From Pseudomonas pergaminensis (GTDB taxonomy: Bacteria > Pseudomonadota > Gammaproteobacteria > Pseudomonadales > Pseudomonadaceae), in assembly GCF_024112395.2 (NCBI RefSeq), contig NZ_CP078013.2, forward strand, positions 2,232,001 through 2,296,000: DNA of 64,000 nucleotides, given 5' to 3'. Every line of letters starts with the position of its first letter. Positions within the stretch are counted from its first letter, which is position 1. Of this stretch, positions 1 to 64,000 are shown piece after piece. Made by a program: the position numbers and the translations under genes. The notes beneath the pieces were generated by a model, which did no database searches, was not told the DNA's origin, and saw only the letters and a program-made list of their open reading frames with translations.

Positions 1-138
1 GTCCCCGGGGCCGAACATGGCCTTTGTGATCAGCCATGGCGTCACCCACGGTTGGCGACGGTGTTGACGGTGTTGGCGGTGCGCTTGGCGGTGATGTCTC
101 GCCCGGCCTGATTTGATGAGCGTACGACTGGTCAAAAT

Positions 139-622
139 GTAGGAGCTGGCTTGCCTGCGAAAGCGGCCTGACAGCCGCCCACAATCTAACTGTCACCCCG
201 CGATCTAACTGTAGGAGCTGGCTTGCCAGCGATGGCGGCCTAACAGCCGACCACTCTCCCACTGTCACCCCACGGTCCAAAATGTGGGAGCTGGCTTGCC
301 TGCGAAAGCGGCCTAACAGCCGACCACTCTCTGACTGTTGCCCCACGATCCAAATGTGGGAGCTGGCTTGCCTGCGAAGACGGCCTGACAGCCGGCCGCT
401 CTCTAACTGCCACCCCGCGATCCAAAATGTGGGAGCTGGCTTGCCTGCGAAAGCAGCCTAACAGCCGACCGCTCTCTAACTGTCACCCCGCGATCCAAAT
501 GTGGGAGCTGGCTTGCCTGCGAAAGCAGCCTAACAGCCGACCACTCTCTGACTGTCGCCCCGCGATCCAAATGTGGGAGCGGGCTTGCTCGCGAAGGCGG
601 CCTGATAGCCGACCAGAATGTT
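139..622. repeat. Tandem REP array, seven units of about 72 bp
   Basis: Seven head-to-tail units begin at about 139, 210, 283, 355, 428, 500 and 572. Each carries a core of the type TGTGGGAGCTGGCTTGCCTG, then GCGAAnGCGGCCTnACAGCC, then a less conserved ACCACTCTCTAACTGTCACC stretch. The core is the common Pseudomonas REP (repetitive extragenic palindromic) sequence. The first two units read TGTAGGAG and the last is diverged (gggcttgctcgcgaaggcgg). Because 72 is divisible by three, the array stays open in several frames and gives false repetitive proteins. Positions 1-138 hold no feature I can support: short open stretches exist in several frames, but none shows a recognisable protein end. Confidence 0.85.
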
Positions 623-634
623 GGATCAGTCTGA

Positions 635-984
635 GTACATATCCGTTCTTTGGGTAACGGCCGCTAATGGTTCCGCCCTTACGGCGGCTCACTTTTGAAA
701 AGCGCAAAAGTAAGCAAAACGCTCTTGCCCCAACACTCGGCACCTCGCCTAGGCTCGGTGTGCCCGTAATCCGACAGGTATTTGGGGGGCCGCCGCCACG
801 CGCCATCCATGTCGCGGGGCGGCTAAACCGGCATCCCTGCCGGTTTACCCCCCAAATCCCTGTCGAATTCCGGCCAGCGTGTTTGACGGGGCGCCTGAGA
901 TCAAAAGCAAGTCAAGATCAAGATCAAGATCAAGATCAAGATCAAGATCAAGATCAAGAGCGGCTCGCTTCGCATCGTGGTTAG
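635..984 (+). repeat. Dispersed repeat module, copy A, with GATCAA tract
   Basis: A block of about 350 bp that recurs almost unchanged at 40870-41204 and in shortened form at 36584-36807. It begins with gtacatatccgtt and ggtaacgg, contains a small hairpin (ccgcccttacggcgg, 675-689), a stretch rich in aaaagtaagcaaaa, a long conserved middle (about 735-900) with an inverted pair around aaaccggcatccctgccggttta, and a terminal microsatellite of seven perfect GATCAA hexamers (916-957). It ends with gcggctcgcttcgcatcgtg. Open frames through it on both strands are not credible genes. It always follows a REP array in this window. Confidence 0.8.
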
Positions 985-1026
985 CTTGGGGGATGCGTGT
1001 CTAACGCCGGCAGGTGCTTTGCAGAA

Positions 1027-1707
1027 TCAGCCCAACCGAGCAGCCGCGCGTGCGACGATTTCGCCGCGCACTCTGCGCGATTCGGCGGTGCGTTTGTTGG
1101 CTTCTTCCAGTACGTGCTGGGGCGCGGTGTCCGGGCGGCCGGAGTCGAAGGGGGGCGCGGGGGCGTATTCAATCTGCAACTGCACCAGTTGCGCCGCCGC
1201 TTCGCTGTACAACTCGGCCGCCAGGGTGAGGGCGAAGTCGATGCCGGCGGTGATGCCGCCGCCGGTCAGCAGGTTGCCGTCACGGACCACGCGTTCCTGA
1301 ACGGGGATGGCGCCGAGCGGGGCGAGCAGGTCGTGGTAGGCCCAGTGTGTCGTCGCCTTGCGTCCACGTAGCAAACCGGCCGCACCCAGCACCAGCGCGC
1401 CGGTGCACACCGAGGTCACGTAGCGCGCGGTCTGTGCCTGGGCCTTGAGGAAGTCCAGGGTCTGCGGGTCTTCCATCAGTGCGCCCACGCCGGAACCGCC
1501 GGGTACGCAGATCACATCCAGGCGCGGGCAGTCGGCGTAGGTCATGGTCGGGGTGAACACCAGGCCAGTGCTGGAGGTGACGCGTTCCAGGTCTTTCCAC
1601 ACCAGGTGCAGTTTCACCTCTGGCAGTGAACCCAGCACGTCGTAGGGGCCCGTGAGGTCCAGCTGCTGGATGCCGGGGAACAACAGAAAGCCGATCTGCA
1701 AGGTCAT
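1027..1707 (-). CDS. inhA: Isonitrile hydratase, DJ-1/PfpI family
   Basis: A 226-residue protein that closely resembles Pseudomonas putida isonitrile hydratase along its whole length. That enzyme hydrates isonitriles to N-substituted formamides and acts in the cytoplasm. The DJ-1/PfpI fold is shown by the N-terminal GFLLFPG strand, the QLDLTGP motif with Asp17, and the nucleophile elbow TSVCTGALVLG with Cys101. Asp17 and Cys101 are the residues known to be essential in the P. putida enzyme. The ATHWAYHDLLAPLGA and GGGITAGIDFAL blocks are also typical. The gene is divergent from a GlxA-type regulator that shares the same N-terminal fold, with about 90 bp between the two starts; that regulator is the obvious candidate to control it. 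Confidence 0.88.
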   Translation of the reverse strand: MTLQIGFLLFPGIQQLDLTGPYDVLGSLPEVKLHLVWKDLERVTSSTGLVFTPTMTYADCPRLDVICVPGGSGVGALMEDPQTLDFLKAQAQTARYVTSVCTGALVLGAAGLLRGRKATTHWAYHDLLAPLGAIPVQERVVRDGNLLTGGGITAGIDFALTLAAELYSEAAAQLVQLQIEYAPAPPFDSGRPDTAPQHVLEEANKRTAESRRVRGEIVARAAARLG

Positions 1708-1797
1708 GAATGAAGCTCCGTGAAAGGGGTGGACGGCTTCACTCTAGAGGCCTAGGCTTTGGCGAATACGCCATTGAACCCACGAATCACGCCAATC

Positions 1798-2802
1798 ATG
1801 CCTCGAATCGTTCACGTCCTCGCTTTCGATAACGCCCAGGTGCTTGATGTGACCGGGCCGCTGCAGGTGTTCGCCTCCACCAATGACCTGGCGCGCCAGC
1901 GCGGTGAACCCTTGCCTTACGCGGTCTCGGTGATCGCCGCTCAAGCGGAGCCGGTGAGGACCTCCGCCGGCCTGGCCCTGGTGGCCGAGCCGTTGCCCGC
2001 TGCGGACGCGCCGTGCGACACATTGGTGATTGCCGGCGGTTGGGGTGTGTACGGTGCTGCCGAAGACCCGGCGCTGGTGGACTGGGTGCGCGAGAAAGCC
2101 AGGCACACCCGGCGCATGACGTCAGTGTGCACCGGCGCGTTCCTGCTGGCCGCCAGCGGCATGCTCGACGGTTGTCGCGTGGCCACTCACTGGACCCGTT
2201 GCGAAGAGCTGGCGCGCAAATTTCCGTCGCTGACGGTGGAGTCCAACCCGATTTTCATCCAGCAGGGCGCCGTCTGGACGTCCGCCGGTGTCACCGCTGG
2301 TATCGACCTGTGCCTGGCGCTGGTGGAGGAAGACCTGGGTCGCGCCGTTGCCCTGGAAGTGGCGCGGCACCTGGTGGTGTTCCTCAAGCGCCCCGGCGGC
2401 CAATCGCAATTCAGCGTGACCTTGTCCCTGCAAAAAGACGACAGCCGCTTCGCCGAACTCCACGCCTGGATGGCCGAAAACCTGACCCTCGACCTGAACA
2501 TCCCCACCCTGGCCGCCCAGGCCGGCATGAGCGAGCGCAGCTTCGTGCGCCACTACCGCGCCGAAACCGGCCAGACCCCGGCACGCGCCGTCGAGTTGAT
2601 CCGGGTTGAAACCGCGCGCCGCCAACTGGCGGACAGCACGGCGTCGATCAAACGTATTGCTGTGCAATGCGGGTTTGGCTGTGAAGAGACCTTGCGACGC
2701 AGCTTTCTGCGCGCGCTGGACGTCACGCCCCAGGCCTACCGCGAGCGATTTTCGCCAAGCAGTTCCAGCAGCGCATCAAGTGTGGCCTGCGGCGCTTCCT
2801 GA
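1798..2802 (+). CDS. GlxA-family AraC-type transcriptional regulator
   Basis: A 334-residue regulator with an N-terminal DJ-1/PfpI-like domain (about residues 1-190, with a QVLDVTGPLQVF motif and the elbow MTSVCTGAFLLA) fused to a C-terminal AraC/XylS double helix-turn-helix (about 220-320, including MSERSFVRHYRAETGQTPAR and the second helix region IAVQCGFGCEETLRRSF). Family members are DNA-binding activators whose DJ-1 part is presumed to sense a ligand. I place the start at the ATG at 1798; an in-frame TTG at 1759 would add 13 residues without family support. The gene is divergent from inhA. Its last 67 bp overlap the 3' end of the convergent hydrolase gene. Confidence 0.85.
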   Translation: MPRIVHVLAFDNAQVLDVTGPLQVFASTNDLARQRGEPLPYAVSVIAAQAEPVRTSAGLALVAEPLPAADAPCDTLVIAGGWGVYGAAEDPALVDWVREKARHTRRMTSVCTGAFLLAASGMLDGCRVATHWTRCEELARKFPSLTVESNPIFIQQGAVWTSAGVTAGIDLCLALVEEDLGRAVALEVARHLVVFLKRPGGQSQFSVTLSLQKDDSRFAELHAWMAENLTLDLNIPTLAAQAGMSERSFVRHYRAETGQTPARAVELIRVETARRQLADSTASIKRIAVQCGFGCEETLRRSFLRALDVTPQAYRERFSPSSSSSASSVACGAS

Positions 2803-3650
2803 GGCATATTGTGGCCCACGCCCGGCAGCACTTGGCGCCGGTAAAACCCGCTGAAATGCTCGATGTCGTCATCCACGTCGGGCGGCGGACCCACGCCATC
2901 ATCGGCGCCGCACAACGAAATGCTCGGCACTGAAATTGCCGGTTGCAGGGCCAGCGCGGCTTCAATGGATTCCAGCGCCGGGTCGCCGGGCGCGTACATG
3001 AAACGATGGCGATACGAGTGAATCACCACCTCGACAAAATCCGGGTTATCGAACGACGGCGCCGTCTGGTCATACAGGCTCGGCCCCTCGGCCCAGGACG
3101 GCGACCACAGTGCCCACAACAGCTTGCACAGTTCACGCCGGTTGGCGGTCAAGCCGTCCACGCCGCGCTGGGTATGGAAGTAGAACTGGTACCACAAGCG
3201 ATGCTCCGTGACAGGCGCCCGTGGCTTGAGGGATTTGGCAATGTCCTGGATGTTGTAGCCATCCGCGGTCACCAACCCGCGCACCCGCTCGGGCCACAGC
3301 GCTGCGACGATACACGCGGCACGCCCACCCCAGTCATAGCCCGCGAGGGTCGCCTGGGGAATGTGCAGCGCGTCCATGAAATCCAGCAAGTCCTTGGCCA
3401 ACGCCGCCTGCTGCCCGGAACGCATCACCTGCGCATTGATAAAGCGCGTCGGGCCATAACCGCGCAGGTACGGCACCAACACCCGGCACCCGCGCGCGGC
3501 CAGTACCGGCGCGATCTCATCATAGCCGCGCGGGTCATAGGGGAAGCCATGCAGCAGGATCACAGGCGTACCGTCGACGGGGCCGTGGGCTTCATAAGCC
3601 ACGTCGAGCATGGAGGTGCGCACGAAGTGCAGGGGGAAGGCGGTGGTCAT
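2736..3650 (-). CDS. Alpha/beta hydrolase, epoxide hydrolase/dehalogenase type
   Basis: A 304-residue alpha/beta-hydrolase. The oxyanion-hole HGFPYDPRGYD motif lies near residue 34, the nucleophile elbow reads GYDWGGRAA (Asp nucleophile rather than Ser), and a late GVGHNMPQEAP motif supplies the catalytic His. An Asp nucleophile is characteristic of epoxide hydrolases and haloalkane dehalogenases, so ester hydrolysis is less likely. There is no signal peptide; the protein should be cytoplasmic. The substrate cannot be read from sequence. Its 3' end overlaps the convergent GlxA-type gene by 67 bp, so both C-termini are encoded by the same DNA. Confidence 0.8.
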   Translation of the reverse strand: MTTAFPLHFVRTSMLDVAYEAHGPVDGTPVILLHGFPYDPRGYDEIAPVLAARGCRVLVPYLRGYGPTRFINAQVMRSGQQAALAKDLLDFMDALHIPQATLAGYDWGGRAACIVAALWPERVRGLVTADGYNIQDIAKSLKPRAPVTEHRLWYQFYFHTQRGVDGLTANRRELCKLLWALWSPSWAEGPSLYDQTAPSFDNPDFVEVVIHSYRHRFMYAPGDPALESIEAALALQPAISVPSISLCGADDGVGPPPDVDDDIEHFSGFYRRQVLPGVGHNMPQEAPQATLDALLELLGENRSR

Positions 3651-3724
3651 GGTGGGCTCCTGTCAGGTGCTGGAACTCTAGTCGAAGGGCGTGACGGGAT
3701 GGGGTGGGATTGAAGGCAGTGGGG

Positions 3725-4198
3725 TTACTTGTCCAGGCCGAGGTCGGCGCGGCTTGCCACGTGCTTGAAGTGATGCCGCCACAAATCCACCCCCAGTTGC
3801 CCCGACCGGTCCAGTGACGAGCCCACTGTCAGGTCGCTGATCAAGGTTGGCTGCAGCCCCGCATCAAACAACGCAAACCCTGCCGCCAGCACGCAGGTTT
3901 CGGTCTGGATGCCGCACACCAGTACGCGCTCTGGCCCGAGGCTTTTGAGGTAGGCAACGGTCTCGGGTGTCGGCGCGTAGCCGTGCTTGATGAAGATGCG
4001 GTCGGCTGCAATCAGGCTCTGGTCATTCGGCGCCGGCTGCCAGCCGAGTTGCCGGACGAAGGGGGTGACGCTTTCGTCATGGCGCTCCACGGTGGCGACT
4101 GACGGCATGCGACCCAGCAGGGAGTTGATGCCGTCCACCAGCCACGCAGGCGGGTTGAAGGAGGGTTGCACGTCGATGATCAGCAGTACCTGGCGCAT
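3725..4198 (-). CDS. Isochorismatase-family cysteine hydrolase
   Basis: A 157-residue isochorismatase-like hydrolase. The Asp-Lys-Cys triad is visible as IIDVQPSF near the N-terminus, FIKHGYAP in the middle and GIQTETCVLAAG near residue 110. Members hydrolyse amides, imides or vinyl ethers (nicotinamidase, isochorismatase, N-carbamoyl hydrolases); the exact substrate is not determinable here. I chose the ATG at 4198 because an AGGA Shine-Dalgarno lies about 8 bases upstream and the protein begins directly with the first beta strand; an upstream in-frame ATG at 4240 adds 14 unsupported residues. The gene follows the GH15 gene on the same strand with a short gap. Confidence 0.8.
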   Translation of the reverse strand: MRQVLLIIDVQPSFNPPAWLVDGINSLLGRMPSVATVERHDESVTPFVRQLGWQPAPNDQSLIAADRIFIKHGYAPTPETVAYLKSLGPERVLVCGIQTETCVLAAGFALFDAGLQPTLISDLTVGSSLDRSGQLGVDLWRHHFKHVASRADLGLDK

Positions 4199-4246
4199 GG
4201 CGTTCCTGTCCGTGGTCGAGGGGCTGCCCATTGTGCACACGCCTCC

Positions 4247-6073
4247 TCAGGGTTGCCAGGTGGTTTTCTCGCCGCTGAGCTTGCGGTCCAGGAACGTCGC
4301 CGCGCTGATCAACGCCAGGTGGCTCAAGGCCTGGGGCGTGTTGCCCAAGTGGCGGGCCTGGCTGTCGAATTCCTCTGCGTACAAACCCAGGGGGTTGGCG
4401 TAGCGCAGCAGTTGTTCGAATTCCAGGTGAGCTTTTTCCACTTGGCCGGCGCGGGCCAGGCATTCGACATACCAGAAGGAGCAGGCCGCGAACGCGCCTT
4501 CGGTGCCTTGCAGGCCGTCGATCTGGCTGTCGTCGTTGCGATAGCGGTAGACCATGCCGTCGCGTACCAGGCTTTTCTGGATGGCTTCCAAGGTCGAGAG
4601 CCAGCGCGGATCGGTCGCCGCGACGAACCGCACCAACGGCATCAGTAACATCGAGCCGTCGAGCGCGGTGCTACCGGTGTGCTGCACGAAATGCCCGCGT
4701 TCCTCGTTCCAGAAGTTGCTCCAGATATCGGCGTAGATCGCTTGGCGGGTCTGGTCCCAGCGCGCGAATGGCGCCGGCAGCGACCGTTTGGACGCCAGGC
4801 GGATGGCACGGTCCAGCGCCACCCAGCACATCAGCCTCGAGTGCAGGAAGTGATGCTGCTCGCCGCGCATTTCCCAGATGCCCACATCTTGGGTATTCCA
4901 GATCTCGCAAACCTGGTCGGCGACTTCCACGGTGTGTTTCCAGCCTTCGTGGGAGATGGCTTCCCCGTACTTGTTGACCAAGTACACCGCGTCCATCAGC
5001 TCGCCGTAGATGTCCAACTGGATCTGGTCGAACGCCTCGTTGCCGATGCGTACCGGCTTGGCGCCGCCGTGGCCGCTGAAGTGATCGAGTTCGGCCTCCG
5101 GCAATTCCTGGCGGCCGTCGATGCCGTACAGGATATTGATCTTGGTCGGCTGGCTGCAGCAGTCGCTGACCCGGCCTTTGAGCCAGCGCATATAGGCGTT
5201 GGCTTCTTCGATAAAGCCCAGGCGCATGAAGGCGTAGACGGTGAACGATGCATCGCGGATCCAGGTGTAGCGGTAGTCCCAGTTGCGCTCGCCACCGGGC
5301 GTTTCGGGCAGGCCGAAGGTGGCGGCGGCGATGATTGCGCCGTGTTTGCGCGAGGTCAACAGCTTGAGGGCCAGCGCCGAGCGGTTGACCATTTCACGCC
5401 AGCGTCCGCGGTAATTCGACTGCGCGATCCAGCCGCGCCAGAACTTCAAGGTATGGGCCAGCGCCAGGTCGGTGCAGCCGCAGTCCACGCGTTCATCCTC
5501 CTGGCCGCCGAGGACGAACTCGGCACCTTCTTCCTGGCCCAGGGCAAAACTGGCCACGGCGGCGTTGTCCTCGATTTGCAGCGTGTGGCTGCCGGACAGG
5601 CGCAGGCCGGGTTGGCCGTCGGCACTGAATACAACGGAGCCGTTATCCATGTCGGCGTGCGTCGGCGTGCGGGCGTAGTCATGCCGCACCGCGCAGCGCA
5701 GATGAAGCGTGGCCTTGCCACTGACCACCCGCACGCGGCGGATCAGCAGGGGCAAGTCATCGATTTCTTCGCTGATGACCAGCAGGTCGGTGATCTCGAC
5801 CACGGCGTCGTCGCTGAGCCAACGGGTCTGCAGCACGTTGGTGTCGGGCAGGTAAATCTGTTCGCGGCGCGCGTTGGGCAGGTCCGGGGTGAGCTGGAAG
5901 ATCCCGGCGTCGGGGCTGTCCAGCAGTGCGCAGAAGATCGACGGGCTGTCGAATTCCGGCCAGCAGAAAAAGTCGATACTGCCTTTGTCATTCACCAAGG
6001 CGGCACTGCGCATATCGCCAATAATGCCGTGTGCATCGATGGCGCTCTGTTTTTCGTTCTTCAAATCAACCAT
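4247..6073 (-). CDS. Glycoside hydrolase family 15 protein (glucoamylase/trehalase type)
   Basis: A protein of about 608 residues with the bacterial GH15 architecture: an N-terminal beta-sandwich (roughly 1-220, starting with IIGDMRSAALVNDKGSIDFF) and a C-terminal (alpha/alpha)6 barrel (roughly 240-600). Diagnostic blocks are ERNWDYRYTWIRDASFTVYA, HTGSTALDGSMLLMPLVRF and EGAFAACSFWYVECLARAG. Family members cleave alpha-glucosidic bonds (glucoamylase, trehalase, glucodextranase); the substrate here is not resolved. No signal peptide is seen, so it is likely cytosolic and acts on internal glucan or trehalose. Start choice: ATG at 6073 or GTG two codons upstream (6079), both behind GGAG. It overlaps the end of the upstream SDR gene by 8 bp and is probably co-transcribed with it. 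Confidence 0.85.
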   Translation of the reverse strand: MVDLKNEKQSAIDAHGIIGDMRSAALVNDKGSIDFFCWPEFDSPSIFCALLDSPDAGIFQLTPDLPNARREQIYLPDTNVLQTRWLSDDAVVEITDLLVISEEIDDLPLLIRRVRVVSGKATLHLRCAVRHDYARTPTHADMDNGSVVFSADGQPGLRLSGSHTLQIEDNAAVASFALGQEEGAEFVLGGQEDERVDCGCTDLALAHTLKFWRGWIAQSNYRGRWREMVNRSALALKLLTSRKHGAIIAAATFGLPETPGGERNWDYRYTWIRDASFTVYAFMRLGFIEEANAYMRWLKGRVSDCCSQPTKINILYGIDGRQELPEAELDHFSGHGGAKPVRIGNEAFDQIQLDIYGELMDAVYLVNKYGEAISHEGWKHTVEVADQVCEIWNTQDVGIWEMRGEQHHFLHSRLMCWVALDRAIRLASKRSLPAPFARWDQTRQAIYADIWSNFWNEERGHFVQHTGSTALDGSMLLMPLVRFVAATDPRWLSTLEAIQKSLVRDGMVYRYRNDDSQIDGLQGTEGAFAACSFWYVECLARAGQVEKAHLEFEQLLRYANPLGLYAEEFDSQARHLGNTPQALSHLALISAATFLDRKLSGEKTTWQP

Positions 6074-6866
6074 TGCCACGAAACTCCGGATATAGGCTCA
6101 TGCCGCCGTCAATAAAAAGCGTGCTGCCGACGACATAGTCGGACGCATCACTGGCCAGCCACACAACGGCGTTGGCCACATCTTCCACATCGCCTACGCG
6201 ACCGTAGGGGATCAGCTTGAGCAGTTCCTGTTCCGCCGCACCTTCGGTGGCCGCCCGGTTAATCGCCGTACGGATCGCCCCCGGCGCAATGCCGTTGATG
6301 CGGATGCGCTGTTCGCTGACTTCCTGGGCGAGGGTTCGCATCAACATTTCCACGCCGCCCTTGGATGCCGCGTAATTCACGTGCCCGGCCCAGGGGATCA
6401 ACTGGTGCACCGAGCTCATATGAATGATTTTGCCGGCAGCCCGCGACACGCCTTCGCGCACGCCCTGGCGGTTGAAAATGCGCACGGCCGCACGGGCGCA
6501 CAAGAACTGGCCAGTGAGGTTGACGCCAATCACCGTATTCCAGTCCTCGAGACTCATGTCCACCAGGTTGGCGTCCTTCTGCATACCGGAGTTGGCCACC
6601 AGGATGTCCAAGTGGCCGAAGGCATCCAGGGTCTGGGCAAACAGCCGTTCCACGTCTTCTTCTATTGATACGTTGGCGCCGATGGCAATCGCTCGGCCAC
6701 CCTCGGCATTGATCTGTTCGGCCAACGCCTCGGCCGGGGCGGCCTGGCTGTTGTAATTCAGCACCACGGACGCTCCGGCTTGCGCCAAGGCCTTGGCCGC
6801 GCCGGCGCCGATTCCGGAACTGGCGCCTGTCACCAGGGCCACTTGTTTCTCCAACGAGATACGCAT
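6066..6866 (-). CDS. SDR oxidoreductase, glucose 1-dehydrogenase type
   Basis: A 266-residue classical short-chain dehydrogenase/reductase. It has the cofactor motif TGASSGIG (about 13-20), the VANSG variant of NNAG in the middle, the catalytic Ser in IIHMSSVHQ, the YAASK active-site motif, and the C-terminal FIDGGMSLYPEF typical of bacterial glucose 1-dehydrogenase-like SDRs. It would oxidise a sugar or polyol with NAD(P). It sits immediately upstream of the GH15 gene and overlaps it by 8 bp, so release of glucose followed by oxidation is a plausible joint role, but that is inference. Confidence 0.85.
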   Translation of the reverse strand: MRISLEKQVALVTGASSGIGAGAAKALAQAGASVVLNYNSQAAPAEALAEQINAEGGRAIAIGANVSIEEDVERLFAQTLDAFGHLDILVANSGMQKDANLVDMSLEDWNTVIGVNLTGQFLCARAAVRIFNRQGVREGVSRAAGKIIHMSSVHQLIPWAGHVNYAASKGGVEMLMRTLAQEVSEQRIRINGIAPGAIRTAINRAATEGAAEQELLKLIPYGRVGDVEDVANAVVWLASDASDYVVGSTLFIDGGMSLYPEFRGNG

Positions 6867-7024
6867 TGCTCACCGACCTTAAAATTCGTGAGTTCAAGTA
6901 GCTGACTGACGGCGCGCAAGGGAAGTTCATCCGTGTGAATTTAGCGACTACAACCATGGTGAAAAATGGAATAACAGAACTATAAAAAATAACCATAAGA
7001 TACTAAAAAACCGCTCAAAAGCGT

Positions 7025-7053
7025 TTGACAGGCTTTTTCGTCGCGTGTCTTAT
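7025..7053 (+). promoter_or_regulatory. Putative sigma-70 promoter of the sulfotransferase cluster
   Basis: TTGACA at 7025-7030 and TCTTAT at 7048-7053 are separated by exactly 17 bp. This sits in an AT-rich gap (about 6940-7120) upstream of the HAD gene at 7121. A transcript starting near 7060 would have a leader of about 60 bases. The same gap must also hold the promoter of the leftward SDR gene. Confidence 0.5.
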
Positions 7054-7120
7054 AGGCACACCTCAACCCGCTCCGTTGGTAGTTCGGAAGTCATCGCGGG
7101 GCCACCTATAAGAGATATCT

Positions 7121-7825
7121 ATGTGCCATTCGGCCGATATAGGGGAACTACCAGGTCAGGTAAAAACAGCGGCCTTAGTTGGCGTGCCTAAGTTAGTCAT
7201 CTTCGATTGCGACGGTGTACTCGTGCAAAGTGAAGAGATAACCCTGTCTGTGTTGATCGCCATGCTTAATGCGCTTGCTCAGCGCGAGACGATGCTTGAT
7301 GTCACCCGTTTTATTGAGCACTTTCGTGGACGCAAGATTGCCGATTGTTTGCGTGAGGCTGAACAGCTTTTAAATATCAGCCTGGAGGCTGAGTTTGAAC
7401 AGCACTTTCGCCAGCAGGCATGGGAAGCGCTGACACTCAGTTTAAAAGCCACAGAGGGAATGATTGAAGTACTGGAAGGCCTGGCTGTTCCTTATTGCGT
7501 TGCCTCGAGTGCGCCGCGCAATAAGATCGAACACTGTTTGCGTATGACCGGGCTGCTTCCTTATTTCGAAGGGCGAATATTCAGTTGTTATGAGTTGGGC
7601 CGTTGGAAACCGGATCCCTTGGTGTTTCTGACCGCCTGTGACACGTACGGTGTTGATGTCAGTGATGCCGTGGTGGTTGAAGACAGTGTCACCGGCATTC
7701 AGGCGGCGGTTGCCGCTCATATAAGTGTCATCGGTTTTGGCCCGGCCCATCGGCATTCGCAGTTGGCCGCTGCCGGCGCAGTGCCCATTACCGATATACG
7801 TGAATTACTGGCCATTTTTAATTGA
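7121..7825 (+). CDS. HAD-superfamily phosphatase, beta-phosphoglucomutase-like
   Basis: A 234-residue haloacid dehalogenase-type hydrolase with a small alpha-helical cap. Motif I is FDCDGVLVQSEE with Asp29 and Asp31; motif II is VASSAP near residue 126; the motif III/IV region is GRWKPDPLVFL followed by VVVEDSVTGIQAA. The family dephosphorylates sugar phosphates or moves phosphate within them, so here it most likely removes phosphate from a pathway intermediate. It is the first gene of a run of eight same-strand genes with very short gaps. Base composition by eye is clearly more AT-rich than the flanking genes, consistent with transfer. The ATG at 7121 has only a weak upstream AGAG. Confidence 0.82.
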   Translation: MCHSADIGELPGQVKTAALVGVPKLVIFDCDGVLVQSEEITLSVLIAMLNALAQRETMLDVTRFIEHFRGRKIADCLREAEQLLNISLEAEFEQHFRQQAWEALTLSLKATEGMIEVLEGLAVPYCVASSAPRNKIEHCLRMTGLLPYFEGRIFSCYELGRWKPDPLVFLTACDTYGVDVSDAVVVEDSVTGIQAAVAAHISVIGFGPAHRHSQLAAAGAVPITDIRELLAIFN

Positions 7826-7850
7826 TCTCATTACTCAGGGAGGAGGCGTC

Positions 7851-9074
7851 GTGAACACACTTGGTTACCCGGAGCGGCTTAAACGCAACGATCAAAGCTC
7901 GCAAGTTTGGTGGGATTCATCGCCTGCCGTGTACCTGCCCTACAAACAACACCTGCTGGAAAAGTACCCGGCGGCGGCCACTTATATAGAAGCCTTGATG
8001 CCGGATGAATTCTCAGCGCCTTGGGGCTTGTGCAGCGTGACCACCAACCCTCGGTTGGTGACGGCCGTAATCCTCGAAAAGCGCGAGTATTGGTCTTCAC
8101 GCTTCAACCTGGCCAGCCTGTCTCCAGCTGAGTTGCGCAAGCAGCTGTACAACGAGGTCATCCTTGAAGGGGCTGCGACGCTCAAGCCGCGCTGGGTTCA
8201 ATCGGCCCAAGCCGAAGGTTGGATTTCCGCGCAAGTCGACCCGGTGGACGTGCGCTGCACCGAGCGCATGACCGCCAGGGGCCTGGAGCTGCAGCGCCTG
8301 GCGCCGAACGTGATGGTCAAGGTGCCGGGCAGCCTGGAAGGCATGGCAACCGTTGAACAACTGGTGGCCCAGGGCGGGTCGGTGAATATCACGTTCTGCT
8401 TCACGGTCGCCCAGTTCCAGACGGGTATCCAGGCCATCGAGCGCGGCAGGGCGACCGCGCGCAGCAACGGGATCGACACCAGCCACTGCAACTACGTCAT
8501 TACCTTCATGATTGGGCGCTTCGCCTGCCAGCCTGAATTCACGCTGCAAGCGGCGGAACGCGGCCTGGCATTGAGCGCCGAGGAGCTGCGCTGGGCCGAA
8601 CTGATGATCTACGAGCAGATCCAGGCGCTGGTGGCGGCCTCGACCGTGCCGGTCAAAACCCTGCTCTCGAGCATAAAGGTCGACGTGGACGAGCGGGGCA
8701 ACAAGCACTGCTGGCACCTGGAAAAAACCGGGCAGACGGCGACCTGCTACACGCTGACCCCGGAGGTGGTGGAGTTTCTGATCGAGCGCGAAAGCCACGG
8801 CAAACCGGTGGCGCCCGCCGTGCAGCCGCAGAAGCCGCCGGCGGCAACCTTCGCCAAGCTGATTCGCATCCCGTATTTCTACGAAGCCTACTTTGTCGAC
8901 AGCATCGAGCCGTATGACTTCGGCAACCACGAAGCCTTCATCAACGCCTGCAACGAGGCCAACAGTGCGCACCGACGCCTGGCCGACTACTGCGTTCGGC
9001 TTTGCCCGGTGACCAAACCCTTCAAGCGCGCACTCAATGCGTTGCTCGCCGCCGAATTCGGGGTGATCGCATGA
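7851..9074 (+). CDS. Transaldolase-like enzyme
   Basis: A 407-residue protein with transaldolase-family hallmarks: SVTTNP near residue 62 and the Schiff-base region NVMVKVPGSLEG with Lys157, followed by GSVNITFCFTVAQF. Transaldolases transfer a dihydroxyacetone unit between aldehydes, so this enzyme could lengthen or build a sugar-like carbon skeleton. It is much longer than the short transaldolases of about 220 residues and has a C-terminal part (about 300-407) that does not look like the TalA/TalB core. I chose the GTG at 7851 because GGGAGGAGG lies directly upstream; the frame stays open further upstream but that part overlaps the HAD gene. The stop overlaps the next start (ATGA). Confidence 0.8.
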   Translation: MNTLGYPERLKRNDQSSQVWWDSSPAVYLPYKQHLLEKYPAAATYIEALMPDEFSAPWGLCSVTTNPRLVTAVILEKREYWSSRFNLASLSPAELRKQLYNEVILEGAATLKPRWVQSAQAEGWISAQVDPVDVRCTERMTARGLELQRLAPNVMVKVPGSLEGMATVEQLVAQGGSVNITFCFTVAQFQTGIQAIERGRATARSNGIDTSHCNYVITFMIGRFACQPEFTLQAAERGLALSAEELRWAELMIYEQIQALVAASTVPVKTLLSSIKVDVDERGNKHCWHLEKTGQTATCYTLTPEVVEFLIERESHGKPVAPAVQPQKPPAATFAKLIRIPYFYEAYFVDSIEPYDFGNHEAFINACNEANSAHRRLADYCVRLCPVTKPFKRALNALLAAEFGVIA

Positions 9075-9799
9075 ACCGTATGATCGGGTTATGGGCCCAT
9101 CCACGTTCGCGCTCCACCGTGCTGGAGCGTGTGTTTATCGAGCGGGGGGACTTCGAGGTCTTTCATGAACCCTTTGCGCACATGGCCTTTTCCGAGGACT
9201 CGGCGATTCCTTCGGATGAGTGGGATCACAGTTTGCCCACGACTTACGAGGGTATAAAAGAGCATCTTCTCAAGGCCCGCGAGCGCACTAACGTGTTTCA
9301 CAAAGATATGTGCTACCACTGCCTGGATGACTTGAAAGTGGATGTCGACTTTCTTGCGCAACAGGACAATGTCTTTCTGATTCGCGAACCCGCCAGCAGT
9401 ATTATTTCCCATCATCGGGTGCACCCCGATATGCCGTTGCAGGCCATTGGGCATAAAGCGCTGTATGACATATTTTGTGTGGTCACCAAACTAACCGGAA
9501 AAGTGCCTTATGTGATTAATGCCGATGATCTGGCGGCCGACCCGGAGCGAGTTATTCGCAAACTCTGCGATCACCTGAGTATTGAGTTTTTGCCACAGGC
9601 CATGACATGGAAACGTGAATGTCCACAACAATGGAAAACCTGGCGCAGTTGGCACGTGGCGGCAGAAAACAGTGAGCGTATTGTGTCGCCGGATAATCAA
9701 CCGGTTGATGTGCAGGCATTCGAACAGTTTCCGAAGTTAAAAGCGATGTATGAATACCATCGGACCTTTTACGCGCGCATGAATGAGTTTTGTCAATAA
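9071..9799 (+). CDS. Sulfotransferase-family protein
   Basis: A 242-residue protein whose N-terminus, GLWAHPRSRSTVLERVF, is the 5'-phosphosulfate-binding loop of PAPS-dependent sulfotransferases (P-R-S-x-S/T-T pattern). A second conserved element, FLIREPASSIISHHR near residue 105, resembles the 3'-phosphate-binding RdPrd.v.S motif. It should transfer sulfate from PAPS to a hydroxyl or amine of a small molecule in the cytosol. A dedicated APS kinase is encoded at the end of the same gene run, which fits the need for PAPS. It starts in a 4-bp ATGA overlap with the transaldolase-like gene and is locally AT-richer than its neighbours. The acceptor is unknown. Sulfation could be final decoration or could create a leaving group. 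Confidence 0.78.
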   Translation: MNRMIGLWAHPRSRSTVLERVFIERGDFEVFHEPFAHMAFSEDSAIPSDEWDHSLPTTYEGIKEHLLKARERTNVFHKDMCYHCLDDLKVDVDFLAQQDNVFLIREPASSIISHHRVHPDMPLQAIGHKALYDIFCVVTKLTGKVPYVINADDLAADPERVIRKLCDHLSIEFLPQAMTWKRECPQQWKTWRSWHVAAENSERIVSPDNQPVDVQAFEQFPKLKAMYEYHRTFYARMNEFCQ

Positions 9800-9809
9800 G
9801 GATTGTTGT

Positions 9810-10535
9810 ATGAAGAAGCTGATTGTGACCGGAGCGGCCAACGGAATTGGTCGGGCAACTGTTGAAATGGCGATACAGCAGGGCTACTTCGTTATTGGTG
9901 CGGACAAGGATGCCGAGGGGCTTGAAGTGTTGCAGGGACTTTATGGCCCCGATGTATTCGACGCGCAGGTTGCCGACTTTTCCGATATGGCCGTTATCAA
10001 GGGTTTTATTCCGGCCCTGTATGAACGCCATGCGACTATTTATGGGTTAGTCAATAACGCCGGTATTTATCACGGCAAAAGTGTCTATGCCTATTCCGAT
10101 GAGCAGATAGACGAGATCCTCACCGTCAACCTCAAGGCCCTGGTCTATCTCTCCAAGGACTTCGCCGAGCGGGAAATGCAGCACGAAGCCCCACGCAGCA
10201 TCGTCAACATCGCTTCGGTGGCCGGTGAGGTGGGCAGCTGCGACGCCCTCTACGGTGCCACCAAGGCGGCGGTGATCGGCCTGACCAAGGCCAACGCCTG
10301 GAACTTCGCCCCGTTCGTGCGGGTGAACGTGGTGTCCCCGGCGCTGATCCACGAAACCGCCATCTACGGCACCATCCCCGAATATCGCCGTGCCGAGTAC
10401 GCCCGCCAGGAGGTCCTCAAGGACCCGATCCTGCCCAGTGGGGTGGCCGAGGTCATCTTGCTGCTGGTCGGCGATGCCATGCGTCACATCACCGGCCGGG
10501 TAATTCCGGTCGACAACGGAGCCTACCCACGGTGA
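9810..10535 (+). CDS. SDR-family oxidoreductase
   Basis: A 241-residue short-chain dehydrogenase/reductase. It shows the TGAANGIG cofactor loop at residues 7-14, VNNAGIYHG for the NNAG motif, NIASVAGEVGS with the catalytic Ser, and LYGATKAAVIG with Tyr and Lys. The C-terminal part ends VIPVDNGAYPR. It would oxidise or reduce an alcohol/ketone in the pathway. The start at 9810 has AAGGA upstream; an in-frame ATG at 9783 lies inside the sulfotransferase gene. The first 250 bp are AT-rich like the preceding gene, and the composition then rises sharply. It overlaps the next gene by 4 bp. Confidence 0.83.
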   Translation: MKKLIVTGAANGIGRATVEMAIQQGYFVIGADKDAEGLEVLQGLYGPDVFDAQVADFSDMAVIKGFIPALYERHATIYGLVNNAGIYHGKSVYAYSDEQIDEILTVNLKALVYLSKDFAEREMQHEAPRSIVNIASVAGEVGSCDALYGATKAAVIGLTKANAWNFAPFVRVNVVSPALIHETAIYGTIPEYRRAEYARQEVLKDPILPSGVAEVILLLVGDAMRHITGRVIPVDNGAYPR

Positions 10536-11668
10536 GCCATTCCATGCGCAAGAAAAAGCTGCTGCTGGTGGGCGCCGGCAACCTGTGCCTGCAGATCCTC
10601 AAGATTCTGGGGCCAAAAAACGCCTTCGAGTTTGTGGTGCTTGGCCGCAATGAAGAGGTGACGCTGCGGTTGTGCAACCTGGTGGCGCTGTCGTGTGCGC
10701 AGCTGGGGCAATTCATCGCGATCAAGCCGGTGATTGCCGACCTCACGGACATCGGCAAGGTCGCGCAGCTGCTGCGCGAAGAGGCGCCGGACATGCTGGT
10801 GAACTGCGCGTCGCTGCAGTCATGGCGGGTCATCACCGGGTTGCCCAAGCTGTCATTCGAAAAGCTCGACCAGGCCCAGTTCGGCCCCTGGCTGCCCATG
10901 CACCTGACGTTGATGCACTGCCTGATGCAAGCGGTAAAAGCCTCCGGCATCACGACGAAGACCGTCAATGCAGCGTTCCCGGATGCGGTCAATCCGATCC
11001 TGGCGCGCATCGGCCTGGCGCCGGACATCGGCGTGGGCAACGTGGCCAATCTGGTCCCGGCGGTGCGTCTGTCCATTGCCCGTCTGATGGAATGTGCGCC
11101 CGCCGATGTGCAGGTGCAGCTTTATGCCCAGCATTACTTCAGCCACTACGTGCCGCGCGGTGGTCTGCCTCCACGTGCCAGCTATCGCCTGTTGCACGAG
11201 GTGCGCGACCGACCGGACGTGGCGCGCCTGCCGGCCGAGGCGATTTTCTCAACGGTGAAGTCCGAGTACCGCCGCCTGGGCGGGGTGGACGGGCAGTTTC
11301 TCACCGCGTGTTCTGCGGTCACGGTCATCGAAGGGCTGTTCTCGCCCACGCCGGTGCTGGTGCATGCGCCGGGTCCTCTCGGGCTGCCGGGCGGGTACCC
11401 GGTGCGGCTGCACGATGGACGGATCGAGGTGCAGTTCTCCGAGGCCTGCCCCCAGGACGATGCGGTGCGCCTCAATACCATCTGCCAGAGCCAGGACGGC
11501 ATCGACGAAATCCACTGCGATGGTTCGGTCACCTACAACCCGCAGTGCATGGCCGTCATGCAATCGATGCTGGGCTATGCCAAGCACACCATGTCCATCG
11601 AGCAGTCCGCCGAGTTTGCCCGCGAGTTGGCGAGCAAATACTTGTCCTTCAAAAATTCAACCTGGTAG
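10532..11668 (+). CDS. Saccharopine dehydrogenase-like NAD(P)-binding reductase
   Basis: A 378-residue protein that starts with a Rossmann motif, LLLVGAGNLCLQIL (about residues 10-23), followed by PDMLVNCAS near residue 90, the arrangement seen in saccharopine dehydrogenase-type reductases. The remainder is a poorly recognisable catalytic domain with an internal AAFPDAVNPIL segment and a C-terminal helical end. Such enzymes join or release an amine and a keto compound using NAD(P)H, so reductive amination or imine reduction of a pathway intermediate is possible. The GTG at 10532 overlaps the preceding stop (GTGA); an ATG four codons later is an alternative. Assignment rests mainly on the N-terminal half. 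Confidence 0.62.
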   Translation: MSHSMRKKKLLLVGAGNLCLQILKILGPKNAFEFVVLGRNEEVTLRLCNLVALSCAQLGQFIAIKPVIADLTDIGKVAQLLREEAPDMLVNCASLQSWRVITGLPKLSFEKLDQAQFGPWLPMHLTLMHCLMQAVKASGITTKTVNAAFPDAVNPILARIGLAPDIGVGNVANLVPAVRLSIARLMECAPADVQVQLYAQHYFSHYVPRGGLPPRASYRLLHEVRDRPDVARLPAEAIFSTVKSEYRRLGGVDGQFLTACSAVTVIEGLFSPTPVLVHAPGPLGLPGGYPVRLHDGRIEVQFSEACPQDDAVRLNTICQSQDGIDEIHCDGSVTYNPQCMAVMQSMLGYAKHTMSIEQSAEFARELASKYLSFKNSTW

Positions 11669-11675
11669 GTGTGTG

Positions 11676-12446
11676 ATGAATCAGATGTCGGGGCGCAAGC
11701 ACAACGAAGTTGCCAGTTATGCCACGCAGTATTCGGCGGATTTTGTCGAGCGTTGGGATGAGTTGATTGATTGGGAAAAACGCAAGATAGGGGAGGACGG
11801 CTTCTTTGAACACTTGCTGCGACGCCACGGCGTGAAGTCGGTGATCGACGTTTCGACGGGCAGTGGCTTTCATGCTGTGCAGCTCAAGCAGGCGGGGTTT
11901 GATGTGGTCGCCACCGATGGCAGCAGCACCATGTTGACCAAGGCGCGGGCGAACTTTCGCAAACATGGCCTGGACATCCAGTCCCATTATCGGGACTGGC
12001 ACTCACTGGACGCCCAGGAGCTTGGCCAGTTCGATGCGGTGGTGTGCCTGGGCAGTTCGCTGTGCCATGTGTTCGCCGCGCACGACCGGCTGCAGGTGCT
12101 GGCGAAATTCAGGGCCTTGCTCAAGCCGGGCGGCCTGCTGATTGTGGACCAGCGCAATTTCTTCGCCATCCGTGCCGGCAAATTCAAAGCCAGCGGCCAT
12201 TACTACTACTGCGGTACGAACGCTTCGGTGAGCCTGGGACAGGTCGATGAGCACCTGTGTGAGTTCATCTATTCCTTCGATAACCAGGAGCAGTACAGGC
12301 TGCAGGTTTATCCGCTGTTGCCGGGGGAGTTGAAGGGAGAAGTACTCAAGTCCGGATTTACCGACCATGAGAGCTACGGTGATTTCGAACGTGACTACGA
12401 CATGATGGATTGTGATTTCGTCATCCACACTGCGCGCGCCGAATAA
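11676..12446 (+). CDS. Glycine/sarcosine N-methyltransferase-like SAM enzyme
   Basis: A 256-residue class I methyltransferase. Motif I is VIDVSTGSGFHAVQL, followed by the acidic ribose-binding VVATDGS. The segments AVVCLGSSLCHV and GGLLIVDQRNFFAI, with a following YYYCGTNASV, match the layout of glycine N-methyltransferases (VICLGNSFAHL, GGLLVIDHRNY, NIYY). Such enzymes methylate amino groups of glycine, sarcosine or related small molecules. The ATG at 11676 lies 7 bp after the previous stop, behind AGGTG; the frame is open further upstream but that part shadows the reductase gene. In context it probably N-methylates the cluster product or a precursor amino acid. True substrate identity is unknown. 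Confidence 0.72.
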   Translation: MNQMSGRKHNEVASYATQYSADFVERWDELIDWEKRKIGEDGFFEHLLRRHGVKSVIDVSTGSGFHAVQLKQAGFDVVATDGSSTMLTKARANFRKHGLDIQSHYRDWHSLDAQELGQFDAVVCLGSSLCHVFAAHDRLQVLAKFRALLKPGGLLIVDQRNFFAIRAGKFKASGHYYYCGTNASVSLGQVDEHLCEFIYSFDNQEQYRLQVYPLLPGELKGEVLKSGFTDHESYGDFERDYDMMDCDFVIHTARAE

Positions 12447-12455
12447 GGAGGCTAG

Positions 12456-13685
12456 ATGAGCACACTCGTACAGAGCAATGCCCGCCCACTGGACAGCGTC
12501 GTGCTGGCGATCGTCCTCACCGGGTTCGTGGCCAGTACCTATGGCTTCGGGGTTTACCTGTTCGCCAACCTGGTGGTGGACATGCGCCGCGACATCGGCT
12601 TCGACTACACCACGGTGGGCCTGATCACCGGCGGCGCGCAGATCGGCTTCCTGCTGTTTTCATCGGTCACCAGTGTCATCAGCCGATATTTCGAGGGCTG
12701 GAAAATCAGCCTGGTCTCCACCGTGATGACCTCCCTGGCGTTGCTGGGCCTGAGCATCAGTCACAGTATCTGGTTGTCGGGCGCCTTGTTGATCCTGCTC
12801 GGCGGCTGCTCCGCGTCGGTGTATATCCCATTGGCGGAGATCGTCACCAAGGGTTTCAGCCCGGGCAATCGCTCGCGGGTCATGGGGCTGATCTCCAGCG
12901 GCACCAGCTATGGCGTGTTCATCAATGGCTTGCTGGTGTCGTTCCTGACCTTGAATGGCGGCTGGCGCTCGATCTGGCTCACCGCCGGGCTGATCTCGGT
13001 AGCCCTGTGCGTGGTGGCCTGGTTTCTGTTGCGCAACCTGTCGGCAAGCCAGGACACCGGGTTCGCCGGGGAGCGCGCCAGTGCGTCGGACAGCCACCAA
13101 CCTTGGCTCAGCCGCTCGTTGTACCTGACCTGGGTCATCGCTTTTCTCAATGGCATGGCGCTGCTGCCGTTCCAGACTTACCTGGCGCCGTTCCTTCGCG
13201 ATGAATTGGGCGTGTCGGTACGGGATGCCGGCTTTGTGTGGACCACTATCGGCGCCGTGGGCATGGCGTCGGGGTTCCTGGTGGGATGGATTGCCGACAA
13301 GGTGGGCGTGCGGGCGTCGCTGGCGATGTGTTTCCTGAGCGCGGGGCTGGCTGCCACGCTGGTGTTCAGTTTCAACAGCCTTGCGCTGTTCTACCTGGCC
13401 GCGTTTTTGTTTGCGTTGGCGTTCTACCCCATCTTCGGGTTGGTCCCCAGTTACATCGGGCAGATCGTGCCGGTCAGCCGGCTGACCCAGGCCTTCGGCA
13501 TTGCCAACGTGTTGATCGGCCTGGGTGGCGTGTGCGGCAACTTCCTTGGCGGTTTTTCCAAGGACCTGACCGGGTCGTTCTCGACGGTCTACTGGGTGGT
13601 TGCGCTGTTGCTGTTCGTGCAATGCGTGATGGTGTTCATGTTGGGTAAACAGCCTGTTCCAGTGAGGGAGGGTGAGCGGTCATGA
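12456..13685 (+). CDS. MFS transporter of the sulfotransferase cluster
   Basis: A 409-residue major facilitator with about 12 hydrophobic segments, starting VVLAIVLTGFVASTYGFGVY and ending VYWVVALLLFVQCVMVFML. Signature positions include the loop between helices 2 and 3, and KGFSPGNRSRVMGLISSG between helices 4 and 5, which resembles the MFS motif found in YbfB/oxalate-formate-type carriers. An AAGGAGG Shine-Dalgarno precedes the ATG. Its position inside the gene run makes it the likely exporter (or importer) of the product. The stop overlaps the APS kinase start (4 bp). Confidence 0.82.
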   Translation: MSTLVQSNARPLDSVVLAIVLTGFVASTYGFGVYLFANLVVDMRRDIGFDYTTVGLITGGAQIGFLLFSSVTSVISRYFEGWKISLVSTVMTSLALLGLSISHSIWLSGALLILLGGCSASVYIPLAEIVTKGFSPGNRSRVMGLISSGTSYGVFINGLLVSFLTLNGGWRSIWLTAGLISVALCVVAWFLLRNLSASQDTGFAGERASASDSHQPWLSRSLYLTWVIAFLNGMALLPFQTYLAPFLRDELGVSVRDAGFVWTTIGAVGMASGFLVGWIADKVGVRASLAMCFLSAGLAATLVFSFNSLALFYLAAFLFALAFYPIFGLVPSYIGQIVPVSRLTQAFGIANVLIGLGGVCGNFLGGFSKDLTGSFSTVYWVVALLLFVQCVMVFMLGKQPVPVREGERS

Positions 13686-14296
13686 GTTATTTTCCTGAGC
13701 GTCCAAACCAGAATCTGCACGCGTTTGCGTTCAGCCACCGGCGTGGCGAACACGCGCGGATACAGCACAAGCCGGCGGTGATCTGGATGACCGGCATCTC
13801 CGCGTCCGGCAAGTCGACCATCGCCGATGCGCTGGACCTCGCCCTGCAGGAACAGGGGCGGATCACCGCGATTATTGATGGCGACTCGGTACGTGGCGGG
13901 CTGTGCCGGGACCTGGGTTTTACCGACAGCGACCGTGACGAGAATATCCGGCGGGTCGCCGAGGTCGCGCGATTGATGCTGGAGGCGGGGCTGATCGTGA
14001 TCGTGGCGCTGATCTCACCGTCGTCGGCCAGCCGCCACTACGCGCGCTCGATCATCGGCAATGAGTTTTTTGTCGAAGTGCACGTGGACGCGCCCTTGGC
14101 AACCGCCGAACAACGCGACCCCAAGGGCCTGTATAAAAAAGCCCGCGCGGGGTTGATCAAGAACTTCACTGGTATCGACTCCCGCTATGACGTGCCGGTG
14201 TTTCCGGAAGTGCACCTGAATACCCAGGCGCTTTCAGTGGAAGAGTCGGTCGCAACGATTCTTGACTGGGTGGCGCATAACGACGATCGCAACTAG
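13682..14296 (+). CDS. cysC: Adenylylsulfate (APS) kinase, stand-alone
   Basis: A 204-residue APS kinase. The P-loop is GISASGKST (residues 38-46), slightly changed from the usual GLSGSGKST. It is followed by DGDSVRGGLCRDLGF (67-80 region), FTDSDRDENIRRVAEVA and LISPSSASR, all characteristic of CysC, then the lid region DPKGLYKKARAG. It phosphorylates APS to PAPS, the sulfate donor for sulfotransferases. Pseudomonas normally carries this activity as the C-terminal part of a CysNC fusion for sulfate assimilation, so a separate cysC joined to a sulfotransferase operon suggests dedicated PAPS supply. It overlaps the transporter gene by 4 bp and ends the operon. Confidence 0.88.
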   Translation: MSYFPERPNQNLHAFAFSHRRGEHARIQHKPAVIWMTGISASGKSTIADALDLALQEQGRITAIIDGDSVRGGLCRDLGFTDSDRDENIRRVAEVARLMLEAGLIVIVALISPSSASRHYARSIIGNEFFVEVHVDAPLATAEQRDPKGLYKKARAGLIKNFTGIDSRYDVPVFPEVHLNTQALSVEESVATILDWVAHNDDRN

Positions 14297-14392
14297 CCGT
14301 CTGTCTTTGCGTCGTGGGGGCAGTGTTTGCAACGCGAAAAAACAAGGTAATCTGCGCCATCGCACGGAGAACGCGTTTTTTCAGGAGCAGGC

Positions 14393-15037
14393 ATGACACA
14401 TTTTACGGGCACTGCAAAATCGATCCGTCTGATTGGTGGGGCCCGGGTATTGGACTTTATCAATACCACCAACGGCCGTCGTCCCGGCACGGCGCTCAAG
14501 GTCATGGAAGAACGGCTCACCAGTTTTCAGTTCTTCTTTGAATGGGCGTTGCATGCCGCGCTGATCTCCCCCCGGGAGTTTGACGACTATAAGCCGATGG
14601 TGTTTGAGCCATCGATGGCGTACCAGCCGAACCTTGACGCGATCATCGCGTTCAGGGAATGCCTGTACGCCGTTTTCTACCCGTTGTCGTTGCAAGGTGC
14701 TGCGCCCGATGGCGCCTTGCAACAGGTCAACGAGACTTTCCAGCAGGGCGTTGCCCGTCGGGTGCTGCGTTCTGTCGAAGGCAAGCCTGCCTGGGGGTGG
14801 ATGCCCTGCACCACTACGCAAGAGCTGACGGCCATGGTACTGGGGCGCCTGGCGATAGAGGCCACGCAATTACTGGTATCCGGTGATCTGCACGCGTTGC
14901 GCAGTTGTGGCGCCACGGACTGCGATTGGGTGTTCCTCGACATCTCCAAGAATAAACAGCGCAAGTGGTGCCAGATGAGCGTGTGTGGCAGCCGGGAGAA
15001 GCTCAGCCGTCTCAAGCAGGTGGCGAGCCCGCAATAG
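14393..15037 (+). CDS. ABATE-domain, CGNR zinc-finger regulator
   Basis: A 214-residue protein of the CGNR zinc-finger family. The N-terminal ABATE-type segment is seen in RVLDFINTTNGRR. The C-terminal zinc finger spans about residues 172-201, with two cysteines in CGATDCDWVFLD and two in KWCQMSVCGSREK. Such proteins are thought to bind DNA in response to stress or metabolites. It lies 96 bp after the APS kinase gene on the same strand and is the only regulator next to the cluster, so control of that cluster is a reasonable guess. Its own upstream gap has AGGAG close to the start. Confidence 0.78.
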   Translation: MTHFTGTAKSIRLIGGARVLDFINTTNGRRPGTALKVMEERLTSFQFFFEWALHAALISPREFDDYKPMVFEPSMAYQPNLDAIIAFRECLYAVFYPLSLQGAAPDGALQQVNETFQQGVARRVLRSVEGKPAWGWMPCTTTQELTAMVLGRLAIEATQLLVSGDLHALRSCGATDCDWVFLDISKNKQRKWCQMSVCGSREKLSRLKQVASPQ

Positions 15038-15079
15038 ATTCAACGCGGTGCCGCGTACGACGGGTAGCAATTGCTCCAC

Positions 15080-15101
15080 TTAATAGGAAGCATTACTATT
15101 C
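15080..15101 (+). promoter_or_regulatory. Fur-box-like element upstream of fecI
   Basis: The stretch ttaataggaagcattactat, continuing with t, forms an imperfect inverted repeat of the AATAnGAAnnATTnCTATT kind, close to Fur-box relatives found before Pseudomonas iron-starvation sigma genes. It lies about 30 bases before the fecI ATG. Assignment is by eye. Confidence 0.4.
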
Positions 15102-15128
15102 ACGCCCCGCCTCCCCAGTGCTCCCGCG

Positions 15129-15629
15129 ATGATCCCTCAGCCGCCCCGCAGAACAGGCTTTTTCGAACACTACGAAGAGTTGATCGGGACCTGGACGCGC
15201 CGCCTGAGAAACCGTCAGCAGGCCGAAGACCTGGCCCACGACACCTTTGTGCGAGTGCTGGAGTCAACCTCCTCTGAAGTAGAGCAACCGCGTGCCTATC
15301 TGCATCAAACGGCGCGCAATATCGCAGTGGACGCTTATCGACGCGAAGACCGTCGGGAAGCGATCACGCTGGAAGCCTTTGATCAGCGTTCGCCCCACAG
15401 TGGCGACCCGGAGCACTTCATGCACGCGATCCAGTTGGCGGACTCTATCGAGCGGGCCCTGGCCGAACTGCCACTCAACTGCCGCAAGATTTTCATCTGG
15501 CAGAAAATCGAGGGCCTGACCCAGCAGGAAATCGCTGCACGCCTGGGGCTGTCTAAAAACATGGTGGAAAAGTATATGATCCGCACCCTGCGGCATCTGC
15601 GCGACCGCCTGGACGCGATGGCGCCATGA
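15129..15629 (+). CDS. fecI: FecI-type ECF sigma factor
   Basis: A 166-residue extracytoplasmic-function sigma factor of the iron-starvation group. Region 2 includes RQQAEDLAHDTFVRVLE and the helix RAYLHQTARNIAVDAYRRED. Region 4 has LPLNCRKIFIWQKIEGLTQQ followed by a helix-turn-helix, IAARLGLSKNMVEKYMIR. It should direct RNA polymerase to the receptor gene downstream when the anti-sigma partner signals that the ferric ligand is bound. It overlaps fecR by 4 bp. Expression is probably set by Fur through the element just upstream. Confidence 0.9.
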   Translation: MIPQPPRRTGFFEHYEELIGTWTRRLRNRQQAEDLAHDTFVRVLESTSSEVEQPRAYLHQTARNIAVDAYRREDRREAITLEAFDQRSPHSGDPEHFMHAIQLADSIERALAELPLNCRKIFIWQKIEGLTQQEIAARLGLSKNMVEKYMIRTLRHLRDRLDAMAP

Positions 15630-16609
15630 CCGCCCGCCATGAAACAGGACCTTCCATGATGGATAACCGTGCCCGAGACGAAGCCGCGCAATGGTTTGTG
15701 CGCCTGCAAGACGCCGAGTTGAGCGTTGCCGAGCGCCAGCGCTTCGACGCATGGCGCCTTGAGCATGCCGACCACCAATATGAGTTCGACGTGCTGCAAG
15801 GCCTGTGGAGTGCCACCGACCTGCTGCCCAAGGCGCGCCTGCAGGCACTGTGTGAAGCGCCGGTAGAGCGCCCCAGACGTCGGGCTGTGTTGCGTTATGC
15901 AGTGGCTGCCAGCGTGGTGGCCATTGCCCTGGGGCTGGGCCTGTTCAGCGGGCTTGATCATCCCAAGCCCTACAGTGCCGAGTTCAGCACGCGCCTGGGC
16001 GAGCATCGCCAGGTGGCATTGCCCGATGGCTCGGTGATGGACCTCAACAGCCGCAGCATTGTCGCGGTGCACTTTGAAAAAGGCCGGCGTGGCGTGGAGC
16101 TCAAGCAGGGCGAAGCGATGTTCAGTGTCGAGCACGACACCAGCCGGCCTTTTGTCGTGGCCGCCGGGGCAGGGCAGGTGACAGTCACCGGCACGCGGTT
16201 CGATGTGCGTCGTGATGACGACCAGACCCGCGTCATGGTCGAGGCCGGTACCGTGAAGGTGCAAGGCCGTTCCCCGGACAAAGTGGTGACGCTCACCGCA
16301 GGCCTTGGGACCCATGTCGACAACAAGGGCCTGGTGGCGGCGGCCTACGGTGTGAACACCGAAGAGTTGACCGCCTGGCGCACGGGCAAGCTGGTCTTCA
16401 ACAACGCATCGTTGGGCGAAGTGGCCCGGGAAGTCTCGCGGTATCGCGAGCAACCGCTGCGGGTCAGCACGCCGTCGGTGGGCAACCTGCGCCTGACCAG
16501 CGTGTTCAAGGCCAACGATACCGATGCCTTGCTCAAGGCGTTGCCGCACATCCTGCCGGTCGCCGTGCGCACCTTGCCGGACGGCAGCCAGGAAATAATT
16601 TCACGCTGA
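15626..16609 (+). CDS. fecR: FecR-type anti-sigma regulator
   Basis: A 327-residue inner-membrane anti-sigma factor. The N-terminal cytoplasmic part (about 10-80) has the conserved RDEAAQWFVRLQDAELSVAE and FDAWRLEHADHQYEFD segments. One transmembrane helix follows at about 92-110 (YAVAASVVAIALGLGLF). The periplasmic FecR domain contains GEHRQVALPDGSVMDLN and TVTGTRFDVRRDDD. The C-terminal region, which receives the signal from the receptor, ends at residue 327. Start may be 15626 (overlapping fecI) or one of the ATGs at 15656/15659. Confidence 0.88.
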   Translation: MTARHETGPSMMDNRARDEAAQWFVRLQDAELSVAERQRFDAWRLEHADHQYEFDVLQGLWSATDLLPKARLQALCEAPVERPRRRAVLRYAVAASVVAIALGLGLFSGLDHPKPYSAEFSTRLGEHRQVALPDGSVMDLNSRSIVAVHFEKGRRGVELKQGEAMFSVEHDTSRPFVVAAGAGQVTVTGTRFDVRRDDDQTRVMVEAGTVKVQGRSPDKVVTLTAGLGTHVDNKGLVAAAYGVNTEELTAWRTGKLVFNNASLGEVAREVSRYREQPLRVSTPSVGNLRLTSVFKANDTDALLKALPHILPVAVRTLPDGSQEIISR

Positions 16610-16706
16610 CATTCAGGTTTTTTTCGAGTTCTTCGTCTTCTCCTGCAACTGCAACTGGTTTGCATTAACAGCCGCACACTTTTGCGATCACAGGACTAGG
16701 TTCGAC

Positions 16707-19112
16707 GTGAAAAAACTTGCCGTTAACAACAATAAAATCTCCCGCTGGGCGCCGCTCGCCCTGGCGCTTGCGGTGAGTGCCGCGCTGCCCGTGGCCTACG
16801 CCGCCGAGGCCATTCACATCCAGGCCCAGCCTTTGGGCGCGGCCCTCAGTCAATTGGGCCAGCAGACTTCCCTGCAAGTGTTCTTCAGCCCTGACATGGT
16901 CGCCGGCAAGCAAGCCCCTGCGGTAGACGGCAACCTTTCGCCAGAACAAGCCCTGCGCCAGTTGCTGCAAGGCAGTGGCCTGGACTACCAGATCGATGCC
17001 GGTTCCGTGACCCTGCGCCCGCTGAGCGGCGGCACCGGTGAAGCCGGCTCGCCCCTGGAACTGGGCGCCACCGACATCAAGGTGGTCGGCGACTGGCTCG
17101 GCGATGCCAACGCTGAAGTGGTGCAGAACCACCCCGGCGCGCGCACGGTGATCCGTCGCGAAGCCATGGTGGAGCAGGGCGCAATGAACGTCGGTGATGT
17201 GCTCCGGCGTGTGCCGGGTGTGCAAGTGCAGGAATCCAACGGTACGGGCGGCAGCGATATTTCCCTCAACGTCGGCGTACGTGGCCTGACGTCGCGCTTG
17301 TCGCCACGCTCCACCGTGCTGATCGATGGCGTACCGGCGGCGTTTGCGCCCTACGGCCAACCACAATTGTCGATGGCACCGATTTCCGCCGGTAACCTGG
17401 ACAGCATCGACGTGGTACGCGGTGCCGGTTCCGTGCGTTATGGGCCACAAAACGTCGGTGGTGTGATCAACTTCGTGACCCGCGCCATCCCCGAGAAATT
17501 CTCCGGCGAAGTCGGCACGACCCTGCAAACCTCCGCCCACGGTGGCTGGAAGCACGTCGATAACGCCTTTATCGGCGGCACCGCCGACAACGGCATCGGC
17601 GCTGCCTTGCTGTACTCCGGCGTCAACGGCAACGGTTACCGCAACAGCAACAACTCCAACGACATCGACGACGTGATCTTCAAGACCCACTGGGCACCGA
17701 CCGACCAAGACGACTTCTCGCTGAACTTCCACTACTACGACGCCAGCGCCGACATGCCCGGTGGCCTGACCCAGAAGCAGTTCGACGCCAACCCGTACCA
17801 ATCGGTGCGTGACTGGGACAACTTCAGCGGGCGCCGCAAGGACGTGTCCTTCAAGTACATCCGCCAGATCGACGACCGCACACAGGCCGAAGTGCTGACC
17901 TACTACTCCGACAGTTTCCGTGGCAGTAACATCGCCAACCGTGACCTCAAGACGATCGGCTCTTACCCGCGCACCTACTACACCTTTGGCATCGAGCCGC
18001 GGGTGTCCCATGTGTTCGACGTGGGCCCGAGTACCCAGGAAGTCAGCCTGGGCTATCGCTACCTCAAGGAAGGCATGCATGAGCAGGCCACCAGCCTGAA
18101 CCTGGTCAACAATGTGCCGACCCCGGGTGGGCAGAGCGATGGTCACGTCTACCAGGACCGCACCGGGGGGACCGAGGCCAACGCGTTCTATATCGATAAC
18201 AAAGTCGATATCGGCAAGTGGACCATTACGCCCGGTATCCGCTTCGAGGACATTCGTACAGAATGGCACGACCGCCCGGTGGTTGCCTTGAACGGCACGC
18301 GCACCCAGGAAAAACGCCGCGAAATCCACAACAACGAACCGCTGCCGGCCCTGAGCGTGATGTATCACGTCTCTGATGCCTGGAAACTGTTCGCCAATTA
18401 CGAAACCTCGTTTGGCAGCCTGCAATACTTCCAGTTGGGCCAGGGCGGCACAGGCGACCAGACCGCCAATGGCCTGAACCCGGAAAAAGCCAAGACCTAC
18501 GAGGTGGGGACGCGCTACAACGACAATGTCTGGGGCGGTGAGCTGACGTTCTTCTACATCGACTTCTCGGATGAACTGCAATACGTCAGCAACGACGTGG
18601 GCTGGACCAACCTCGGCGCGACCAAGCACACCGGTATCGAAGCCTCGGCCCACTACGACCTGTCGAACCTGGACCCACGCCTGGATGGCCTGACCGCCAA
18701 CGCCGGCTTCACCTACACCAAGGCCACCTCCGAAGGCGACGTGCCGTTCAAGGGCCGCGACCTGCCGCTGTATTCCCGTGAAGTCGCCACCCTCGGGCTG
18801 CGTTACGACGTTAACCGCTGGACCCATAACCTGGATGTGTACGCCCAGTCCGGCCAGCGTGCGCCCGGCACCACGAGTACCTACATCACCCAAGGCACCG
18901 CCGATGGTCAATTTGGCGATATTCCTGGCTACGTCTCGGTCAACGTGCGCAGCGGCTATGACTTTGGCGAGCAGTTGTCCAACCTGAAACTGGGTGTCGG
19001 CGTGAAAAACGTTTTCGATCAACAGCACTACACCCGTTCCAGCGACAACAATGCCGGGCTGTACCTCGGCGAGCCACGTACATTCTTCGTGCAGGCCAGC
19101 GTCGGGTTCTGA
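16707..19112 (+). CDS. fecA: FecA-like TonB-dependent ferric-citrate receptor
   Basis: An 801-residue outer-membrane receptor. After a signal peptide ending near AYAAEA comes an STN signalling domain (about 35-110, IHIQAQPLGAALSQLG), the plug (about 125-260) and a 22-strand barrel ending in FVQASVGF with a terminal aromatic. Segments such as GVPAAFAPYGQPQLS, VVRGAGSVRYGPQNVGGV, NFVTRAIPE, GGTADNGIG, ALLYSG and DASADMPGGL follow E. coli FecA closely, so ferric dicitrate is the best-supported ligand. The STN domain signals to FecR and FecI encoded just upstream. The gene uses a GTG start and is followed by a strong terminator. Confidence 0.88.
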   Translation: MKKLAVNNNKISRWAPLALALAVSAALPVAYAAEAIHIQAQPLGAALSQLGQQTSLQVFFSPDMVAGKQAPAVDGNLSPEQALRQLLQGSGLDYQIDAGSVTLRPLSGGTGEAGSPLELGATDIKVVGDWLGDANAEVVQNHPGARTVIRREAMVEQGAMNVGDVLRRVPGVQVQESNGTGGSDISLNVGVRGLTSRLSPRSTVLIDGVPAAFAPYGQPQLSMAPISAGNLDSIDVVRGAGSVRYGPQNVGGVINFVTRAIPEKFSGEVGTTLQTSAHGGWKHVDNAFIGGTADNGIGAALLYSGVNGNGYRNSNNSNDIDDVIFKTHWAPTDQDDFSLNFHYYDASADMPGGLTQKQFDANPYQSVRDWDNFSGRRKDVSFKYIRQIDDRTQAEVLTYYSDSFRGSNIANRDLKTIGSYPRTYYTFGIEPRVSHVFDVGPSTQEVSLGYRYLKEGMHEQATSLNLVNNVPTPGGQSDGHVYQDRTGGTEANAFYIDNKVDIGKWTITPGIRFEDIRTEWHDRPVVALNGTRTQEKRREIHNNEPLPALSVMYHVSDAWKLFANYETSFGSLQYFQLGQGGTGDQTANGLNPEKAKTYEVGTRYNDNVWGGELTFFYIDFSDELQYVSNDVGWTNLGATKHTGIEASAHYDLSNLDPRLDGLTANAGFTYTKATSEGDVPFKGRDLPLYSREVATLGLRYDVNRWTHNLDVYAQSGQRAPGTTSTYITQGTADGQFGDIPGYVSVNVRSGYDFGEQLSNLKLGVGVKNVFDQQHYTRSSDNNAGLYLGEPRTFFVQASVGF

Positions 19113-19135
19113 TCCACGCCACGGTGTCAGGAAAA

Positions 19136-19168
19136 GTCGCAGCCCCCTTCAGGGCTGCGATTTTTTTT
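19136..19168 (+). terminator. Rho-independent terminator after fecA
   Basis: A 9-bp stem, TCGCAGCCC paired with GGGCTGCGA, with a short loop and a run of eight T (19161-19168), 24 bp after the fecA stop. It separates the iron operon from the following hrp-box locus. Confidence 0.92.
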
Positions 19169-19211
19169 GCCCGTTTCCTACACCTCTACAGCGCGTTCGG
19201 CGGTCTGCTCC

Positions 19212-19240
19212 GGAACTGATTCCGACGCAAGCTCCACACA
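19212..19240 (+). promoter_or_regulatory. hrp box 1 (HrpL-type promoter)
   Basis: GGAACT at 19212-19217 and CCACACA at 19234-19240 are separated by 16 bp. This matches the hrp-box consensus GGAACC/T-N15/16-CCACnnA recognised by the type III secretion sigma factor HrpL in Pseudomonas. It lies 76 bp before the ATG at 19317 and just after the fecA terminator. A second, equally good site occurs at 20813-20840. Confidence 0.75.
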
Positions 19241-19316
19241 GGGGCATACCTGATGGGCTTCGACGCTACGTTGGCGCCTCAGTCTGAAGGTCACGCTCAC
19301 TGTATTGGAGAAACTC

Positions 19317-20303
19317 ATGTCGATATCGACCCACGATGCATCCGTACCTGCTTCAACCACGCCCAACCGAGCGTTGGCAGACGACAAGCCTTTGGTCAAA
19401 CCCGACGGCCCGGCGCCTGCTGGGCTTTCCTTCAAGGACCATGCCACCGTAACTGTCAGTTTTCACTCCCATGAGCAAAAGTCCGGGCCCGTGTTTAGTG
19501 ATCCTCATGCACCCGTGGAACGTCAAATGCCGGGTCAGAACAAGGTGTCCATGCTGCACAGTTTCCTGAATGGTCTCAAAGACTGGATAACCAGTTTGTT
19601 TAGTGGTTTCCGGCCACCGATGCACCCAGGGTGTGGTAGTAAACCGCCACCCAGGCCGAATCCTAGTGAGAGCAGCCCACCACCGCGACCTACTCCCACG
19701 GTCGGCAGGCCGTTCCCGACCCCGCCAGGCGGCGTTGACACCCAGTACTCCTTGAAGAACAACGAACAGTTGGCGCAGCAGTTGCTGGACAACTTCAGGG
19801 CCTTTCGGGACCCCAAGAACCCAGGTTATATCAGCGCTGACAGTATTCATGAGATGGCGAATAAAAAGTGCTCCAGTGATCCCGTCATGAACGAGAACAT
19901 TCGCCTGGCCAAGGAAATGCTGCGACGTCCGGAGCTGATGAATGCCATCGACCGTCACAGCTCCACCGGTGCACTGGATGGTTTGATCGACCGAGAAAAT
20001 CTGCGCCTGGTCATCAACGGGGACAACTATTTCAAATACCACAGCGACAAAGACGTGGTCCAAGAGCTGCTCGAGCATTTCAAAGAATTGCGGGGCAGCC
20101 AGTGGGACCTGTCCCTGCAGGTCAACGACCTCAAACAGTTGGCTGCCAGCACGCTGACGGGGGATTCTGAGAAGGACCATCTGATCCAGTTGGCGCAGGA
20201 AATGCTCAAGCGCAGCGATTTAGTAACGAAATTGGACAACCTCGCGAGTCAAGACCGTGATGGCCGAATCAGTCTCCTGGCGCTTTTACTGGCGTCTCGC
20301 TGA
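19317..20303 (+). CDS. Putative type III secreted protein with HrpF/NolX-like repeats
   Basis: A 328-residue protein starting MSISTHDASVPASTTP, a Ser/Thr/Pro-rich N-terminus as in type III substrates. A proline-rich linker (about 101-139) leads to two tandem repeats of about 80 residues (about 150-233 and 245-328). Each repeat follows the pattern L-L-x-x-F ... IS/LS ... A-x-E-M-L-R/K-R ... L ... D-G-x-I, with degenerate EF-hand-like loops (ALDGLID, DRDGRIS). This layout resembles HrpF/NolX translocon-associated repeats. No signal peptide or membrane helix is evident. The ATG at 19317 has GGAG seven bases upstream; an in-frame TTG at 19305 is less likely. Expression is probably HrpL-dependent through hrp box 1. 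Function, effector or translocator accessory, is unresolved. Confidence 0.6.
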   Translation: MSISTHDASVPASTTPNRALADDKPLVKPDGPAPAGLSFKDHATVTVSFHSHEQKSGPVFSDPHAPVERQMPGQNKVSMLHSFLNGLKDWITSLFSGFRPPMHPGCGSKPPPRPNPSESSPPPRPTPTVGRPFPTPPGGVDTQYSLKNNEQLAQQLLDNFRAFRDPKNPGYISADSIHEMANKKCSSDPVMNENIRLAKEMLRRPELMNAIDRHSSTGALDGLIDRENLRLVINGDNYFKYHSDKDVVQELLEHFKELRGSQWDLSLQVNDLKQLAASTLTGDSEKDHLIQLAQEMLKRSDLVTKLDNLASQDRDGRISLLALLLASR

Positions 20304-20441
20304 TCACTGTTCAGGCGCCGTAACCTGCTATGGCGCCACCTCCATTGCATGCAAACGGTGTGCGTCAATGTGCCACTTTCCTCCCAGCCAGCAGCTTTGA
20401 TCACAACGGTCACTCTTCAGACAAAGCGTGAGAGCTAACCA

Positions 20442-20759
20442 ATGACTTCAACCTCCTTCAAGTGCCCGCACCTTGGCGGCCAGGCGTTCAAAAGCAATAG
20501 CCATGAGCCGGCTCCTCCGGCAGCAGGGCGGGGCGTCGCTATGCAGGATTCGCAGGAGAATCCGTATACACATGACGTCGAAACCCGCCGAATGAAGGCC
20601 TTCGCTGGCCAGAGCACATTCCAGACACCGGTCGCCGATGACTTTTCCCGTAGCTTGGTCGAGTCTGGACTGTACCCGGTGGATGATTCCAAAGCGCTAG
20701 GGCGCGCCGGGGTCTTCGACGGCTTGAAGACCTGGTTGCGTCGACAGCGGTGGAATTGA
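20442..20759 (+). CDS. Small protein of the hrp-box locus, unknown function
   Basis: A 105-residue protein that I do not recognise. It has a Ser/Pro-rich first 35 residues and ends GLKTWLRRQRWN, which echoes the GLKDWITSLF segment of the protein encoded before it. It has no signal peptide. It lies 138 bp downstream of the first hrp-box gene on the same strand, without a hrp box of its own that I can find, so it is probably read from hrp box 1. A GAGAG sequence lies before the ATG. A small type III substrate or accessory factor is possible. Confidence 0.5.
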   Translation: MTSTSFKCPHLGGQAFKSNSHEPAPPAAGRGVAMQDSQENPYTHDVETRRMKAFAGQSTFQTPVADDFSRSLVESGLYPVDDSKALGRAGVFDGLKTWLRRQRWN

Positions 20760-20812
20760 TTCCGGATGGCGGCATCGGTTTACATGCTGTCATGGGTAAT
20801 TACCGATCTGAC

Positions 20813-20840
20813 GGAACTGCCCTATTTATCCAGCCACACA
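20813..20840 (+). promoter_or_regulatory. hrp box 2 (HrpL-type promoter)
   Basis: GGAACT at 20813-20818, a 15-bp spacer and CCACACA at 20834-20840, about 95 bp before the ATG at 20936. Both half-sites are identical to those of hrp box 1, while the spacer sequence is unrelated, which argues for functional conservation. Confidence 0.75.
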
Positions 20841-20935
20841 TCTGGTACCCGTTTGCCTGGAATTCATTCGATGATTTCGGCGATTGCGGTGGCATTCACC
20901 GGACCGGTGTGTTTTGAAAAAGTTGGAGAAAATGA

Positions 20936-21283
20936 ATGACTATCGAGGGTGTATCAAGACTCGGCCCGCCGGCCCTGGATTTCGCAACTGAGCGATCAAC
21001 TACGCCACAACCGACCGCCCAGCCTAACACCTGGAATGAGGTCTATGCTGCGCAGGCAGACGTGACGCACAGGCCACGGATGTCGCGAATGGCGCAACCC
21101 GGGCTGAGTCACTTGAAGCTGCAGAATGCGCCCACGGCACGCCCGAGCATTAGCGAACCCGATGCAACATGGTCCGATGGTGAGTTGGTGGATGCGTTGA
21201 AAAGAGACTACGGTTCGCTGCATGCGTATCTGAAAGAGGGGCGATTGACGTACTCGGTATTGCGTCGGGTGGCCGCTGAATGA
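20936..21283 (+). pseudogene. 5' part of a split HrpF/NolX-like gene
   Basis: A 115-residue frame driven by hrp box 2. The first 75 residues are Pro/Thr-rich. The end, ELVDALKRDYGSLHAYLKEG followed by RLTYSVLRRVAAE, corresponds to the first half of repeat 1 in the protein encoded at 19317-20303 (LLDNF ... ISADSIHEMANK). It stops abruptly in the middle of that repeat. The second half continues in another frame in the next open frame, which starts in a 4-bp ATGA overlap. The simplest reading is one gene broken by loss of a single base near 21278-21280. Coupled translation of two separate polypeptides is the alternative. Confidence 0.55.
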
Positions 21284-21846
21284 TGGGGAAAAGCGAAGAG
21301 CTGAATAGAGTCGTCAGCGTCGTCCGCGAAATGCTCAAGCGTCCAGCACTGATTGACGCGATCATGAACCGCGACGGTGATATCACGCGAGACAGCCTCA
21401 GGGCCGCCGCCGCTGCGTTAAAGGGCAACAGCTCGCCAAGCGAATTCAGCCAGGACCCCTTCCATGCCCAAGACAACGACTGTGTCGTCCAAGCTTTGCA
21501 AAAGCTGTTTGAGCAACTGAGGGATCCGACCAAGGACCGCACATTCCTTTTCGAACCGTACCAGTACCTCGCCATTGAAACGCTCATGAAGGTCATGCAG
21601 GACCCCTACGAGGTTGATCGCAAAGGCGCACCTGTACTGGAACTGTCTACCGGCATGCCCAAGCCCAAGTACAGTGAACTCTGCGTCTACACAGCGAAGA
21701 ACATCATCGAGCGGCCGGGACTGCTGACCTCATTGGAGCGTGTCAACAGCCCGCGATTGTTCGGTCCGCCTCATTACGAAGGCTACCTCAGTAACAAGAG
21801 CCTTGAACTCTGGCGGGAGCGGTACAGGGCTCGCAAAGCACGCTGA
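21280..21846 (+). pseudogene. 3' part of a split HrpF/NolX-like gene
   Basis: A 188-residue frame that opens inside repeat 1: SVVREMLKRPALIDAIMNRD then GDITRDSLRAAA matches the second half of repeat 1 in the 19317 gene (LAKEMLRRPELMNAIDRHS). A second repeat follows, from VVQALQKLFEQLRDP to YTAKNIIERPGLLTSLERV and a final GYLSNKSLELWRERY. With the preceding frame it has the same two-repeat architecture as the 19317 protein, so the two are paralogues. No Shine-Dalgarno is obvious before ATGATG, so if it is translated this would depend on re-initiation after the upstream stop. It ends 3 bp from a convergent MFS gene. Confidence 0.55.
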
Positions 21847-21849
21847 CGT

Positions 21850-23001
21850 TCACACCCTGAGGATTTTGCCGCTGATGGCCACCGCCGCCAGCAGCACAGC
21901 GATCAGCACAAAGGCGGTGCTCAGGCTGCTGCCATGGGCGATAAAGCCAATCAAGGCGGGGCCGGCAAGAATGCCGGCGTAACCCAAGGTGGTGATGGCT
22001 GGCACCGCGATGTGTTCCGGCATGACAGTTTGCTTGCCGACGGCGGTGTACAGCACCGGTACGATATTCGAACAGCCGGCGCCGACCAGCGCATAGCCGA
22101 GCAACGCGGTTTCCCACGCAGGAAACAAGGTTGCCAGCAACATGCCTGCGGTGGCCAACGCACCACCTATCACGATGACGCGCGTGGCACCCAGGCGCCG
22201 CACAATGGCATCGCCGGTCAAGCGTCCCGCGGTCATGGTCAGGGCGAATGCTGCATAACCCAGGCCTGCATAAGCTTCATCCAGGCCGCGCTCGGCACTG
22301 AGGAACACGGCGCTCCAGTCGAGCACCGCCCCTTCGGCCAGAAACACGATAAAGCACAGGCAACCGATAAACAGCACCACACCGTGGGGCACGGCAAACG
22401 CCGGGCCAGAGCTTTCACTGCCATACGGCAACAGGTGCGGTGCAGCCTTGAGCAGCGCCGCCAGCGTGATGACGATCACCACCAGGGTCGCCTGCAGTGG
22501 CGACAAGCCCAGGCCCAGCAAGCCCGAGACGCCCGCCGCCCCGACAATCCCCCCGAGGCTGAACAGCCCGTGAAATCCCGACATCATGGTTTTACCGCTG
22601 GCGCGTTCAACGATTACTGCCTGCAGGTTGACTGTGGAATCCACCGTTCCCAGGCCGGCGCCAAACAGGAACAAGCCGGCCATCAGTAAGGGAATCGAAC
22701 TGACCGTCGCCAGTATCGGCAATGCCAGGCAGATCATGATTGTCCCGGCGCTCAATACGCGTCGGCAGCCGAAACGCGAAGCCAATGCACCTGCTGCGGG
22801 CATGGCGATGATCGAACCGACGCCAAGGCACAGCAGCAACAGGCCCAGCGTGCCTTCACTCAGCCCGGCACGGGCCTTGGCATAGGGCACCAACGGCGCC
22901 CAAGCCGCGATGCCGAACCCGGCAATGAAAAAAGCGATACGGGTCGACATTTGCTCCAGCCGCCCGGGAACCACGGGCGCTGAGGTGGGGATGGCAGTCA
23001 T
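21850..23001 (-). CDS. MFS transporter (YbjJ/FucP-like)
   Basis: A 383-residue major facilitator with 12 predicted helices. The first, AFFIAGFGIAAWAPLVPYAK, followed by RAGLSEGTLGLLLLCLGVG and GALASRFGCRRVLSAG, is typical of YbjJ-like carriers of the MFS. Substrate unknown. It converges on the hrp-box locus with a 3-bp gap and has no same-strand neighbour, so it is probably monocistronic. Confidence 0.82.
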   Translation of the reverse strand: MTAIPTSAPVVPGRLEQMSTRIAFFIAGFGIAAWAPLVPYAKARAGLSEGTLGLLLLCLGVGSIIAMPAAGALASRFGCRRVLSAGTIMICLALPILATVSSIPLLMAGLFLFGAGLGTVDSTVNLQAVIVERASGKTMMSGFHGLFSLGGIVGAAGVSGLLGLGLSPLQATLVVIVITLAALLKAAPHLLPYGSESSGPAFAVPHGVVLFIGCLCFIVFLAEGAVLDWSAVFLSAERGLDEAYAGLGYAAFALTMTAGRLTGDAIVRRLGATRVIVIGGALATAGMLLATLFPAWETALLGYALVGAGCSNIVPVLYTAVGKQTVMPEHIAVPAITTLGYAGILAGPALIGFIAHGSSLSTAFVLIAVLLAAVAISGKILRV

Positions 23002-23175
23002 GAAAAATCCTTGGTTTTGCGTTCAACGAACGATGTCCGGCGCGACATCCTTGCACATCAGGCCTTGGTGTGCGAGCCGGGTTCCCTTGGGATTCCGGCT
23101 GCCCTTAATTTTATTTTTACAACGTGGAACGCCAGGGCGGTTTGCGGCCACATAGGCAGTACCAAGTTGTAGGAG

Positions 23176-23255
23176 GCGGTCTGGAAGGTGCGTAATCCCA
23201 GCGGGAGCGTTTGAACCCCAGGGTTCTCGCGGTGGATTACCACCTTCCAGGCCGC
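23176..23255. repeat. 80-bp near-perfect palindrome
   Basis: The left arm gcggtctggaaggtgcgtaa pairs with the inverse of the right arm taccaccttccaggccgc with only a few mismatches. An inner hairpin (gcgggagcg ... ttctcgc) closes the loop. The structure resembles a REPIN or small MITE-like element in the 653-bp gap 23002-23654. Apart from this palindrome and the broken small gene at 23269-23469, I see nothing in that gap. Confidence 0.65.
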
Positions 23256-23268
23256 TTCTGAAACCGCG

Positions 23269-23469
23269 TCAGTCAGGCATCGGTCTATAGGCGGTGACCT
23301 CAACGACTTGGATGTTTGCCTCCCGTACCAGCAGCATCTCTCGGGGATTGGTTTCTGTGCCCTTGTAACTCTCCAGTTGTTCACCTCCACCGGGTACCAG
23401 CCCGATGAATGTCTTGCGCCCTCTTCGTACAGCACTTCAACAGGCGCTTTTTGAAACGAGAGTCTTCAT
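23269..23469 (-). pseudogene. Small gene interrupted by an in-frame TGA
   Basis: On the minus strand an ATG at 23469 stands behind a strong GGAGG and opens MKTLVSKSAC, then meets TGA at codon 11. Reading on in the same frame for 55 more codons gives a protein-like sequence ending IQVVEVTAYRPMPD before the true stop. The segment KTFIGLVPGGGEQLESY looks coding. I do not recognise the family. Either the gene is broken by a nonsense change or only a 10-residue peptide is made. Confidence 0.4.
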
Positions 23470-23654
23470 GGTTGCATCCTCCAACGGGAGAGGACGGCGT
23501 TTGCTCGACTGCACACGGACTTCGGCCTGATGAAAACGTCCATCCAGGGGAACTGAGAGTGTAGTGTTGCGTAGGATGTGTGGTGCCGAAATCCCATACA
23601 GTCGAACACCCTTTTTTGATTTCGATCATCAACGCATTGTCAGGTGGATGACTC

Positions 23655-24641
23655 ATGACCCTCTTCTACGACGCCCGCGGCAATATCTATGGCGTGGTCA
23701 GCCCGACCTCTTTGAGAGACAAGGGCATTGATATACCCGAGCGCGCTGACTTGGCGGCGGGCACTCGCAACCATTGGACAGCATCGGCCATCGCCTCTGA
23801 ATGTGAGTGGGACTCTGCATCACGCCCGGCCGGTGGCAAGGCTCACCGCTGTGATGGCCTGCTGGTCGGGCCGTTCCAGGCCGAGCCACCGTTCGACCTG
23901 CTGATCGTCAACACCGACGGCTCCCTGGCCGAGCGCAGTGGCAATGGCTTGACGATTTTCGCCCAAGCCCTCACCGACCAGGGCCTGATGGACGCGGCCT
24001 GTGAGTTGCGGGTCCATCACGACCAAACGGATACGCTATCGCCAGTCGCCACGCGGATGGAGCCCGCCGTTCGTGAACGGGTCGCGGGGTTCTGGCTTGA
24101 GCTGGGTGCGCCGGCGTTTGGTCCGACGGCGGTGGGTGCGCAGGCGGTTGGCCAGGTGTTTCTGGACCGGGCCGAACTGAGCCATGTCAGTGCGCTGGCG
24201 GCGATCAACCCTCAGTGGGCGACCAGTCAATTTGTTCGGGTAGGTAATCCGCATTGTGTGACGTTGGTCCCGCAAATATCAGCGTTGCCAGACAACGCCC
24301 AGATGCTGCAGCCAGCGCTGTTCGACCCCTTGAAGGCGATCGCCTTTGCGCCCCCGGTCGGTGGCGGCCAGCCATGTGGCGCGGGAGTCAACTTGCAATG
24401 GGCGGCGCGCCAGCCCGGCAACCGCGTCATTGCACGGGTGTTCGAGCGCGGAGAGGGGCCCACGGCGTCTTCCGGAACCAGCGCCAGTGCGGTGGCATGC
24501 GCGGCCTGGCGTGCGGGCTGGGTCGAGAGCGGTGAAGTCGCGGTGGTGATGCCGGGTGGCATTGCGCCGGTACGCTTGCACACTCAGGGCGATACGGTGC
24601 TGAGCGTCAGCCTGTTCGGTACTGCACGGTTGCAAGCATAA
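23655..24641 (+). CDS. Diaminopimelate epimerase-fold protein lacking both catalytic cysteines
   Basis: A 328-residue protein with the two-lobed DapF fold. Lobe 1 carries NTDGSLAERSGNG (86-98), where DapF has C-G-N-G, so Ser95 replaces the first catalytic Cys. Lobe 2 carries GEGPTASSGTSAS, where DapF has A-C-G-T/S-G, so Ser273 replaces the second. The substrate-binding VGNPHCVTLV (196-205) is kept. Normal epimerases need a Cys pair to swap a proton at the alpha carbon, so this is probably not the housekeeping DapF and may be an isomerase or dehydratase on another substrate. It stands alone on the plus strand. Alternative assignments in the same fold are PhzF- or proline-racemase-like enzymes. 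Confidence 0.72.
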   Translation: MTLFYDARGNIYGVVSPTSLRDKGIDIPERADLAAGTRNHWTASAIASECEWDSASRPAGGKAHRCDGLLVGPFQAEPPFDLLIVNTDGSLAERSGNGLTIFAQALTDQGLMDAACELRVHHDQTDTLSPVATRMEPAVRERVAGFWLELGAPAFGPTAVGAQAVGQVFLDRAELSHVSALAAINPQWATSQFVRVGNPHCVTLVPQISALPDNAQMLQPALFDPLKAIAFAPPVGGGQPCGAGVNLQWAARQPGNRVIARVFERGEGPTASSGTSASAVACAAWRAGWVESGEVAVVMPGGIAPVRLHTQGDTVLSVSLFGTARLQA

Positions 24642-24942
24642 GCCTGTTGAACAGTTGACGCCGTGATGGGGTGTCAGCTGTTTCTCTTTTAGTTAGTTGC
24701 TCTTGCGAACATTAATGTAGGGCATTTCTTGTTATTAAGAAGTGGCACATTGACTCGTTTTATTATTTTGTAAAAGACACTTCCAGCTTCGCTGTACGAA
24801 ACTTCTTTTTTATTTTAAAGCGGTCGATTTCCGCCCGTAATCGCTAAGCTTTGAAGCGTTGAGGCGCTTTTTCTCGGTGACGTGTTCTTTAACGAGAAAG
24901 AGTATTCCAGGGTGATCATTCATTAGCGGCGGGTAACAAAGG
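24642..24942. other. AT-rich intergenic region before vgrG
   Basis: About 300 bp without a credible gene. The stretch 24690-24850 is strikingly AT-rich for this genome, with TTGACT at about 24751 followed by TATTATT and TTGTAA elements that could form a promoter for vgrG. I see no clear terminator or repeat. A short minus-strand open frame across its end overlaps vgrG and looks non-coding. Confidence 0.5.
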
Positions 24943-26961
24943 ATGGTTAACGCGTTTGTTTCGTCACGTTTCAAACTGACACTTACAAGTATCAACATTG
25001 ACTTCCAAGTGCTGGCATTCAAAGGCAGCGAGTTCCTTGACCAGCCGTTTTCCATGCGGGTGCAGGTGGTGAGTGAAGACCCTGCCCTTGACCTGCAAGC
25101 GTTGCTCCACCAACCCGCGTACCTGGACTTCGGTGAGGCGAATGGCGGCCTGCATGGACAGGTTTACGCCATCGGCCGCGATGGCCCCGGCCGGCGTGTC
25201 ACGCGCTATCACCTGACCTTGGCGCCCCGCCTGGCTTGCCTTGCACACCGACGCGACCAGCGAATCTTCCAGCAGCGCAGCGTGCCACAGATCATCGCGG
25301 CAGTCCTTGAGCAACACGGCATCCTGGCAGACGCCTACGTGTTCGAGTTGGGCCCCGTGGTTTACCCGCCGCGCACATTCTGTGTGCAGTACGCGGAAAG
25401 CGACCTGCACTTTATCCAGCGGCTGTGTGAAGAGGAGGGCATTCACTACCATTTTCGTCACAGCGCGAACGCCCACATGTTGGTATTCGGTGACGACCAG
25501 ACGGTGTTTCACCGCTTGCCCGTGCAGCGCTATTGCACTGCGGGCGGGCCATCGGCCGATACCCAGGTTATCCAGCGTTTCGATGTGCGACTGGGCACAC
25601 GCAGCCAGATGACGGTGCGCCGCGACCATGACTTCGAACACCCTTCGTTGCGCCTGCAGGACGCCGCCGGCTCTGATGCTGCGCAAGTGCTTGAGGACTA
25701 TCGCTACCCTGCAGGCTTCACCACTCATTCACGGGGCAAGCGATTGGCACGGCGGGGGTTGGAACGTCACCAGCGCGACCGTCTTCGGGCATTGGGCAGG
25801 AGTGATCAACCCGCGCTGCGCAGTGGGCATTTCCTTGAATTGCGCGATCACCCCGATCCGTCTTGCAACGACTTGTGGCTCATCACGTCGGTGCGTCACG
25901 AGGGCTATCAGCCGCAAGTGCTGGAAGAGGCAACACCGGCGACCGATGCAGGCCTTAAGTACCGCAATCGCTTTACCGCGACGCCTTGGCAAGCGGTGCA
26001 TCGACCGCCCCTCAAGCACCCCAAGCCGACTATCAATGGCAGTCAGACTGCAACCGTCACGGGGCCGCCGGGTGAGGACGTGCATTGTGATGCCTATGGC
26101 CGGGTGAAGGTGCGTTTCCACTGGGACCGCCTGGACAAGGCGGATGATAAAAGCAGTTGCTGGGTTCGGGTTGCATCCGGATGGGCCGGTGATGGGTTCG
26201 GCGCAATGATGATCCCGAGAGTGGGCATGGAAGTGCTGGTGACCTTCCTGGAAGGCGACCCGGACCGGCCGTTGATCAACGGCTGCCTGCCGAATGCGTC
26301 GCACAGGCCCGCCTATGCCTTGCCACAACACAAGACCCGCAGTGTCCTGCGCAGCCGCAGCACCCTCGGCGGCGCAGGGGGCAACGAGCTGTACCTGGAA
26401 GACCGCCGTGGCGAGGAGCTGATTCACCTGCGTGCGCAACGGGACCTGGAGCAGCAGGTTGGTCATGACAGCCGCTTGGAAGTGGCGGGTGAGCGGCGGG
26501 AAGTCATCCAGGGGATGAGCACGACGCACCTGGGCAGCGAAGAACATCGCGAGGTCGGCGGTAATCGTCGCGTCGTACTCAAAGCGAGCGACCACCTCGA
26601 CGTACAAGACGACAGCCGGACGCGCGTTGGCCGGACCCTGTTCGTCGAGGCGGGGCAGCAGCTTCACCTCAAGTCCGGTGCCAGCCTGGTGATCGACGCC
26701 GGGGCGCAACTAAGCCTCAAGGCGGGTGGCGAGCACCTCGTCATCCAGGCGGGCGGCATTTTCAGCAGTCGTCCCATCACCCTGGGTGGTTCGCCGGCCA
26801 TCGCCCAAATGGCGAACGCCTCCGTGCCGGCTGACTGGCCAAAGATCTCCACGGTGCAGGTCACCATCATGAACCTGGCCAGGCGGCTGGGCGCCGATTA
26901 CTGCGCGGTATGCGAGCGCTGCCGCGAAGGCCTGTGTGACCTGACAGGGAGGGCCGCGTGA
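24943..26961 (+). CDS. vgrG: Type VI secretion tip protein VgrG
   Basis: A 672-residue VgrG spike. The N-terminal gp27-like part (about 10-370) includes FCVQYAESDLHFIQRLCEEE. The gp5 OB-fold and needle (about 390-640) include DAYGRVKVRFHWDR, SCWVRVASGWAG and IPRVGMEVLVTFLEGDPDRP. A repetitive region HDSRLEVAGERREVIQG to LKSGASLVIDAGAQLSLKAG forms the beta-helix. It sits at the tip of the T6SS tube and carries effectors. The C-terminal tail has four cysteines packed as C-x2-C-x2-C-x4-C. Adaptor, lipoprotein and lipase genes follow on the same strand, so this is a VgrG cargo island. No T6SS structural genes are in the window. Confidence 0.93.
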   Translation: MVNAFVSSRFKLTLTSINIDFQVLAFKGSEFLDQPFSMRVQVVSEDPALDLQALLHQPAYLDFGEANGGLHGQVYAIGRDGPGRRVTRYHLTLAPRLACLAHRRDQRIFQQRSVPQIIAAVLEQHGILADAYVFELGPVVYPPRTFCVQYAESDLHFIQRLCEEEGIHYHFRHSANAHMLVFGDDQTVFHRLPVQRYCTAGGPSADTQVIQRFDVRLGTRSQMTVRRDHDFEHPSLRLQDAAGSDAAQVLEDYRYPAGFTTHSRGKRLARRGLERHQRDRLRALGRSDQPALRSGHFLELRDHPDPSCNDLWLITSVRHEGYQPQVLEEATPATDAGLKYRNRFTATPWQAVHRPPLKHPKPTINGSQTATVTGPPGEDVHCDAYGRVKVRFHWDRLDKADDKSSCWVRVASGWAGDGFGAMMIPRVGMEVLVTFLEGDPDRPLINGCLPNASHRPAYALPQHKTRSVLRSRSTLGGAGGNELYLEDRRGEELIHLRAQRDLEQQVGHDSRLEVAGERREVIQGMSTTHLGSEEHREVGGNRRVVLKASDHLDVQDDSRTRVGRTLFVEAGQQLHLKSGASLVIDAGAQLSLKAGGEHLVIQAGGIFSSRPITLGGSPAIAQMANASVPADWPKISTVQVTIMNLARRLGADYCAVCERCREGLCDLTGRAA

Positions 26962-27797
26962 TGCCGAACATGCCAGGCCAATGGATGGACCAACAGCAAC
27001 AGGCAGGGCAGCGACTGTGCCTGATCCTTGAGGGGCAAAATGTTGCGCGTCAGTCGCTGCTGGCGGTACGCGACTTGCCAACGTATTGCAGCCTTTATGC
27101 CGAGACCGCCGTGGCGGAGTTACAAGCACAAGGCCCGGTGATCCTGTTGCTGGAACAGATCAATGAGCCCGAATTACTCGGCCTTCTGCAACAGCCAGAG
27201 ACGAATTGGGGATGGCTGGGCAGTCTGCCCAACGAGGATCTGGCGGCCGTGACTCGACACTGGCGTGACAGGCTGCTGGTGGGCTCGGAAGGCGTCCAGT
27301 CGATGTACCGTTTTCACGACAACCGCACCCTGGCGCGTGCGCTGGCCCACCTGGATCCGGAGCACTGGCCGGCCTTTCTCGGACCATTGATCAGCGTGTG
27401 CTACTGGCACAAGGGCCGCTGGCGCACGGCTGACAATCCAGCTCCCGGCGAGTACCCGGTGCCGGCCCCCGCGCCCTGGCTGGACACGCCCAACCCCAAC
27501 GCAGCGGCCATTCTGCACGCCAATATCCTGCGTTACCTGTTGACCGAGCACAGCGAAGACCTGGTCGCGCTGGCGGAGTTTCAGGATCCAAGGATCTGGC
27601 TGGTGCAGGTACTTGAGCAGGCCCGCGCCTGGCAATGGCGGGGGCCGGAACAGCTCGAGTTTCTGGTGGTTAGACGGTTGGAAGAGGCCACGCGCAGCAC
27701 TGTCATTCGGTGGCAGCCATTGGTGGGGGAAGCACCAGGCGACCACTATGAACGGGTGGTAGCGCAGTGGACATCAATGAGGGGAAAGGATGAGTAG
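26961..27797 (+). CDS. DUF4123 effector adaptor/chaperone for VgrG
   Basis: A 278-residue DUF4123-type protein. These adaptors (Tap/TEC) load a specific effector onto its VgrG. The family pattern of a conserved N-terminal alpha/beta part with L-x-L-L-E in ILLLEQINEPEL, then RFHDNRTLARALAHLDPEHW and ALLGP-like FLGPLISVCYWHKGRW, is present. It overlaps the end of vgrG by one base (a GTG one codon upstream is another possible start) and the lipoprotein gene by 8 bp. Its likely partners are the VgrG upstream and the lipase downstream. Confidence 0.82.
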   Translation: MPNMPGQWMDQQQQAGQRLCLILEGQNVARQSLLAVRDLPTYCSLYAETAVAELQAQGPVILLLEQINEPELLGLLQQPETNWGWLGSLPNEDLAAVTRHWRDRLLVGSEGVQSMYRFHDNRTLARALAHLDPEHWPAFLGPLISVCYWHKGRWRTADNPAPGEYPVPAPAPWLDTPNPNAAAILHANILRYLLTEHSEDLVALAEFQDPRIWLVQVLEQARAWQWRGPEQLEFLVVRRLEEATRSTVIRWQPLVGEAPGDHYERVVAQWTSMRGKDE

Positions 27798-28569
27798 GCG
27801 AAGGTGGGGTGTGTGGATTGCATTGGGGTTGGTGGGGCTGACGGGGTGCGCGAGGACGCCAGTTGAGCGGTTTACATTGGAGGTGGATTTGCCGGCGGAA
27901 TTTCGCTTCATCGGTGGCGCCAACTATGGGCCCGCGACGGGGGAAACCTGCACGTTGCCTAGGCGTCGAGGTAAGCGACCCGAGAGGAAGATCTTTATTG
28001 CGCGTTACAAACCGGTGGCTGAGCGCGTGAGTTTTGAGCTACCGCTGAGTGAGGTCATTGAAGGGTGCCCTACGGTTTTGCGCAGTGTGGATTTTAGAAC
28101 GTATGCGAAGTGGGGGCCCCGAGATTCAGACGTTGGAGGAGATAATTCAAGTTTCTCGGTTCGAGATTATTCGGACCCTGATGTACCGGGGATGCCAGAG
28201 ACGGGAGTTCAGGAACTACACCGACGATGTCAGTGGAGGTTTCGGACTGTGGGCCCACAGCACGCAATCATTAAGTTGCTTACATGCAGCGCTTTTGGGC
28301 TGGCGAGTCAGCCGCAAGAACAACAAACAGGCGTCGTAGTGCAGCGAGATCAGTTACGGGGAAAGACCCTCAGGACGACGCTTGTAGTGACTGATGAGGA
28401 AGCACCCTATTTTGACGATACGTGGGTGGCCGTTCCTGGCGGATGGAAGCGTTGCAAAGGCAAAAGTTTTGAAGACCTGTATGCGTTTTGCGACGGTAAT
28501 GCCACCGAATTCAAGCCTGTAAAAATGCCGGATGGTCGCATCTGTGATGTCTATCCATCGTGCAAGTAA
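27790..28569 (+). CDS. Lipoprotein, probable immunity to the T6SS lipase
   Basis: A 259-residue lipoprotein: basic N-terminus, hydrophobic stretch and the lipobox LTGC (Cys20) direct it to the periplasmic side of the envelope. The mature part has several cysteines (CTLPRRRG, RRCQWRF, WKRCKGK, ICDVYPSC) that could form disulfides. I do not recognise a named domain. Its place between the adaptor and the lipase, and its periplasmic destination, match Tli immunity proteins, which block phospholipase effectors delivered to the periplasm. DNA here is AT-richer than the flanks, as is common for immunity genes. Function is inferred from context. Confidence 0.65.
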   Translation: MSRRRWGVWIALGLVGLTGCARTPVERFTLEVDLPAEFRFIGGANYGPATGETCTLPRRRGKRPERKIFIARYKPVAERVSFELPLSEVIEGCPTVLRSVDFRTYAKWGPRDSDVGGDNSSFSVRDYSDPDVPGMPETGVQELHRRCQWRFRTVGPQHAIIKLLTCSAFGLASQPQEQQTGVVVQRDQLRGKTLRTTLVVTDEEAPYFDDTWVAVPGGWKRCKGKSFEDLYAFCDGNATEFKPVKMPDGRICDVYPSCK

Positions 28570-28583
28570 CAAGGAACAATTTC

Positions 28584-30734
28584 ATGACCCTGGAAGCACG
28601 GAAGCAACCTTTTTTCAGTGATGACAAGCCGGCCTGTGCATTGCGCGGGCATTGGGTGAGTTTTTGCCTGGTGGATGAACTCGGCGTTGGGACGGCCTAC
28701 GGTGGTCTGCCTTACACCCTTCACGATAGTGCGGGACAACAATACAAAGGTCGGCTGAATGGAGACGGATTCGCCGAGTTGAGAGATATTTACTGCGGCC
28801 CTGTAGTGCTTGTTTTTGACGACCTGTACTCAGGAACAGAGCCGTTGTATCGGCGGTTGATGTCGCGCCCAGCCTACAAGCTTCCTATCACCGAGCTTCA
28901 AATTCGTGCTGAACGGACTCGATTTGCTCGCTCCGACGGTCGGCGTACCGAAGATGATCAGGTTCAACAAACAACCGGCCGATTTTATCAAGTTGAAGTT
29001 CGCGATCTGGTCCGTCATGTCGCCCACTTGCCACCGATTGCGCAGCGAACTCATCAACCCCAGCGGCACGCGTTGAAGATGCTGGCGGACCTTGGCTTCG
29101 GGCCACCCCAATCTTGTTTGGCGGGAATCGCGTTGTTCCCCAACAACCATACGGTTCTGGAGGTTCGGCCACTGCGGGCGTTGCGTCCATTGCTTTCAAC
29201 CGAAGACAACTTCTGTGCCTTGAACCTGTATCAGCTTGCGTTGATGGCCACCTTGAGTTACTGCAATTTCGGCCAGGAGCCACCTCAACAGCCTCAAGAG
29301 GAGGTTCGTTTTCCACTCGACCCCAGCGTCGGTCATTTTTTTGCTGAAAAACTCTCGGGTTATCACGAGGCCTGGCGAGTCGATTCGGAGCAACAGCAAC
29401 GTTTCTATCCGATCTACGAAGAGGTCCCGTATTCCCGACGCTTCGAAATTTTGCCTTTCGATCCTGAGTTGTATCCAAAAAATCGACCGGACTTAGGTGA
29501 GAAGCAGGAGCACCCAGCGAGTTTGCATTTTTTTGATGATGAAGAGTTTGGTACTGATACGCAGGCCTTTATCAGTCATCACGATGAGGTGATCCTGATT
29601 GCTGTGCGAGGTACCGCCAGCGCTGCCGATGGGCTACGGGATGCAAACGCCCATCAGGTGGCTTTCGCCGAGGGTGTCGGCAAGGCACACGAAGGCTTCT
29701 ATCAGGCTTACCGGGCGATGCGTGATTTCGTGCTGCACTACCTCACTCAGTTTCATATAGGCCAACGAATCGTTATCTGCGGCCATAGCCTGGGCGGCGC
29801 AATTGCGTTGTTGTTGGCAGAAGCGCTACGTCGCATTCCCGATCATAACTACAATATCCTCCTCTACACCTACGGCGCCCCTCGCGCCGCCGACGCCGAA
29901 TTTACCCTCGGCGCCTCAACCCTGGTCCACCACCGCATCGTCAACCACAACGACCCCGTCCCCAGCGTGCCCGCCCCGTGGATGAACACCACCGCCAAAC
30001 TCTGGGTCCCAGGCGCCGTCACACTGTTCAGCGCCCCCGCGCCGGGTGGACTGCTGTTTGCCGCCGGCCTGGTACGTTTCGGCGGCAACCCTTACCAGCA
30101 CCATGGCGAACAGCAACACTTCATGCCGATCGTGCTCGCCGATGGCACGTATTCCTCGGTGATGTGGAAGCCGGGTTGTGAATCCATCCAAGAAGCCGGC
30201 TGCAACCGAGCGTTGCAACTCCACGGCGACATGCCCAATCGTGACAACCTGCTCCGGCAGCTATTCCAGGCCAACCAGCACTTCATGACCGCCAGCTACA
30301 TCCCGGCCGCCTGGGCGACCCTCCGGCGTTGGCAACAAACCCTGGAAAGCAGCGGGCCCCTGATAACGCCGAGGGAGTTCGAACTGGTCGACGGTGCCCT
30401 CGAGACCATGCGCCAGCAACTGCGCAACAAGCGCCGTGAACTGTCCCGCCTGAGGCCGGCCAACGATCGTGGCTACGAGCACAACGAAGCCTTGAACGCC
30501 GAGATCGACCGCTTGCACACCAGTCGCGAACGCCTTGCAAGCCTGCGTTGGCGCCGTCTGGAAGCCCGAGACGTCTATGGCAGTCACGCCCACAATGCCA
30601 ACTTGCAATCGAGCCTCAAGCGTTGGTTCAGCCACCGTGAAAACCGTGAGCCGGCCCAGGTCGCCAGCATCCCTCCCGACCTGCCACACGAATGGGGGAG
30701 GGCGCAGACGCTGGATATCGACGCGATCGTCTGA
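28584..30734 (+). CDS. T6SS lipase effector, class 3 lipase domain (Tle-type)
   Basis: A 716-residue protein with a class 3 lipase core. The nucleophile elbow GHSLGGA has Ser402, the acid is probably Asp457 in NHNDPVPSVP, and the His is at 506 or 507 in NPYQHHGEQ. The first 250 residues are an N-terminal domain with SLDPS-like VRFPLDPSVGHFF before the lipase. The last 130 residues are helical and charged (coiled-coil-like RQQLRNKRRELSRLRP). It should cleave membrane phospholipids of a competitor after delivery by VgrG. ATG at 28584 with AAGGAA upstream; an in-frame GTG at 28560 overlaps the lipoprotein gene. It converges on codA with a 9-bp gap. Confidence 0.8.
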   Translation: MTLEARKQPFFSDDKPACALRGHWVSFCLVDELGVGTAYGGLPYTLHDSAGQQYKGRLNGDGFAELRDIYCGPVVLVFDDLYSGTEPLYRRLMSRPAYKLPITELQIRAERTRFARSDGRRTEDDQVQQTTGRFYQVEVRDLVRHVAHLPPIAQRTHQPQRHALKMLADLGFGPPQSCLAGIALFPNNHTVLEVRPLRALRPLLSTEDNFCALNLYQLALMATLSYCNFGQEPPQQPQEEVRFPLDPSVGHFFAEKLSGYHEAWRVDSEQQQRFYPIYEEVPYSRRFEILPFDPELYPKNRPDLGEKQEHPASLHFFDDEEFGTDTQAFISHHDEVILIAVRGTASAADGLRDANAHQVAFAEGVGKAHEGFYQAYRAMRDFVLHYLTQFHIGQRIVICGHSLGGAIALLLAEALRRIPDHNYNILLYTYGAPRAADAEFTLGASTLVHHRIVNHNDPVPSVPAPWMNTTAKLWVPGAVTLFSAPAPGGLLFAAGLVRFGGNPYQHHGEQQHFMPIVLADGTYSSVMWKPGCESIQEAGCNRALQLHGDMPNRDNLLRQLFQANQHFMTASYIPAAWATLRRWQQTLESSGPLITPREFELVDGALETMRQQLRNKRRELSRLRPANDRGYEHNEALNAEIDRLHTSRERLASLRWRRLEARDVYGSHAHNANLQSSLKRWFSHRENREPAQVASIPPDLPHEWGRAQTLDIDAIV

Positions 30735-30743
30735 ACCAGGCCT

Positions 30744-31979
30744 CTAAACGAACTCAACCTGGGCTGGCTGGCGCTTCATCAACACCTTGCCGTCACGGAT
30801 CGAATACAGCGGCAGGCCCTGGCTGCGGATCACCTCGTAGTCGCTGTCCGCCGAGAGGATCAACAGGTTGGCAGGTCGTCCAGGCTCCAGGCCGTAGCGG
30901 TCACCCAGGGCCATGGCCTTGGCGCTGTTGTCGGTGACCAGGTCGAGGGCATTCTGCAGGTTGCGGTAGCCGAGCATGTGGCAGATGTGCAAACCGGCTT
31001 CGAGCACCCGTAGGATGTTGCCGTTGCCCAGGGGGTACCAGGGATCGACGATGGAGTCCTGGCCGAAGCACACGTTCATGCCGGCCTCCAGCAGTTCGTT
31101 GACCCGGGTGACGCCACGGCGTTTTGGGAAGGTGTCGAAGCGGCCTTGCAGGTGAATGCTCTCGGTGGGGCAGGAGACGAAGCTGATACCGGAGTGCCCC
31201 AGCAGGCGAAAGAGTTTGGCGCAGTAGGCATTGTCATAGGAGCCCATGGCGGTGGTGTGGCTGGCGGTGACGCGTGCGCCCATGCCACGGCTGCGAGCCT
31301 CTTCGGCCAAGACTTCGAGGAAGCGCGAATGCGGGTCGTCGGTTTCGTCGCAGTGCACGTCTACCAGGCAGCCGGTGCGTTCGGCCAGGTCCATCAGGAA
31401 CTTCACCGAACTCACGCCCTGGTCGCGGGTGTATTCAAAGTGAGGAATGCCGCCGATCACGTCGGCGCCCAGGCGAATGGCCTCTTCCATCAGTTCGCGG
31501 CCGTTGCGGTAGGACTCGATGCCTTCCTGGGGGAACGCAACGATTTGCAGGTCGATCAGATGCGTACTTTCCTGGCGGACCTCCAGCATGGCCTTGAGCG
31601 CCGTGAGGTCCGGGTCGGTGACGTCGACATGGGTGCGCACATGCTGGATCCCGTGGGCGGCGAGGGCCTGGATCGTCTTCTTGGCGCGGGTCTTGGTGTC
31701 TTCCTGGGTGATGGTGGCCTTGCGTTCGCCCCAGCACTCGATGCCTTCGAACAGGGTGCCGCTCATGTTCCAGCGCGGCTCGCCGGCGGTCAACGTGGCG
31801 TCGAGATGGATATGGGGTTCGACGAAGGGCGCAATTACCAGGTTGCCGGCGGCGTCCAGATCGTCGGCCGCCGCAATCGGTGACCCCGTTTGCGTGGTGA
31901 TGCTGGCGATCCGGCCATGTTCCAGGTGCAGATCATGCAGGCCTTCACGGTTGCGCAGGCGGGCGTTGATGATGTGCAT
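30744..31979 (-). CDS. codA: Cytosine deaminase
   Basis: A 411-residue amidohydrolase that matches bacterial cytosine deaminase. Metal ligands are seen in EPHIHLDAT, VHCDETDD and TASHTTAMGSY, and the catalytic region in FVSCPTESIHLQGR and CFGQDSIVDPWYPLGNGN. It converts cytosine to uracil and ammonia in the cytoplasm. The ATG at 31979 has AGAGGAA upstream; a frame extension to 32006 is unsupported. It is the third gene of a codB-pucR-codA run. Confidence 0.92.
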   Translation of the reverse strand: MHIINARLRNREGLHDLHLEHGRIASITTQTGSPIAAADDLDAAGNLVIAPFVEPHIHLDATLTAGEPRWNMSGTLFEGIECWGERKATITQEDTKTRAKKTIQALAAHGIQHVRTHVDVTDPDLTALKAMLEVRQESTHLIDLQIVAFPQEGIESYRNGRELMEEAIRLGADVIGGIPHFEYTRDQGVSSVKFLMDLAERTGCLVDVHCDETDDPHSRFLEVLAEEARSRGMGARVTASHTTAMGSYDNAYCAKLFRLLGHSGISFVSCPTESIHLQGRFDTFPKRRGVTRVNELLEAGMNVCFGQDSIVDPWYPLGNGNILRVLEAGLHICHMLGYRNLQNALDLVTDNSAKAMALGDRYGLEPGRPANLLILSADSDYEVIRSQGLPLYSIRDGKVLMKRQPAQVEFV

Positions 31980-32006
31980 GGGCAAGTTCCTCTTGGCTAA
32001 AAACAA

Positions 32007-33212
32007 TCAGGCAGACAGTCGCCAGATCATCAGCGCGATACCGATGTCCAGGCGATCATAAGCGTTATCCAGCGTCAGGCCACACAGGGCTTCGATGCGC
32101 TGGACACGGTGCGTCAGGGTGTTGCGGTGCACGGCCAACCGCTGTGCGGCGGCCACAAGGTTACCATTCTCGTGAAACCAGGCTTCCAGGGTGGGCATCA
32201 GGCTGGGGCCGTGGTGCGCGTCGTGGCGCAGCAACGGGCCGAGGCGTTCGTTAAGGAAGTGATCGAGCAGGGCGCGATCGCGCACGCCGCTGAGCAATTT
32301 GAGCACGCCCAGTTCGTCGTACACGCACAGCCCGGCACGCTCGCTGAACCGCCGCGCAGCCGCCAGTGCCTGGCGCGCTTCATCCTGCGCCTGGGCCAGG
32401 CGGGCCGGTGGGTGCGCGGCGGCGCTGAGGCCGATAAACAATTTGAGTGGCGCCAGGCGCAGGTTCAGCGGGTTGAGCCAACCGGCCAATTGCTGGCGAT
32501 TGGCCAAGGCGGCGACAGCATCCGGCGCCGGCAGCAGCAGCGTCCATTGCCCGGCCCGTCCAAGTACCGGCAGCCCAGCCGACAACTGGCGCAAACGCCG
32601 GCTGATAGCGTCATGCTGTCGGGCCAGTTGCGCCTCGACATACGCGGCATCGCTCTGGGCAAACAGCAACTCGCTGCCTTCCAATTGCAGCTGCACAACC
32701 TGCCAGTGGCCGGCCAGCATCAGGCCCAATTGCACGCCACGGTGCAGCAGCAAATCCAGGGATTGGTAATCGCCAGTCAGCAAACGCTCCAGCACATCGT
32801 GCCGCGAGCGCCCCAAGTGCTCGGACTGGATCAGCGCCGAGCCAATGGCCTGGGTCACCAGCACCATCTTCAGCGAATAAGGCTGCTCGATCAGCTGCAT
32901 GCCAGCGGCCTCGGCGGCCTGGAGCAAGCGCTGGGGGATCGCCTGGATATACGCCGGCCCCGTGAGAATCACCAACCCGGCCACCTGGCGCTGACAGGCC
33001 TCGTCCAGCAGTTGCAACAAGTTGGCCTCATCCCGCGGGTGATTGATCCCGGTGACGAACACCAGTTCGCCGCCCAGCACCCACTCGGCAATCCCGCTGT
33101 TTTCCGCCACGTAGGGCCAGCGCACGCCATTCTCCAGGCCTGCCGCACCGGCGCGCAGGCACATGGACTCCAGGCCCGGCAGGGCCAGCACCTCGGCAAT
33201 GGTCAGGTTCAT
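32007..33212 (-). CDS. PucR-family regulator in the cytosine operon
   Basis: A 401-residue PucR-type regulator. The N-terminal PucR domain (about 1-125) includes VAENSGIAEWVLGGELVFVT. The C-terminal helix-turn-helix (about 340-395) is WFHENGNLVAAAQRLAVHRN followed by TLTHRVQRIEALCGL. Members control purine, pyrimidine or related nitrogen catabolism. It lies between codB and codA, overlapping codB by 4 bp and ending 27 bp before codA. Co-regulation, and control of codBA by this protein, are likely. Confidence 0.88.
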   Translation of the reverse strand: MNLTIAEVLALPGLESMCLRAGAAGLENGVRWPYVAENSGIAEWVLGGELVFVTGINHPRDEANLLQLLDEACQRQVAGLVILTGPAYIQAIPQRLLQAAEAAGMQLIEQPYSLKMVLVTQAIGSALIQSEHLGRSRHDVLERLLTGDYQSLDLLLHRGVQLGLMLAGHWQVVQLQLEGSELLFAQSDAAYVEAQLARQHDAISRRLRQLSAGLPVLGRAGQWTLLLPAPDAVAALANRQQLAGWLNPLNLRLAPLKLFIGLSAAAHPPARLAQAQDEARQALAAARRFSERAGLCVYDELGVLKLLSGVRDRALLDHFLNERLGPLLRHDAHHGPSLMPTLEAWFHENGNLVAAAQRLAVHRNTLTHRVQRIEALCGLTLDNAYDRLDIGIALMIWRLSA

Positions 33213-34477
33213 GCCTGGGCGTCAGCCAAGGGCACACGCACCCGCAGTACAGCGGTGAGCACGATGTAGGTCAGCGATGCGGCAACAATGCCCACCAACG
33301 GCGCGACCCAGGGCGAGTTGAACGCCAGCACCGTGCCCACCGCATAGGCCACCAGCCCTGTCCAGTTGAACGCTGGCAGGCGTGCATCGGCCAGGCGTGG
33401 ATAGTGGCCGCGATAGCGGTAGAAGAAGTCAGCCATGATCACCCCGCCAATCGGTGGGATCACCGTGCCTAGCAGAATCAGGTACGGCACCAGCATGTCG
33501 TACATGCCGAGTAACGCCAGCAGGGTGCCGATCACCGCACCGGCCAGGGTCACGGTCTTGCGCCGCTTGGTGCGCAGCAGGTTGCAGCCGGCCACCGCGA
33601 AGTTGTAGATGGTGTTGTCCTGGGTGCTCCAGATGTTGAGCAGCAACATGGCCATCGCCGCCATGGCAAAGCCTTGCAGCAGCAACACTTCGACCACGTC
33701 CGGTTGTTGATAGACGATGGCACCGTAAGCGCCGATCAGCACCATCAAGCCGTTGCCGATAAAGAAACCGATCAGGCTGGCCAGCACCGCAACCTTGGCC
33801 GAGCGCGAAAAGCGCGTCCAGTTGGTGGCCTGGGTCGCGCCACTGACAAAGGTGCCAAACACCAGGGTGATCGCCGTCGACACGTCCAACTCACCGGTCG
33901 GCACCACGGCGAGCAATCCGTCCAGCCCGCCGACCTTCACCGTGGCGACCCACATCGACAGAAACAACAGGATGCCCATTGCTGGCACCGCGATATAGGA
34001 CAAAATCTCCAACCCACGATAGCCGATGTAGGCCGTGGCGCAGAACACCAGGCCGAACAGCACCATCAACGCCAGCACGCTGCCCTGGCCCAGCTCGAAG
34101 TACTTGCCCAAGACCACGGCGGCCGTGGCGGTACCCCAGGCGTACCAGCCGATCTGGGTAAAGCCAAGGATCAAGTCGCTGAGCTTGCTGCCCACTTCAC
34201 CGAAGCAGAATCGGCCCATCAGCACCGAATTCAGCCCGCTCTTGAACGCGATGTAACCCAGGCCTGCGGCGTAGATACCCAGCAGCAGGTTGCCCAAGGC
34301 CACGACGCCGAGCATGTCGGTGAAACTGAACGCCACCCCCAGCTTGCCGCCGGCAAACATGGTTGCGGTGAAAAACGTAAAGCCGAGCAGCACCATGGCG
34401 GTCGACGCCAGGCCCTTGCGCGCATGCATCGGGACTTCGCTGAGGGGGTAATCGTTGCCCGGTTCTTGCTGCGTCAT
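33209..34477 (-). CDS. codB: Cytosine permease
   Basis: A 422-residue NCS1-family transporter with about 12 helices. Matching segments are GFTFFTATMFAGGKLGVAF, QIGWYAWGTATAAVVLGKYF and GTFVSGATQATNWTRFSRSA. It imports cytosine with a proton or sodium ion. The start at 34477 follows AAGG; the upstream 51-residue extension (to 34630) has no family support. First gene of the codB-pucR-codA run. Confidence 0.9.
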   Translation of the reverse strand: MTQQEPGNDYPLSEVPMHARKGLASTAMVLLGFTFFTATMFAGGKLGVAFSFTDMLGVVALGNLLLGIYAAGLGYIAFKSGLNSVLMGRFCFGEVGSKLSDLILGFTQIGWYAWGTATAAVVLGKYFELGQGSVLALMVLFGLVFCATAYIGYRGLEILSYIAVPAMGILLFLSMWVATVKVGGLDGLLAVVPTGELDVSTAITLVFGTFVSGATQATNWTRFSRSAKVAVLASLIGFFIGNGLMVLIGAYGAIVYQQPDVVEVLLLQGFAMAAMAMLLLNIWSTQDNTIYNFAVAGCNLLRTKRRKTVTLAGAVIGTLLALLGMYDMLVPYLILLGTVIPPIGGVIMADFFYRYRGHYPRLADARLPAFNWTGLVAYAVGTVLAFNSPWVAPLVGIVAASLTYIVLTAVLRVRVPLADAQA

Positions 34478-34668
34478 GTGCCTTGCTCCCTGAATGAGTG
34501 ACGCAGGCCTATTGCACCGCGCGTGCCAAGCCGACAGCAGTGACGCGCGCACGGTCAGCGCTGTGCACCGTGCACAGTATTCATGGCCAAACAGAGGGGA
34601 AATGGCGGCAGAGGTGTTCGCAGTGCCCAATCGGGCACGAAAGCGGTGCAGCGGTGATACAAAATGGA

Positions 34669-35292
34669 TCAGTCGAACAGCGTGGAGGTCGTCTCGCCAC
34701 GATGGAAGGCGAATGCAGCCTCCAGATCACTTTCGATGGTGCGCCCACGGGACAGCGGCGGCAGCTCATCGAGGCGGAAAAAGCCCACTTCAGTGGTCTC
34801 GAAACCCGCCATCGGCGCCGACTGATCCACCGGTTCACACAGGAAGTACAGCTTGTAGAAGTCCCGCACGTCCGGCCGATACAAGCCCTTGGCCTTGTGC
34901 GTGACGCTGTACAACGCCCGCGCTGTCACCGTCAGCCCGGCTTCCTCGCGAATCTCCTTGACGATATTTTCCGCCGCAGACAAGCCGATGTCGGCATACC
35001 CGCCCGGCAACGCCCAGCAGCCATCGGTCAATTCGCGCACCAGCAGAATCCGGTCGCCCTCAATGACCGCACCGCGCACGTCGATCATCGGCGTCGAATA
35101 GCGCTGGGCAAAGTCGGTGACCAACCCGGTGATACGCTCCAAGGGCACATTGCCCAATTGCGCGAGCATGCTGTGGGCAATCTCGGCAATTTCTTCCAGG
35201 CGCTCACGTTCGAAATCATCGGTGCAAAAGTGCAAGCCCGTGGAGGCCAATGCCTGCAAGCGTTTGGCCTGGGCCAGCCAGGTGTTTTCCAT
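34669..35292 (-). CDS. NUDIX hydrolase with N-terminal helical domain
   Basis: A 207-residue NUDIX protein. An N-terminal helical segment (about 1-60, ERERLEEIAEIAHSML) precedes the Nudix fold. The Nudix box region reads GGYADIGLSAAENIVKEIRE then EAGL; relative to the consensus the first Glu is Leu and the Arg before Glu is Lys, so catalytic efficiency or metal use may differ. Such two-domain proteins hydrolyse ADP-ribose-type or nucleotide-sugar diphosphates. The next gene in the direction of transcription is codB, about 190 bp away. Confidence 0.82.
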   Translation of the reverse strand: MENTWLAQAKRLQALASTGLHFCTDDFERERLEEIAEIAHSMLAQLGNVPLERITGLVTDFAQRYSTPMIDVRGAVIEGDRILLVRELTDGCWALPGGYADIGLSAAENIVKEIREEAGLTVTARALYSVTHKAKGLYRPDVRDFYKLYFLCEPVDQSAPMAGFETTEVGFFRLDELPPLSRGRTIESDLEAAFAFHRGETTSTLFD

Positions 35293-35300
35293 GGTTACTC

Positions 35301-35741
35301 CTACAGGTACTTGATCATGTACACCCGACGCAGGCCGTGTTCTTCGGCGCGGTGGGTCTCGACATAGCCACGCCGGGTGTACAGCGTGATGTTCTCGGTC
35401 ATGGCTTCGTTGGTGTACAGGCGGATGGCGGCGAAGCCAGCGCCGAGCGCCCGTTGTTCGGCGAAATCCATCAGCAACCGACCGAAGCCCAGGCCCTGGG
35501 CGTCCGGGGCGACGGCGAGGTTATCCAGCAACAGCGCGCCGTCTGTGTCCCGCAGGACAATAAACCCCCGGACCCGCCCGCCATGCTCCAGCACATGCAC
35601 GCCACCGGCTTCCACTTGCTGGTGATAATCCTCCAGCATCGGCCCGGGCTTGCGGCCGATCCGTTCGATGTATGGCGCGTAGGCTGCCTGGACGATAGCC
35701 TCGATAGCAGCAACATCATGGCTCGTGGCGGGGCGCATCAT
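35301..35741 (-). CDS. GNAT-family N-acetyltransferase
   Basis: A 146-residue GNAT acetyltransferase: the acetyl-CoA-binding motif A is VAPDAQGLGFGRLLMDFAEQ, with a preceding LLDNLAV strand and a later YTNEAMTENITLYTRRGY. Acceptor unknown. It lies 8 bp upstream of the NUDIX gene and is probably co-transcribed with it. Confidence 0.85.
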   Translation of the reverse strand: MMRPATSHDVAAIEAIVQAAYAPYIERIGRKPGPMLEDYHQQVEAGGVHVLEHGGRVRGFIVLRDTDGALLLDNLAVAPDAQGLGFGRLLMDFAEQRALGAGFAAIRLYTNEAMTENITLYTRRGYVETHRAEEHGLRRVYMIKYL

Positions 35742-35792
35742 TGCAGCGGGCTCCTTGTGGGTAGGGAGCTATGACTGTAAGGGAGCCAGGCA

Positions 35793-35821
35793 CAAAAAAA
35801 CCACCGCAAGGGTGGTTTTTT
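35793..35821 (-). terminator. Terminator between queD and the GNAT gene
   Basis: A stem ACCACC/GGTGGT-type hairpin (aaccaccgcaagggtggtt) flanked by A7 on one side and T6 on the other, so it can work in both directions. It lies 13 bp after the queD stop. Confidence 0.88.
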
Positions 35822-35833
35822 CATCGCGCCGGC

Positions 35834-36190
35834 TTATTCGCCGCGATAGATGCAGCCGCTGGTGCAGGTCTCGTGGATGCGGATCGCACTGAGCTCGGGC
35901 AGCAGGGGTTTCAACTCATTCCAGATCCACTTGGCCAGCACTTCGCTGGTGGGGTTTTCCAGGCCTGGGATGTCATTGAGGTAGTTGTGGTCGAGACGTT
36001 CATAGAGCGGCTTGAAAATCGCCTTGATCTCCGAGAAGTCGCGAATCCAGCCGGTATGGGGATCCAGGTCGCCGCTCAGGTGGATTGCCACCTTGAACGA
36101 ATGCCCGTGCAGGCGCCCGCATTTGTGGCCTTCCGGTACGTGGGGCAGGCGGTGGGCGGATTCGAATGTAAATTCCTTGAAGATTTCCAC
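35834..36190 (-). CDS. queD: 6-carboxytetrahydropterin synthase
   Basis: A 118-residue QueD. Zinc-binding histidines are seen in ESAHRLPHV and [10 protein letters not shown], the catalytic Cys in GHKCGRLHG, and the family motif RLDHNYLND. It converts dihydroneopterin triphosphate to 6-carboxytetrahydropterin in queuosine and 7-deazaguanine synthesis. Full length for the family. Followed by a terminator; upstream lies the second REP array. Confidence 0.92.
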
Positions 36191-36296
36191 AGTGTTTTCA
36201 GCTCGGTCGATGTCTGGCAGGCGGCGAGTTTAACAGCTTGATTCGTTGCTGCGCATACCGTCCCTCTGTAGGGGGCGGCTTGCGGGCGAATGTAGA

Positions 36297-36565
36297 TGGC
36301 AGGTGGCGAGGGGGCTTGCCTGCAAAGGCGGCCTGACAGCCGACCACTCTCCAACTGTCCCCCCGCGACCCAAAAATGTGGGAGCTGGCTTGCCTGCAAA
36401 GGCGGCCTGACAGCCGACCACTCTCCAACTGTCACCCCGCGATCCAAATGTGGGAGCTGGCTTGCCTGCGAAGACGGCCTGACAGCCGACCACTCTCTAA
36501 CTGCCACCCCGCGATCCAAATGTGGGAGCTGGCTTGCCTGCGAAGGCGGCCTGACAGCCGACCTG
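36297..36565. repeat. REP array, about four 72-bp units
   Basis: Same unit as the array at 139-622: a diverged unit from about 36305, then units near 36377, 36449 and 36521, each with TGTGGGAGCTGGCTTGCCTG and CGGCCTGACAGCCGAC. Together with the next module it fills the gap between queD and the patatin gene. Confidence 0.82.
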
Positions 36566-36583
36566 GATGTGGGATCTGGCGGG

Positions 36584-36807
36584 GTACATATCCGTTGCTG
36601 CGGTAACGGCCGCTTATGGTTCCGCTCTTACAGCGGCTCACTTTTGGAAAGGCCCAAAAGTAAGCAAAAGGCCTTCGCCCCAAATCCCTGTCGAATTCCG
36701 GCCAGCGTGTTTGACGGGGCGCCTGAGATCAAAAGCGAGATCAAGATCAAAAGCGAGATCAAGATCAAAAGCTAGATCACGAGCGGCTCGCTTCGCATCG
36801 TGGTTAG
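36584..36807 (+). repeat. Dispersed repeat module, copy B (internally deleted)
   Basis: Same boundaries as copies A and C (gtacatatccgtt to gcatcgtggttag), but about 125 bp of the conserved middle is missing: the sequence jumps from the ccttcgcccc segment straight to aaatccctgtcgaattcc. The terminal tract is an interrupted (AAAAGCGAGATCAAGATC)-type repeat instead of pure GATCAA. Confidence 0.78.
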
Positions 36808-36821
36808 TGGGGAGGTGGCGG

Positions 36822-37901
36822 CTACAGGGGCTGTAGGCGCTCGCCCAAGCGGCCGTTATCGGCCAATGCCAGGAATTCGTCTCCCAGCCGTTGGCTTTCG
36901 CTCATCGCGGTCTGCCAGTATTTGTTGCGGCTGGGGTCGTCGCCCATGAAGCGCTTGAAGTCGCTGCGGTCTGGGAGTTTGCCGTGAGGCAGGCGGGCCA
37001 GGTAGTCCTTGGACGGCGCCAGCAGTAACACGTCCTGCAGGCCCTGTTGGTTGCTGCGCCGCCACGGCAGGCCTTTGTCGAACCAGCCGGGGATGACTCG
37101 GTCGGTGAAGTGGGGGTACAGCACGATGTCATCGCCGTGGTAGGGCAGGTCGAGGTGGTAATCCAGCAGGCCGCCATCGCGGTAGGTACCGGCACCGGCG
37201 CCCGGCAGGTCGCGCACGCCTTGCATGACCATGGGGATCGAGCCCGACGCCAGCAGTGCCTGGCGCAGGTTGCCCAGTGCCAGGGGCAGGAAGCGTGAAG
37301 GGAAGTCCTTTAACGGATGCACGGGCGGCGCCTGGCGTGGGTCGTGGATGATCAGGCGTTCGAAATGCCGCGACAGCCGCGCGCGGCCTCGCAGGTTGTC
37401 GGCGATCACCGACGACAGGCCCAGCCCGAGGCGTCCACGGTGGTCATCGGCAAGCAGGCCATGGCTCTTGACCACCATGATATTGAGGCGGTAGTCCGGG
37501 TTGTCCAGCACCCGTGCATCGCGGCCGGCCAGCAGGTCGTCGAGCATGCGCTGGCAGCTCTGGCTGACCTCGGCCATGGTCACGCCTTTGGCAAAGCGTT
37601 GTTCGTTGTACAAGCGGCCGAGGTCCAGCAGGCCTTGCACCGGGTCGGGCAGGCAGGCACTCGCAAACCGCCAGGAGCCGATGGACGCGCCGATCAGCGC
37701 CCGTTCCCGTGGCGCGCGGGGTAGCCAGTCGCCGAACAGTGCCAAGTCCAGGCCCTGGATGCCCAGCGCCTTGGGGCCACCGGCCGCGCCGGGCAGGATG
37801 CCGACATCGGCAGGCTTGAGGCCTTGCTCACGAATGCGCGCAAAGGCGCGTCTGCCGGCCTTGAGGGTAAGGGCGGGAAACTTGATGTGGATGGCTGTCA
37901 T
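36822..37901 (-). CDS. Patatin-like phospholipase
   Basis: A 359-residue patatin-family hydrolase. The oxyanion loop is GILPGAAGGPKALG, the nucleophile motif is GASIGSWRFA (G-x-S-x-G), and the dyad Asp is in TYRDGGLLDYH. Patatins are acyl hydrolases of membrane lipids. No signal peptide; probably cytoplasmic or membrane-peripheral. It starts divergently from the PepSY operon and ends 15 bp from repeat copy B. Confidence 0.85.
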   Translation of the reverse strand: MTAIHIKFPALTLKAGRRAFARIREQGLKPADVGILPGAAGGPKALGIQGLDLALFGDWLPRAPRERALIGASIGSWRFASACLPDPVQGLLDLGRLYNEQRFAKGVTMAEVSQSCQRMLDDLLAGRDARVLDNPDYRLNIMVVKSHGLLADDHRGRLGLGLSSVIADNLRGRARLSRHFERLIIHDPRQAPPVHPLKDFPSRFLPLALGNLRQALLASGSIPMVMQGVRDLPGAGAGTYRDGGLLDYHLDLPYHGDDIVLYPHFTDRVIPGWFDKGLPWRRSNQQGLQDVLLLAPSKDYLARLPHGKLPDRSDFKRFMGDDPSRNKYWQTAMSESQRLGDEFLALADNGRLGERLQPL

Positions 37902-38059
37902 ACCGGTCTCTGGTCGAGCGAGCGGGGCATTATAGAAAATCTCGTGGGCAGTGGGGAAAAGGCCTTGGCGGAAATTGCCATGGTGGCAATTCAGTTTCAG
38001 TTAAGTTGCAGGGCGTACGGTGGCTGGCGTAGGAAAACATCCTGTAACGGAGACATATC

Positions 38060-38362
38060 ATGAAGCGCCTCACTGCTCTGGTCGCCACCGGTATCATCGC
38101 CCTCACGGCGACCCAGGCCCGAGCCGTGGACTCCGACAAACCACTGATAGTGCCGGCCACTGTTACTATTGTCGCCTTTGACCAACTGGAAGCTGCGGCC
38201 CTGGCCCTGCACCCCGGTTCGACACTGCTGGATACCGACCTGGACGAGGCCTACGGCAAGTACGTCTACGAGGTCGAATTGGAAGATGCCCACGGCATCG
38301 AATGGGATGTTGAATTGGACGCGCTCACCGGGCAGGTTCTCAAGAATCATCAGGATACGTAA
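38060..38362 (+). CDS. Secreted PepSY-domain protein 1
   Basis: A 100-residue protein with a signal peptide (cut near ARA, residue 22) and one PepSY domain, recognisable by YGKYVYEVELEDAHGIEWDV followed by ELDALTGQVL. PepSY proteins are periplasmic, often inhibitory or sensory. It overlaps the next PepSY gene by one base and heads a four-gene operon with a two-component system. Confidence 0.82.
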   Translation: MKRLTALVATGIIALTATQARAVDSDKPLIVPATVTIVAFDQLEAAALALHPGSTLLDTDLDEAYGKYVYEVELEDAHGIEWDVELDALTGQVLKNHQDT

Positions 38363-38673
38363 TGAAGGTAAATTTACGCGCCGGCAGTCGCGTGGCGCTG
38401 GTGCTCATGGCATTTTGCTCCAGCCTGGCGGCCCGCGACCTCAACCAGGATGAAGCCTTGGCATTGCGCCAGCAGGGGGTGATCCTGCCGCTGGAGCAAC
38501 TGTTGCAGCAGGCCATGGCGCGCTATCCCGGCTCGCGCCTGCTGGAGGCCGAGTTGGAAAAGAAGCACGGCCAATATGCCTATGAAGTGGAACTGGTGAC
38601 CACCGAAGGCGTGGTGCGCGAGATCAAGCTGGACGCGACCACCGGTGTGTTGATCAAAGATGAGGAAGACTGA
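38362..38673 (+). CDS. Secreted PepSY-domain protein 2
   Basis: A 103-residue paralogue of the preceding protein: signal peptide ending near SSLAARDL, then a PepSY domain with [19 protein letters not shown] and [16 protein letters not shown]. The start overlaps the upstream stop (TAATG) and its stop overlaps the response regulator start (TGATG), so translation of all three is coupled. Confidence 0.82.
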
Positions 38674-39341
38674 TGCGCCTGCTTTTGGTGGAAGACAACG
38701 TACCCCTGGTCGATGAACTGCTGGCCGGTCTGCAGCGCCAGGGCTATGCCGTCGATTGGCTGGCCGACGGGCGAGACGCCGTGTACCAGGGCCGAAGCGA
38801 GCCCTACGACCTGATCATCCTCGACCTCGGCCTGCCGGGCCTGCCTGGGCTTGAGGTGCTGGCGCAATGGCGCGCTGCTGCGCTGACCACGCCGGTCCTG
38901 GTGCTGACCGCCCGCGATTCCTGGGCCGAGCGCATCGAAGGGCTCAAGGCCGGCGCCGACGATTACCTGGCCAAACCCTTTCACCCCGAGGAGCTGCACC
39001 TGCGCATCCAGGCGCTGTTGCGCCGTTCCCACGGCCAGGCAAACCAGCCCACGTTGCAAGCCGCCGGCCTGCACCTGGATGAGGGTCGCCAGTGCGTGCT
39101 GCGCGACGGCGCGGAGATCCAGCTGACCGCCGCCGAATTCCGCCTGTTGCGCTATTTCATGCTGCACCCCGAACAAATCCTGTCAAAAAGCCACTTGGCC
39201 GAGCACCTGTACGACGGCGAGACCGAGCGCGACTCCAATGTGCTGGAAGTCCACGTCAACCACCTGCGTCGCAAGTTGGGCCGCAGCGTGATCGAGACCC
39301 GGCGCGGCCAGGGTTACCGGTTTGGCGCCAGCCCTGCATGA
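38673..39341 (+). CDS. OmpR-family response regulator
   Basis: A 222-residue response regulator of the OmpR/PhoB class: receiver with phospho-acceptor Asp51 in [11 protein letters not shown], switch Thr/Lys in VLTARDSW and [12 protein letters not shown], and a winged-helix DNA-binding domain ending [13 protein letters not shown]. Partner of the kinase encoded next. Likely autoregulates the PepSY operon. Confidence 0.9.
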
Positions 39342-40651
39342 GGTCGATCCAGCGACGCCTGAGCCTGGGGCTGATCAGCGTGATGGTGATCGTCGGCGTG
39401 GTGTTGGCGCAAACCAGCCTGTGGCTGTTCGAAGCCGGTCTGCAGCGCTACCTGGAAGCCGGCTTGCGCAATGACGCCGAAAACCTGCTGGTGGCGCTGG
39501 TGCGCGGGCCCAACGGCGTGCAGCTGGATGAGCAGCGCCTGTCGCCGGCTTACCAGCGGCCATTTTCCGGGCACTACTTCCGCATCGATTTTGCCGACAC
39601 CCACTGGCGCTCGCGCTCGTTGTGGGACCAGGAGCTGCCACGCCTGCCCGAGGTCGGCCTGAAGGGCAACCTGCAATTGGGGCCCGAAGGCCAGCAACTG
39701 CTGGTGCTGCGTTCGGACTACAAGCGTTTCGGCCAGCCGATTTCCATCAGCGTGGCCCAGGACTACACCCCGGTGCGCGAAAGCTTCCGCCTGATGCGCC
39801 AGATCGGCCTGGTGCTGGGGCTGGCGGCGCTGTTGCTGGTGCTGGTCCTGCAACGTGTCACCGTGCGCCGCGCCCTGCGCCCGCTGGAAACTGCGCGCAA
39901 CCAGATCGCCCAGTTGCAACAGGGCCAGCGTTCGCAACTGGACACCCAGGTGCCCCTGGAGCTGGAGCCGCTGGTGGCGCAGATCAACCACCTGCTGGCC
40001 CACACCGAAGACAGCCTCAAGCGTTCGCGCAATGCCCTGGGCAACCTCGGCCATGCGCTCAAGACCCCATTGGCGGTGCTGTTGAGCGCGGCGTCGAGCG
40101 AAGCACTCAAGGATCGCCCCGAGCTCAGCACACTGCTGCGCGATCAACTGGAGCAAGTGCAGCAACGCCTCAACCGCGAGCTCAACCGCGCCCGCCTGGC
40201 CGGGGAAACCTTGCCGGGCGCATTGTTCGACTGCGAAAAAGAACTGCCCGGCCTGCTCGCTACCCTGAACATGATCCACGGTGAACACCTGGACCTGAGC
40301 TACCACGTCGCTCCCGGCCTGCAACTGCCTTGGGACCGAGAGGATTTGCTGGAACTGCTCGGTAATCTTTTGGATAACGCCTGTAAATGGGCGGATGCCG
40401 ATGTGCGCCTGACCGTCACCGAGACTGAGCGCAGCTACCTGTTGGCGGTGGAAGACGATGGCCCTGGCATTCCTGAAAGTCAGCGCGACCAGGTATTCAG
40501 CCGTGGCGCGCGCCTGGATGAGCAGATTGACGGGCATGGTCTGGGGTTGGGGATCGTGCGGGATATTGTCGAGGTATGGGGCGGGGTGTTGCAGTTGCAG
40601 GAAAGTGAGTTGGGTGGCCTCAACGTGCTGATTGAATTGCCCAAGCGATGA
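39338..40651 (+). CDS. Sensor histidine kinase of the PepSY operon
   Basis: A 437-residue kinase: first transmembrane helix about 9-30, a periplasmic domain of about 120 residues, a second helix about 150-170 ([20 protein letters not shown]), a HAMP-like linker, the H-box in [15 protein letters not shown] and the ATP domain with [18 protein letters not shown] and [12 protein letters not shown]. The ATG at 39338 overlaps the regulator stop by 4 bp. The nature of the signal is unknown; the PepSY proteins may act in the periplasm on this sensor. Confidence 0.88.
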
Positions 40652-40661
40652 TGCAAAACCT

Positions 40662-40858
40662 GTGGGGGGCGGCTCGACGGCGATGGCGGCCTGACAGCCG
40701 ACCGCTATCTCACTGTCACCCCGCGATCCAAAAATGTGGGAGCTGGCTTGCCTGCGAAAGCGGCCTGACAGCCGACCACAATCTAACTGTCACCCCGCGA
40801 TCCAAATGTGGGAGCTGGCTTGCCTGCGAAGGCGTCCTGACAGCCGACCTGGATGTTG
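40662..40858. repeat. REP array, three units
   Basis: A diverged unit at about 40662 followed by two good units at about 40735 and 40807, with the same core and 72-bp period as the other arrays. The array begins only about 10 bp after the sensor kinase stop. Confidence 0.82.
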
Positions 40859-40869
40859 GATCTGATCGA

Positions 40870-41204
40870 GTACATATCCGTTATTTGGGTAACGGCTGCT
40901 ATGGGTTCCGCCCTTACGGCGGGTCACTTTGGAAAAGATCCCCAAAGTAACCAAAGGGCTCTTGCCCCAACACTCGGCACCTCGCCTAGGCTCGGTGTGC
41001 CCGTAATCCGCCAGGTATTTGGGGGGCCGCCGCCACGCGCCATCCATGGCGCGGGGCGGCTAAACCGGCATCCCTGCCGGTTTACCCCCCAAATCCCTGT
41101 CGAATTCCGGCCAGCGTGTTTGACGGGGCGCCTAAGGTCAAAAGCTAGATCAAAAGCCAGATCAAGATCACGATCAAAAGCGGCTCGCTTCGCATCGTGG
41201 TTAG
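40870..41204 (+). repeat. Dispersed repeat module, copy C
   Basis: A full-length copy, nearly identical to copy A over the central block (about 40965-41130). It differs in the hairpin region (gggttccgcccttacggcgg) and in the terminal tract, which is an interrupted agatcaaaagccagatcaag type. It is followed by a hairpin atggggccttgaaggcccca (41244-41264) and a diverged REP half near 41270. No gene is visible in 40652-41296. Confidence 0.8.
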
Positions 41205-41296
41205 CGATGGGGGTGCAACGTTGTGTAGGTACCTATGCGGCGATGGGGCCTTGAAGGCCCCATCACCAGCAAGCCGGCTCCGACAGGTGTGCGTTT

Positions 41297-43444
41297 TTAC
41301 ACGCGGAACTGGTCCATCAATCCCTGCTGCTGATTCGCCAGGCTATTCAACGCCTGGCTCACCCGCGCTGATTCATTCGCTTGCTCGGACAGCGACTCGG
41401 TCACGTCGCGAATGGTCGCCACGTTGCTGTTGATCTCCTCGGCCACTGCGCTTTGCTCTTCGGCGGCGCTGGCGATTTGCAGGTTCATGTCGCTGATGAC
41501 TGTCACCGCGTCGCCGATCTGGCGCAGGGCGGTCACGGCCTGGCCAACCTGTTCGACGCTGCCCTGGGCCTGGCGATAGCTGTTGCCCATGGCGCCGACC
41601 ACTTCTTCGGTGCCGCTCTGCAATTGCTCGATCACCAGGCGGGTTTCTTCCACCGACTCCTGGGTGCGCCGCGCCAGGTTGCGCACTTCATCGGCTACCA
41701 CCGCAAAGCCACGGCCCGCTTCACCGGCGCGGGCGGCTTCGATGGCGGCGTTGAGCGCCAACAGGTTGGTTTGCTCGGCGATGCCGCGAATCACTTCCAG
41801 CACCGAGCCGATTTTCTCGCTGTTGGCAGCCAACCCTTCCACCTGGGTCATGGCCGTGCTCATGTCCGCTGCCAGCTCGCCGATGTTGCGGGTAGTGCGG
41901 TCGATCACTGTGAGGCCGTCGCGGGTGGCCTGGTCGGCATCCCGTGCGGCTTGCGCCGCCTGTGCGGCACTGCGGGCCACGTCTTGGGCGGTGGCGCTCA
42001 TTTCATGGGAGGCGGTGGCCACCTGATCGACCTGGCGATATTGCCGTTCCATGCCCGCGCTGGTTTCAGTCGCAATGGCGGCAGATTGGTCGGCAGTGCC
42101 ACGGGCGTCCTGCACCGAGCGTTTAACCTCGGCGATGATCGGTTGCAGCTTGTCGAGGAAGCGGTTGAACCAGCCGGCCAACTGGCCCAGCTCGTCTTTT
42201 TTGTCGTAGGCCAGGCGGCGGGTCAGGTCGCCTTCACCGCTGGCGATGTCTTCGAGCATGTCCGCCACGCCGAGGATCGGCCGCGTCACGCTGCGCGCCA
42301 TCAGCCACACCAGGATCAGGCCGACCACGGCGGCAATCAGGCCCAGGCTCAGTTCCAGCAGGGTGCCCTTGGCATTGTCGGCATCCAGTTGGGTTTTCAG
42401 TGCTTCGGCGGGTGCGACCAGGACGCTCTCTGGTACATCCAGCAACACGCCCCAGGGCTTGCCCTCCGGGATTGGCGCGAACGGCGCCAGTACCTTGAGC
42501 TGATGGTCGGTGCGCAGGCTGCGGATCTGTGTACTGCCGGCCAGGGCGCTGATCAACTGCGCGCCGTTGGCGGTGTCGACCTGATCCAGGCGCTGGCTCA
42601 GCTTGCTGGCGTCCGCGCTGTAGCCGGCGAGAAGGCCCGTGGGGCTGAGGATGCTGACCTGGGTTTGGCCGTCATACAGTTTGTGGCTGGCCTGTTGGCT
42701 CACCGCCTGCAGGCTGTTGAGGTTGATGTCCACCGACAGCGAGGCAATGACTTTGCCGTTTACCATCAGCGGGAAGACGATGCTGGTCATCAGCACGTTT
42801 TGCCCGTTGATCGTGTAAAAGTAGGGCTCGATCACGCACGGCTTGAAGGTGCTGCGCGGGCAGGTGAACCAGGCGTTGGCCTTTTCGCCACTGGGGCTGA
42901 GGCTGGTGTCGGACATGTCGCTTTCGGGCAGCGCCATCGAGGTCAGCGTGCCCGGCGTCGGTTGCGACCAGTACAGGGCGAAGCGACCTTTGTCGTTACT
43001 GCCCAGCTCCGCCTGGCCCGCGAACAACTCGTCCTTGCCATCCAGGGCATTGGCTTCGAACACCAGGGACAGGCCGAGCAAATCCGGGTTGGCCTGTAAC
43101 GCGGCCTTGACCTGTCGGGTCAGGTCTTCGCGGGTGTCGAAGGCGTCGAGAAAGCGCTTCTCGGCCTGCTCGCGCAAGAACAGCACCTGGCGCGAAAAGC
43201 CATGGCCGTACTGATAGGCGTCCATGAACTGGCGGCGGATGCCCAGCGCCTGCACTTCACCCTGGGCCTCGATCCGCGCCTGGGCGGCTTCATCCAGCAT
43301 CTGCATGCTGGAGGCCTTGACCTGCTGTGAACTCTGCTCCATGCGATACAACGACAGACCCACCAGCAGGGTCACGATTCCCAGCAGGCACAGGCCGGCG
43401 AGCAGGGTGATTTTCCATTGAATGGAGAGCTGCCTAAGCGACAT
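41297..43444 (-). CDS. Methyl-accepting chemotaxis protein with large periplasmic Cache-type domain
   Basis: A 715-residue chemoreceptor: TM1 about 12-34, a periplasmic ligand-binding region of roughly 330 residues resembling dCache ([20 protein letters not shown]), TM2 about 375-395, HAMP, and a signalling hairpin with the invariant [20 protein letters not shown]. The ligand cannot be assigned. ATG at 43444 follows AAGGA; eight further residues upstream are not needed. Confidence 0.88.
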
Positions 43445-43533
43445 CGGTACATCCTTACCTGAAAACACATAGAGGCTCTGTTATCGGCGGTTTTGGGGTT
43501 TTCTTTATTCAAACGATCAATTTAAACCTGCTT

Positions 43534-43630
43534 TTGTGGTGAGCGAGCTGACTCGCGCTGGAGTGCGCAGCGCTCCCCTTGATTTTGGCGCCGCTGCGCA
43601 GCCCAGCGCGAGCAAGCGCGCTCACTACAA
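43534..43630. repeat. REPIN-like long palindrome
   Basis: The left arm ttgtggtgagcgagctgact and the inverse of the right arm ttgtagtgagcgcgcttgct, each continuing with cgcgctgg and gcgcagcg, pair over about 39 bp. This is a REP doublet in inverted orientation in the 330-bp gap 43445-43774. Apart from it, the gap holds only the leaders of the two flanking divergent genes. Confidence 0.75.
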
Positions 43631-43774
43631 GGTTCGTTTTTTGACATGTGAACCTGCGTCCGGCAAAGTGCCCGCCCTCTAATAAGACCTCCTTCAAGCC
43701 TGCACGCTGGTTGCCACCCGATGGCCGCCTGGGCGCGGGCATGCCTGTTTTTTATGTTTCTGCTTGAGGTAACC

Positions 43775-45097
43775 ATGATTAACGCAGTCATTGCCGCGGT
43801 CGGCACCATGCTGGTGCTGAGCCTGTCCCGCGTGCATGTGGTCATCGCCATCATCGTCGGCGCCCTGGTGGGCGGCCTTAGCGGTGGCCTGGGTATCGAG
43901 GCCACGCTCAAAGCCTTCAACGGCGGCTTGGGCGGGGGGGCGACGGTGGCGTTGTCCTACGCCTTGCTCGGCGCGTTCGCCGTGGCGATTGCCAAGTCCG
44001 GCCTGGCCCACGCGCTGGCCGATAAGGCCCTGCTGCTGGTGGACCGCCAGGAAGCCACTGGCGGCAGCCACGTCAAATGGCTGCTGATCGGCCTGCTGTG
44101 GGTGGTCGCGATTGCTTCGCAGAACATCCTGCCGATCCATATCGCGTTCATTCCGTTGCTGGTGCCGCCGCTGCTGTACGTGCTGACCAAGCTGCAACTG
44201 GACCGCCGCCTGATCGCCTGCGTGATGACCTTCGGCCTGATCACGCCGTACATGTTCCTGCCGGTGGGCTTCGGCAATATCTTCCTCAACCAGATCCTGT
44301 TGGCCAACGTGGCCAAGAGCGGCGTGGACATCAGCCAGGTCAACGTCACCCACGCCATGAGCCTGCCGGCGCTGGGCATGGTGGTCGGCCTGCTGGTGGC
44401 GGTCTTTATCAGCTACCGCAAGAAACGCGTGTACGACTTGGAGAAAATCGAGCGGGTCGAACAGGTGGCCGTGCAGTACAACCCGCTGACCCTGCTGGTG
44501 GCCGGCCTGGCGATTGCCTCCGCGTTCATCATTCAGTTGTGGTTGGACTCGATGATCATCGGCGCCCTGGCCGGGTTCCTGATCTTCTCGGTGTCGGGCA
44601 TCGTGCGCTGGCGCGACACCGACGACCTGTTCACAGAAGGCATGAAGATGATGGCGATGATCGGCTTCATCATGATCGCCTCGTCAGGGTTTGCCGAAGT
44701 GCTCAAGGCCACCGGCGATGTGCGCTCGCTGGTGGAAACCTCGGCGGCCTTTATCGGCCATAGCCGTGGGGTAGGGGCGCTGCTGATGCTGTTGGTGGGG
44801 CTGCTGGTGACCATGGGCATCGGCTCATCGTTTTCCACGGTGCCGATCCTGGCCGCGATCTTTGTGCCGCTGTGTGTGCAACTGGGCTTCAGCCCGCTGG
44901 CCATTGTGTGCATCGTCGGCACGGCCGGTGCCTTGGGCGACGCCGGCTCGCCCGCCTCGGACTCGACCCTTGGTCCAACCTCCGGCCTGAATATCGACGG
45001 CCAGCACCACCATATCTGGGACACCGTGGTACCGACGTTCCTGCATTACAACCTCCCGCTGCTGGCATTCGGCTGGCTGGCCGCCATGACCCTCTGA
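43775..45097 (+). CDS. NhaC-like Na+/H+ antiporter family transporter
   Basis: A 440-residue membrane protein with about 11-12 helices. It resembles the Na+/H+ antiporter family group of the ion transporter superfamily, with the diagnostic [20 protein letters not shown] near residue 390 and [20 protein letters not shown]. Cations or small organic acids are possible substrates. The ATG at 43775 follows GAGGTAA. It lies between two chemoreceptor genes. Confidence 0.75.
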
Positions 45098-45108
45098 CAC
45101 CCCGCGCA

Positions 45109-45175
45109 CTGTAGGAGCCGGCTTGCCGGCGATGGCGCCCGTGAGACCGCTGACGCCGGCAAGCCGGCTCCTACA
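45109..45175. repeat. REP doublet (REPIN)
   Basis: Tgtaggagccggcttgccgg and its inverse ccggcaagccggctcctaca flank a short centre, forming a 66-bp palindrome just after the transporter stop. Confidence 0.85.
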
Positions 45176-45234
45176 GGTATTTGGCAACTGGCCGATAAAC
45201 TCTCAGGTCGCCACTAATAAGAGAGAGAAAAGCC

Positions 45235-46914
45235 ATGCGTCTGAGCCTCAAGGCCAAAGTCCTGTCCCTCGCCGTAGTGCCGGTGCTGCTGTTTGCCGTG
45301 GTCATCAGCCTGACCACCGTGTGGATCCTGCAGGGCCAGGCCCGCAATGAGGTGGAAGAAACCCGCCAGCGCCTGCTCAATGACGCCAAGGCCACCTTGC
45401 AAAGCTACGTCGAAGTGGCCATGACCACTATCAAGCCGCTCTACGACGCGGCCGCACCCGGTGACACCGCCGCGCGCGCCCAGGTGGTCAAACTGCTGTC
45501 CAACACCAGCTACGGCAAGGACGGCTACTTCTTCGGCTACGACTCCGAGACCATCCGCCTGTTCAAGGGCAACAGCCCCGATGGCGTCGGCAAGAGCTTC
45601 AAGGACAACCGCGACCCCAACGGCGTGTACGTCAACCGTGACCTGGTCAAGGTCGGCAAGGACGGCACCCACTACCTGCAATACAGCTCGACCCAGCCGG
45701 GCCAGACCGAATTGGTGCCCAAGATGGGCTACACCGAATACCTGCCGAAGTGGGACATGGTCATCGGTACCTCGGTGAACCTGGATGGCATCGAAGCCCA
45801 GGTGGCGGTGGTCGAAGCCAAGGTGCAAAAACGTATGGAAGGCGTGCTGCTGAGCATCCTCGGGGTGGCCGTGGTGGTGCTGTTGGTGATCGCCGCCGTC
45901 GGCATACTGCTGGCCAATACCATTTTGCGTCCGTTGCACCTGATGAAAGCCAACCTCGACGACATCGCCGCCGGCGAAGGCGACTTGACCCGCCGCCTGG
46001 CCATCACCAGCCAGGACGAACTCGGCGACCTTGCCGGCGCGTTCAACCGTTTTGTCGACAAGATCCACGGGCTGGTGCGCCAGATCACCGAAATGACCAC
46101 CCAACTCACCGGCCTGGTCAGCCAGGTCTCCGACCAGGCCCAGCGCTCCGAGCAGGCCATGGAGCGTCAGCGCCACGAAACCGACCAGGTCGCCACCGCG
46201 ATCAACCAGATGTCCTCCGCCGCCCAGGAAGTGGCGCGCAGTGCCCAAGGCGCGTCGGTGGCGGCCCAGCAAACCGACGCCGAAGGCCAGGCCGCCAAGC
46301 GCGTGGTGGACGGCAGCATCGCGCAGATCCATGCGCTGGTGAACGACATCCGCAGCAGTGGCGTGTCCCTCGACAGCTTGCAGCAGGACGTGTCCTCCAT
46401 CGTCAGTGTGCTCAGCGTGATCCGCTCCATTGCCGAACAGACCAACCTGCTGGCGCTCAACGCCGCCATCGAAGCCGCGCGGGCAGGGGAGGCCGGACGT
46501 GGTTTCGCGGTAGTGGCGGATGAAGTGCGCGCCCTGGCCAGCCGCACCCAAACCAGCACCCAGGAAATCCAGGGCATGATCGACCGCCTGCAAAAAGGCA
46601 CCGAAGCCGCCGTGGATGCCATGCGCCGCTCCAGCGACGCCGGCGACGGCACCTCGGCCCAGGCCAACGAAGCCGGGGCGTCCCTGGACACCATGGCGCA
46701 GTTGATCGGCACCATCAATTCGATGAACGCCCAGATCGCCAGCGCCGCCGAAGAGCAGACCGCCGTGGCCGAAGAGATCAACCGCAGCGTGCACCAGATT
46801 GCCGTGGCGGTGGACAGCGTCGCCGATGAGACCCAATTGGGTGCCCAGACCTCCCGCAGCCTGGCGGACTTGGGTCAGCGCCTGGGACAGTTGGTCGGCC
46901 AGTTCCGGATCTGA
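45235..46914 (+). CDS. Methyl-accepting chemotaxis protein with sCache domain
   Basis: A 559-residue chemoreceptor: TM1 about 10-30, an sCache_2-type periplasmic domain (about 35-200) with [18 protein letters not shown] and [20 protein letters not shown]2 about 205-228, HAMP, and the signalling tip [20 protein letters not shown]. Receptors of this type often bind small carboxylates such as acetate, propionate or lactate; no ligand is proven here. Confidence 0.88.
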
Positions 46915-48497
<1,583 letters not shown>

Positions 48498-48721
48498 GGG
48501 CACAGGTCGCAAAAGGTCGCGAAGGTAGCCGAGCGGCGAGGGCGGTTTATTGATCCAGGTCGTCCTTTGGGCTTTTTGTATCGCTGTGTATCGGCAGGGG
48601 CTGTGGATACGTATCGATTTATCCGCGCGGTTTTCCGACACAGGCGCGATACCTCAGGGGCTTTTAATTGATTCCAACGAGGCACACCGCCTCCAACCCT
48701 GAGAACCTGGAGTCAACCACC

Positions 48722-48985
48722 ATGAACACCAAAGCCATCTACGCCGCCTGCCTGTTTGCCGCCCTGAACATCTGCACCTTGTCGGCCCGCGCCGAAGCCG
48801 CCGTTACCGCTCAGACCTACAACTACGGCACGCACCTGGACATCAAGCAAGTGGTATCGATGAGCCAGGACTCCAAGTCCACCTGCGGCGTGGTGAATGC
48901 GCGCATGACCTACCTGGACTCCCACGACAAGACCCAGGTGCTGGATTACCTCAAGTTCGGCGACGGTTGCGTCGGCGATAACTGA
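48722..48985 (+). CDS. DUF2790 small secreted protein
   Basis: An 87-residue protein with a signal peptide (about 1-24, ARA/EA) and the Pseudomonas DUF2790 pattern: QTYNYGTHLDIKQVVSM, two cysteines, and NARMTYLDSHDKTQVLDYLK. Function unknown; relatives are periplasmic and often metal- or stress-induced. An in-frame upstream ATG at 48668 is unlikely because the signal peptide starts at 48722. Confidence 0.8.
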   Translation: MNTKAIYAACLFAALNICTLSARAEAAVTAQTYNYGTHLDIKQVVSMSQDSKSTCGVVNARMTYLDSHDKTQVLDYLKFGDGCVGDN

Positions 48986-49027
48986 GTCCCGCTGTCCCCT
49001 CCCATTGTTTGCCACAGGAAGACCGCC

Positions 49028-49240
49028 ATGAACCCGCTGACCCGCTTTTTGACCGCCACCGCCTTTGCCCTTGCCGGCACTGCCGTGCACGCCAACGCCG
49101 CCGTGGAGAAAAGCAGCTGCGCCGCCAGCACCTGCTTCCAACTGACGCCGGTGCAACACGCCGCCGGCCATGACCTGCTGGTAGAGGACGGCAGCCGCCG
49201 CACACCGCTCGGCCAGGCGCTGGACCACCAGACAGCGTGA
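49028..49240 (+). CDS. Small secreted protein next to the CcdA fusion
   Basis: A 70-residue protein with a signal peptide (about 1-23, VHANA) and two cysteines in KSSCAASTCFQLTP. I do not recognise a domain. It lies between the DUF2790 gene and the CcdA-thioredoxin gene, all three on one strand with 30-45 bp gaps, so a common operon with envelope redox or metal stress is likely. Confidence 0.6.
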   Translation: MNPLTRFLTATAFALAGTAVHANAAVEKSSCAASTCFQLTPVQHAAGHDLLVEDGSRRTPLGQALDHQTA

Positions 49241-49271
49241 CGCCGTCTCCCCACTCGATAAGGTAAACACC

Positions 49272-50480
49272 ATGCTACTCATCGCATTCCTGGGCGGCAT
49301 CCTGACCGTCCTCAGCCCCTGTATCCTGCCGGTGGTGCCGTTTCTGTTCGCCGGCGTCGACCGCACCCGCCGTTCGATCCTGTTGACCCTCGGCGGCATG
49401 GTCCTGACCTTCGCGCTGGTGTCCAGCCTGGCGGTGGTCAGCACGGAGTGGGTGATACAGGCCAATAACACCGGCCGCCACCTGGCGCTGATCGTGATGG
49501 GGCTGTTTGCGCTGTCGCTGATCTCGGCGCGGGTCGGTGGCTGGCTGGCGCGCCCCTTCGTGTTGTTGGGCAACCGTATCGATCCTGACAGCCGCACGCT
49601 GTCCGGTCCGCTGAAGTCAGTGATGATCGGCGTCGCCACAGGCCTGCTGTGGGCGCCCTGCGCAGGGCCGATCCTGGGTGTGATCCTGACCAGCGCAATG
49701 CTGCAAGGCGCCAATGCGCAGACCAGCCTGTTGCTGGTGGCCTACGGCCTGGGCAGCGCCTTGTCCCTGGGTGCGCTGATTTTTGCCGGGCGTGGCCTGG
49801 TCAATCGACTCAAGGCCTCTATTCCAGTGACCGGTTGGCTGCGCCGTGGTGCCGGGGTGGCGGTACTGGCGGCGGCGGTGGTGATTTCCACCGGAGCGGA
49901 CAAGACCCTGCTCGCCGGCACATCGTCCGAAGGGGTCAGCAGCCTGGAAAAAGGCGTGCTGGAAAACGTGCCCAAAGTGGTGGATTACGTGGTGAGCAAG
50001 GTCAAGGCCGACCCGGCGCGGGACAATACCAAGGGCGCCATGCCATCGCTGGCCGGTGCGGTCGAGTGGCTCAACTCACCCGAACTCACCCGCGAATCCT
50101 TGAAAGGTAAAGTGGTGCTGGTGGATTTTTGGACCTACGACTGCATCAACTGTCAGCACACCCTGCCGTATGTGAAGCAATGGGCGAAGAAATACGAGAA
50201 GGACGGTTTGGTGGTGATCGGCGTCCACACCCCGGAATACGGTTATGAGCGCATCATCGGCAACGTCAAGGACCAGGTGCGCAAGCTGGGTATCACCTAC
50301 CCGGTGGCCATCGACAACAACTATGCGATCTGGCGCAATTTCGACAACCAGTACTGGCCCGCCCATTACCTGATCGACGCCAAGGGGCAGGTGCGTTACA
50401 CCCATTTTGGCGAAGGTCGTTATGACGCGCAGGAGCAGATGATCCAGACGCTGTTGAACGAGGCCAAGGCCCCTCAGTGA
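49272..50480 (+). CDS. CcdA-thioredoxin fusion (DipZ-like, short form)
   Basis: A 402-residue membrane protein. The N-terminal half is a CcdA/DsbD-like electron carrier with about six helices and the paired motifs SPCILPVVPF and APCAGPILGV, each with the functional Cys. The C-terminal half (about 270-402) is an exported redoxin domain with WTYDCINCQHTLPY (C-x-x-C) and VIGVHTPEYGYE. It should carry reducing power from cytosolic thioredoxin to the periplasm. Compared with mycobacterial DipZ it lacks the extra C-terminal domain. Confidence 0.85.
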   Translation: MLLIAFLGGILTVLSPCILPVVPFLFAGVDRTRRSILLTLGGMVLTFALVSSLAVVSTEWVIQANNTGRHLALIVMGLFALSLISARVGGWLARPFVLLGNRIDPDSRTLSGPLKSVMIGVATGLLWAPCAGPILGVILTSAMLQGANAQTSLLLVAYGLGSALSLGALIFAGRGLVNRLKASIPVTGWLRRGAGVAVLAAAVVISTGADKTLLAGTSSEGVSSLEKGVLENVPKVVDYVVSKVKADPARDNTKGAMPSLAGAVEWLNSPELTRESLKGKVVLVDFWTYDCINCQHTLPYVKQWAKKYEKDGLVVIGVHTPEYGYERIIGNVKDQVRKLGITYPVAIDNNYAIWRNFDNQYWPAHYLIDAKGQVRYTHFGEGRYDAQEQMIQTLLNEAKAPQ

Positions 50481-50481
50481 C

Positions 50482-51150
50482 TCAATGCAGCGGCTTTGCC
50501 AGCAAAGCCGCCATCTTGACCAGGTCCGCCAACGAGCGGGCCTTCATTTTGCGCATTGCCTTGCCCCGATGGGCCTTGACCGTGATCTCGCTGATCGCCA
50601 GGTCGCAGGCAATGACTTTGTTCATATGCCCCGCGACGACCCTTGTCATCACTTCCTGCTCCCGTGGCGTCAGGGTGGCGTAGGCCGCCCGCAGGACGCG
50701 CAATTGATCCTGTTGGTCCAGCAGGGTGCGGCTCTTTTCGAGGGCACCGGCAATCGCGGTCAAAAGCACGTCATCATTGAACGGCTTGGTCAGGAACTCC
50801 ACCGCCCCCGCCTTCATGGCGCGCACCGTCAGAGGGATGTCGCCGTAGCCGGTGATGAAAATGATCGGCGTGTCCGGGCGTTCGTTGGCGATAGCGGCTT
50901 GCAGGTCCAGGCCGTTGAGGTCGGGCAGGTTGATGTCCAGCACCAGGCAGGTGGGCACGTCTGCACGCGGCTGGCTCAGAAACGCCTGGGCCGATTCGAA
51001 CAGCCGGGGCTGCCACTGGGCGAACCGGATCAACAGCTCCAGGGATTCGCGCACAGAAACATCGTCATCGACAACGAATACGATCGGCTGGGTGTCGGTC
51101 ATCGGCGCGGCTCTGCGTGCATGGGCGATGGGGTGAGTCGAATACATCAT
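50482..51150 (-). CDS. FixJ/NarL-type response regulator
   Basis: A 222-residue regulator: receiver (about 20-140, VFVVDDDVSVRESLE, CLVLDINLPDLNG, FITGYGDIPLTVRAMKAGA, FLTKPFNDDVLL) and a LuxR-type helix-turn-helix (about 155-215, LTPREQEVMTRVVAGHMNKV and EITVKAHRGKAM). ATG at 51150 has an excellent AAGGAG. Third gene of the kinase-receiver-regulator run. Confidence 0.9.
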   Translation of the reverse strand: MMYSTHPIAHARRAAPMTDTQPIVFVVDDDVSVRESLELLIRFAQWQPRLFESAQAFLSQPRADVPTCLVLDINLPDLNGLDLQAAIANERPDTPIIFITGYGDIPLTVRAMKAGAVEFLTKPFNDDVLLTAIAGALEKSRTLLDQQDQLRVLRAAYATLTPREQEVMTRVVAGHMNKVIACDLAISEITVKAHRGKAMRKMKARSLADLVKMAALLAKPLH

Positions 51151-51186
51151 GATAGCTCCTTCAAGATAGCTCCCTGCTGGAGCGGT

Positions 51187-51558
51187 TCAGAGGACTGGAA
51201 AGGCCGCGCTCAGCGCTTTGAGCAATTGCGCTTCGCTGAACGGCTTCATCAGGCAGTCCACCACGCCGGTGCGCATCAGTTTGAGCCGGTCGCCGGCATC
51301 GCCATGGGCAGTGATAAAGATCACCGGAATGCCATGGCCGCGCAGTTGGAGGGTGGCGTGCAGTTCCGGGCCGGACATGCCTGGCATCGCCACATCCAGG
51401 ATCAGGCAGCGCGTGCCCGTCACATGGGGCGATGCCAGGAACGCTGGCGCCGAGGAAAACGCTTCGACCGCAAAACCGAACTCCCGGAGCAGGTCCGGCA
51501 GGGATTCGCGCACCGATTCGTCATCATCGACAACCGCTATAAGAACAGGCTGTTCCAT
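51187..51558 (-). CDS. Single-domain response regulator
   Basis: A 123-residue receiver with VVDDDESVRESL, phospho-acceptor in CLILDVAMPGMSG, ITAHGDAGDRLKLMRTGV and LMKPFSEAQLL. It has no output domain. Its ATG overlaps the kinase stop (ATGA). It probably shares the kinase with the FixJ-type regulator, as a phosphate sink or relay. Confidence 0.88.
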   Translation of the reverse strand: MEQPVLIAVVDDDESVRESLPDLLREFGFAVEAFSSAPAFLASPHVTGTRCLILDVAMPGMSGPELHATLQLRGHGIPVIFITAHGDAGDRLKLMRTGVVDCLMKPFSEAQLLKALSAAFPVL

Positions 51559-53120
51559 CAGATTCCCTCCTTGGTCAAGTCGGCGTCCTGGTCGGTCATG
51601 CGCGGCAGGGCAAATCGGAAAGTGGCCCCGGGGCCGTCATGGGCGGTGGCCCACAACACGCCATCATGGCGCTCGATAATGGAGCGACTGATGGACAGCC
51701 CAATGCCCATGCCGGTGGCCTTGGTGGTGTAGAACGCCTGGAACAGGCGCTCGGCATCCTGCGGGTCGAAACCATTGCCGTTGTCCTTCACGGCAAGGTA
51801 GACGCTCTGTTGTTCATCCAGCCCGGTGGTGACATGCAGGTACCGCGAACGACCCGTCATGGTGTTCATCGCCTCGGTGGCATTGAGGATCAGGTTGAGG
51901 ATCACTTGTTGCAGTTGCACGCGGTCGGCGTTGACGGTGGGCAGCGCGTCGGCAAATTCCGGGATCAGCTTCACGTCATTGCGCTGCAATTCGCCCAGCA
52001 GCATGGCGATGACCTCCTGTGCCGCCTCGTTCAAATCGACTGGTTCGAGGGTGATGCATTTCTTCGAAAAGAGCGCACGCAGGCGGTTGATCACCTCGGC
52101 GGCGCGGTTACCATCGCGAATGGTACGCCGCGCGGTCTCCAGGGCACCGGTGACATTCGGCGGGTCGGCGCCCAACATGCGCAGGCAGGTGCTGGCATTG
52201 GTGATGATGCCGGCCAGCGGCTGATTGACTTCGTGGGCAATCGAGGCGGTGACGGTGCTCAGGCTCGCCACACGTGTCAGGTGCGCCAGCTCCGCGCGCA
52301 CCTTGCTCAGGGTTTCTTCCGATAACCGGCGTTCGATGGCGATGCTCGCCGCGAGCATTTCGGCGCGCTTGCGGTCTTCGATATCGGTGTTCTCGCCGTA
52401 CCAGCGCAGCACCACGCCCCACGCATCACGTTGCGGTACCGCGCGCACCAGGAACCAGCGGTAGTCGCCGTCGAAGCGGCGCAACCGCGCCTCGTACTCT
52501 CCGGCTTCGCCCGACTGCAGCAGGGCACCCCAATACTGTGCCAGTTGCTCGGCGTCGTCGGGGTGGACCGAGCGCGCCCAGCCATCGCCGCGCGCTTCGT
52601 CCAGGCTCATGCCGGTGTAGTCGCACCAGCGCTGGTTGACGAAGCCGACACTGCCGTCGGGCGCCGCACTCCAGACAAATCCGGGAATGGCGTTGATGAT
52701 GTTGCTGAGGCGGTCTTCCGAGGCGCTGACTTCGGCCAGTGCGTGGGCGATCAAGGCTTTGTCGCGCTTTTGCTCGTTGATGTCCACGCTGATCACCCAC
52801 CAGCGGAGGATCCGGCCCTGGCTGTCGCGCATCGGCTTGCCGTCACTGACAAACCAGCGGTAGGCACCGTCCGCCTGGCGCAGGCGCAGTTCCTTGCGAT
52901 AGGGCTCGCCACTGCGTACCGCCTCGCGCCAGGCGTTGAGCGTGGTCTGCAGGTCGTCCGGGTGCACGGCCGCCTGCCAGCCGCAGCCGATGGCTGCGCT
53001 GGCACTGTGTCCGGTGTAGGCGCACCAGCCTTGGTTGACGTAGTCGACGCTGCCGTCCGCCACGGCGGTGAAGGCCACCCCAGGCAGTGCATCGACGACG
53101 CGATCGAATTCATTCGACAT
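51558..53120 (-). CDS. Cytosolic PAS-PAS sensor histidine kinase
   Basis: A 520-residue kinase with no transmembrane segment. Two PAS/PAC units (about 8-125, 140-260) carry repeated VDYVNQGWCAYTG and VGFVNQRWCDYTG motifs. The H-box is in TVTASIAHEVNQPLAGIITN, and the ATP domain has LNLILNATEAM, DNGNGF and GMGIGLSISRSI. The PAS repeats suggest a cytoplasmic redox or ligand signal. First gene of the three-gene run. Confidence 0.88.
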   Translation of the reverse strand: MSNEFDRVVDALPGVAFTAVADGSVDYVNQGWCAYTGHSASAAIGCGWQAAVHPDDLQTTLNAWREAVRSGEPYRKELRLRQADGAYRWFVSDGKPMRDSQGRILRWWVISVDINEQKRDKALIAHALAEVSASEDRLSNIINAIPGFVWSAAPDGSVGFVNQRWCDYTGMSLDEARGDGWARSVHPDDAEQLAQYWGALLQSGEAGEYEARLRRFDGDYRWFLVRAVPQRDAWGVVLRWYGENTDIEDRKRAEMLAASIAIERRLSEETLSKVRAELAHLTRVASLSTVTASIAHEVNQPLAGIITNASTCLRMLGADPPNVTGALETARRTIRDGNRAAEVINRLRALFSKKCITLEPVDLNEAAQEVIAMLLGELQRNDVKLIPEFADALPTVNADRVQLQQVILNLILNATEAMNTMTGRSRYLHVTTGLDEQQSVYLAVKDNGNGFDPQDAERLFQAFYTTKATGMGIGLSISRSIIERHDGVLWATAHDGPGATFRFALPRMTDQDADLTKEGI

Positions 53121-53317
53121 ACCGGTTCTCTAGTGACAGGCGCCGTGCGCAGAGAATGCCCTGTGGGCGGCTGTTCGCCCATCATACTTAGGTGTCGCAT
53201 GCCCACGCTGGCGGGCAGGCAAACGATACCATCGTGTTATCGATGGCGGGCACGAATGCTGTTTTGATTGAGTCGCGCATCCCGAGTGCGCTTTCCTCAA
53301 TTTCCCGGAGCTCTGCC

Positions 53318-53734
53318 ATGACCGCCAAACAAGTACTCTACACCGCCAAAGTCCACACCACCGGTGCCCGCGACGGGGGCACCTCGCGCAGCGACGACGG
53401 GCGCCTGGACATCCTCCATTCCCCGCCGGGCTCCAAAGGCAGCGGTACCAACCCCGAGCAACTGTTCGCGGCCGGCTGGTCGGCCTGTTTCAACGGCGCC
53501 CTGGGGTTGGCGGCGCGCAAGTTGAAGGTCGAGTTGCCGGCTGACGTGGCCATCGATGCTGAAGTCGACCTGTGCATGGAGGGCGACGCTTACTTCCTGC
53601 GGGCACGCTTGAACGTCAGCCTGCCGGGCTTGGAGCGGAATGTGGCGCTGGCGCTGATTGAAGGTGCCCACCAGACATGCCCGTACTCTAAGGCGGTGCG
53701 TGGCAACATCGATGTGGTGCTCAACCTGGTGTGA
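53318..53734 (+). CDS. ohr: Organic hydroperoxide resistance protein
   Basis: A 138-residue Ohr. The thiol pair is Cys57 in AGWSACFNGAL and Cys121 in HQTCPYSKAVRGN, and the N-terminal VLYTAKVHTTGARDG is family-typical. It reduces organic hydroperoxides with dihydrolipoamide. The ATG at 53318 has GGAG upstream; a 42-residue extension to 53192 is not supported. I see no ohrR-type gene beside it. Confidence 0.9.
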   Translation: MTAKQVLYTAKVHTTGARDGGTSRSDDGRLDILHSPPGSKGSGTNPEQLFAAGWSACFNGALGLAARKLKVELPADVAIDAEVDLCMEGDAYFLRARLNVSLPGLERNVALALIEGAHQTCPYSKAVRGNIDVVLNLV

Positions 53735-53882
53735 ACGTAAGCCACTGTATCCAGCGTGACTGACGTTACACAGTCATTCAAACCTGCTGCTTTGCCGACA
53801 TGCCGCAGATACACGTGCTGCACAGCATGGCGGCAGGTTTGGCGTCATCCGACGCTGACGGATGTTGAAGGCTGTGAACACG

Positions 53883-54854
53883 ATGAAAGCAGTGATGATC
53901 AACGCATTTGGCGGCCCCGAAGTCTTGGCCGTGCAAGAGGTTTCACTGGCCCGGCCAGGGCCTGGGCAGGCACTGGTTCAGGTCATGGCCGCCGGGGTGA
54001 ATTTCATGGATACCGGCGCGCGCCGAGGTCTCGGCGCCGCCAGCCCGTTGCCGCTGACGCTGGGCGCAGAGGGCGCAGGCGTGGTGCTGGCCGTCGGGCC
54101 GGAGGTGACTGAGGTAACACCCGGTGATCGGGTGGCCTGGTATTACGTCCCTGGCAGCTATGCGCAACAGGTCATCGCCCCGGTCAGCCAATTGGTGCCG
54201 TTGCCCGATGACATCGGCTTCGAAACCGCCGCCGGCCTGATGATGCAAGGCCTCACCGCGAGCAACCTGGTGTTTGACGTGCACGCGATCCAGAAGGGTG
54301 ACGTGGCATTCATCCACGCTGCGGCGGGGGGAGTAGGGCTGATGCTGACGCAGATGGTCAAGCTGCTCGGCGGCCAGGCGATTGGCCGGGTTTCCCATGC
54401 CGACAAGGTTGACAGCGTATTGGCGGCTGGCGCCGATTACGTGGTGATCGGGCACGCCGGGCATATCGCCGGTCAGGTCGAACGCCTGGTGGGCAAGCAC
54501 GCGGTAAATGTGGTGTATGACGGCACCGGCAATGAAGGTTTCAACGAGTCACTCAATCTGCTGGATTACTTCGGCACCTTGGCCCTTTTCGGCCCGTTCA
54601 TGGACCCGATTGCGCCGATCGATATCTTTTCCATCCAGCGCAGCGTCAAGCTGACCTACCCGGTGGTGATGCATCATGTGCGTAACCGCGAGACCCTGCT
54701 GGCCCGCGCGCAGCAGTTGTTCGCCTGGGTAAGTACTGGAAGGCTCAAGGTGAACATCGGCCAGCATTATTCATTGGCGCAGGCGCACCAGGCACATCGG
54801 GATATCGAGTCACGCCGCAGCACAGGCAAGCTGATTATCCTGCCTCAAGCCTAG
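53883..54854 (+). CDS. NADPH-dependent quinone oxidoreductase (zinc-independent MDR)
   Basis: A 323-residue medium-chain reductase of the Qor type. The N-terminal catalytic domain shows VNFMDTGARRG and LTLGAEGAGVVLAVG. The NADPH-binding Rossmann part shows AAAGGVGLMLTQMVKLLGG and GADYVVIG. No zinc ligands are seen. It reduces quinones or related enones. ATG at 53883; its 3' end overlaps the convergent MFS gene by 20 bp. Confidence 0.85.
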   Translation: MKAVMINAFGGPEVLAVQEVSLARPGPGQALVQVMAAGVNFMDTGARRGLGAASPLPLTLGAEGAGVVLAVGPEVTEVTPGDRVAWYYVPGSYAQQVIAPVSQLVPLPDDIGFETAAGLMMQGLTASNLVFDVHAIQKGDVAFIHAAAGGVGLMLTQMVKLLGGQAIGRVSHADKVDSVLAAGADYVVIGHAGHIAGQVERLVGKHAVNVVYDGTGNEGFNESLNLLDYFGTLALFGPFMDPIAPIDIFSIQRSVKLTYPVVMHHVRNRETLLARAQQLFAWVSTGRLKVNIGQHYSLAQAHQAHRDIESRRSTGKLIILPQA

Positions 54855-56061
54855 GCCGGCGCCTGCGCCAGATCAGCAGGGCAGCCAGCAATTGGCTGCC
54901 CGCATAGAAGGTAAACAGATCCTGGGGACGCCACTGGGCGTCGAGCAGTACACCGGCGAACGTGGGCGACACAATGGCCCCCAGCCTTCCCGCGGCCAGC
55001 ACCAGGCCCACGCCGCGCGTACGTTCGGAGCTGTCGAACGTCTGGGGCGCGAGCACAAACAGCGCTGCAATGGCGGCATAGAGCAACAGGCCGGCCGTGA
55101 ACCCCGTGGCAATCGCCAGCAGCGGTATGCGCGTGGCCGTCACCATCAGCAGCATCAGCACGGCATTGAGCAGCAGGCACATGCACAGCAACCGGTTGCA
55201 GCCCCAGCGAATTGCACCCAAGCCCAACAGCAGTGCACCGAACATGCCGCCAACCGTGAGCAACATGCCGCCGGTGATGCCGTGGCGTGCGGAAAAACCG
55301 CTATGGGTCAGCAGCATGGGGGTCCAGTTCATCACAAAATAAAACCCGAACATCAGCAAAAAGCATACGCAGGCCAAGGTGCAGGTCGATGCCCAGCGTC
55401 CGTGGCTGAACAGACCGCGATAACCTTGGCCTGGCCGCTCGGCCGCCAGCGCTACCTGCGACGCAGACTCGCGCAACCACAGCACGCCGGCCACGCCGAC
55501 CAACAGCGTCAGGCCGCCCCCTGCCAGGAACACATAACGCCAACCGAGGCCGTCATTAAGCAGATGGGCCAGCACCCCACCCAAGGTGGCGCCCAGCGCA
55601 AAGGCCACCGATTGCAAGGCAATTGCCAGGCTGCGACGGGTGGGCGGTGCATGGTCGTGGGTCAGGACATTGGCGCCCACCAACACCGCGCCCACGCCGA
55701 TACCCGTGAGCAAGCGCAGGCACAGCAAAGTGCAATAACCCTGGCTCCAGAAACACAGCACCATGGTCATGCCGCTGAGCATCAGGCTCGCCAGCAACAC
55801 CCGGCGGCGTCCATGCCGGTTGGCCATCGGCGCAGCCCCCAACGAGCCGCAGGCCATGCCCACCAGGCTGGCGCTGAGCAGCAGGCCGATTTGCGCCGCG
55901 CTCAATGACCACTGCGCGGCCACGCGGCTGGCCGTGAACGCCATGGCCATGGCGTCCAGGCCGTCGATCACATTGAACAGCAAGCACAGCCCCACCACGA
56001 TCCACGCAGCGCGCCACGTCGGAATGCCCGGTGTAGCCGAACTGATTGCCTGCCCACTCAT
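54835..56061 (-). CDS. MFS transporter, aromatic acid:H+ symporter type
   Basis: A 408-residue major facilitator with 12 helices. LLFNVIDGLDAMAMAFTA in helix 1 and GSLGAAPMANRHGRRRVLL between helices 2 and 3 are characteristic of the AAHS group, which imports benzoate-type acids. LLTGIGVGAVLVGANVLTHD is also typical. The substrate is not certain. It is divergent from the exported epoxide hydrolase. Confidence 0.82.
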   Translation of the reverse strand: MSGQAISSATPGIPTWRAAWIVVGLCLLFNVIDGLDAMAMAFTASRVAAQWSLSAAQIGLLLSASLVGMACGSLGAAPMANRHGRRRVLLASLMLSGMTMVLCFWSQGYCTLLCLRLLTGIGVGAVLVGANVLTHDHAPPTRRSLAIALQSVAFALGATLGGVLAHLLNDGLGWRYVFLAGGGLTLLVGVAGVLWLRESASQVALAAERPGQGYRGLFSHGRWASTCTLACVCFLLMFGFYFVMNWTPMLLTHSGFSARHGITGGMLLTVGGMFGALLLGLGAIRWGCNRLLCMCLLLNAVLMLLMVTATRIPLLAIATGFTAGLLLYAAIAALFVLAPQTFDSSERTRGVGLVLAAGRLGAIVSPTFAGVLLDAQWRPQDLFTFYAGSQLLAALLIWRRRRPRLEAG

Positions 56062-56234
56062 TGGTTTTGGGTCCTTTATTTATCGAGGGTGGATGGCAGC
56101 ATCGGGCGCTTCTGCTGGCAAGTCATACAAAGGTATCGACCGACACCTACGTGCAATCGTCCGCGGCAAACGCCGATGGTCTGATCGGTCTTGCACGGGC
56201 CACGAGGGCGCAGTGCCACGACAGGAGATTCATC

Positions 56235-57527
56235 ATGCTTGCAGCTTCGTCCCATTACCTGCGGCTTCGCTGCCGGGCCTCGTTGCTCGGCCTGGCGCTG
56301 CTCGCCGGCAGCCAGGCCGCGTGGGCGGCCACCGACGCCATCCGTCCTTACCGCATTCACGTTGATGAAACCCAACTGACCGACCTGCATAAACGCATCG
56401 CCGCCGCCCGCTGGCCGGATAAGGAAACCGTCAACGACACCTCCCAGGGCGTGCAATTGGCGCAGGTACAGGCACTGGTCAAGTACTGGGGCAATGGTTA
56501 CGACTGGCGCAAGGCCGAGGCCAAGCTCAATGCGCTGCCTGAGTTCATGACCACCATTGACGGGGTCGACATCCAATTCATTCATGTGCGCTCGCGCAAT
56601 CCGAACGCGCTGCCGTTGATTCTTACCCACGGGTGGCCGGGTTCTCAATTTGAATTCCTCAAAACCATCGGCCCGCTGACCGACCCGGTCGCCTACGGTG
56701 GCCGCATCGAAGATTCGTTCGACGTGGTGATCCCATCGATCCCAGGCCACGGTTTTTCCGGCAAGCCCACCGAACTGGGATGGGGCCCGGACCGGGTCGC
56801 CAAGGCCTGGGATGTGCTGATGAAACGCCTGGGCTACCAGCATTACGTGTCCCAGGGGGGCGACCATGGCTCGGTGATCTCCGACGCGCTGGGCCGCCTG
56901 GCGCCCCCCGGTTTGCTCGGCATTCACCTGAACATGCCGGCCACCGTGCCGCCTGAACTGGTCAAGCCGATCAACAGTGGCGAACCGGCGCCCGCCAACC
57001 TCACCGAACCTGAGCGCACGGCCTACAACGCGCTGAGTACCTTCTTTGGGCGCAACGCGGCGTACGGCGCGATGATGGTCACTCGCCCGCAAACCATCGG
57101 CTATCTGCTGGCCGACTCGCCGGCCGGTACGGCCGCCTGGATGTACGAGAAATTCGCCGCCTGGACCGACAGTGATGGCAAGCCCGAGCGTGTGCTCAGT
57201 CGTGACGAAATGCTCGACGACATCAGCCTGTATTGGCTGACCAACAGCGGTGCGGCGTCTTCGCGTTTCTACTGGGAGAACAACAACAATAACTTCAGCG
57301 CCGCAGCGCAGAAGACCGACACCATCAAGGTTCCGGTTACCATTACCGCGTTCCCCCGCGAGATCTACCAGGCCCCGAAAACCTGGGCCCAGCGCGCCTA
57401 TCCCTCGTTGTCCTACTACAGCCAGGTCAGCAAGGGCGGGCATTTCGCCGCCTGGGAACAGCCGCAACTGTTCAGCGAGGAACTGCGCGAGGCCTTCCGC
57501 CCATTGCGCCCTTTGGCCAAGCCCTGA
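56235..57527 (+). CDS. Exported epoxide hydrolase
   Basis: A 430-residue alpha/beta hydrolase with a signal peptide (about 1-31, ending QAAWA). It begins with the epoxide hydrolase N-terminal domain (IRPYRIHVDETQLTDLHKRI, RWPDKE). The oxyanion motif is LTHGWPGSQFEFL, the nucleophile motif is SQGGDHGSVI (Asp; most relatives have GGDWGS), and the His lies in SKGGHFAAWEQP. ATG at 56235 has AGGAG. It should open epoxides, in the periplasm or outside. The next gene, convergent, is a large regulator. Confidence 0.85.
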   Translation: MLAASSHYLRLRCRASLLGLALLAGSQAAWAATDAIRPYRIHVDETQLTDLHKRIAAARWPDKETVNDTSQGVQLAQVQALVKYWGNGYDWRKAEAKLNALPEFMTTIDGVDIQFIHVRSRNPNALPLILTHGWPGSQFEFLKTIGPLTDPVAYGGRIEDSFDVVIPSIPGHGFSGKPTELGWGPDRVAKAWDVLMKRLGYQHYVSQGGDHGSVISDALGRLAPPGLLGIHLNMPATVPPELVKPINSGEPAPANLTEPERTAYNALSTFFGRNAAYGAMMVTRPQTIGYLLADSPAGTAAWMYEKFAAWTDSDGKPERVLSRDEMLDDISLYWLTNSGAASSRFYWENNNNNFSAAAQKTDTIKVPVTITAFPREIYQAPKTWAQRAYPSLSYYSQVSKGGHFAAWEQPQLFSEELREAFRPLRPLAKP

Positions 57528-57534
57528 GGCTTTT

Positions 57535-60405
57535 TCAGGTACGTTGAGCATCGTCCAGGCGCGCCTGTAGCAGGCGCAGGTCCTGGGTATCAAAGCCTTC
57601 CGAAAACTGCTCGCGGTGTTGGCCCAGCAAACGCTGGGCCTCACTGCCACGACCTTGCGCCTGCCACAGCGCGGCCAGGTCGATGGCACTGCGCAACGCC
57701 CAGCTGCGTGAGCCTTGCTGCTGACTCAGGCTCAAGGATTCTTCCAGCAGTGTCTCAGGCCGTTTGTTGTCGCCGGGCACTTGTGCCTTATGAATGCTGG
57801 CCTGGAGGCGCAGCAGTTCCGGCAGGGGGAAGGCATCGCCGCTGTGTCGACAGTGTTCGATGGTCGCCTTCACTTGTACCAGGGCCTTTTCAAATTGCCC
57901 TTCCAGGATCAAGCCCTCGGCCAGGGCGATCTCGAAGGAGGTTGTCAGCAATTCGTAGCGCATGCCGTGCAGGCGGGCCAGGGTTTCCTCAAGGACGGCG
58001 ACGGCATTGCCGGGCTGGCCTGCGCGGATGGCGACCGCCGCGCCAAAGCCCATGGCTGCGGCGATATAGGGGCCGAAGGCGTTGGCTTCGGCAATGGACT
58101 TGAAGGTGTGCAGGCGCTCGGCGGCGGTGTGCAGGTCACCGGTCCAGATGTAAATCTGCAGGGTCCAGACCAGCGCGATGCAATAGGTGGTTGCATGGTC
58201 CAGCGCGGCGGCTTCGGTTTCGACCTGCTGGGCGCCTCGCCTGGCCTGGTCGGGAAAGCCCATCAGCCACAGGGTGCGCGCCAGGGCCAGGCCGGTGCGG
58301 TTGCGATGGTCGAAGCCGTAGTGAATGGTCAGACTGCGCTGCGACGGCACACTGTTGCGCAGGGAGTGTTCCAACGCGTGGCGCGCCAACGCCTGGTCCC
58401 CCAGCAAGTGATAACAGATGCCCGCAAGGGAGGCGGCCACCGCGATGGCTTCCGGCTTGGCGATCACTGCGCTGATCTCCACGGCGCGTTCGGCCCAGGC
58501 CAGGGACGCCTTAAAGTCACCAATGCGTTCGTAGAAAATCTGTAAACGCCCCAGCAGGCGCAGTTGCGAGCGGTGCTCGCCAAGGCTCACGGCAATGTCC
58601 AGGGCGCGTAACAGGGCTTTTTCTGCGGCGGCGCTGTTGCCCTTGGTGAACATCAGCACCAGGCCCAGGGCGGCTTGCAGTTCCATTTCGGTGGGCGTGC
58701 CGAAGTAGCCGAGTTCCAGCAACTCAGTGGCGCGGGTGCACCAGGTGCGGCATTCCACCAACAGGGAAAAATGCAGGAACAGTTGTGCACTCGCCGCCGC
58801 CAGCGGCAGTGCCAGGCCGGGGTCGCCCTGAGGGCCGAAGCTCCACTCCAGCGCGCTGCGGATATTGCCCAACTGGCAACCCAGCCGCGTGGCGCTGGCG
58901 AAGATCGCGTGAGGGGTGTCGCCCAGGTGCTTGAGCTGCTCCATATGGTACGCCGCATGCCTGAAGGCCAGGGCGTGCACCTCGGATGGGCCCCGCACCT
59001 GGAGTTTTTCCCGCGCATAGGCGCGGGTCATTTCCAGCAAGCGGTAAGAGGCCGTGGCGTTGCTGCGGTTCACGGTGACCAGGCCCTTGGCGGCCAGCTC
59101 ATCCAGGGTCGCGGCCACGCTGACGGGGTCGATCCAGTCGTCGGCGGCAATGTGCGAGGCCGCCTCCAGGGCAAACGGTCCGACAAATGCCGCCAGCCGC
59201 TCGAACACCAGGCGTTCATTGGCCGAGAGCAGGTCGTAACTCCAGTCCAGCATTGCGCGCAGCGTCTGATGCCGTGGCAGCGCGGTCCGGCGACCGGCCC
59301 ATCCCAGGGAAAAGCGCTCGCCGAGCAGGGCGTGAGTGGCGTGTACGCCATGCACCGCCACGCGCACTGCCGCCAATTCGATGGGCAGCGCCATGCCTTC
59401 CAGGCGTTGGCACATGTCGGCAATCAGACGTGCATCGCCGGGTGCCAGGGCCAGTGCGGCATTGCTGGCGTACACGCGCTCGACAAACAGTTGCACGGCG
59501 GGAAATCCCAGCAGTTGTTCAACGCTCAAGTCCTGCAACTCGCTGGGAAAGGCCAGCGGGTCGAGCCGATACACGTGCTCGCCGCGCGCCCGCAGCGGTT
59601 CGCGACTGGTGGCGAGAAGGGCCACGCCCGGGGCCGCATCCTGGATCTGTTCAACGAGGGCGCAGACCGCATCGATCAGGTGTTCGCAATTGTCGATGAT
59701 CAGCAGCAACCGTTGCGCACGCAGGTGGGCGAGCAACACCTGCATCGGTTCTTCGGCCTGCACCGCAATGCCCAGTGCGCTGGCGAGGGCGATGGGCACC
59801 AAGTCCGGATCCTCGACCTGGGCCAGGTCGACGAAGTGCACGGCGTCTTTCTCTGCGCGGCAGTGGCCGGTTTCCACGGCCAGGCTGGTCTTGCCCACGC
59901 CGCCTGGGCCGACGATGGTGAACAGCTTGGGTTGTCGCAGCCGCTCCATCACCAGCGCCACATCGGCGTGGCGCCCGATCAGGCTGGGGCGCGGCGGCAG
60001 GCGGCCGACGCCATTGGCCACTCGAGGGTGGCTGTACGGGGCAGGCAAAGGGCGCGCCGCGCGCTCCATCGGCGCGACGAACGCGTAGCCAACGCCGACT
60101 TGGGTGTTGATATAGCGTGCACCGTCTTCGCCATCGCCCAGAATGCGGCGCAGCCCGGTCATGTGAAAACGCAGGCTGCCTTCTTCGACGATGATGTCGG
60201 GCCACACCAGGCTGATCAGTTCACGTTTGGACACCACGCGTCCTGGGCGTTCGAGCAGGGCGATCAGCAGGTCGAGGGCACGACCGCCGATATCCAATGC
60301 CGCGCCATCTTTCGTGAGCAAGCGTTTGCCCGGAACCACGCGAAAAGGGCCGAAGGCAAAGTCCAGGCTCGCGGCCTCATGCAGGTCGTCAGGGGCGGAC
60401 TCCAC
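57535..60405 (-). CDS. Large transcriptional regulator with winged helix, NTPase and TPR-like repeats
   Basis: A 956-residue regulator. The N-terminus (about 15-110) is an OmpR-type winged helix (VSKRELISLVWPDIIVEEGS, INTQVGVGYAFV). Then follows an NTPase domain: Walker A is IVGPGGVGKTSLA (about 160), Walker B LLIIDNCEHLIDAV, and TSREPLRARGEHVYRL. The C-terminal half is alpha-helical and TPR-like. Such proteins activate transcription after ligand-dependent ATP-driven assembly. The start is GTG at 60405. Candidate targets are the adjacent epoxide hydrolase and MFS genes. Confidence 0.85.
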   Translation of the reverse strand: MESAPDDLHEAASLDFAFGPFRVVPGKRLLTKDGAALDIGGRALDLLIALLERPGRVVSKRELISLVWPDIIVEEGSLRFHMTGLRRILGDGEDGARYINTQVGVGYAFVAPMERAARPLPAPYSHPRVANGVGRLPPRPSLIGRHADVALVMERLRQPKLFTIVGPGGVGKTSLAVETGHCRAEKDAVHFVDLAQVEDPDLVPIALASALGIAVQAEEPMQVLLAHLRAQRLLLIIDNCEHLIDAVCALVEQIQDAAPGVALLATSREPLRARGEHVYRLDPLAFPSELQDLSVEQLLGFPAVQLFVERVYASNAALALAPGDARLIADMCQRLEGMALPIELAAVRVAVHGVHATHALLGERFSLGWAGRRTALPRHQTLRAMLDWSYDLLSANERLVFERLAAFVGPFALEAASHIAADDWIDPVSVAATLDELAAKGLVTVNRSNATASYRLLEMTRAYAREKLQVRGPSEVHALAFRHAAYHMEQLKHLGDTPHAIFASATRLGCQLGNIRSALEWSFGPQGDPGLALPLAAASAQLFLHFSLLVECRTWCTRATELLELGYFGTPTEMELQAALGLVLMFTKGNSAAAEKALLRALDIAVSLGEHRSQLRLLGRLQIFYERIGDFKASLAWAERAVEISAVIAKPEAIAVAASLAGICYHLLGDQALARHALEHSLRNSVPSQRSLTIHYGFDHRNRTGLALARTLWLMGFPDQARRGAQQVETEAAALDHATTYCIALVWTLQIYIWTGDLHTAAERLHTFKSIAEANAFGPYIAAAMGFGAAVAIRAGQPGNAVAVLEETLARLHGMRYELLTTSFEIALAEGLILEGQFEKALVQVKATIEHCRHSGDAFPLPELLRLQASIHKAQVPGDNKRPETLLEESLSLSQQQGSRSWALRSAIDLAALWQAQGRGSEAQRLLGQHREQFSEGFDTQDLRLLQARLDDAQRT

Positions 60406-60495
60406 GGTTATCGCGCTCTCGAAAAGAGGAAGGTGTATTCAAGGGGGTTGGAACCCTGTTTCGGTCTGAGCATGATAGGAGATCCCAACGTTGGT

Positions 60496-61710
60496 TCAAG
60501 TCCGTACAGCCTCGGCCGCGTGCGGCGCGAGGGCGTTGGTCTGGGCCGGTTTGAGCATCGGCGTCAGGCACAGCATGAAGACCAGCACGGCAAACAGCAT
60601 GGCGTAGGCTAGGCTGTAGTTGCCGCTGTGGTCGCGCAATGCACCGAAACACAGCGGGCCCAAGGCGGCCACCAGATAGCCGATAAACAGCATGAATACC
60701 GTCCAGGCACCGGCTTGTGCAGGGCTGCTGGCATTGTCCAGTGGCAGCGTCATGCCCACGGTGAACGCCATGCCCAGGCCGATCGCCACCAGCAACACGT
60801 AAAGGGTTGGCCACGCCGTCGGCGCAAACGCCATGCCTGCGGTGCCCAACAGCGCGATCAATGTGCAGACGGCCAGCAGGCCGCGACGGTCATGGGCCTT
60901 GCCGGGGATCAGGCCGGCGCCGACGCTGGCAACCGCGAATACAGCGGTGAACAGCCCCAGCAAGGTGCCGGCGGACAGGTGGGTGACGGCCGTTTCCGTG
61001 GAGGACGGTGCCAGCCAGGCGAACAGGGCATAGACCACAAACTGGCTGGCACCGAAGTACAGCGCCACCAGCCACGCCTGGGGATTGCGCCACGGCAGTC
61101 GGATCGACCGGGCCGGTGCTGGCGCCAGCCGAGGCGCACCGGCCGCGAAACGCCGGGCCATCCACACCCAGCTGATCACCGCCGTGACGCTCAACAGGCT
61201 CCATGCACCGGCGCCTACACGCCAGCTGTGGGCGAGTTCGGTGATGGGCGCGGTGAACAGCGCAGAAAGGGTGGCCCCGACACTCAAGCCTGCGGCATAA
61301 ATACCCATGAAAAACGCCGGACGGTGTGCAAAGTGGGTTTTGATCCAGCCCCCCATCAACGCGCCGGCGATGGCGATGCCGACACTGATCACAAAGGTGT
61401 TCAGCAGCAGCAGCGCGGCATTCGGCGAGACCGCCCGCAGCAGACACGCGGCACCGATCAGCACCAGGGCCGCAATCATGCAGCGGTCCGACCCAAAGCG
61501 TCGGCTCAAGCCTGGCGCAAGCAGGGCGAGCACACCCATGCACACGTCCGGGATCGACGTCAGCAGCGCCGCCTGGGTAAAGCTCAACCCATACTGGTCC
61601 TGGATCAACAGCAGGATCGGCCCGATGGACACGATGGCGGGGCGCAGGGCGATGGACAGCACCAACAGGCCGAGGACGGCTGCCAGGCTGTGCTTGTCAG
61701 TGGAGGTCAT
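60496..61710 (-). CDS. MFS transporter, CynX/NimT type
   Basis: A 404-residue major facilitator: LSIALRPAIVSIGPILLLIQ and QYGLSFTQAALLTSIPDVCM in helices 1-2 resemble CynX/NimT carriers of cyanate or nitroimidazoles. The ATG at 61710 (MTSTDKHS) starts the protein; the much longer open frame upstream shadows the divergent AraC gene. About 105 bp separate the two starts. Confidence 0.82.
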   Translation of the reverse strand: MTSTDKHSLAAVLGLLVLSIALRPAIVSIGPILLLIQDQYGLSFTQAALLTSIPDVCMGVLALLAPGLSRRFGSDRCMIAALVLIGAACLLRAVSPNAALLLLNTFVISVGIAIAGALMGGWIKTHFAHRPAFFMGIYAAGLSVGATLSALFTAPITELAHSWRVGAGAWSLLSVTAVISWVWMARRFAAGAPRLAPAPARSIRLPWRNPQAWLVALYFGASQFVVYALFAWLAPSSTETAVTHLSAGTLLGLFTAVFAVASVGAGLIPGKAHDRRGLLAVCTLIALLGTAGMAFAPTAWPTLYVLLVAIGLGMAFTVGMTLPLDNASSPAQAGAWTVFMLFIGYLVAALGPLCFGALRDHSGNYSLAYAMLFAVLVFMLCLTPMLKPAQTNALAPHAAEAVRT

Positions 61711-61815
61711 GTCGACGGGCTCTTCGGGTCGTGGAAGTCGAACCGATCGTAGCAATGTGCAAGAATCGACAAATGCCAGCTTATATCGACAAAGTGACAA
61801 TGCGATGAGCCCACC

Positions 61816-62631
61816 ATGAAGCAAGATGCCCGCGCCGTCGGTAAACCCGTCGAAATGAACGGACGCAGCGAGGACTACCTGGATTACCAGGACGTGCCCC
61901 GTGTGCTCATGGCCCTTGTGCGCAACCAGGCGGCCGGTGCCTATAACGCGCCGCACACCCATCGCCACGGCCAGTTGCTGTATGCGGTCAGTGGGGTGAT
62001 GCGCGCCGTTGCCCAGGGCAGCCTGTGGTTCTTGCCACCCAAACGGGCACTGTGGATTCCCGCCGAAGAAGAACACGATCAACTGATGCTGACGCCGGTG
62101 CAGATGCGCTCGATCTATATCCAGGCCGACGCGGCCGCCGGTTTCGGTGACCGGTGCCGGATCGTCGATGTATCGCTGCTGTTGCGTGAGCTGATTCTGG
62201 TGCTGGCCAATGAGCCGATCGAGTACGAACTTGAAGGCCGCAATAGTCACGTGGTGGCGCTGATCCTCAGCGAGCTGGCCGCCGCGCGCACCTTGCCGTT
62301 GCAGATCCCGTGGCCGCTCGACCGCCGACTGCTGATGGTGTGCCGCGCGATACTTGAAACACCTGGGCAAACCCACACGGTGGCGTATTGGGCTGACCAG
62401 GTCGGCGCCAGTTCACGCACGCTGATCCGCTTGTTTCTCAAGGAAACCGGCCTGACCTACCGCCAGTGGGTGCAGCAGGTGCGCCTGGCCTGTGCCCTGG
62501 AACGGCTGGAGAATGGCGAGCCCATCGGCCGGATCGCCCAGGACCTGGGGTATGTGAGCGCCAGTGCCTTCAGTGCGATGTTTCGCCGCGCGATCGGCGT
62601 TTCACCGCGCGACTTTCTGGTCCGCGACTGA
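61816..62631 (+). CDS. AraC-family regulator, divergent from the CynX-type transporter
   Basis: A 271-residue regulator with an N-terminal cupin-like sensor (THRHGQLLYAVSGVMRA, KRALWIPAEEEHDQLM) and a C-terminal double helix-turn-helix (about 175-268: YWADQVGASSRTLIRLFLKE and IAQDLGYVSASAFSAMFRRA). Likely controls the transporter gene next to it. Its last 30 bp overlap the convergent sensor kinase gene. Confidence 0.88.
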   Translation: MKQDARAVGKPVEMNGRSEDYLDYQDVPRVLMALVRNQAAGAYNAPHTHRHGQLLYAVSGVMRAVAQGSLWFLPPKRALWIPAEEEHDQLMLTPVQMRSIYIQADAAAGFGDRCRIVDVSLLLRELILVLANEPIEYELEGRNSHVVALILSELAAARTLPLQIPWPLDRRLLMVCRAILETPGQTHTVAYWADQVGASSRTLIRLFLKETGLTYRQWVQQVRLACALERLENGEPIGRIAQDLGYVSASAFSAMFRRAIGVSPRDFLVRD

Positions 62632-63948
62632 CGGCATGGGTGACTGGCAGCGAGGCAGCAGCAACTGCGCGCACAACCCGCCGCCCTCGCGGTTGTAAAG
62701 GGTCAGACCGCCTTGCAGGGTGTGCGCCAGCTGCTGCGCAATGGCCAGGCCCAGCCCGGTGCCGCCGGTGGTGCGGTTGCGCGAGCTTTCGACGCGATAG
62801 AACGGCTTGACCACGTCGGGCAGTTGCGCCTCGGGAATGCCGGGGCCACGGTCAAGGATCTGGATCGACAGATGCGCATCGGCGTGGTGCTCGACGTTGA
62901 CCGTGACGTCGCTGCCGAACTTCAACGCGTTGTCCACCAGGTTCACCAGCACCCGACGCAGTGCGTGGGGGCGGGTGTCGATCACGGTGCTGGTGGGCGC
63001 GGTGAGCACCACCTGTTTGCCGACGTCCTGATAGTCGAACACCAGGCTGTCGAGAAACGAATGCAGGTCGACCCGGCGACTGGCCTCGATGGTGCCGTCC
63101 ATGCTGCGTGCATAGGCCAGGCCTTCCTGGACCAGGTGCTGCATTTCACTGAGGTCATTCCAGAGTTTTTCCCGCTCCACCGACTCCTCCATGAGCTCGG
63201 CACGCAGTTTCATACGCGTGATCGGGGTTTGCAGGTCGTGGGAAATAGCCGCGAGCAGTTGCATGCGTTCCTTGATGTGGGTGGCGATGCGTTCCTGCAG
63301 GGTATTGAAGGCCACGGCCGCGTAGGCCACCTCGGTGGGGCCGTTCTCATCCAGGCGCGCGCCGCCGCCGTTGGGGTCCAGGCGGTCGACCGCATTGGCC
63401 AGGCGTGTCAGCGGCTCAGTCGCGGTGCGCACGGCCAGCAGGGTGCAGCCGAGCAGCAGCAACAGCTGCACCCCCAGTAACAGCGGCAGCCAGGGCGACA
63501 GCGGTGAGACTTGTGGGCGCACATCAATGGTCAGCGGCGTGCCATCGCGCAGGCGCAAGTGCGCCTGATAATGCGGGCGTTTGTCGGGGATGATATTGAA
63601 GGTCAGGCTGTAGTCCTGGCCCAGGGTGGCCACCATCGAGTGCACCGAGGCGGGCGCGGTGGTCATGTCCATCGGCTGGCCAGGCTGGCCTTCATCCAGT
63701 TGGTAGCGATAGGTGGCATGTTCGAAGCGAGGCAGCCAGGCTTGACGCTCTTCTGCGGGCAGGCGTTCGAGCATGGCTACCGAGGTGCTGATGTCCTGTT
63801 CGAAATTGCCCAGCATCAGCGACATGGCGCTTTGGTAACGCTCATAAAACTGCAGCCCGAAGGAAAGCCCGTGGGCGATCACCAGGCTGGTCAGAAAGAT
63901 CAGCGTCAGGCGCGAGGCCAGGGAGCGCGGCCAGCGCAGCCGTTTCAC
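62602..63948 (-). CDS. EnvZ-like sensor histidine kinase
   Basis: A 448-residue kinase: TM1 about 12-32, a periplasmic region of about 120 residues, TM2 about 152-172 (LPLLLGVQLLLLLGCTLLAV), HAMP, the H-box ISHDLQTPITRMKLRAEL, and ATP-binding VNLVDNALKFG, DRGPGIP and GTGLGLAIAQQL. GTG start at 63948, overlapping the stop of the upstream response regulator (GTGA). Confidence 0.9.
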   Translation of the reverse strand: MKRLRWPRSLASRLTLIFLTSLVIAHGLSFGLQFYERYQSAMSLMLGNFEQDISTSVAMLERLPAEERQAWLPRFEHATYRYQLDEGQPGQPMDMTTAPASVHSMVATLGQDYSLTFNIIPDKRPHYQAHLRLRDGTPLTIDVRPQVSPLSPWLPLLLGVQLLLLLGCTLLAVRTATEPLTRLANAVDRLDPNGGGARLDENGPTEVAYAAVAFNTLQERIATHIKERMQLLAAISHDLQTPITRMKLRAELMEESVEREKLWNDLSEMQHLVQEGLAYARSMDGTIEASRRVDLHSFLDSLVFDYQDVGKQVVLTAPTSTVIDTRPHALRRVLVNLVDNALKFGSDVTVNVEHHADAHLSIQILDRGPGIPEAQLPDVVKPFYRVESSRNRTTGGTGLGLAIAQQLAHTLQGGLTLYNREGGGLCAQLLLPRCQSPMPSVADQKVAR

Positions 63949-64000
63949 GAGGCTTCTCCCAGGATTTCCACCGGGTAGGTGAACACATAGCCTTCGCTGC
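63945..64000 (-). CDS. Response regulator, C-terminal end (runs off the window)
   Basis: Only the last 17 codons are present: SEGYVFTYPVEILGEAS then TGA. The GYVFT end is typical of OmpR-type winged helices. The 4-bp overlap with the sensor kinase indicates the cognate regulator. Confidence 0.6.
   Translation of the reverse strand, partial: SEGYVFTYPVEILGEAS

What the first reader, a model, noticed from the sequence alone, without database searches (positions are those of the whole stretch)
7121..15037. Sulfotransferase-centred biosynthetic cluster of unknown product
Eight tightly packed genes (mostly 4-bp overlaps) encode a phosphatase, a carbon-skeleton transaldolase, a PAPS sulfotransferase, two oxidoreductases, an N-methyltransferase, a transporter and a PAPS-making kinase, with a regulator after them. 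Known: transaldolases build sugars (for example, LmbR in lincomycin synthesis) and PAPS comes from APS kinase. Inference: a sugar- or amino-acid-derived, sulfated and N-methylated metabolite is made and exported. It does not match a cluster I know, and it lacks NRPS, PKS or core domains that standard miners look for.
Basis: partly seen in the sequence, partly recalled or inferred. Interest (0 to 1): 0.78.

Follow-up and report, generated by a model that had tools for sequence, protein, structure and literature searches.

The report
Pseudomonas operon for a sulfated metabolite
A compact, portable set of genes in a number of Pseudomonas species looks like a recipe for building, sulfating, N-methylating and exporting a small acidic molecule that has not been identified.

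Summary
Eight same-strand genes (7121-14296) plus a CGNR-type regulator (14393-15037) form one unit, although only 3 of 7 junctions are 4-bp overlaps. I found 49 clusters in 48 Pseudomonas genomes (39 of 398 sampled genomes, own included). All 49 keep the order TAL-ST-SDR-OXR, and the 48 assessable ones add NMT, down to about 39-69% protein identity and at other sites. HAD, MFS, APS kinase and regulator are frequent but not universal. All 49 have the word TTTGACAGG upstream. Five of five cluster-less genomes picked through the downstream receptor show an empty site (four picked another way do not), giving a cassette of about 8.1 kb.

Residue tests sharpen the chemistry. The 'transaldolase' keeps the Schiff-base lysine but has the aldolase-type Gln instead of Glu. 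The methyltransferase keeps the carboxylate-binding Arg/Tyr of glycine/sarcosine N-methyltransferase, with two fixed pocket changes. The unassigned oxidoreductase is predicted to have a lactate/malate-dehydrogenase fold.

Best reading: a self-contained specialised-metabolite operon for an exported, O-sulfated, N-methylated, carboxylate-bearing polyol or amino acid. The product is unknown and the step order is inferred. Ten open-access literature searches found no description of the cluster.

The parts
6940..15057 (.). cassette: stretch present here and absent between the same flanks in five cluster-less genomes
   Evidence: homology to L162 stops at 6939 and resumes at 15058, with 13 bp between in L162
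7024..7059 (+). conserved promoter-like block TTTGACAGG...GTCTTATAGGCAC
   Evidence: TTTGACAGG exact upstream of 49 of 49 clusters; one place in the own genome. The sigma-70 scan (16-18 bp spacer) did not list it
7071..7099 (+). conserved 5' leader block (CTCCGTTGG...CATCGCGG)
   Evidence: first lineage only; no Rfam match at E<=1
7121..7825 (+). HAD-family phosphatase
   Evidence: fused to TAL in 5 of the 120 listed TAL relatives
7851..9074 (+). transaldolase/fructose-6-phosphate-aldolase family C-C enzyme (TAL)
9071..9799 (+). PAPS sulfotransferase (PF19798) (ST)
9810..10535 (+). short-chain dehydrogenase/reductase (SDR)
10532..11668 (+). oxidoreductase with predicted LDH/MDH fold, no curated family (OXR)
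11676..12446 (+). glycine/sarcosine-N-methyltransferase-like methyltransferase (NMT)
12456..13685 (+). MFS transporter, likely exporter (direction not shown)
13682..14296 (+). APS kinase (PAPS supply)
14393..15037 (+). ABATE/CGNR zinc-finger regulator
   Evidence: inside the cassette

Best explanation
A self-contained, portable specialised-metabolite operon with its own upstream element, regulator, PAPS supply and transporter. Proposed route (order inferred): TAL joins a ketone-type donor to a phosphorylated aldehyde through a lysine Schiff base; HAD removes the phosphate; SDR and the LDH/MDH-fold OXR set the oxidation level, giving an alpha-keto, hydroxy or amino acid end; NMT methylates an amine next to a carboxylate; ST sulfates a hydroxyl using PAPS from the dedicated APS kinase; MFS exports the product. 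Shown here: families, key residues, co-inheritance, cassette borders, conserved upstream element. Inferred: substrates, step order, product class, export, and that the CGNR protein regulates the pathway.
Against: No gene among the nine makes an amine, so a host enzyme or ready-made amino acid must be assumed. HAD has no match in 10 of 49 clusters, MFS in 8 of 48 assessable, APSK in 2 of 47, CGNR in 5 of 47. NMT scores below the GSMT cut-off (243 against 350 bits). OXR has Pro where LDH has its catalytic Asp (weak alignment), so its activity is unsure; weak carboxyspermidine- and saccharopine-dehydrogenase matches also exist. TAL lacks the FSA proton-shuttle Tyr131. Four cluster-less genomes picked through SDRup do not show the empty site. 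No metabolite, expression or activity data.
Confidence: 0.7

Rival explanations
1. The product is an intracellular compatible solute (a sulfated betaine-like zwitterion) made under osmotic or drying stress; the MFS protein is a retrieval or homeostasis transporter.
For: NMT is closest to GSMT, the first enzyme of betaine synthesis in Methanohalophilus. APS kinase and ST would add a charged group. MFS has no match in 8 of 48 assessable clusters, so export may not be essential.
Against: Betaine itself needs no aldolase, phosphatase or two oxidoreductases. Two GSMT pocket residues are changed in 47 of 47.
Confidence: 0.12
2. The genes make a sulfated, methylated sugar unit that is put on a surface glycan or lipid rather than a free metabolite.
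For: Sugar-type carbon enzymes with a sulfotransferase; Nod-factor and polysaccharide sulfation are known uses of PAPS (recalled).
Against: No glycosyltransferase, nucleotidyltransferase, flippase or acyltransferase match among the nine genes; NMT keeps a free-amino-acid-type carboxylate site.
Confidence: 0.1
3. A catabolic or detoxifying operon that consumes an unusual sugar acid or amino acid; sulfation and methylation inactivate it.
For: A 32-33%-identical TAL relative sits in a Shinella operon annotated with sugar-catabolic genes; OXR relatives in rhizobia sit beside alanine-racemase-type genes.
Against: A dedicated APS kinase and costly PAPS use are odd for catabolism; the stretches fetched around those relatives show no match to ST, NMT or APSK.
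Confidence: 0.08

Closest known systems
Fructose-6-phosphate aldolase (FsaA) and transaldolase B (TalB), E. coli
   Same: Schiff-base Lys, Asn28/35, Thr109/156 and Arg134/181 kept; Gln59 as in FSA
   Different: Phe/Met around FSA Tyr131, Gln where TalB has Glu96; 407 aa against 220 and 317; PDB profile matches cover only part of it
Glycine sarcosine N-methyltransferase (MpGSMT, 5h02/5gwx)
   Same: match over residues 11-254 of 256, E 1.7e-58; Tyr26, Trp34, Arg43, His138, Arg167, Tyr185, Tyr206 identical
   Different: Asn134 to Ser and Met218 to Val in 47 of 47; below the NCBIfam equivalog cut-off
L-lactate/malate dehydrogenase superfamily
   Different: 12% identity in the top row; Pro176 at the catalytic Asp; no Pfam or NCBIfam match at E<=0.001
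Bulgecins (sulfated glycopeptides; PMC5472815, passages read)
   Same: sulfated small molecule; sulfotransferase expected
   Different: bulgecin is expected to need NRPS and glycosyltransferase; neither is among the nine genes
Orphan Pseudomonas 'NRPS 7' with sulfotransferase domain (PMC8719888, passage read)
   Same: sulfotransferase within a Pseudomonas cluster
   Different: there ST is a domain of an NRPS protein

Membership tests
Sulfotransferase PF19798 | profile match above curated cut-off | tested here: met
   56.4 bits against 23.2
Sulfotransferase PF19798 | PAPS-binding motifs conserved (motif assignment recalled) | tested here: met
   invariant H10 P11 R12 S13, S15 T16 and R105, S113 in 21 diverse sequences; PAPS use itself not assayed
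APS kinase | NCBIfam cut-off | tested here: met
   NF003013 242 bits against 163; TIGR00455 223 against 139
Transaldolase (TalB type) | Schiff-base lysine | tested here: met
   164 of 164 rows, 163 of them distinct
Transaldolase (TalB type) | catalytic Glu96 | tested here: not met
   Gln in 163 of 164, gap in 1
Fructose-6-phosphate aldolase | Gln59 | tested here: met
   role of the Gln59-Thr109-Tyr131 water network in PMC13259622 (passages)
Fructose-6-phosphate aldolase | Tyr131 | tested here: not met
   Phe in 157, Tyr in 4 of 164; the column aligned to TalB Phe178 is Met in 163 (alignment uncertain by one column here)
Glycine/sarcosine N-methyltransferase | NCBIfam NF051855 cut-off | tested here: not met
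   243 bits against 350
Glycine/sarcosine N-methyltransferase | carboxylate-binding Arg167 and Tyr206 | tested here: met
   47 of 47
Glycine/sarcosine N-methyltransferase | substrate-contacting Asn134 and Met218 | tested here: not met
   Ser and Val in 47 of 47
LDH/MDH superfamily | fold | tested here: met
LDH/MDH superfamily | catalytic Asp-His pair | tested here: not met
   His kept, Asp replaced by Pro in a weak profile alignment, E 0.014
NRPS/PKS cluster | NRPS or PKS core domain in the operon | tested here: not met
   none in the nine proteins; the SDR matches PF08659 (KR) weakly
Lincomycin-type octose pathway (LmbR) | LmbR-like octulose-phosphate synthesis | not tested
   -
Bulgecin pathway | NRPS and glycosyltransferase | tested here: not met

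The most novel reading that the evidence does not exclude
A previously undescribed class of NRPS/PKS-free specialised metabolite: an aldolase-built polyhydroxy chain ending in an N-methylated alpha-amino (or hydroxy) acid and capped with O-sulfate, made by a TAL-ST-SDR-OXR-NMT core that includes an unusual Gln-type transaldolase relative and a divergent LDH/MDH-fold enzyme, spread through Pseudomonas as a plug-in cassette with a dedicated promoter.
Probability: 0.4. Interest if true: 0.75.

Novelty: new variant of a known kind. Interest (0 to 1): 0.57.

Why it matters
It gives a bounded, testable unit for finding a possibly new sulfated natural product in Pseudomonas species such as P. simiae, P. 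marginalis and P. viridiflava (named loci), without the NRPS or PKS domains on which much genome mining relies. It also contains two enzyme subfamilies whose chemistry cannot be read directly from known relatives.

Tried and rejected
OXR as an opine- or saccharopine-type dehydrogenase: suggested by weak PF03435 matches in 20 of 37 relatives (E up to 1), one PF10100 hit at E 0.011, PDB hits to carboxyspermidine and saccharopine dehydrogenases at E 0.23-1.6 and source names. The fold comparison shows only LDH/MDH in its 50 rows, so I dropped it; that does not exclude the others.

TonB receptor, FecR and sigma factor (15129-19112) as part of the system: rejected. The receptor is in 224 of 398 genomes at E<=1e-280, far more than the 39 with the cluster, and lies outside the cassette.

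EmrAB-like pump as the exporter of the second lineage: the pair lies near 8 of 8 clusters without MFS (only the L053 pair was searched against Pfam and NCBIfam). But it is 81-93% identical to the L053 pair in genomes whose cassette proteins seem to differ more (identities to the window 39-65%), so it is probably a resident neighbour; I left it out of the statement.

Relatives outside Pseudomonas. ST, phylum sample: 4 of 398 genomes at E<=1e-25, own and one other Pseudomonas included. Class sample: 16 of 369 at E<=1e-30, own included. I fetched the surroundings of 8 of the 19 non-Pseudomonas places; none shows another cassette gene except one weak MFS match. Burkholderia/Paraburkholderia STs of about 45-51% identity exist but their neighbourhoods could not be reached. 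Plasmid searches gave only distant relatives of TAL, ST and OXR.

Empty site: four cluster-less genomes picked by SDRup (L136-L139) do not have sigma-FecR-TonB next to it. The five picked by the receptor do; in four of them about 0.5-1.3 kb of other sequence fills the site.

Correlation of protein distances over both lineages (0.96-0.99 for the core) is inflated by the wide range of distances; one search repeats it within the first lineage and is the one I use.

Rfam on the leader: no match. The sigma-70 scan did not list the conserved block.

Literature: 10 searches. I saw no description of this cluster; subscription papers are mostly not held. Passages read: PMC8719888, PMC4237756, PMC5146677, PMC13259622, PMC5472815. 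All others seen only as listings.
Full report
WHAT IS THERE. The window lies in a 6.6-Mb single-contig genome that is, by its relatives, a Pseudomonas. Nine genes on the + strand run from 7121 to 15037: HAD phosphatase, transaldolase-family enzyme (TAL), sulfotransferase (ST), SDR, an unassigned oxidoreductase (OXR), methyltransferase (NMT), MFS, APS kinase (APSK) and an ABATE/CGNR regulator. Three of the seven junctions within the first eight genes are 4-bp overlaps; the other gaps are 7-25 bp, and the regulator follows after 96 bp. All ORFs are intact.

CONSERVATION. A TAL scan of one genome per species returned 19 Pseudomonas loci. An ST search in 398 Pseudomonas genomes found 45 with a match at E<=1e-10; 39 of these (own genome included) have identities of at least 58%, the other 6 at most 32%. 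Ten of the 19 named loci lie in genomes of that sample, judged by equal contig lengths; the other 9 bring the set to 49 clusters in 48 genomes, since one genome (G181) carries two. TAL-ST-SDR-OXR stand in this order in 49 of 49, and NMT follows in 48 of 48 (one contig ends before it). A HAD match precedes in 39 of 49. MFS is present in 40 of 48 assessable, APSK in 45 of 47, CGNR in 42 of 47 (counts include the window). ST and MFS are broken into several frames in L061, and ST is split by about 13 kb in L062. The tree of ST+SDR+OXR+NMT has two deep lineages, 34 and 10 of the 44 usable rows, parted by a branch of support 100/100; the root is a midpoint and the program warns of long branches, L057 and L063 among them. 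I place L061 and L062 by similarity. The second lineage has identities to the window of about 39-69%, higher only in partial matches of L062, and other flanks: a cytochrome b561 gene in 7 of 11 and an EmrAB-like pair in 8 of 11.

CO-INHERITANCE. Over both lineages pairwise protein distances correlate at 0.96-0.99 among the core genes and APSK, but the wide range of distances inflates this. Within the first lineage the six genes correlate at 0.74-0.85, against 0.52-0.64 with SDRup, 0.62-0.76 with GH15 and 0.69-0.82 with FecR: a partial separation. Median dN/dS in the first lineage is 0.07-0.16 for the nine genes and 0.06-0.11 for three flanking genes. The stronger evidence is that the core stays together at different sites.

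BORDERS AND ELEMENT. In 37 of 38 first-lineage clusters GH15 and/or SDRup lies upstream. Five of five cluster-less genomes chosen through the downstream receptor have SDRup next to sigma-FecR-TonB. In the tightest (L162) the homology breaks at 6939 and resumes at 15058, with 13 bp between, so the cassette is about 8.1 kb, includes the regulator and excludes the receptor. Four cluster-less genomes chosen through SDRup do not show this arrangement. Cassette GC is 58.4% against 63.3% and 62.2% in the window's flanks. The exact word TTTGACAGG stands upstream of the first gene in 49 of 49 clusters. A 12-sequence alignment shows this block and a leader of about 60 bases to be strongly conserved in the first lineage. 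In the second lineage the motif TTTGACAGG-N(8-16)-GGATCCA, chosen after seeing these sequences, occurs exactly once in each of 10 searched genomes (10 of the 11 with such a cluster), each time at the upstream end of the cluster, with 0 in the backward control; the own genome, of the first lineage, has none. The first-lineage version has one place in the own genome. That it is a promoter or operator is inference.

HOW IT MOST LIKELY WORKS. C-C bond formation by TAL, dephosphorylation by HAD, redox by SDR and OXR towards a 2-oxo/hydroxy/amino acid end, N-methylation by NMT, O-sulfation by ST with PAPS from APSK, export by MFS. Families and residues are shown; substrates and order are inferred. 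The source of the nitrogen is open, and so is the transporter of clusters without MFS.

NOVELTY AND LIMITS. Ten literature searches in an open-access library gave no description of this cluster; subscription journals are mostly missing. There are no metabolite, expression or activity data here. Outside Pseudomonas the ST family occurs, but the 8 of 19 places whose surroundings I fetched show no other cassette gene apart from one weak MFS match. The Burkholderia relatives remain unchecked. I rate it a new variant of a known kind: an NRPS/PKS-free specialised-metabolite operon with unusual enzyme subfamilies and an unknown product.

Noticed in passing
L062 (G126:C4) about 3912-17037: The sulfotransferase gene of this cluster copy is split by about 13 kb of inserted sequence; the nature of the insert was not examined.
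   Followed up: no
L061 (G358:C1): Cluster copy with ST and MFS each broken into more than one frame.
   Followed up: no
L068 6706-11146, L069 7064-11164, L067 7189-11179: OXR relatives (35-39%) on rhizobial plasmids stand beside an alanine-racemase-type gene and a TIGR01459 HAD, with a DMT transporter (in two) and a C45 peptidase within 10 kb: a second unexplained setting of this family.
   Followed up: partly
L050 and L051, 11983-13203: Gln-type TAL relative (L050 read) inside a Shinella operon annotated with acetoin-dehydrogenase-like subunits and two phosphatases.
   Followed up: partly
G285:C224, G112:C63, G190:C7, G143:C75: Remote ST domain matches inside open frames of about 1380 aa, perhaps the NRPS-with-sulfotransferase of PMC8719888.
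   Followed up: no
L159 about 12056-12593, L160, L161, L163: Between SDRup and the sigma factor these cluster-less genomes carry about 0.5-1.3 kb of other sequence (in L159 an ORF with a CxxCH motif seen by eye), so the spot may be an insertion hot spot.
   Followed up: no
L065 (G004) and L116 (G165): Cluster copies without a match to APSK (both) and HAD (L065), which suggests that the host can supply these functions.
   Followed up: no
L052-L056, L058-L060: An EmrAB-like pump pair, 81-93% identical to that of L053, lies near these eight MFS-less clusters; probably a resident neighbour, possibly the exporter.
   Followed up: partly
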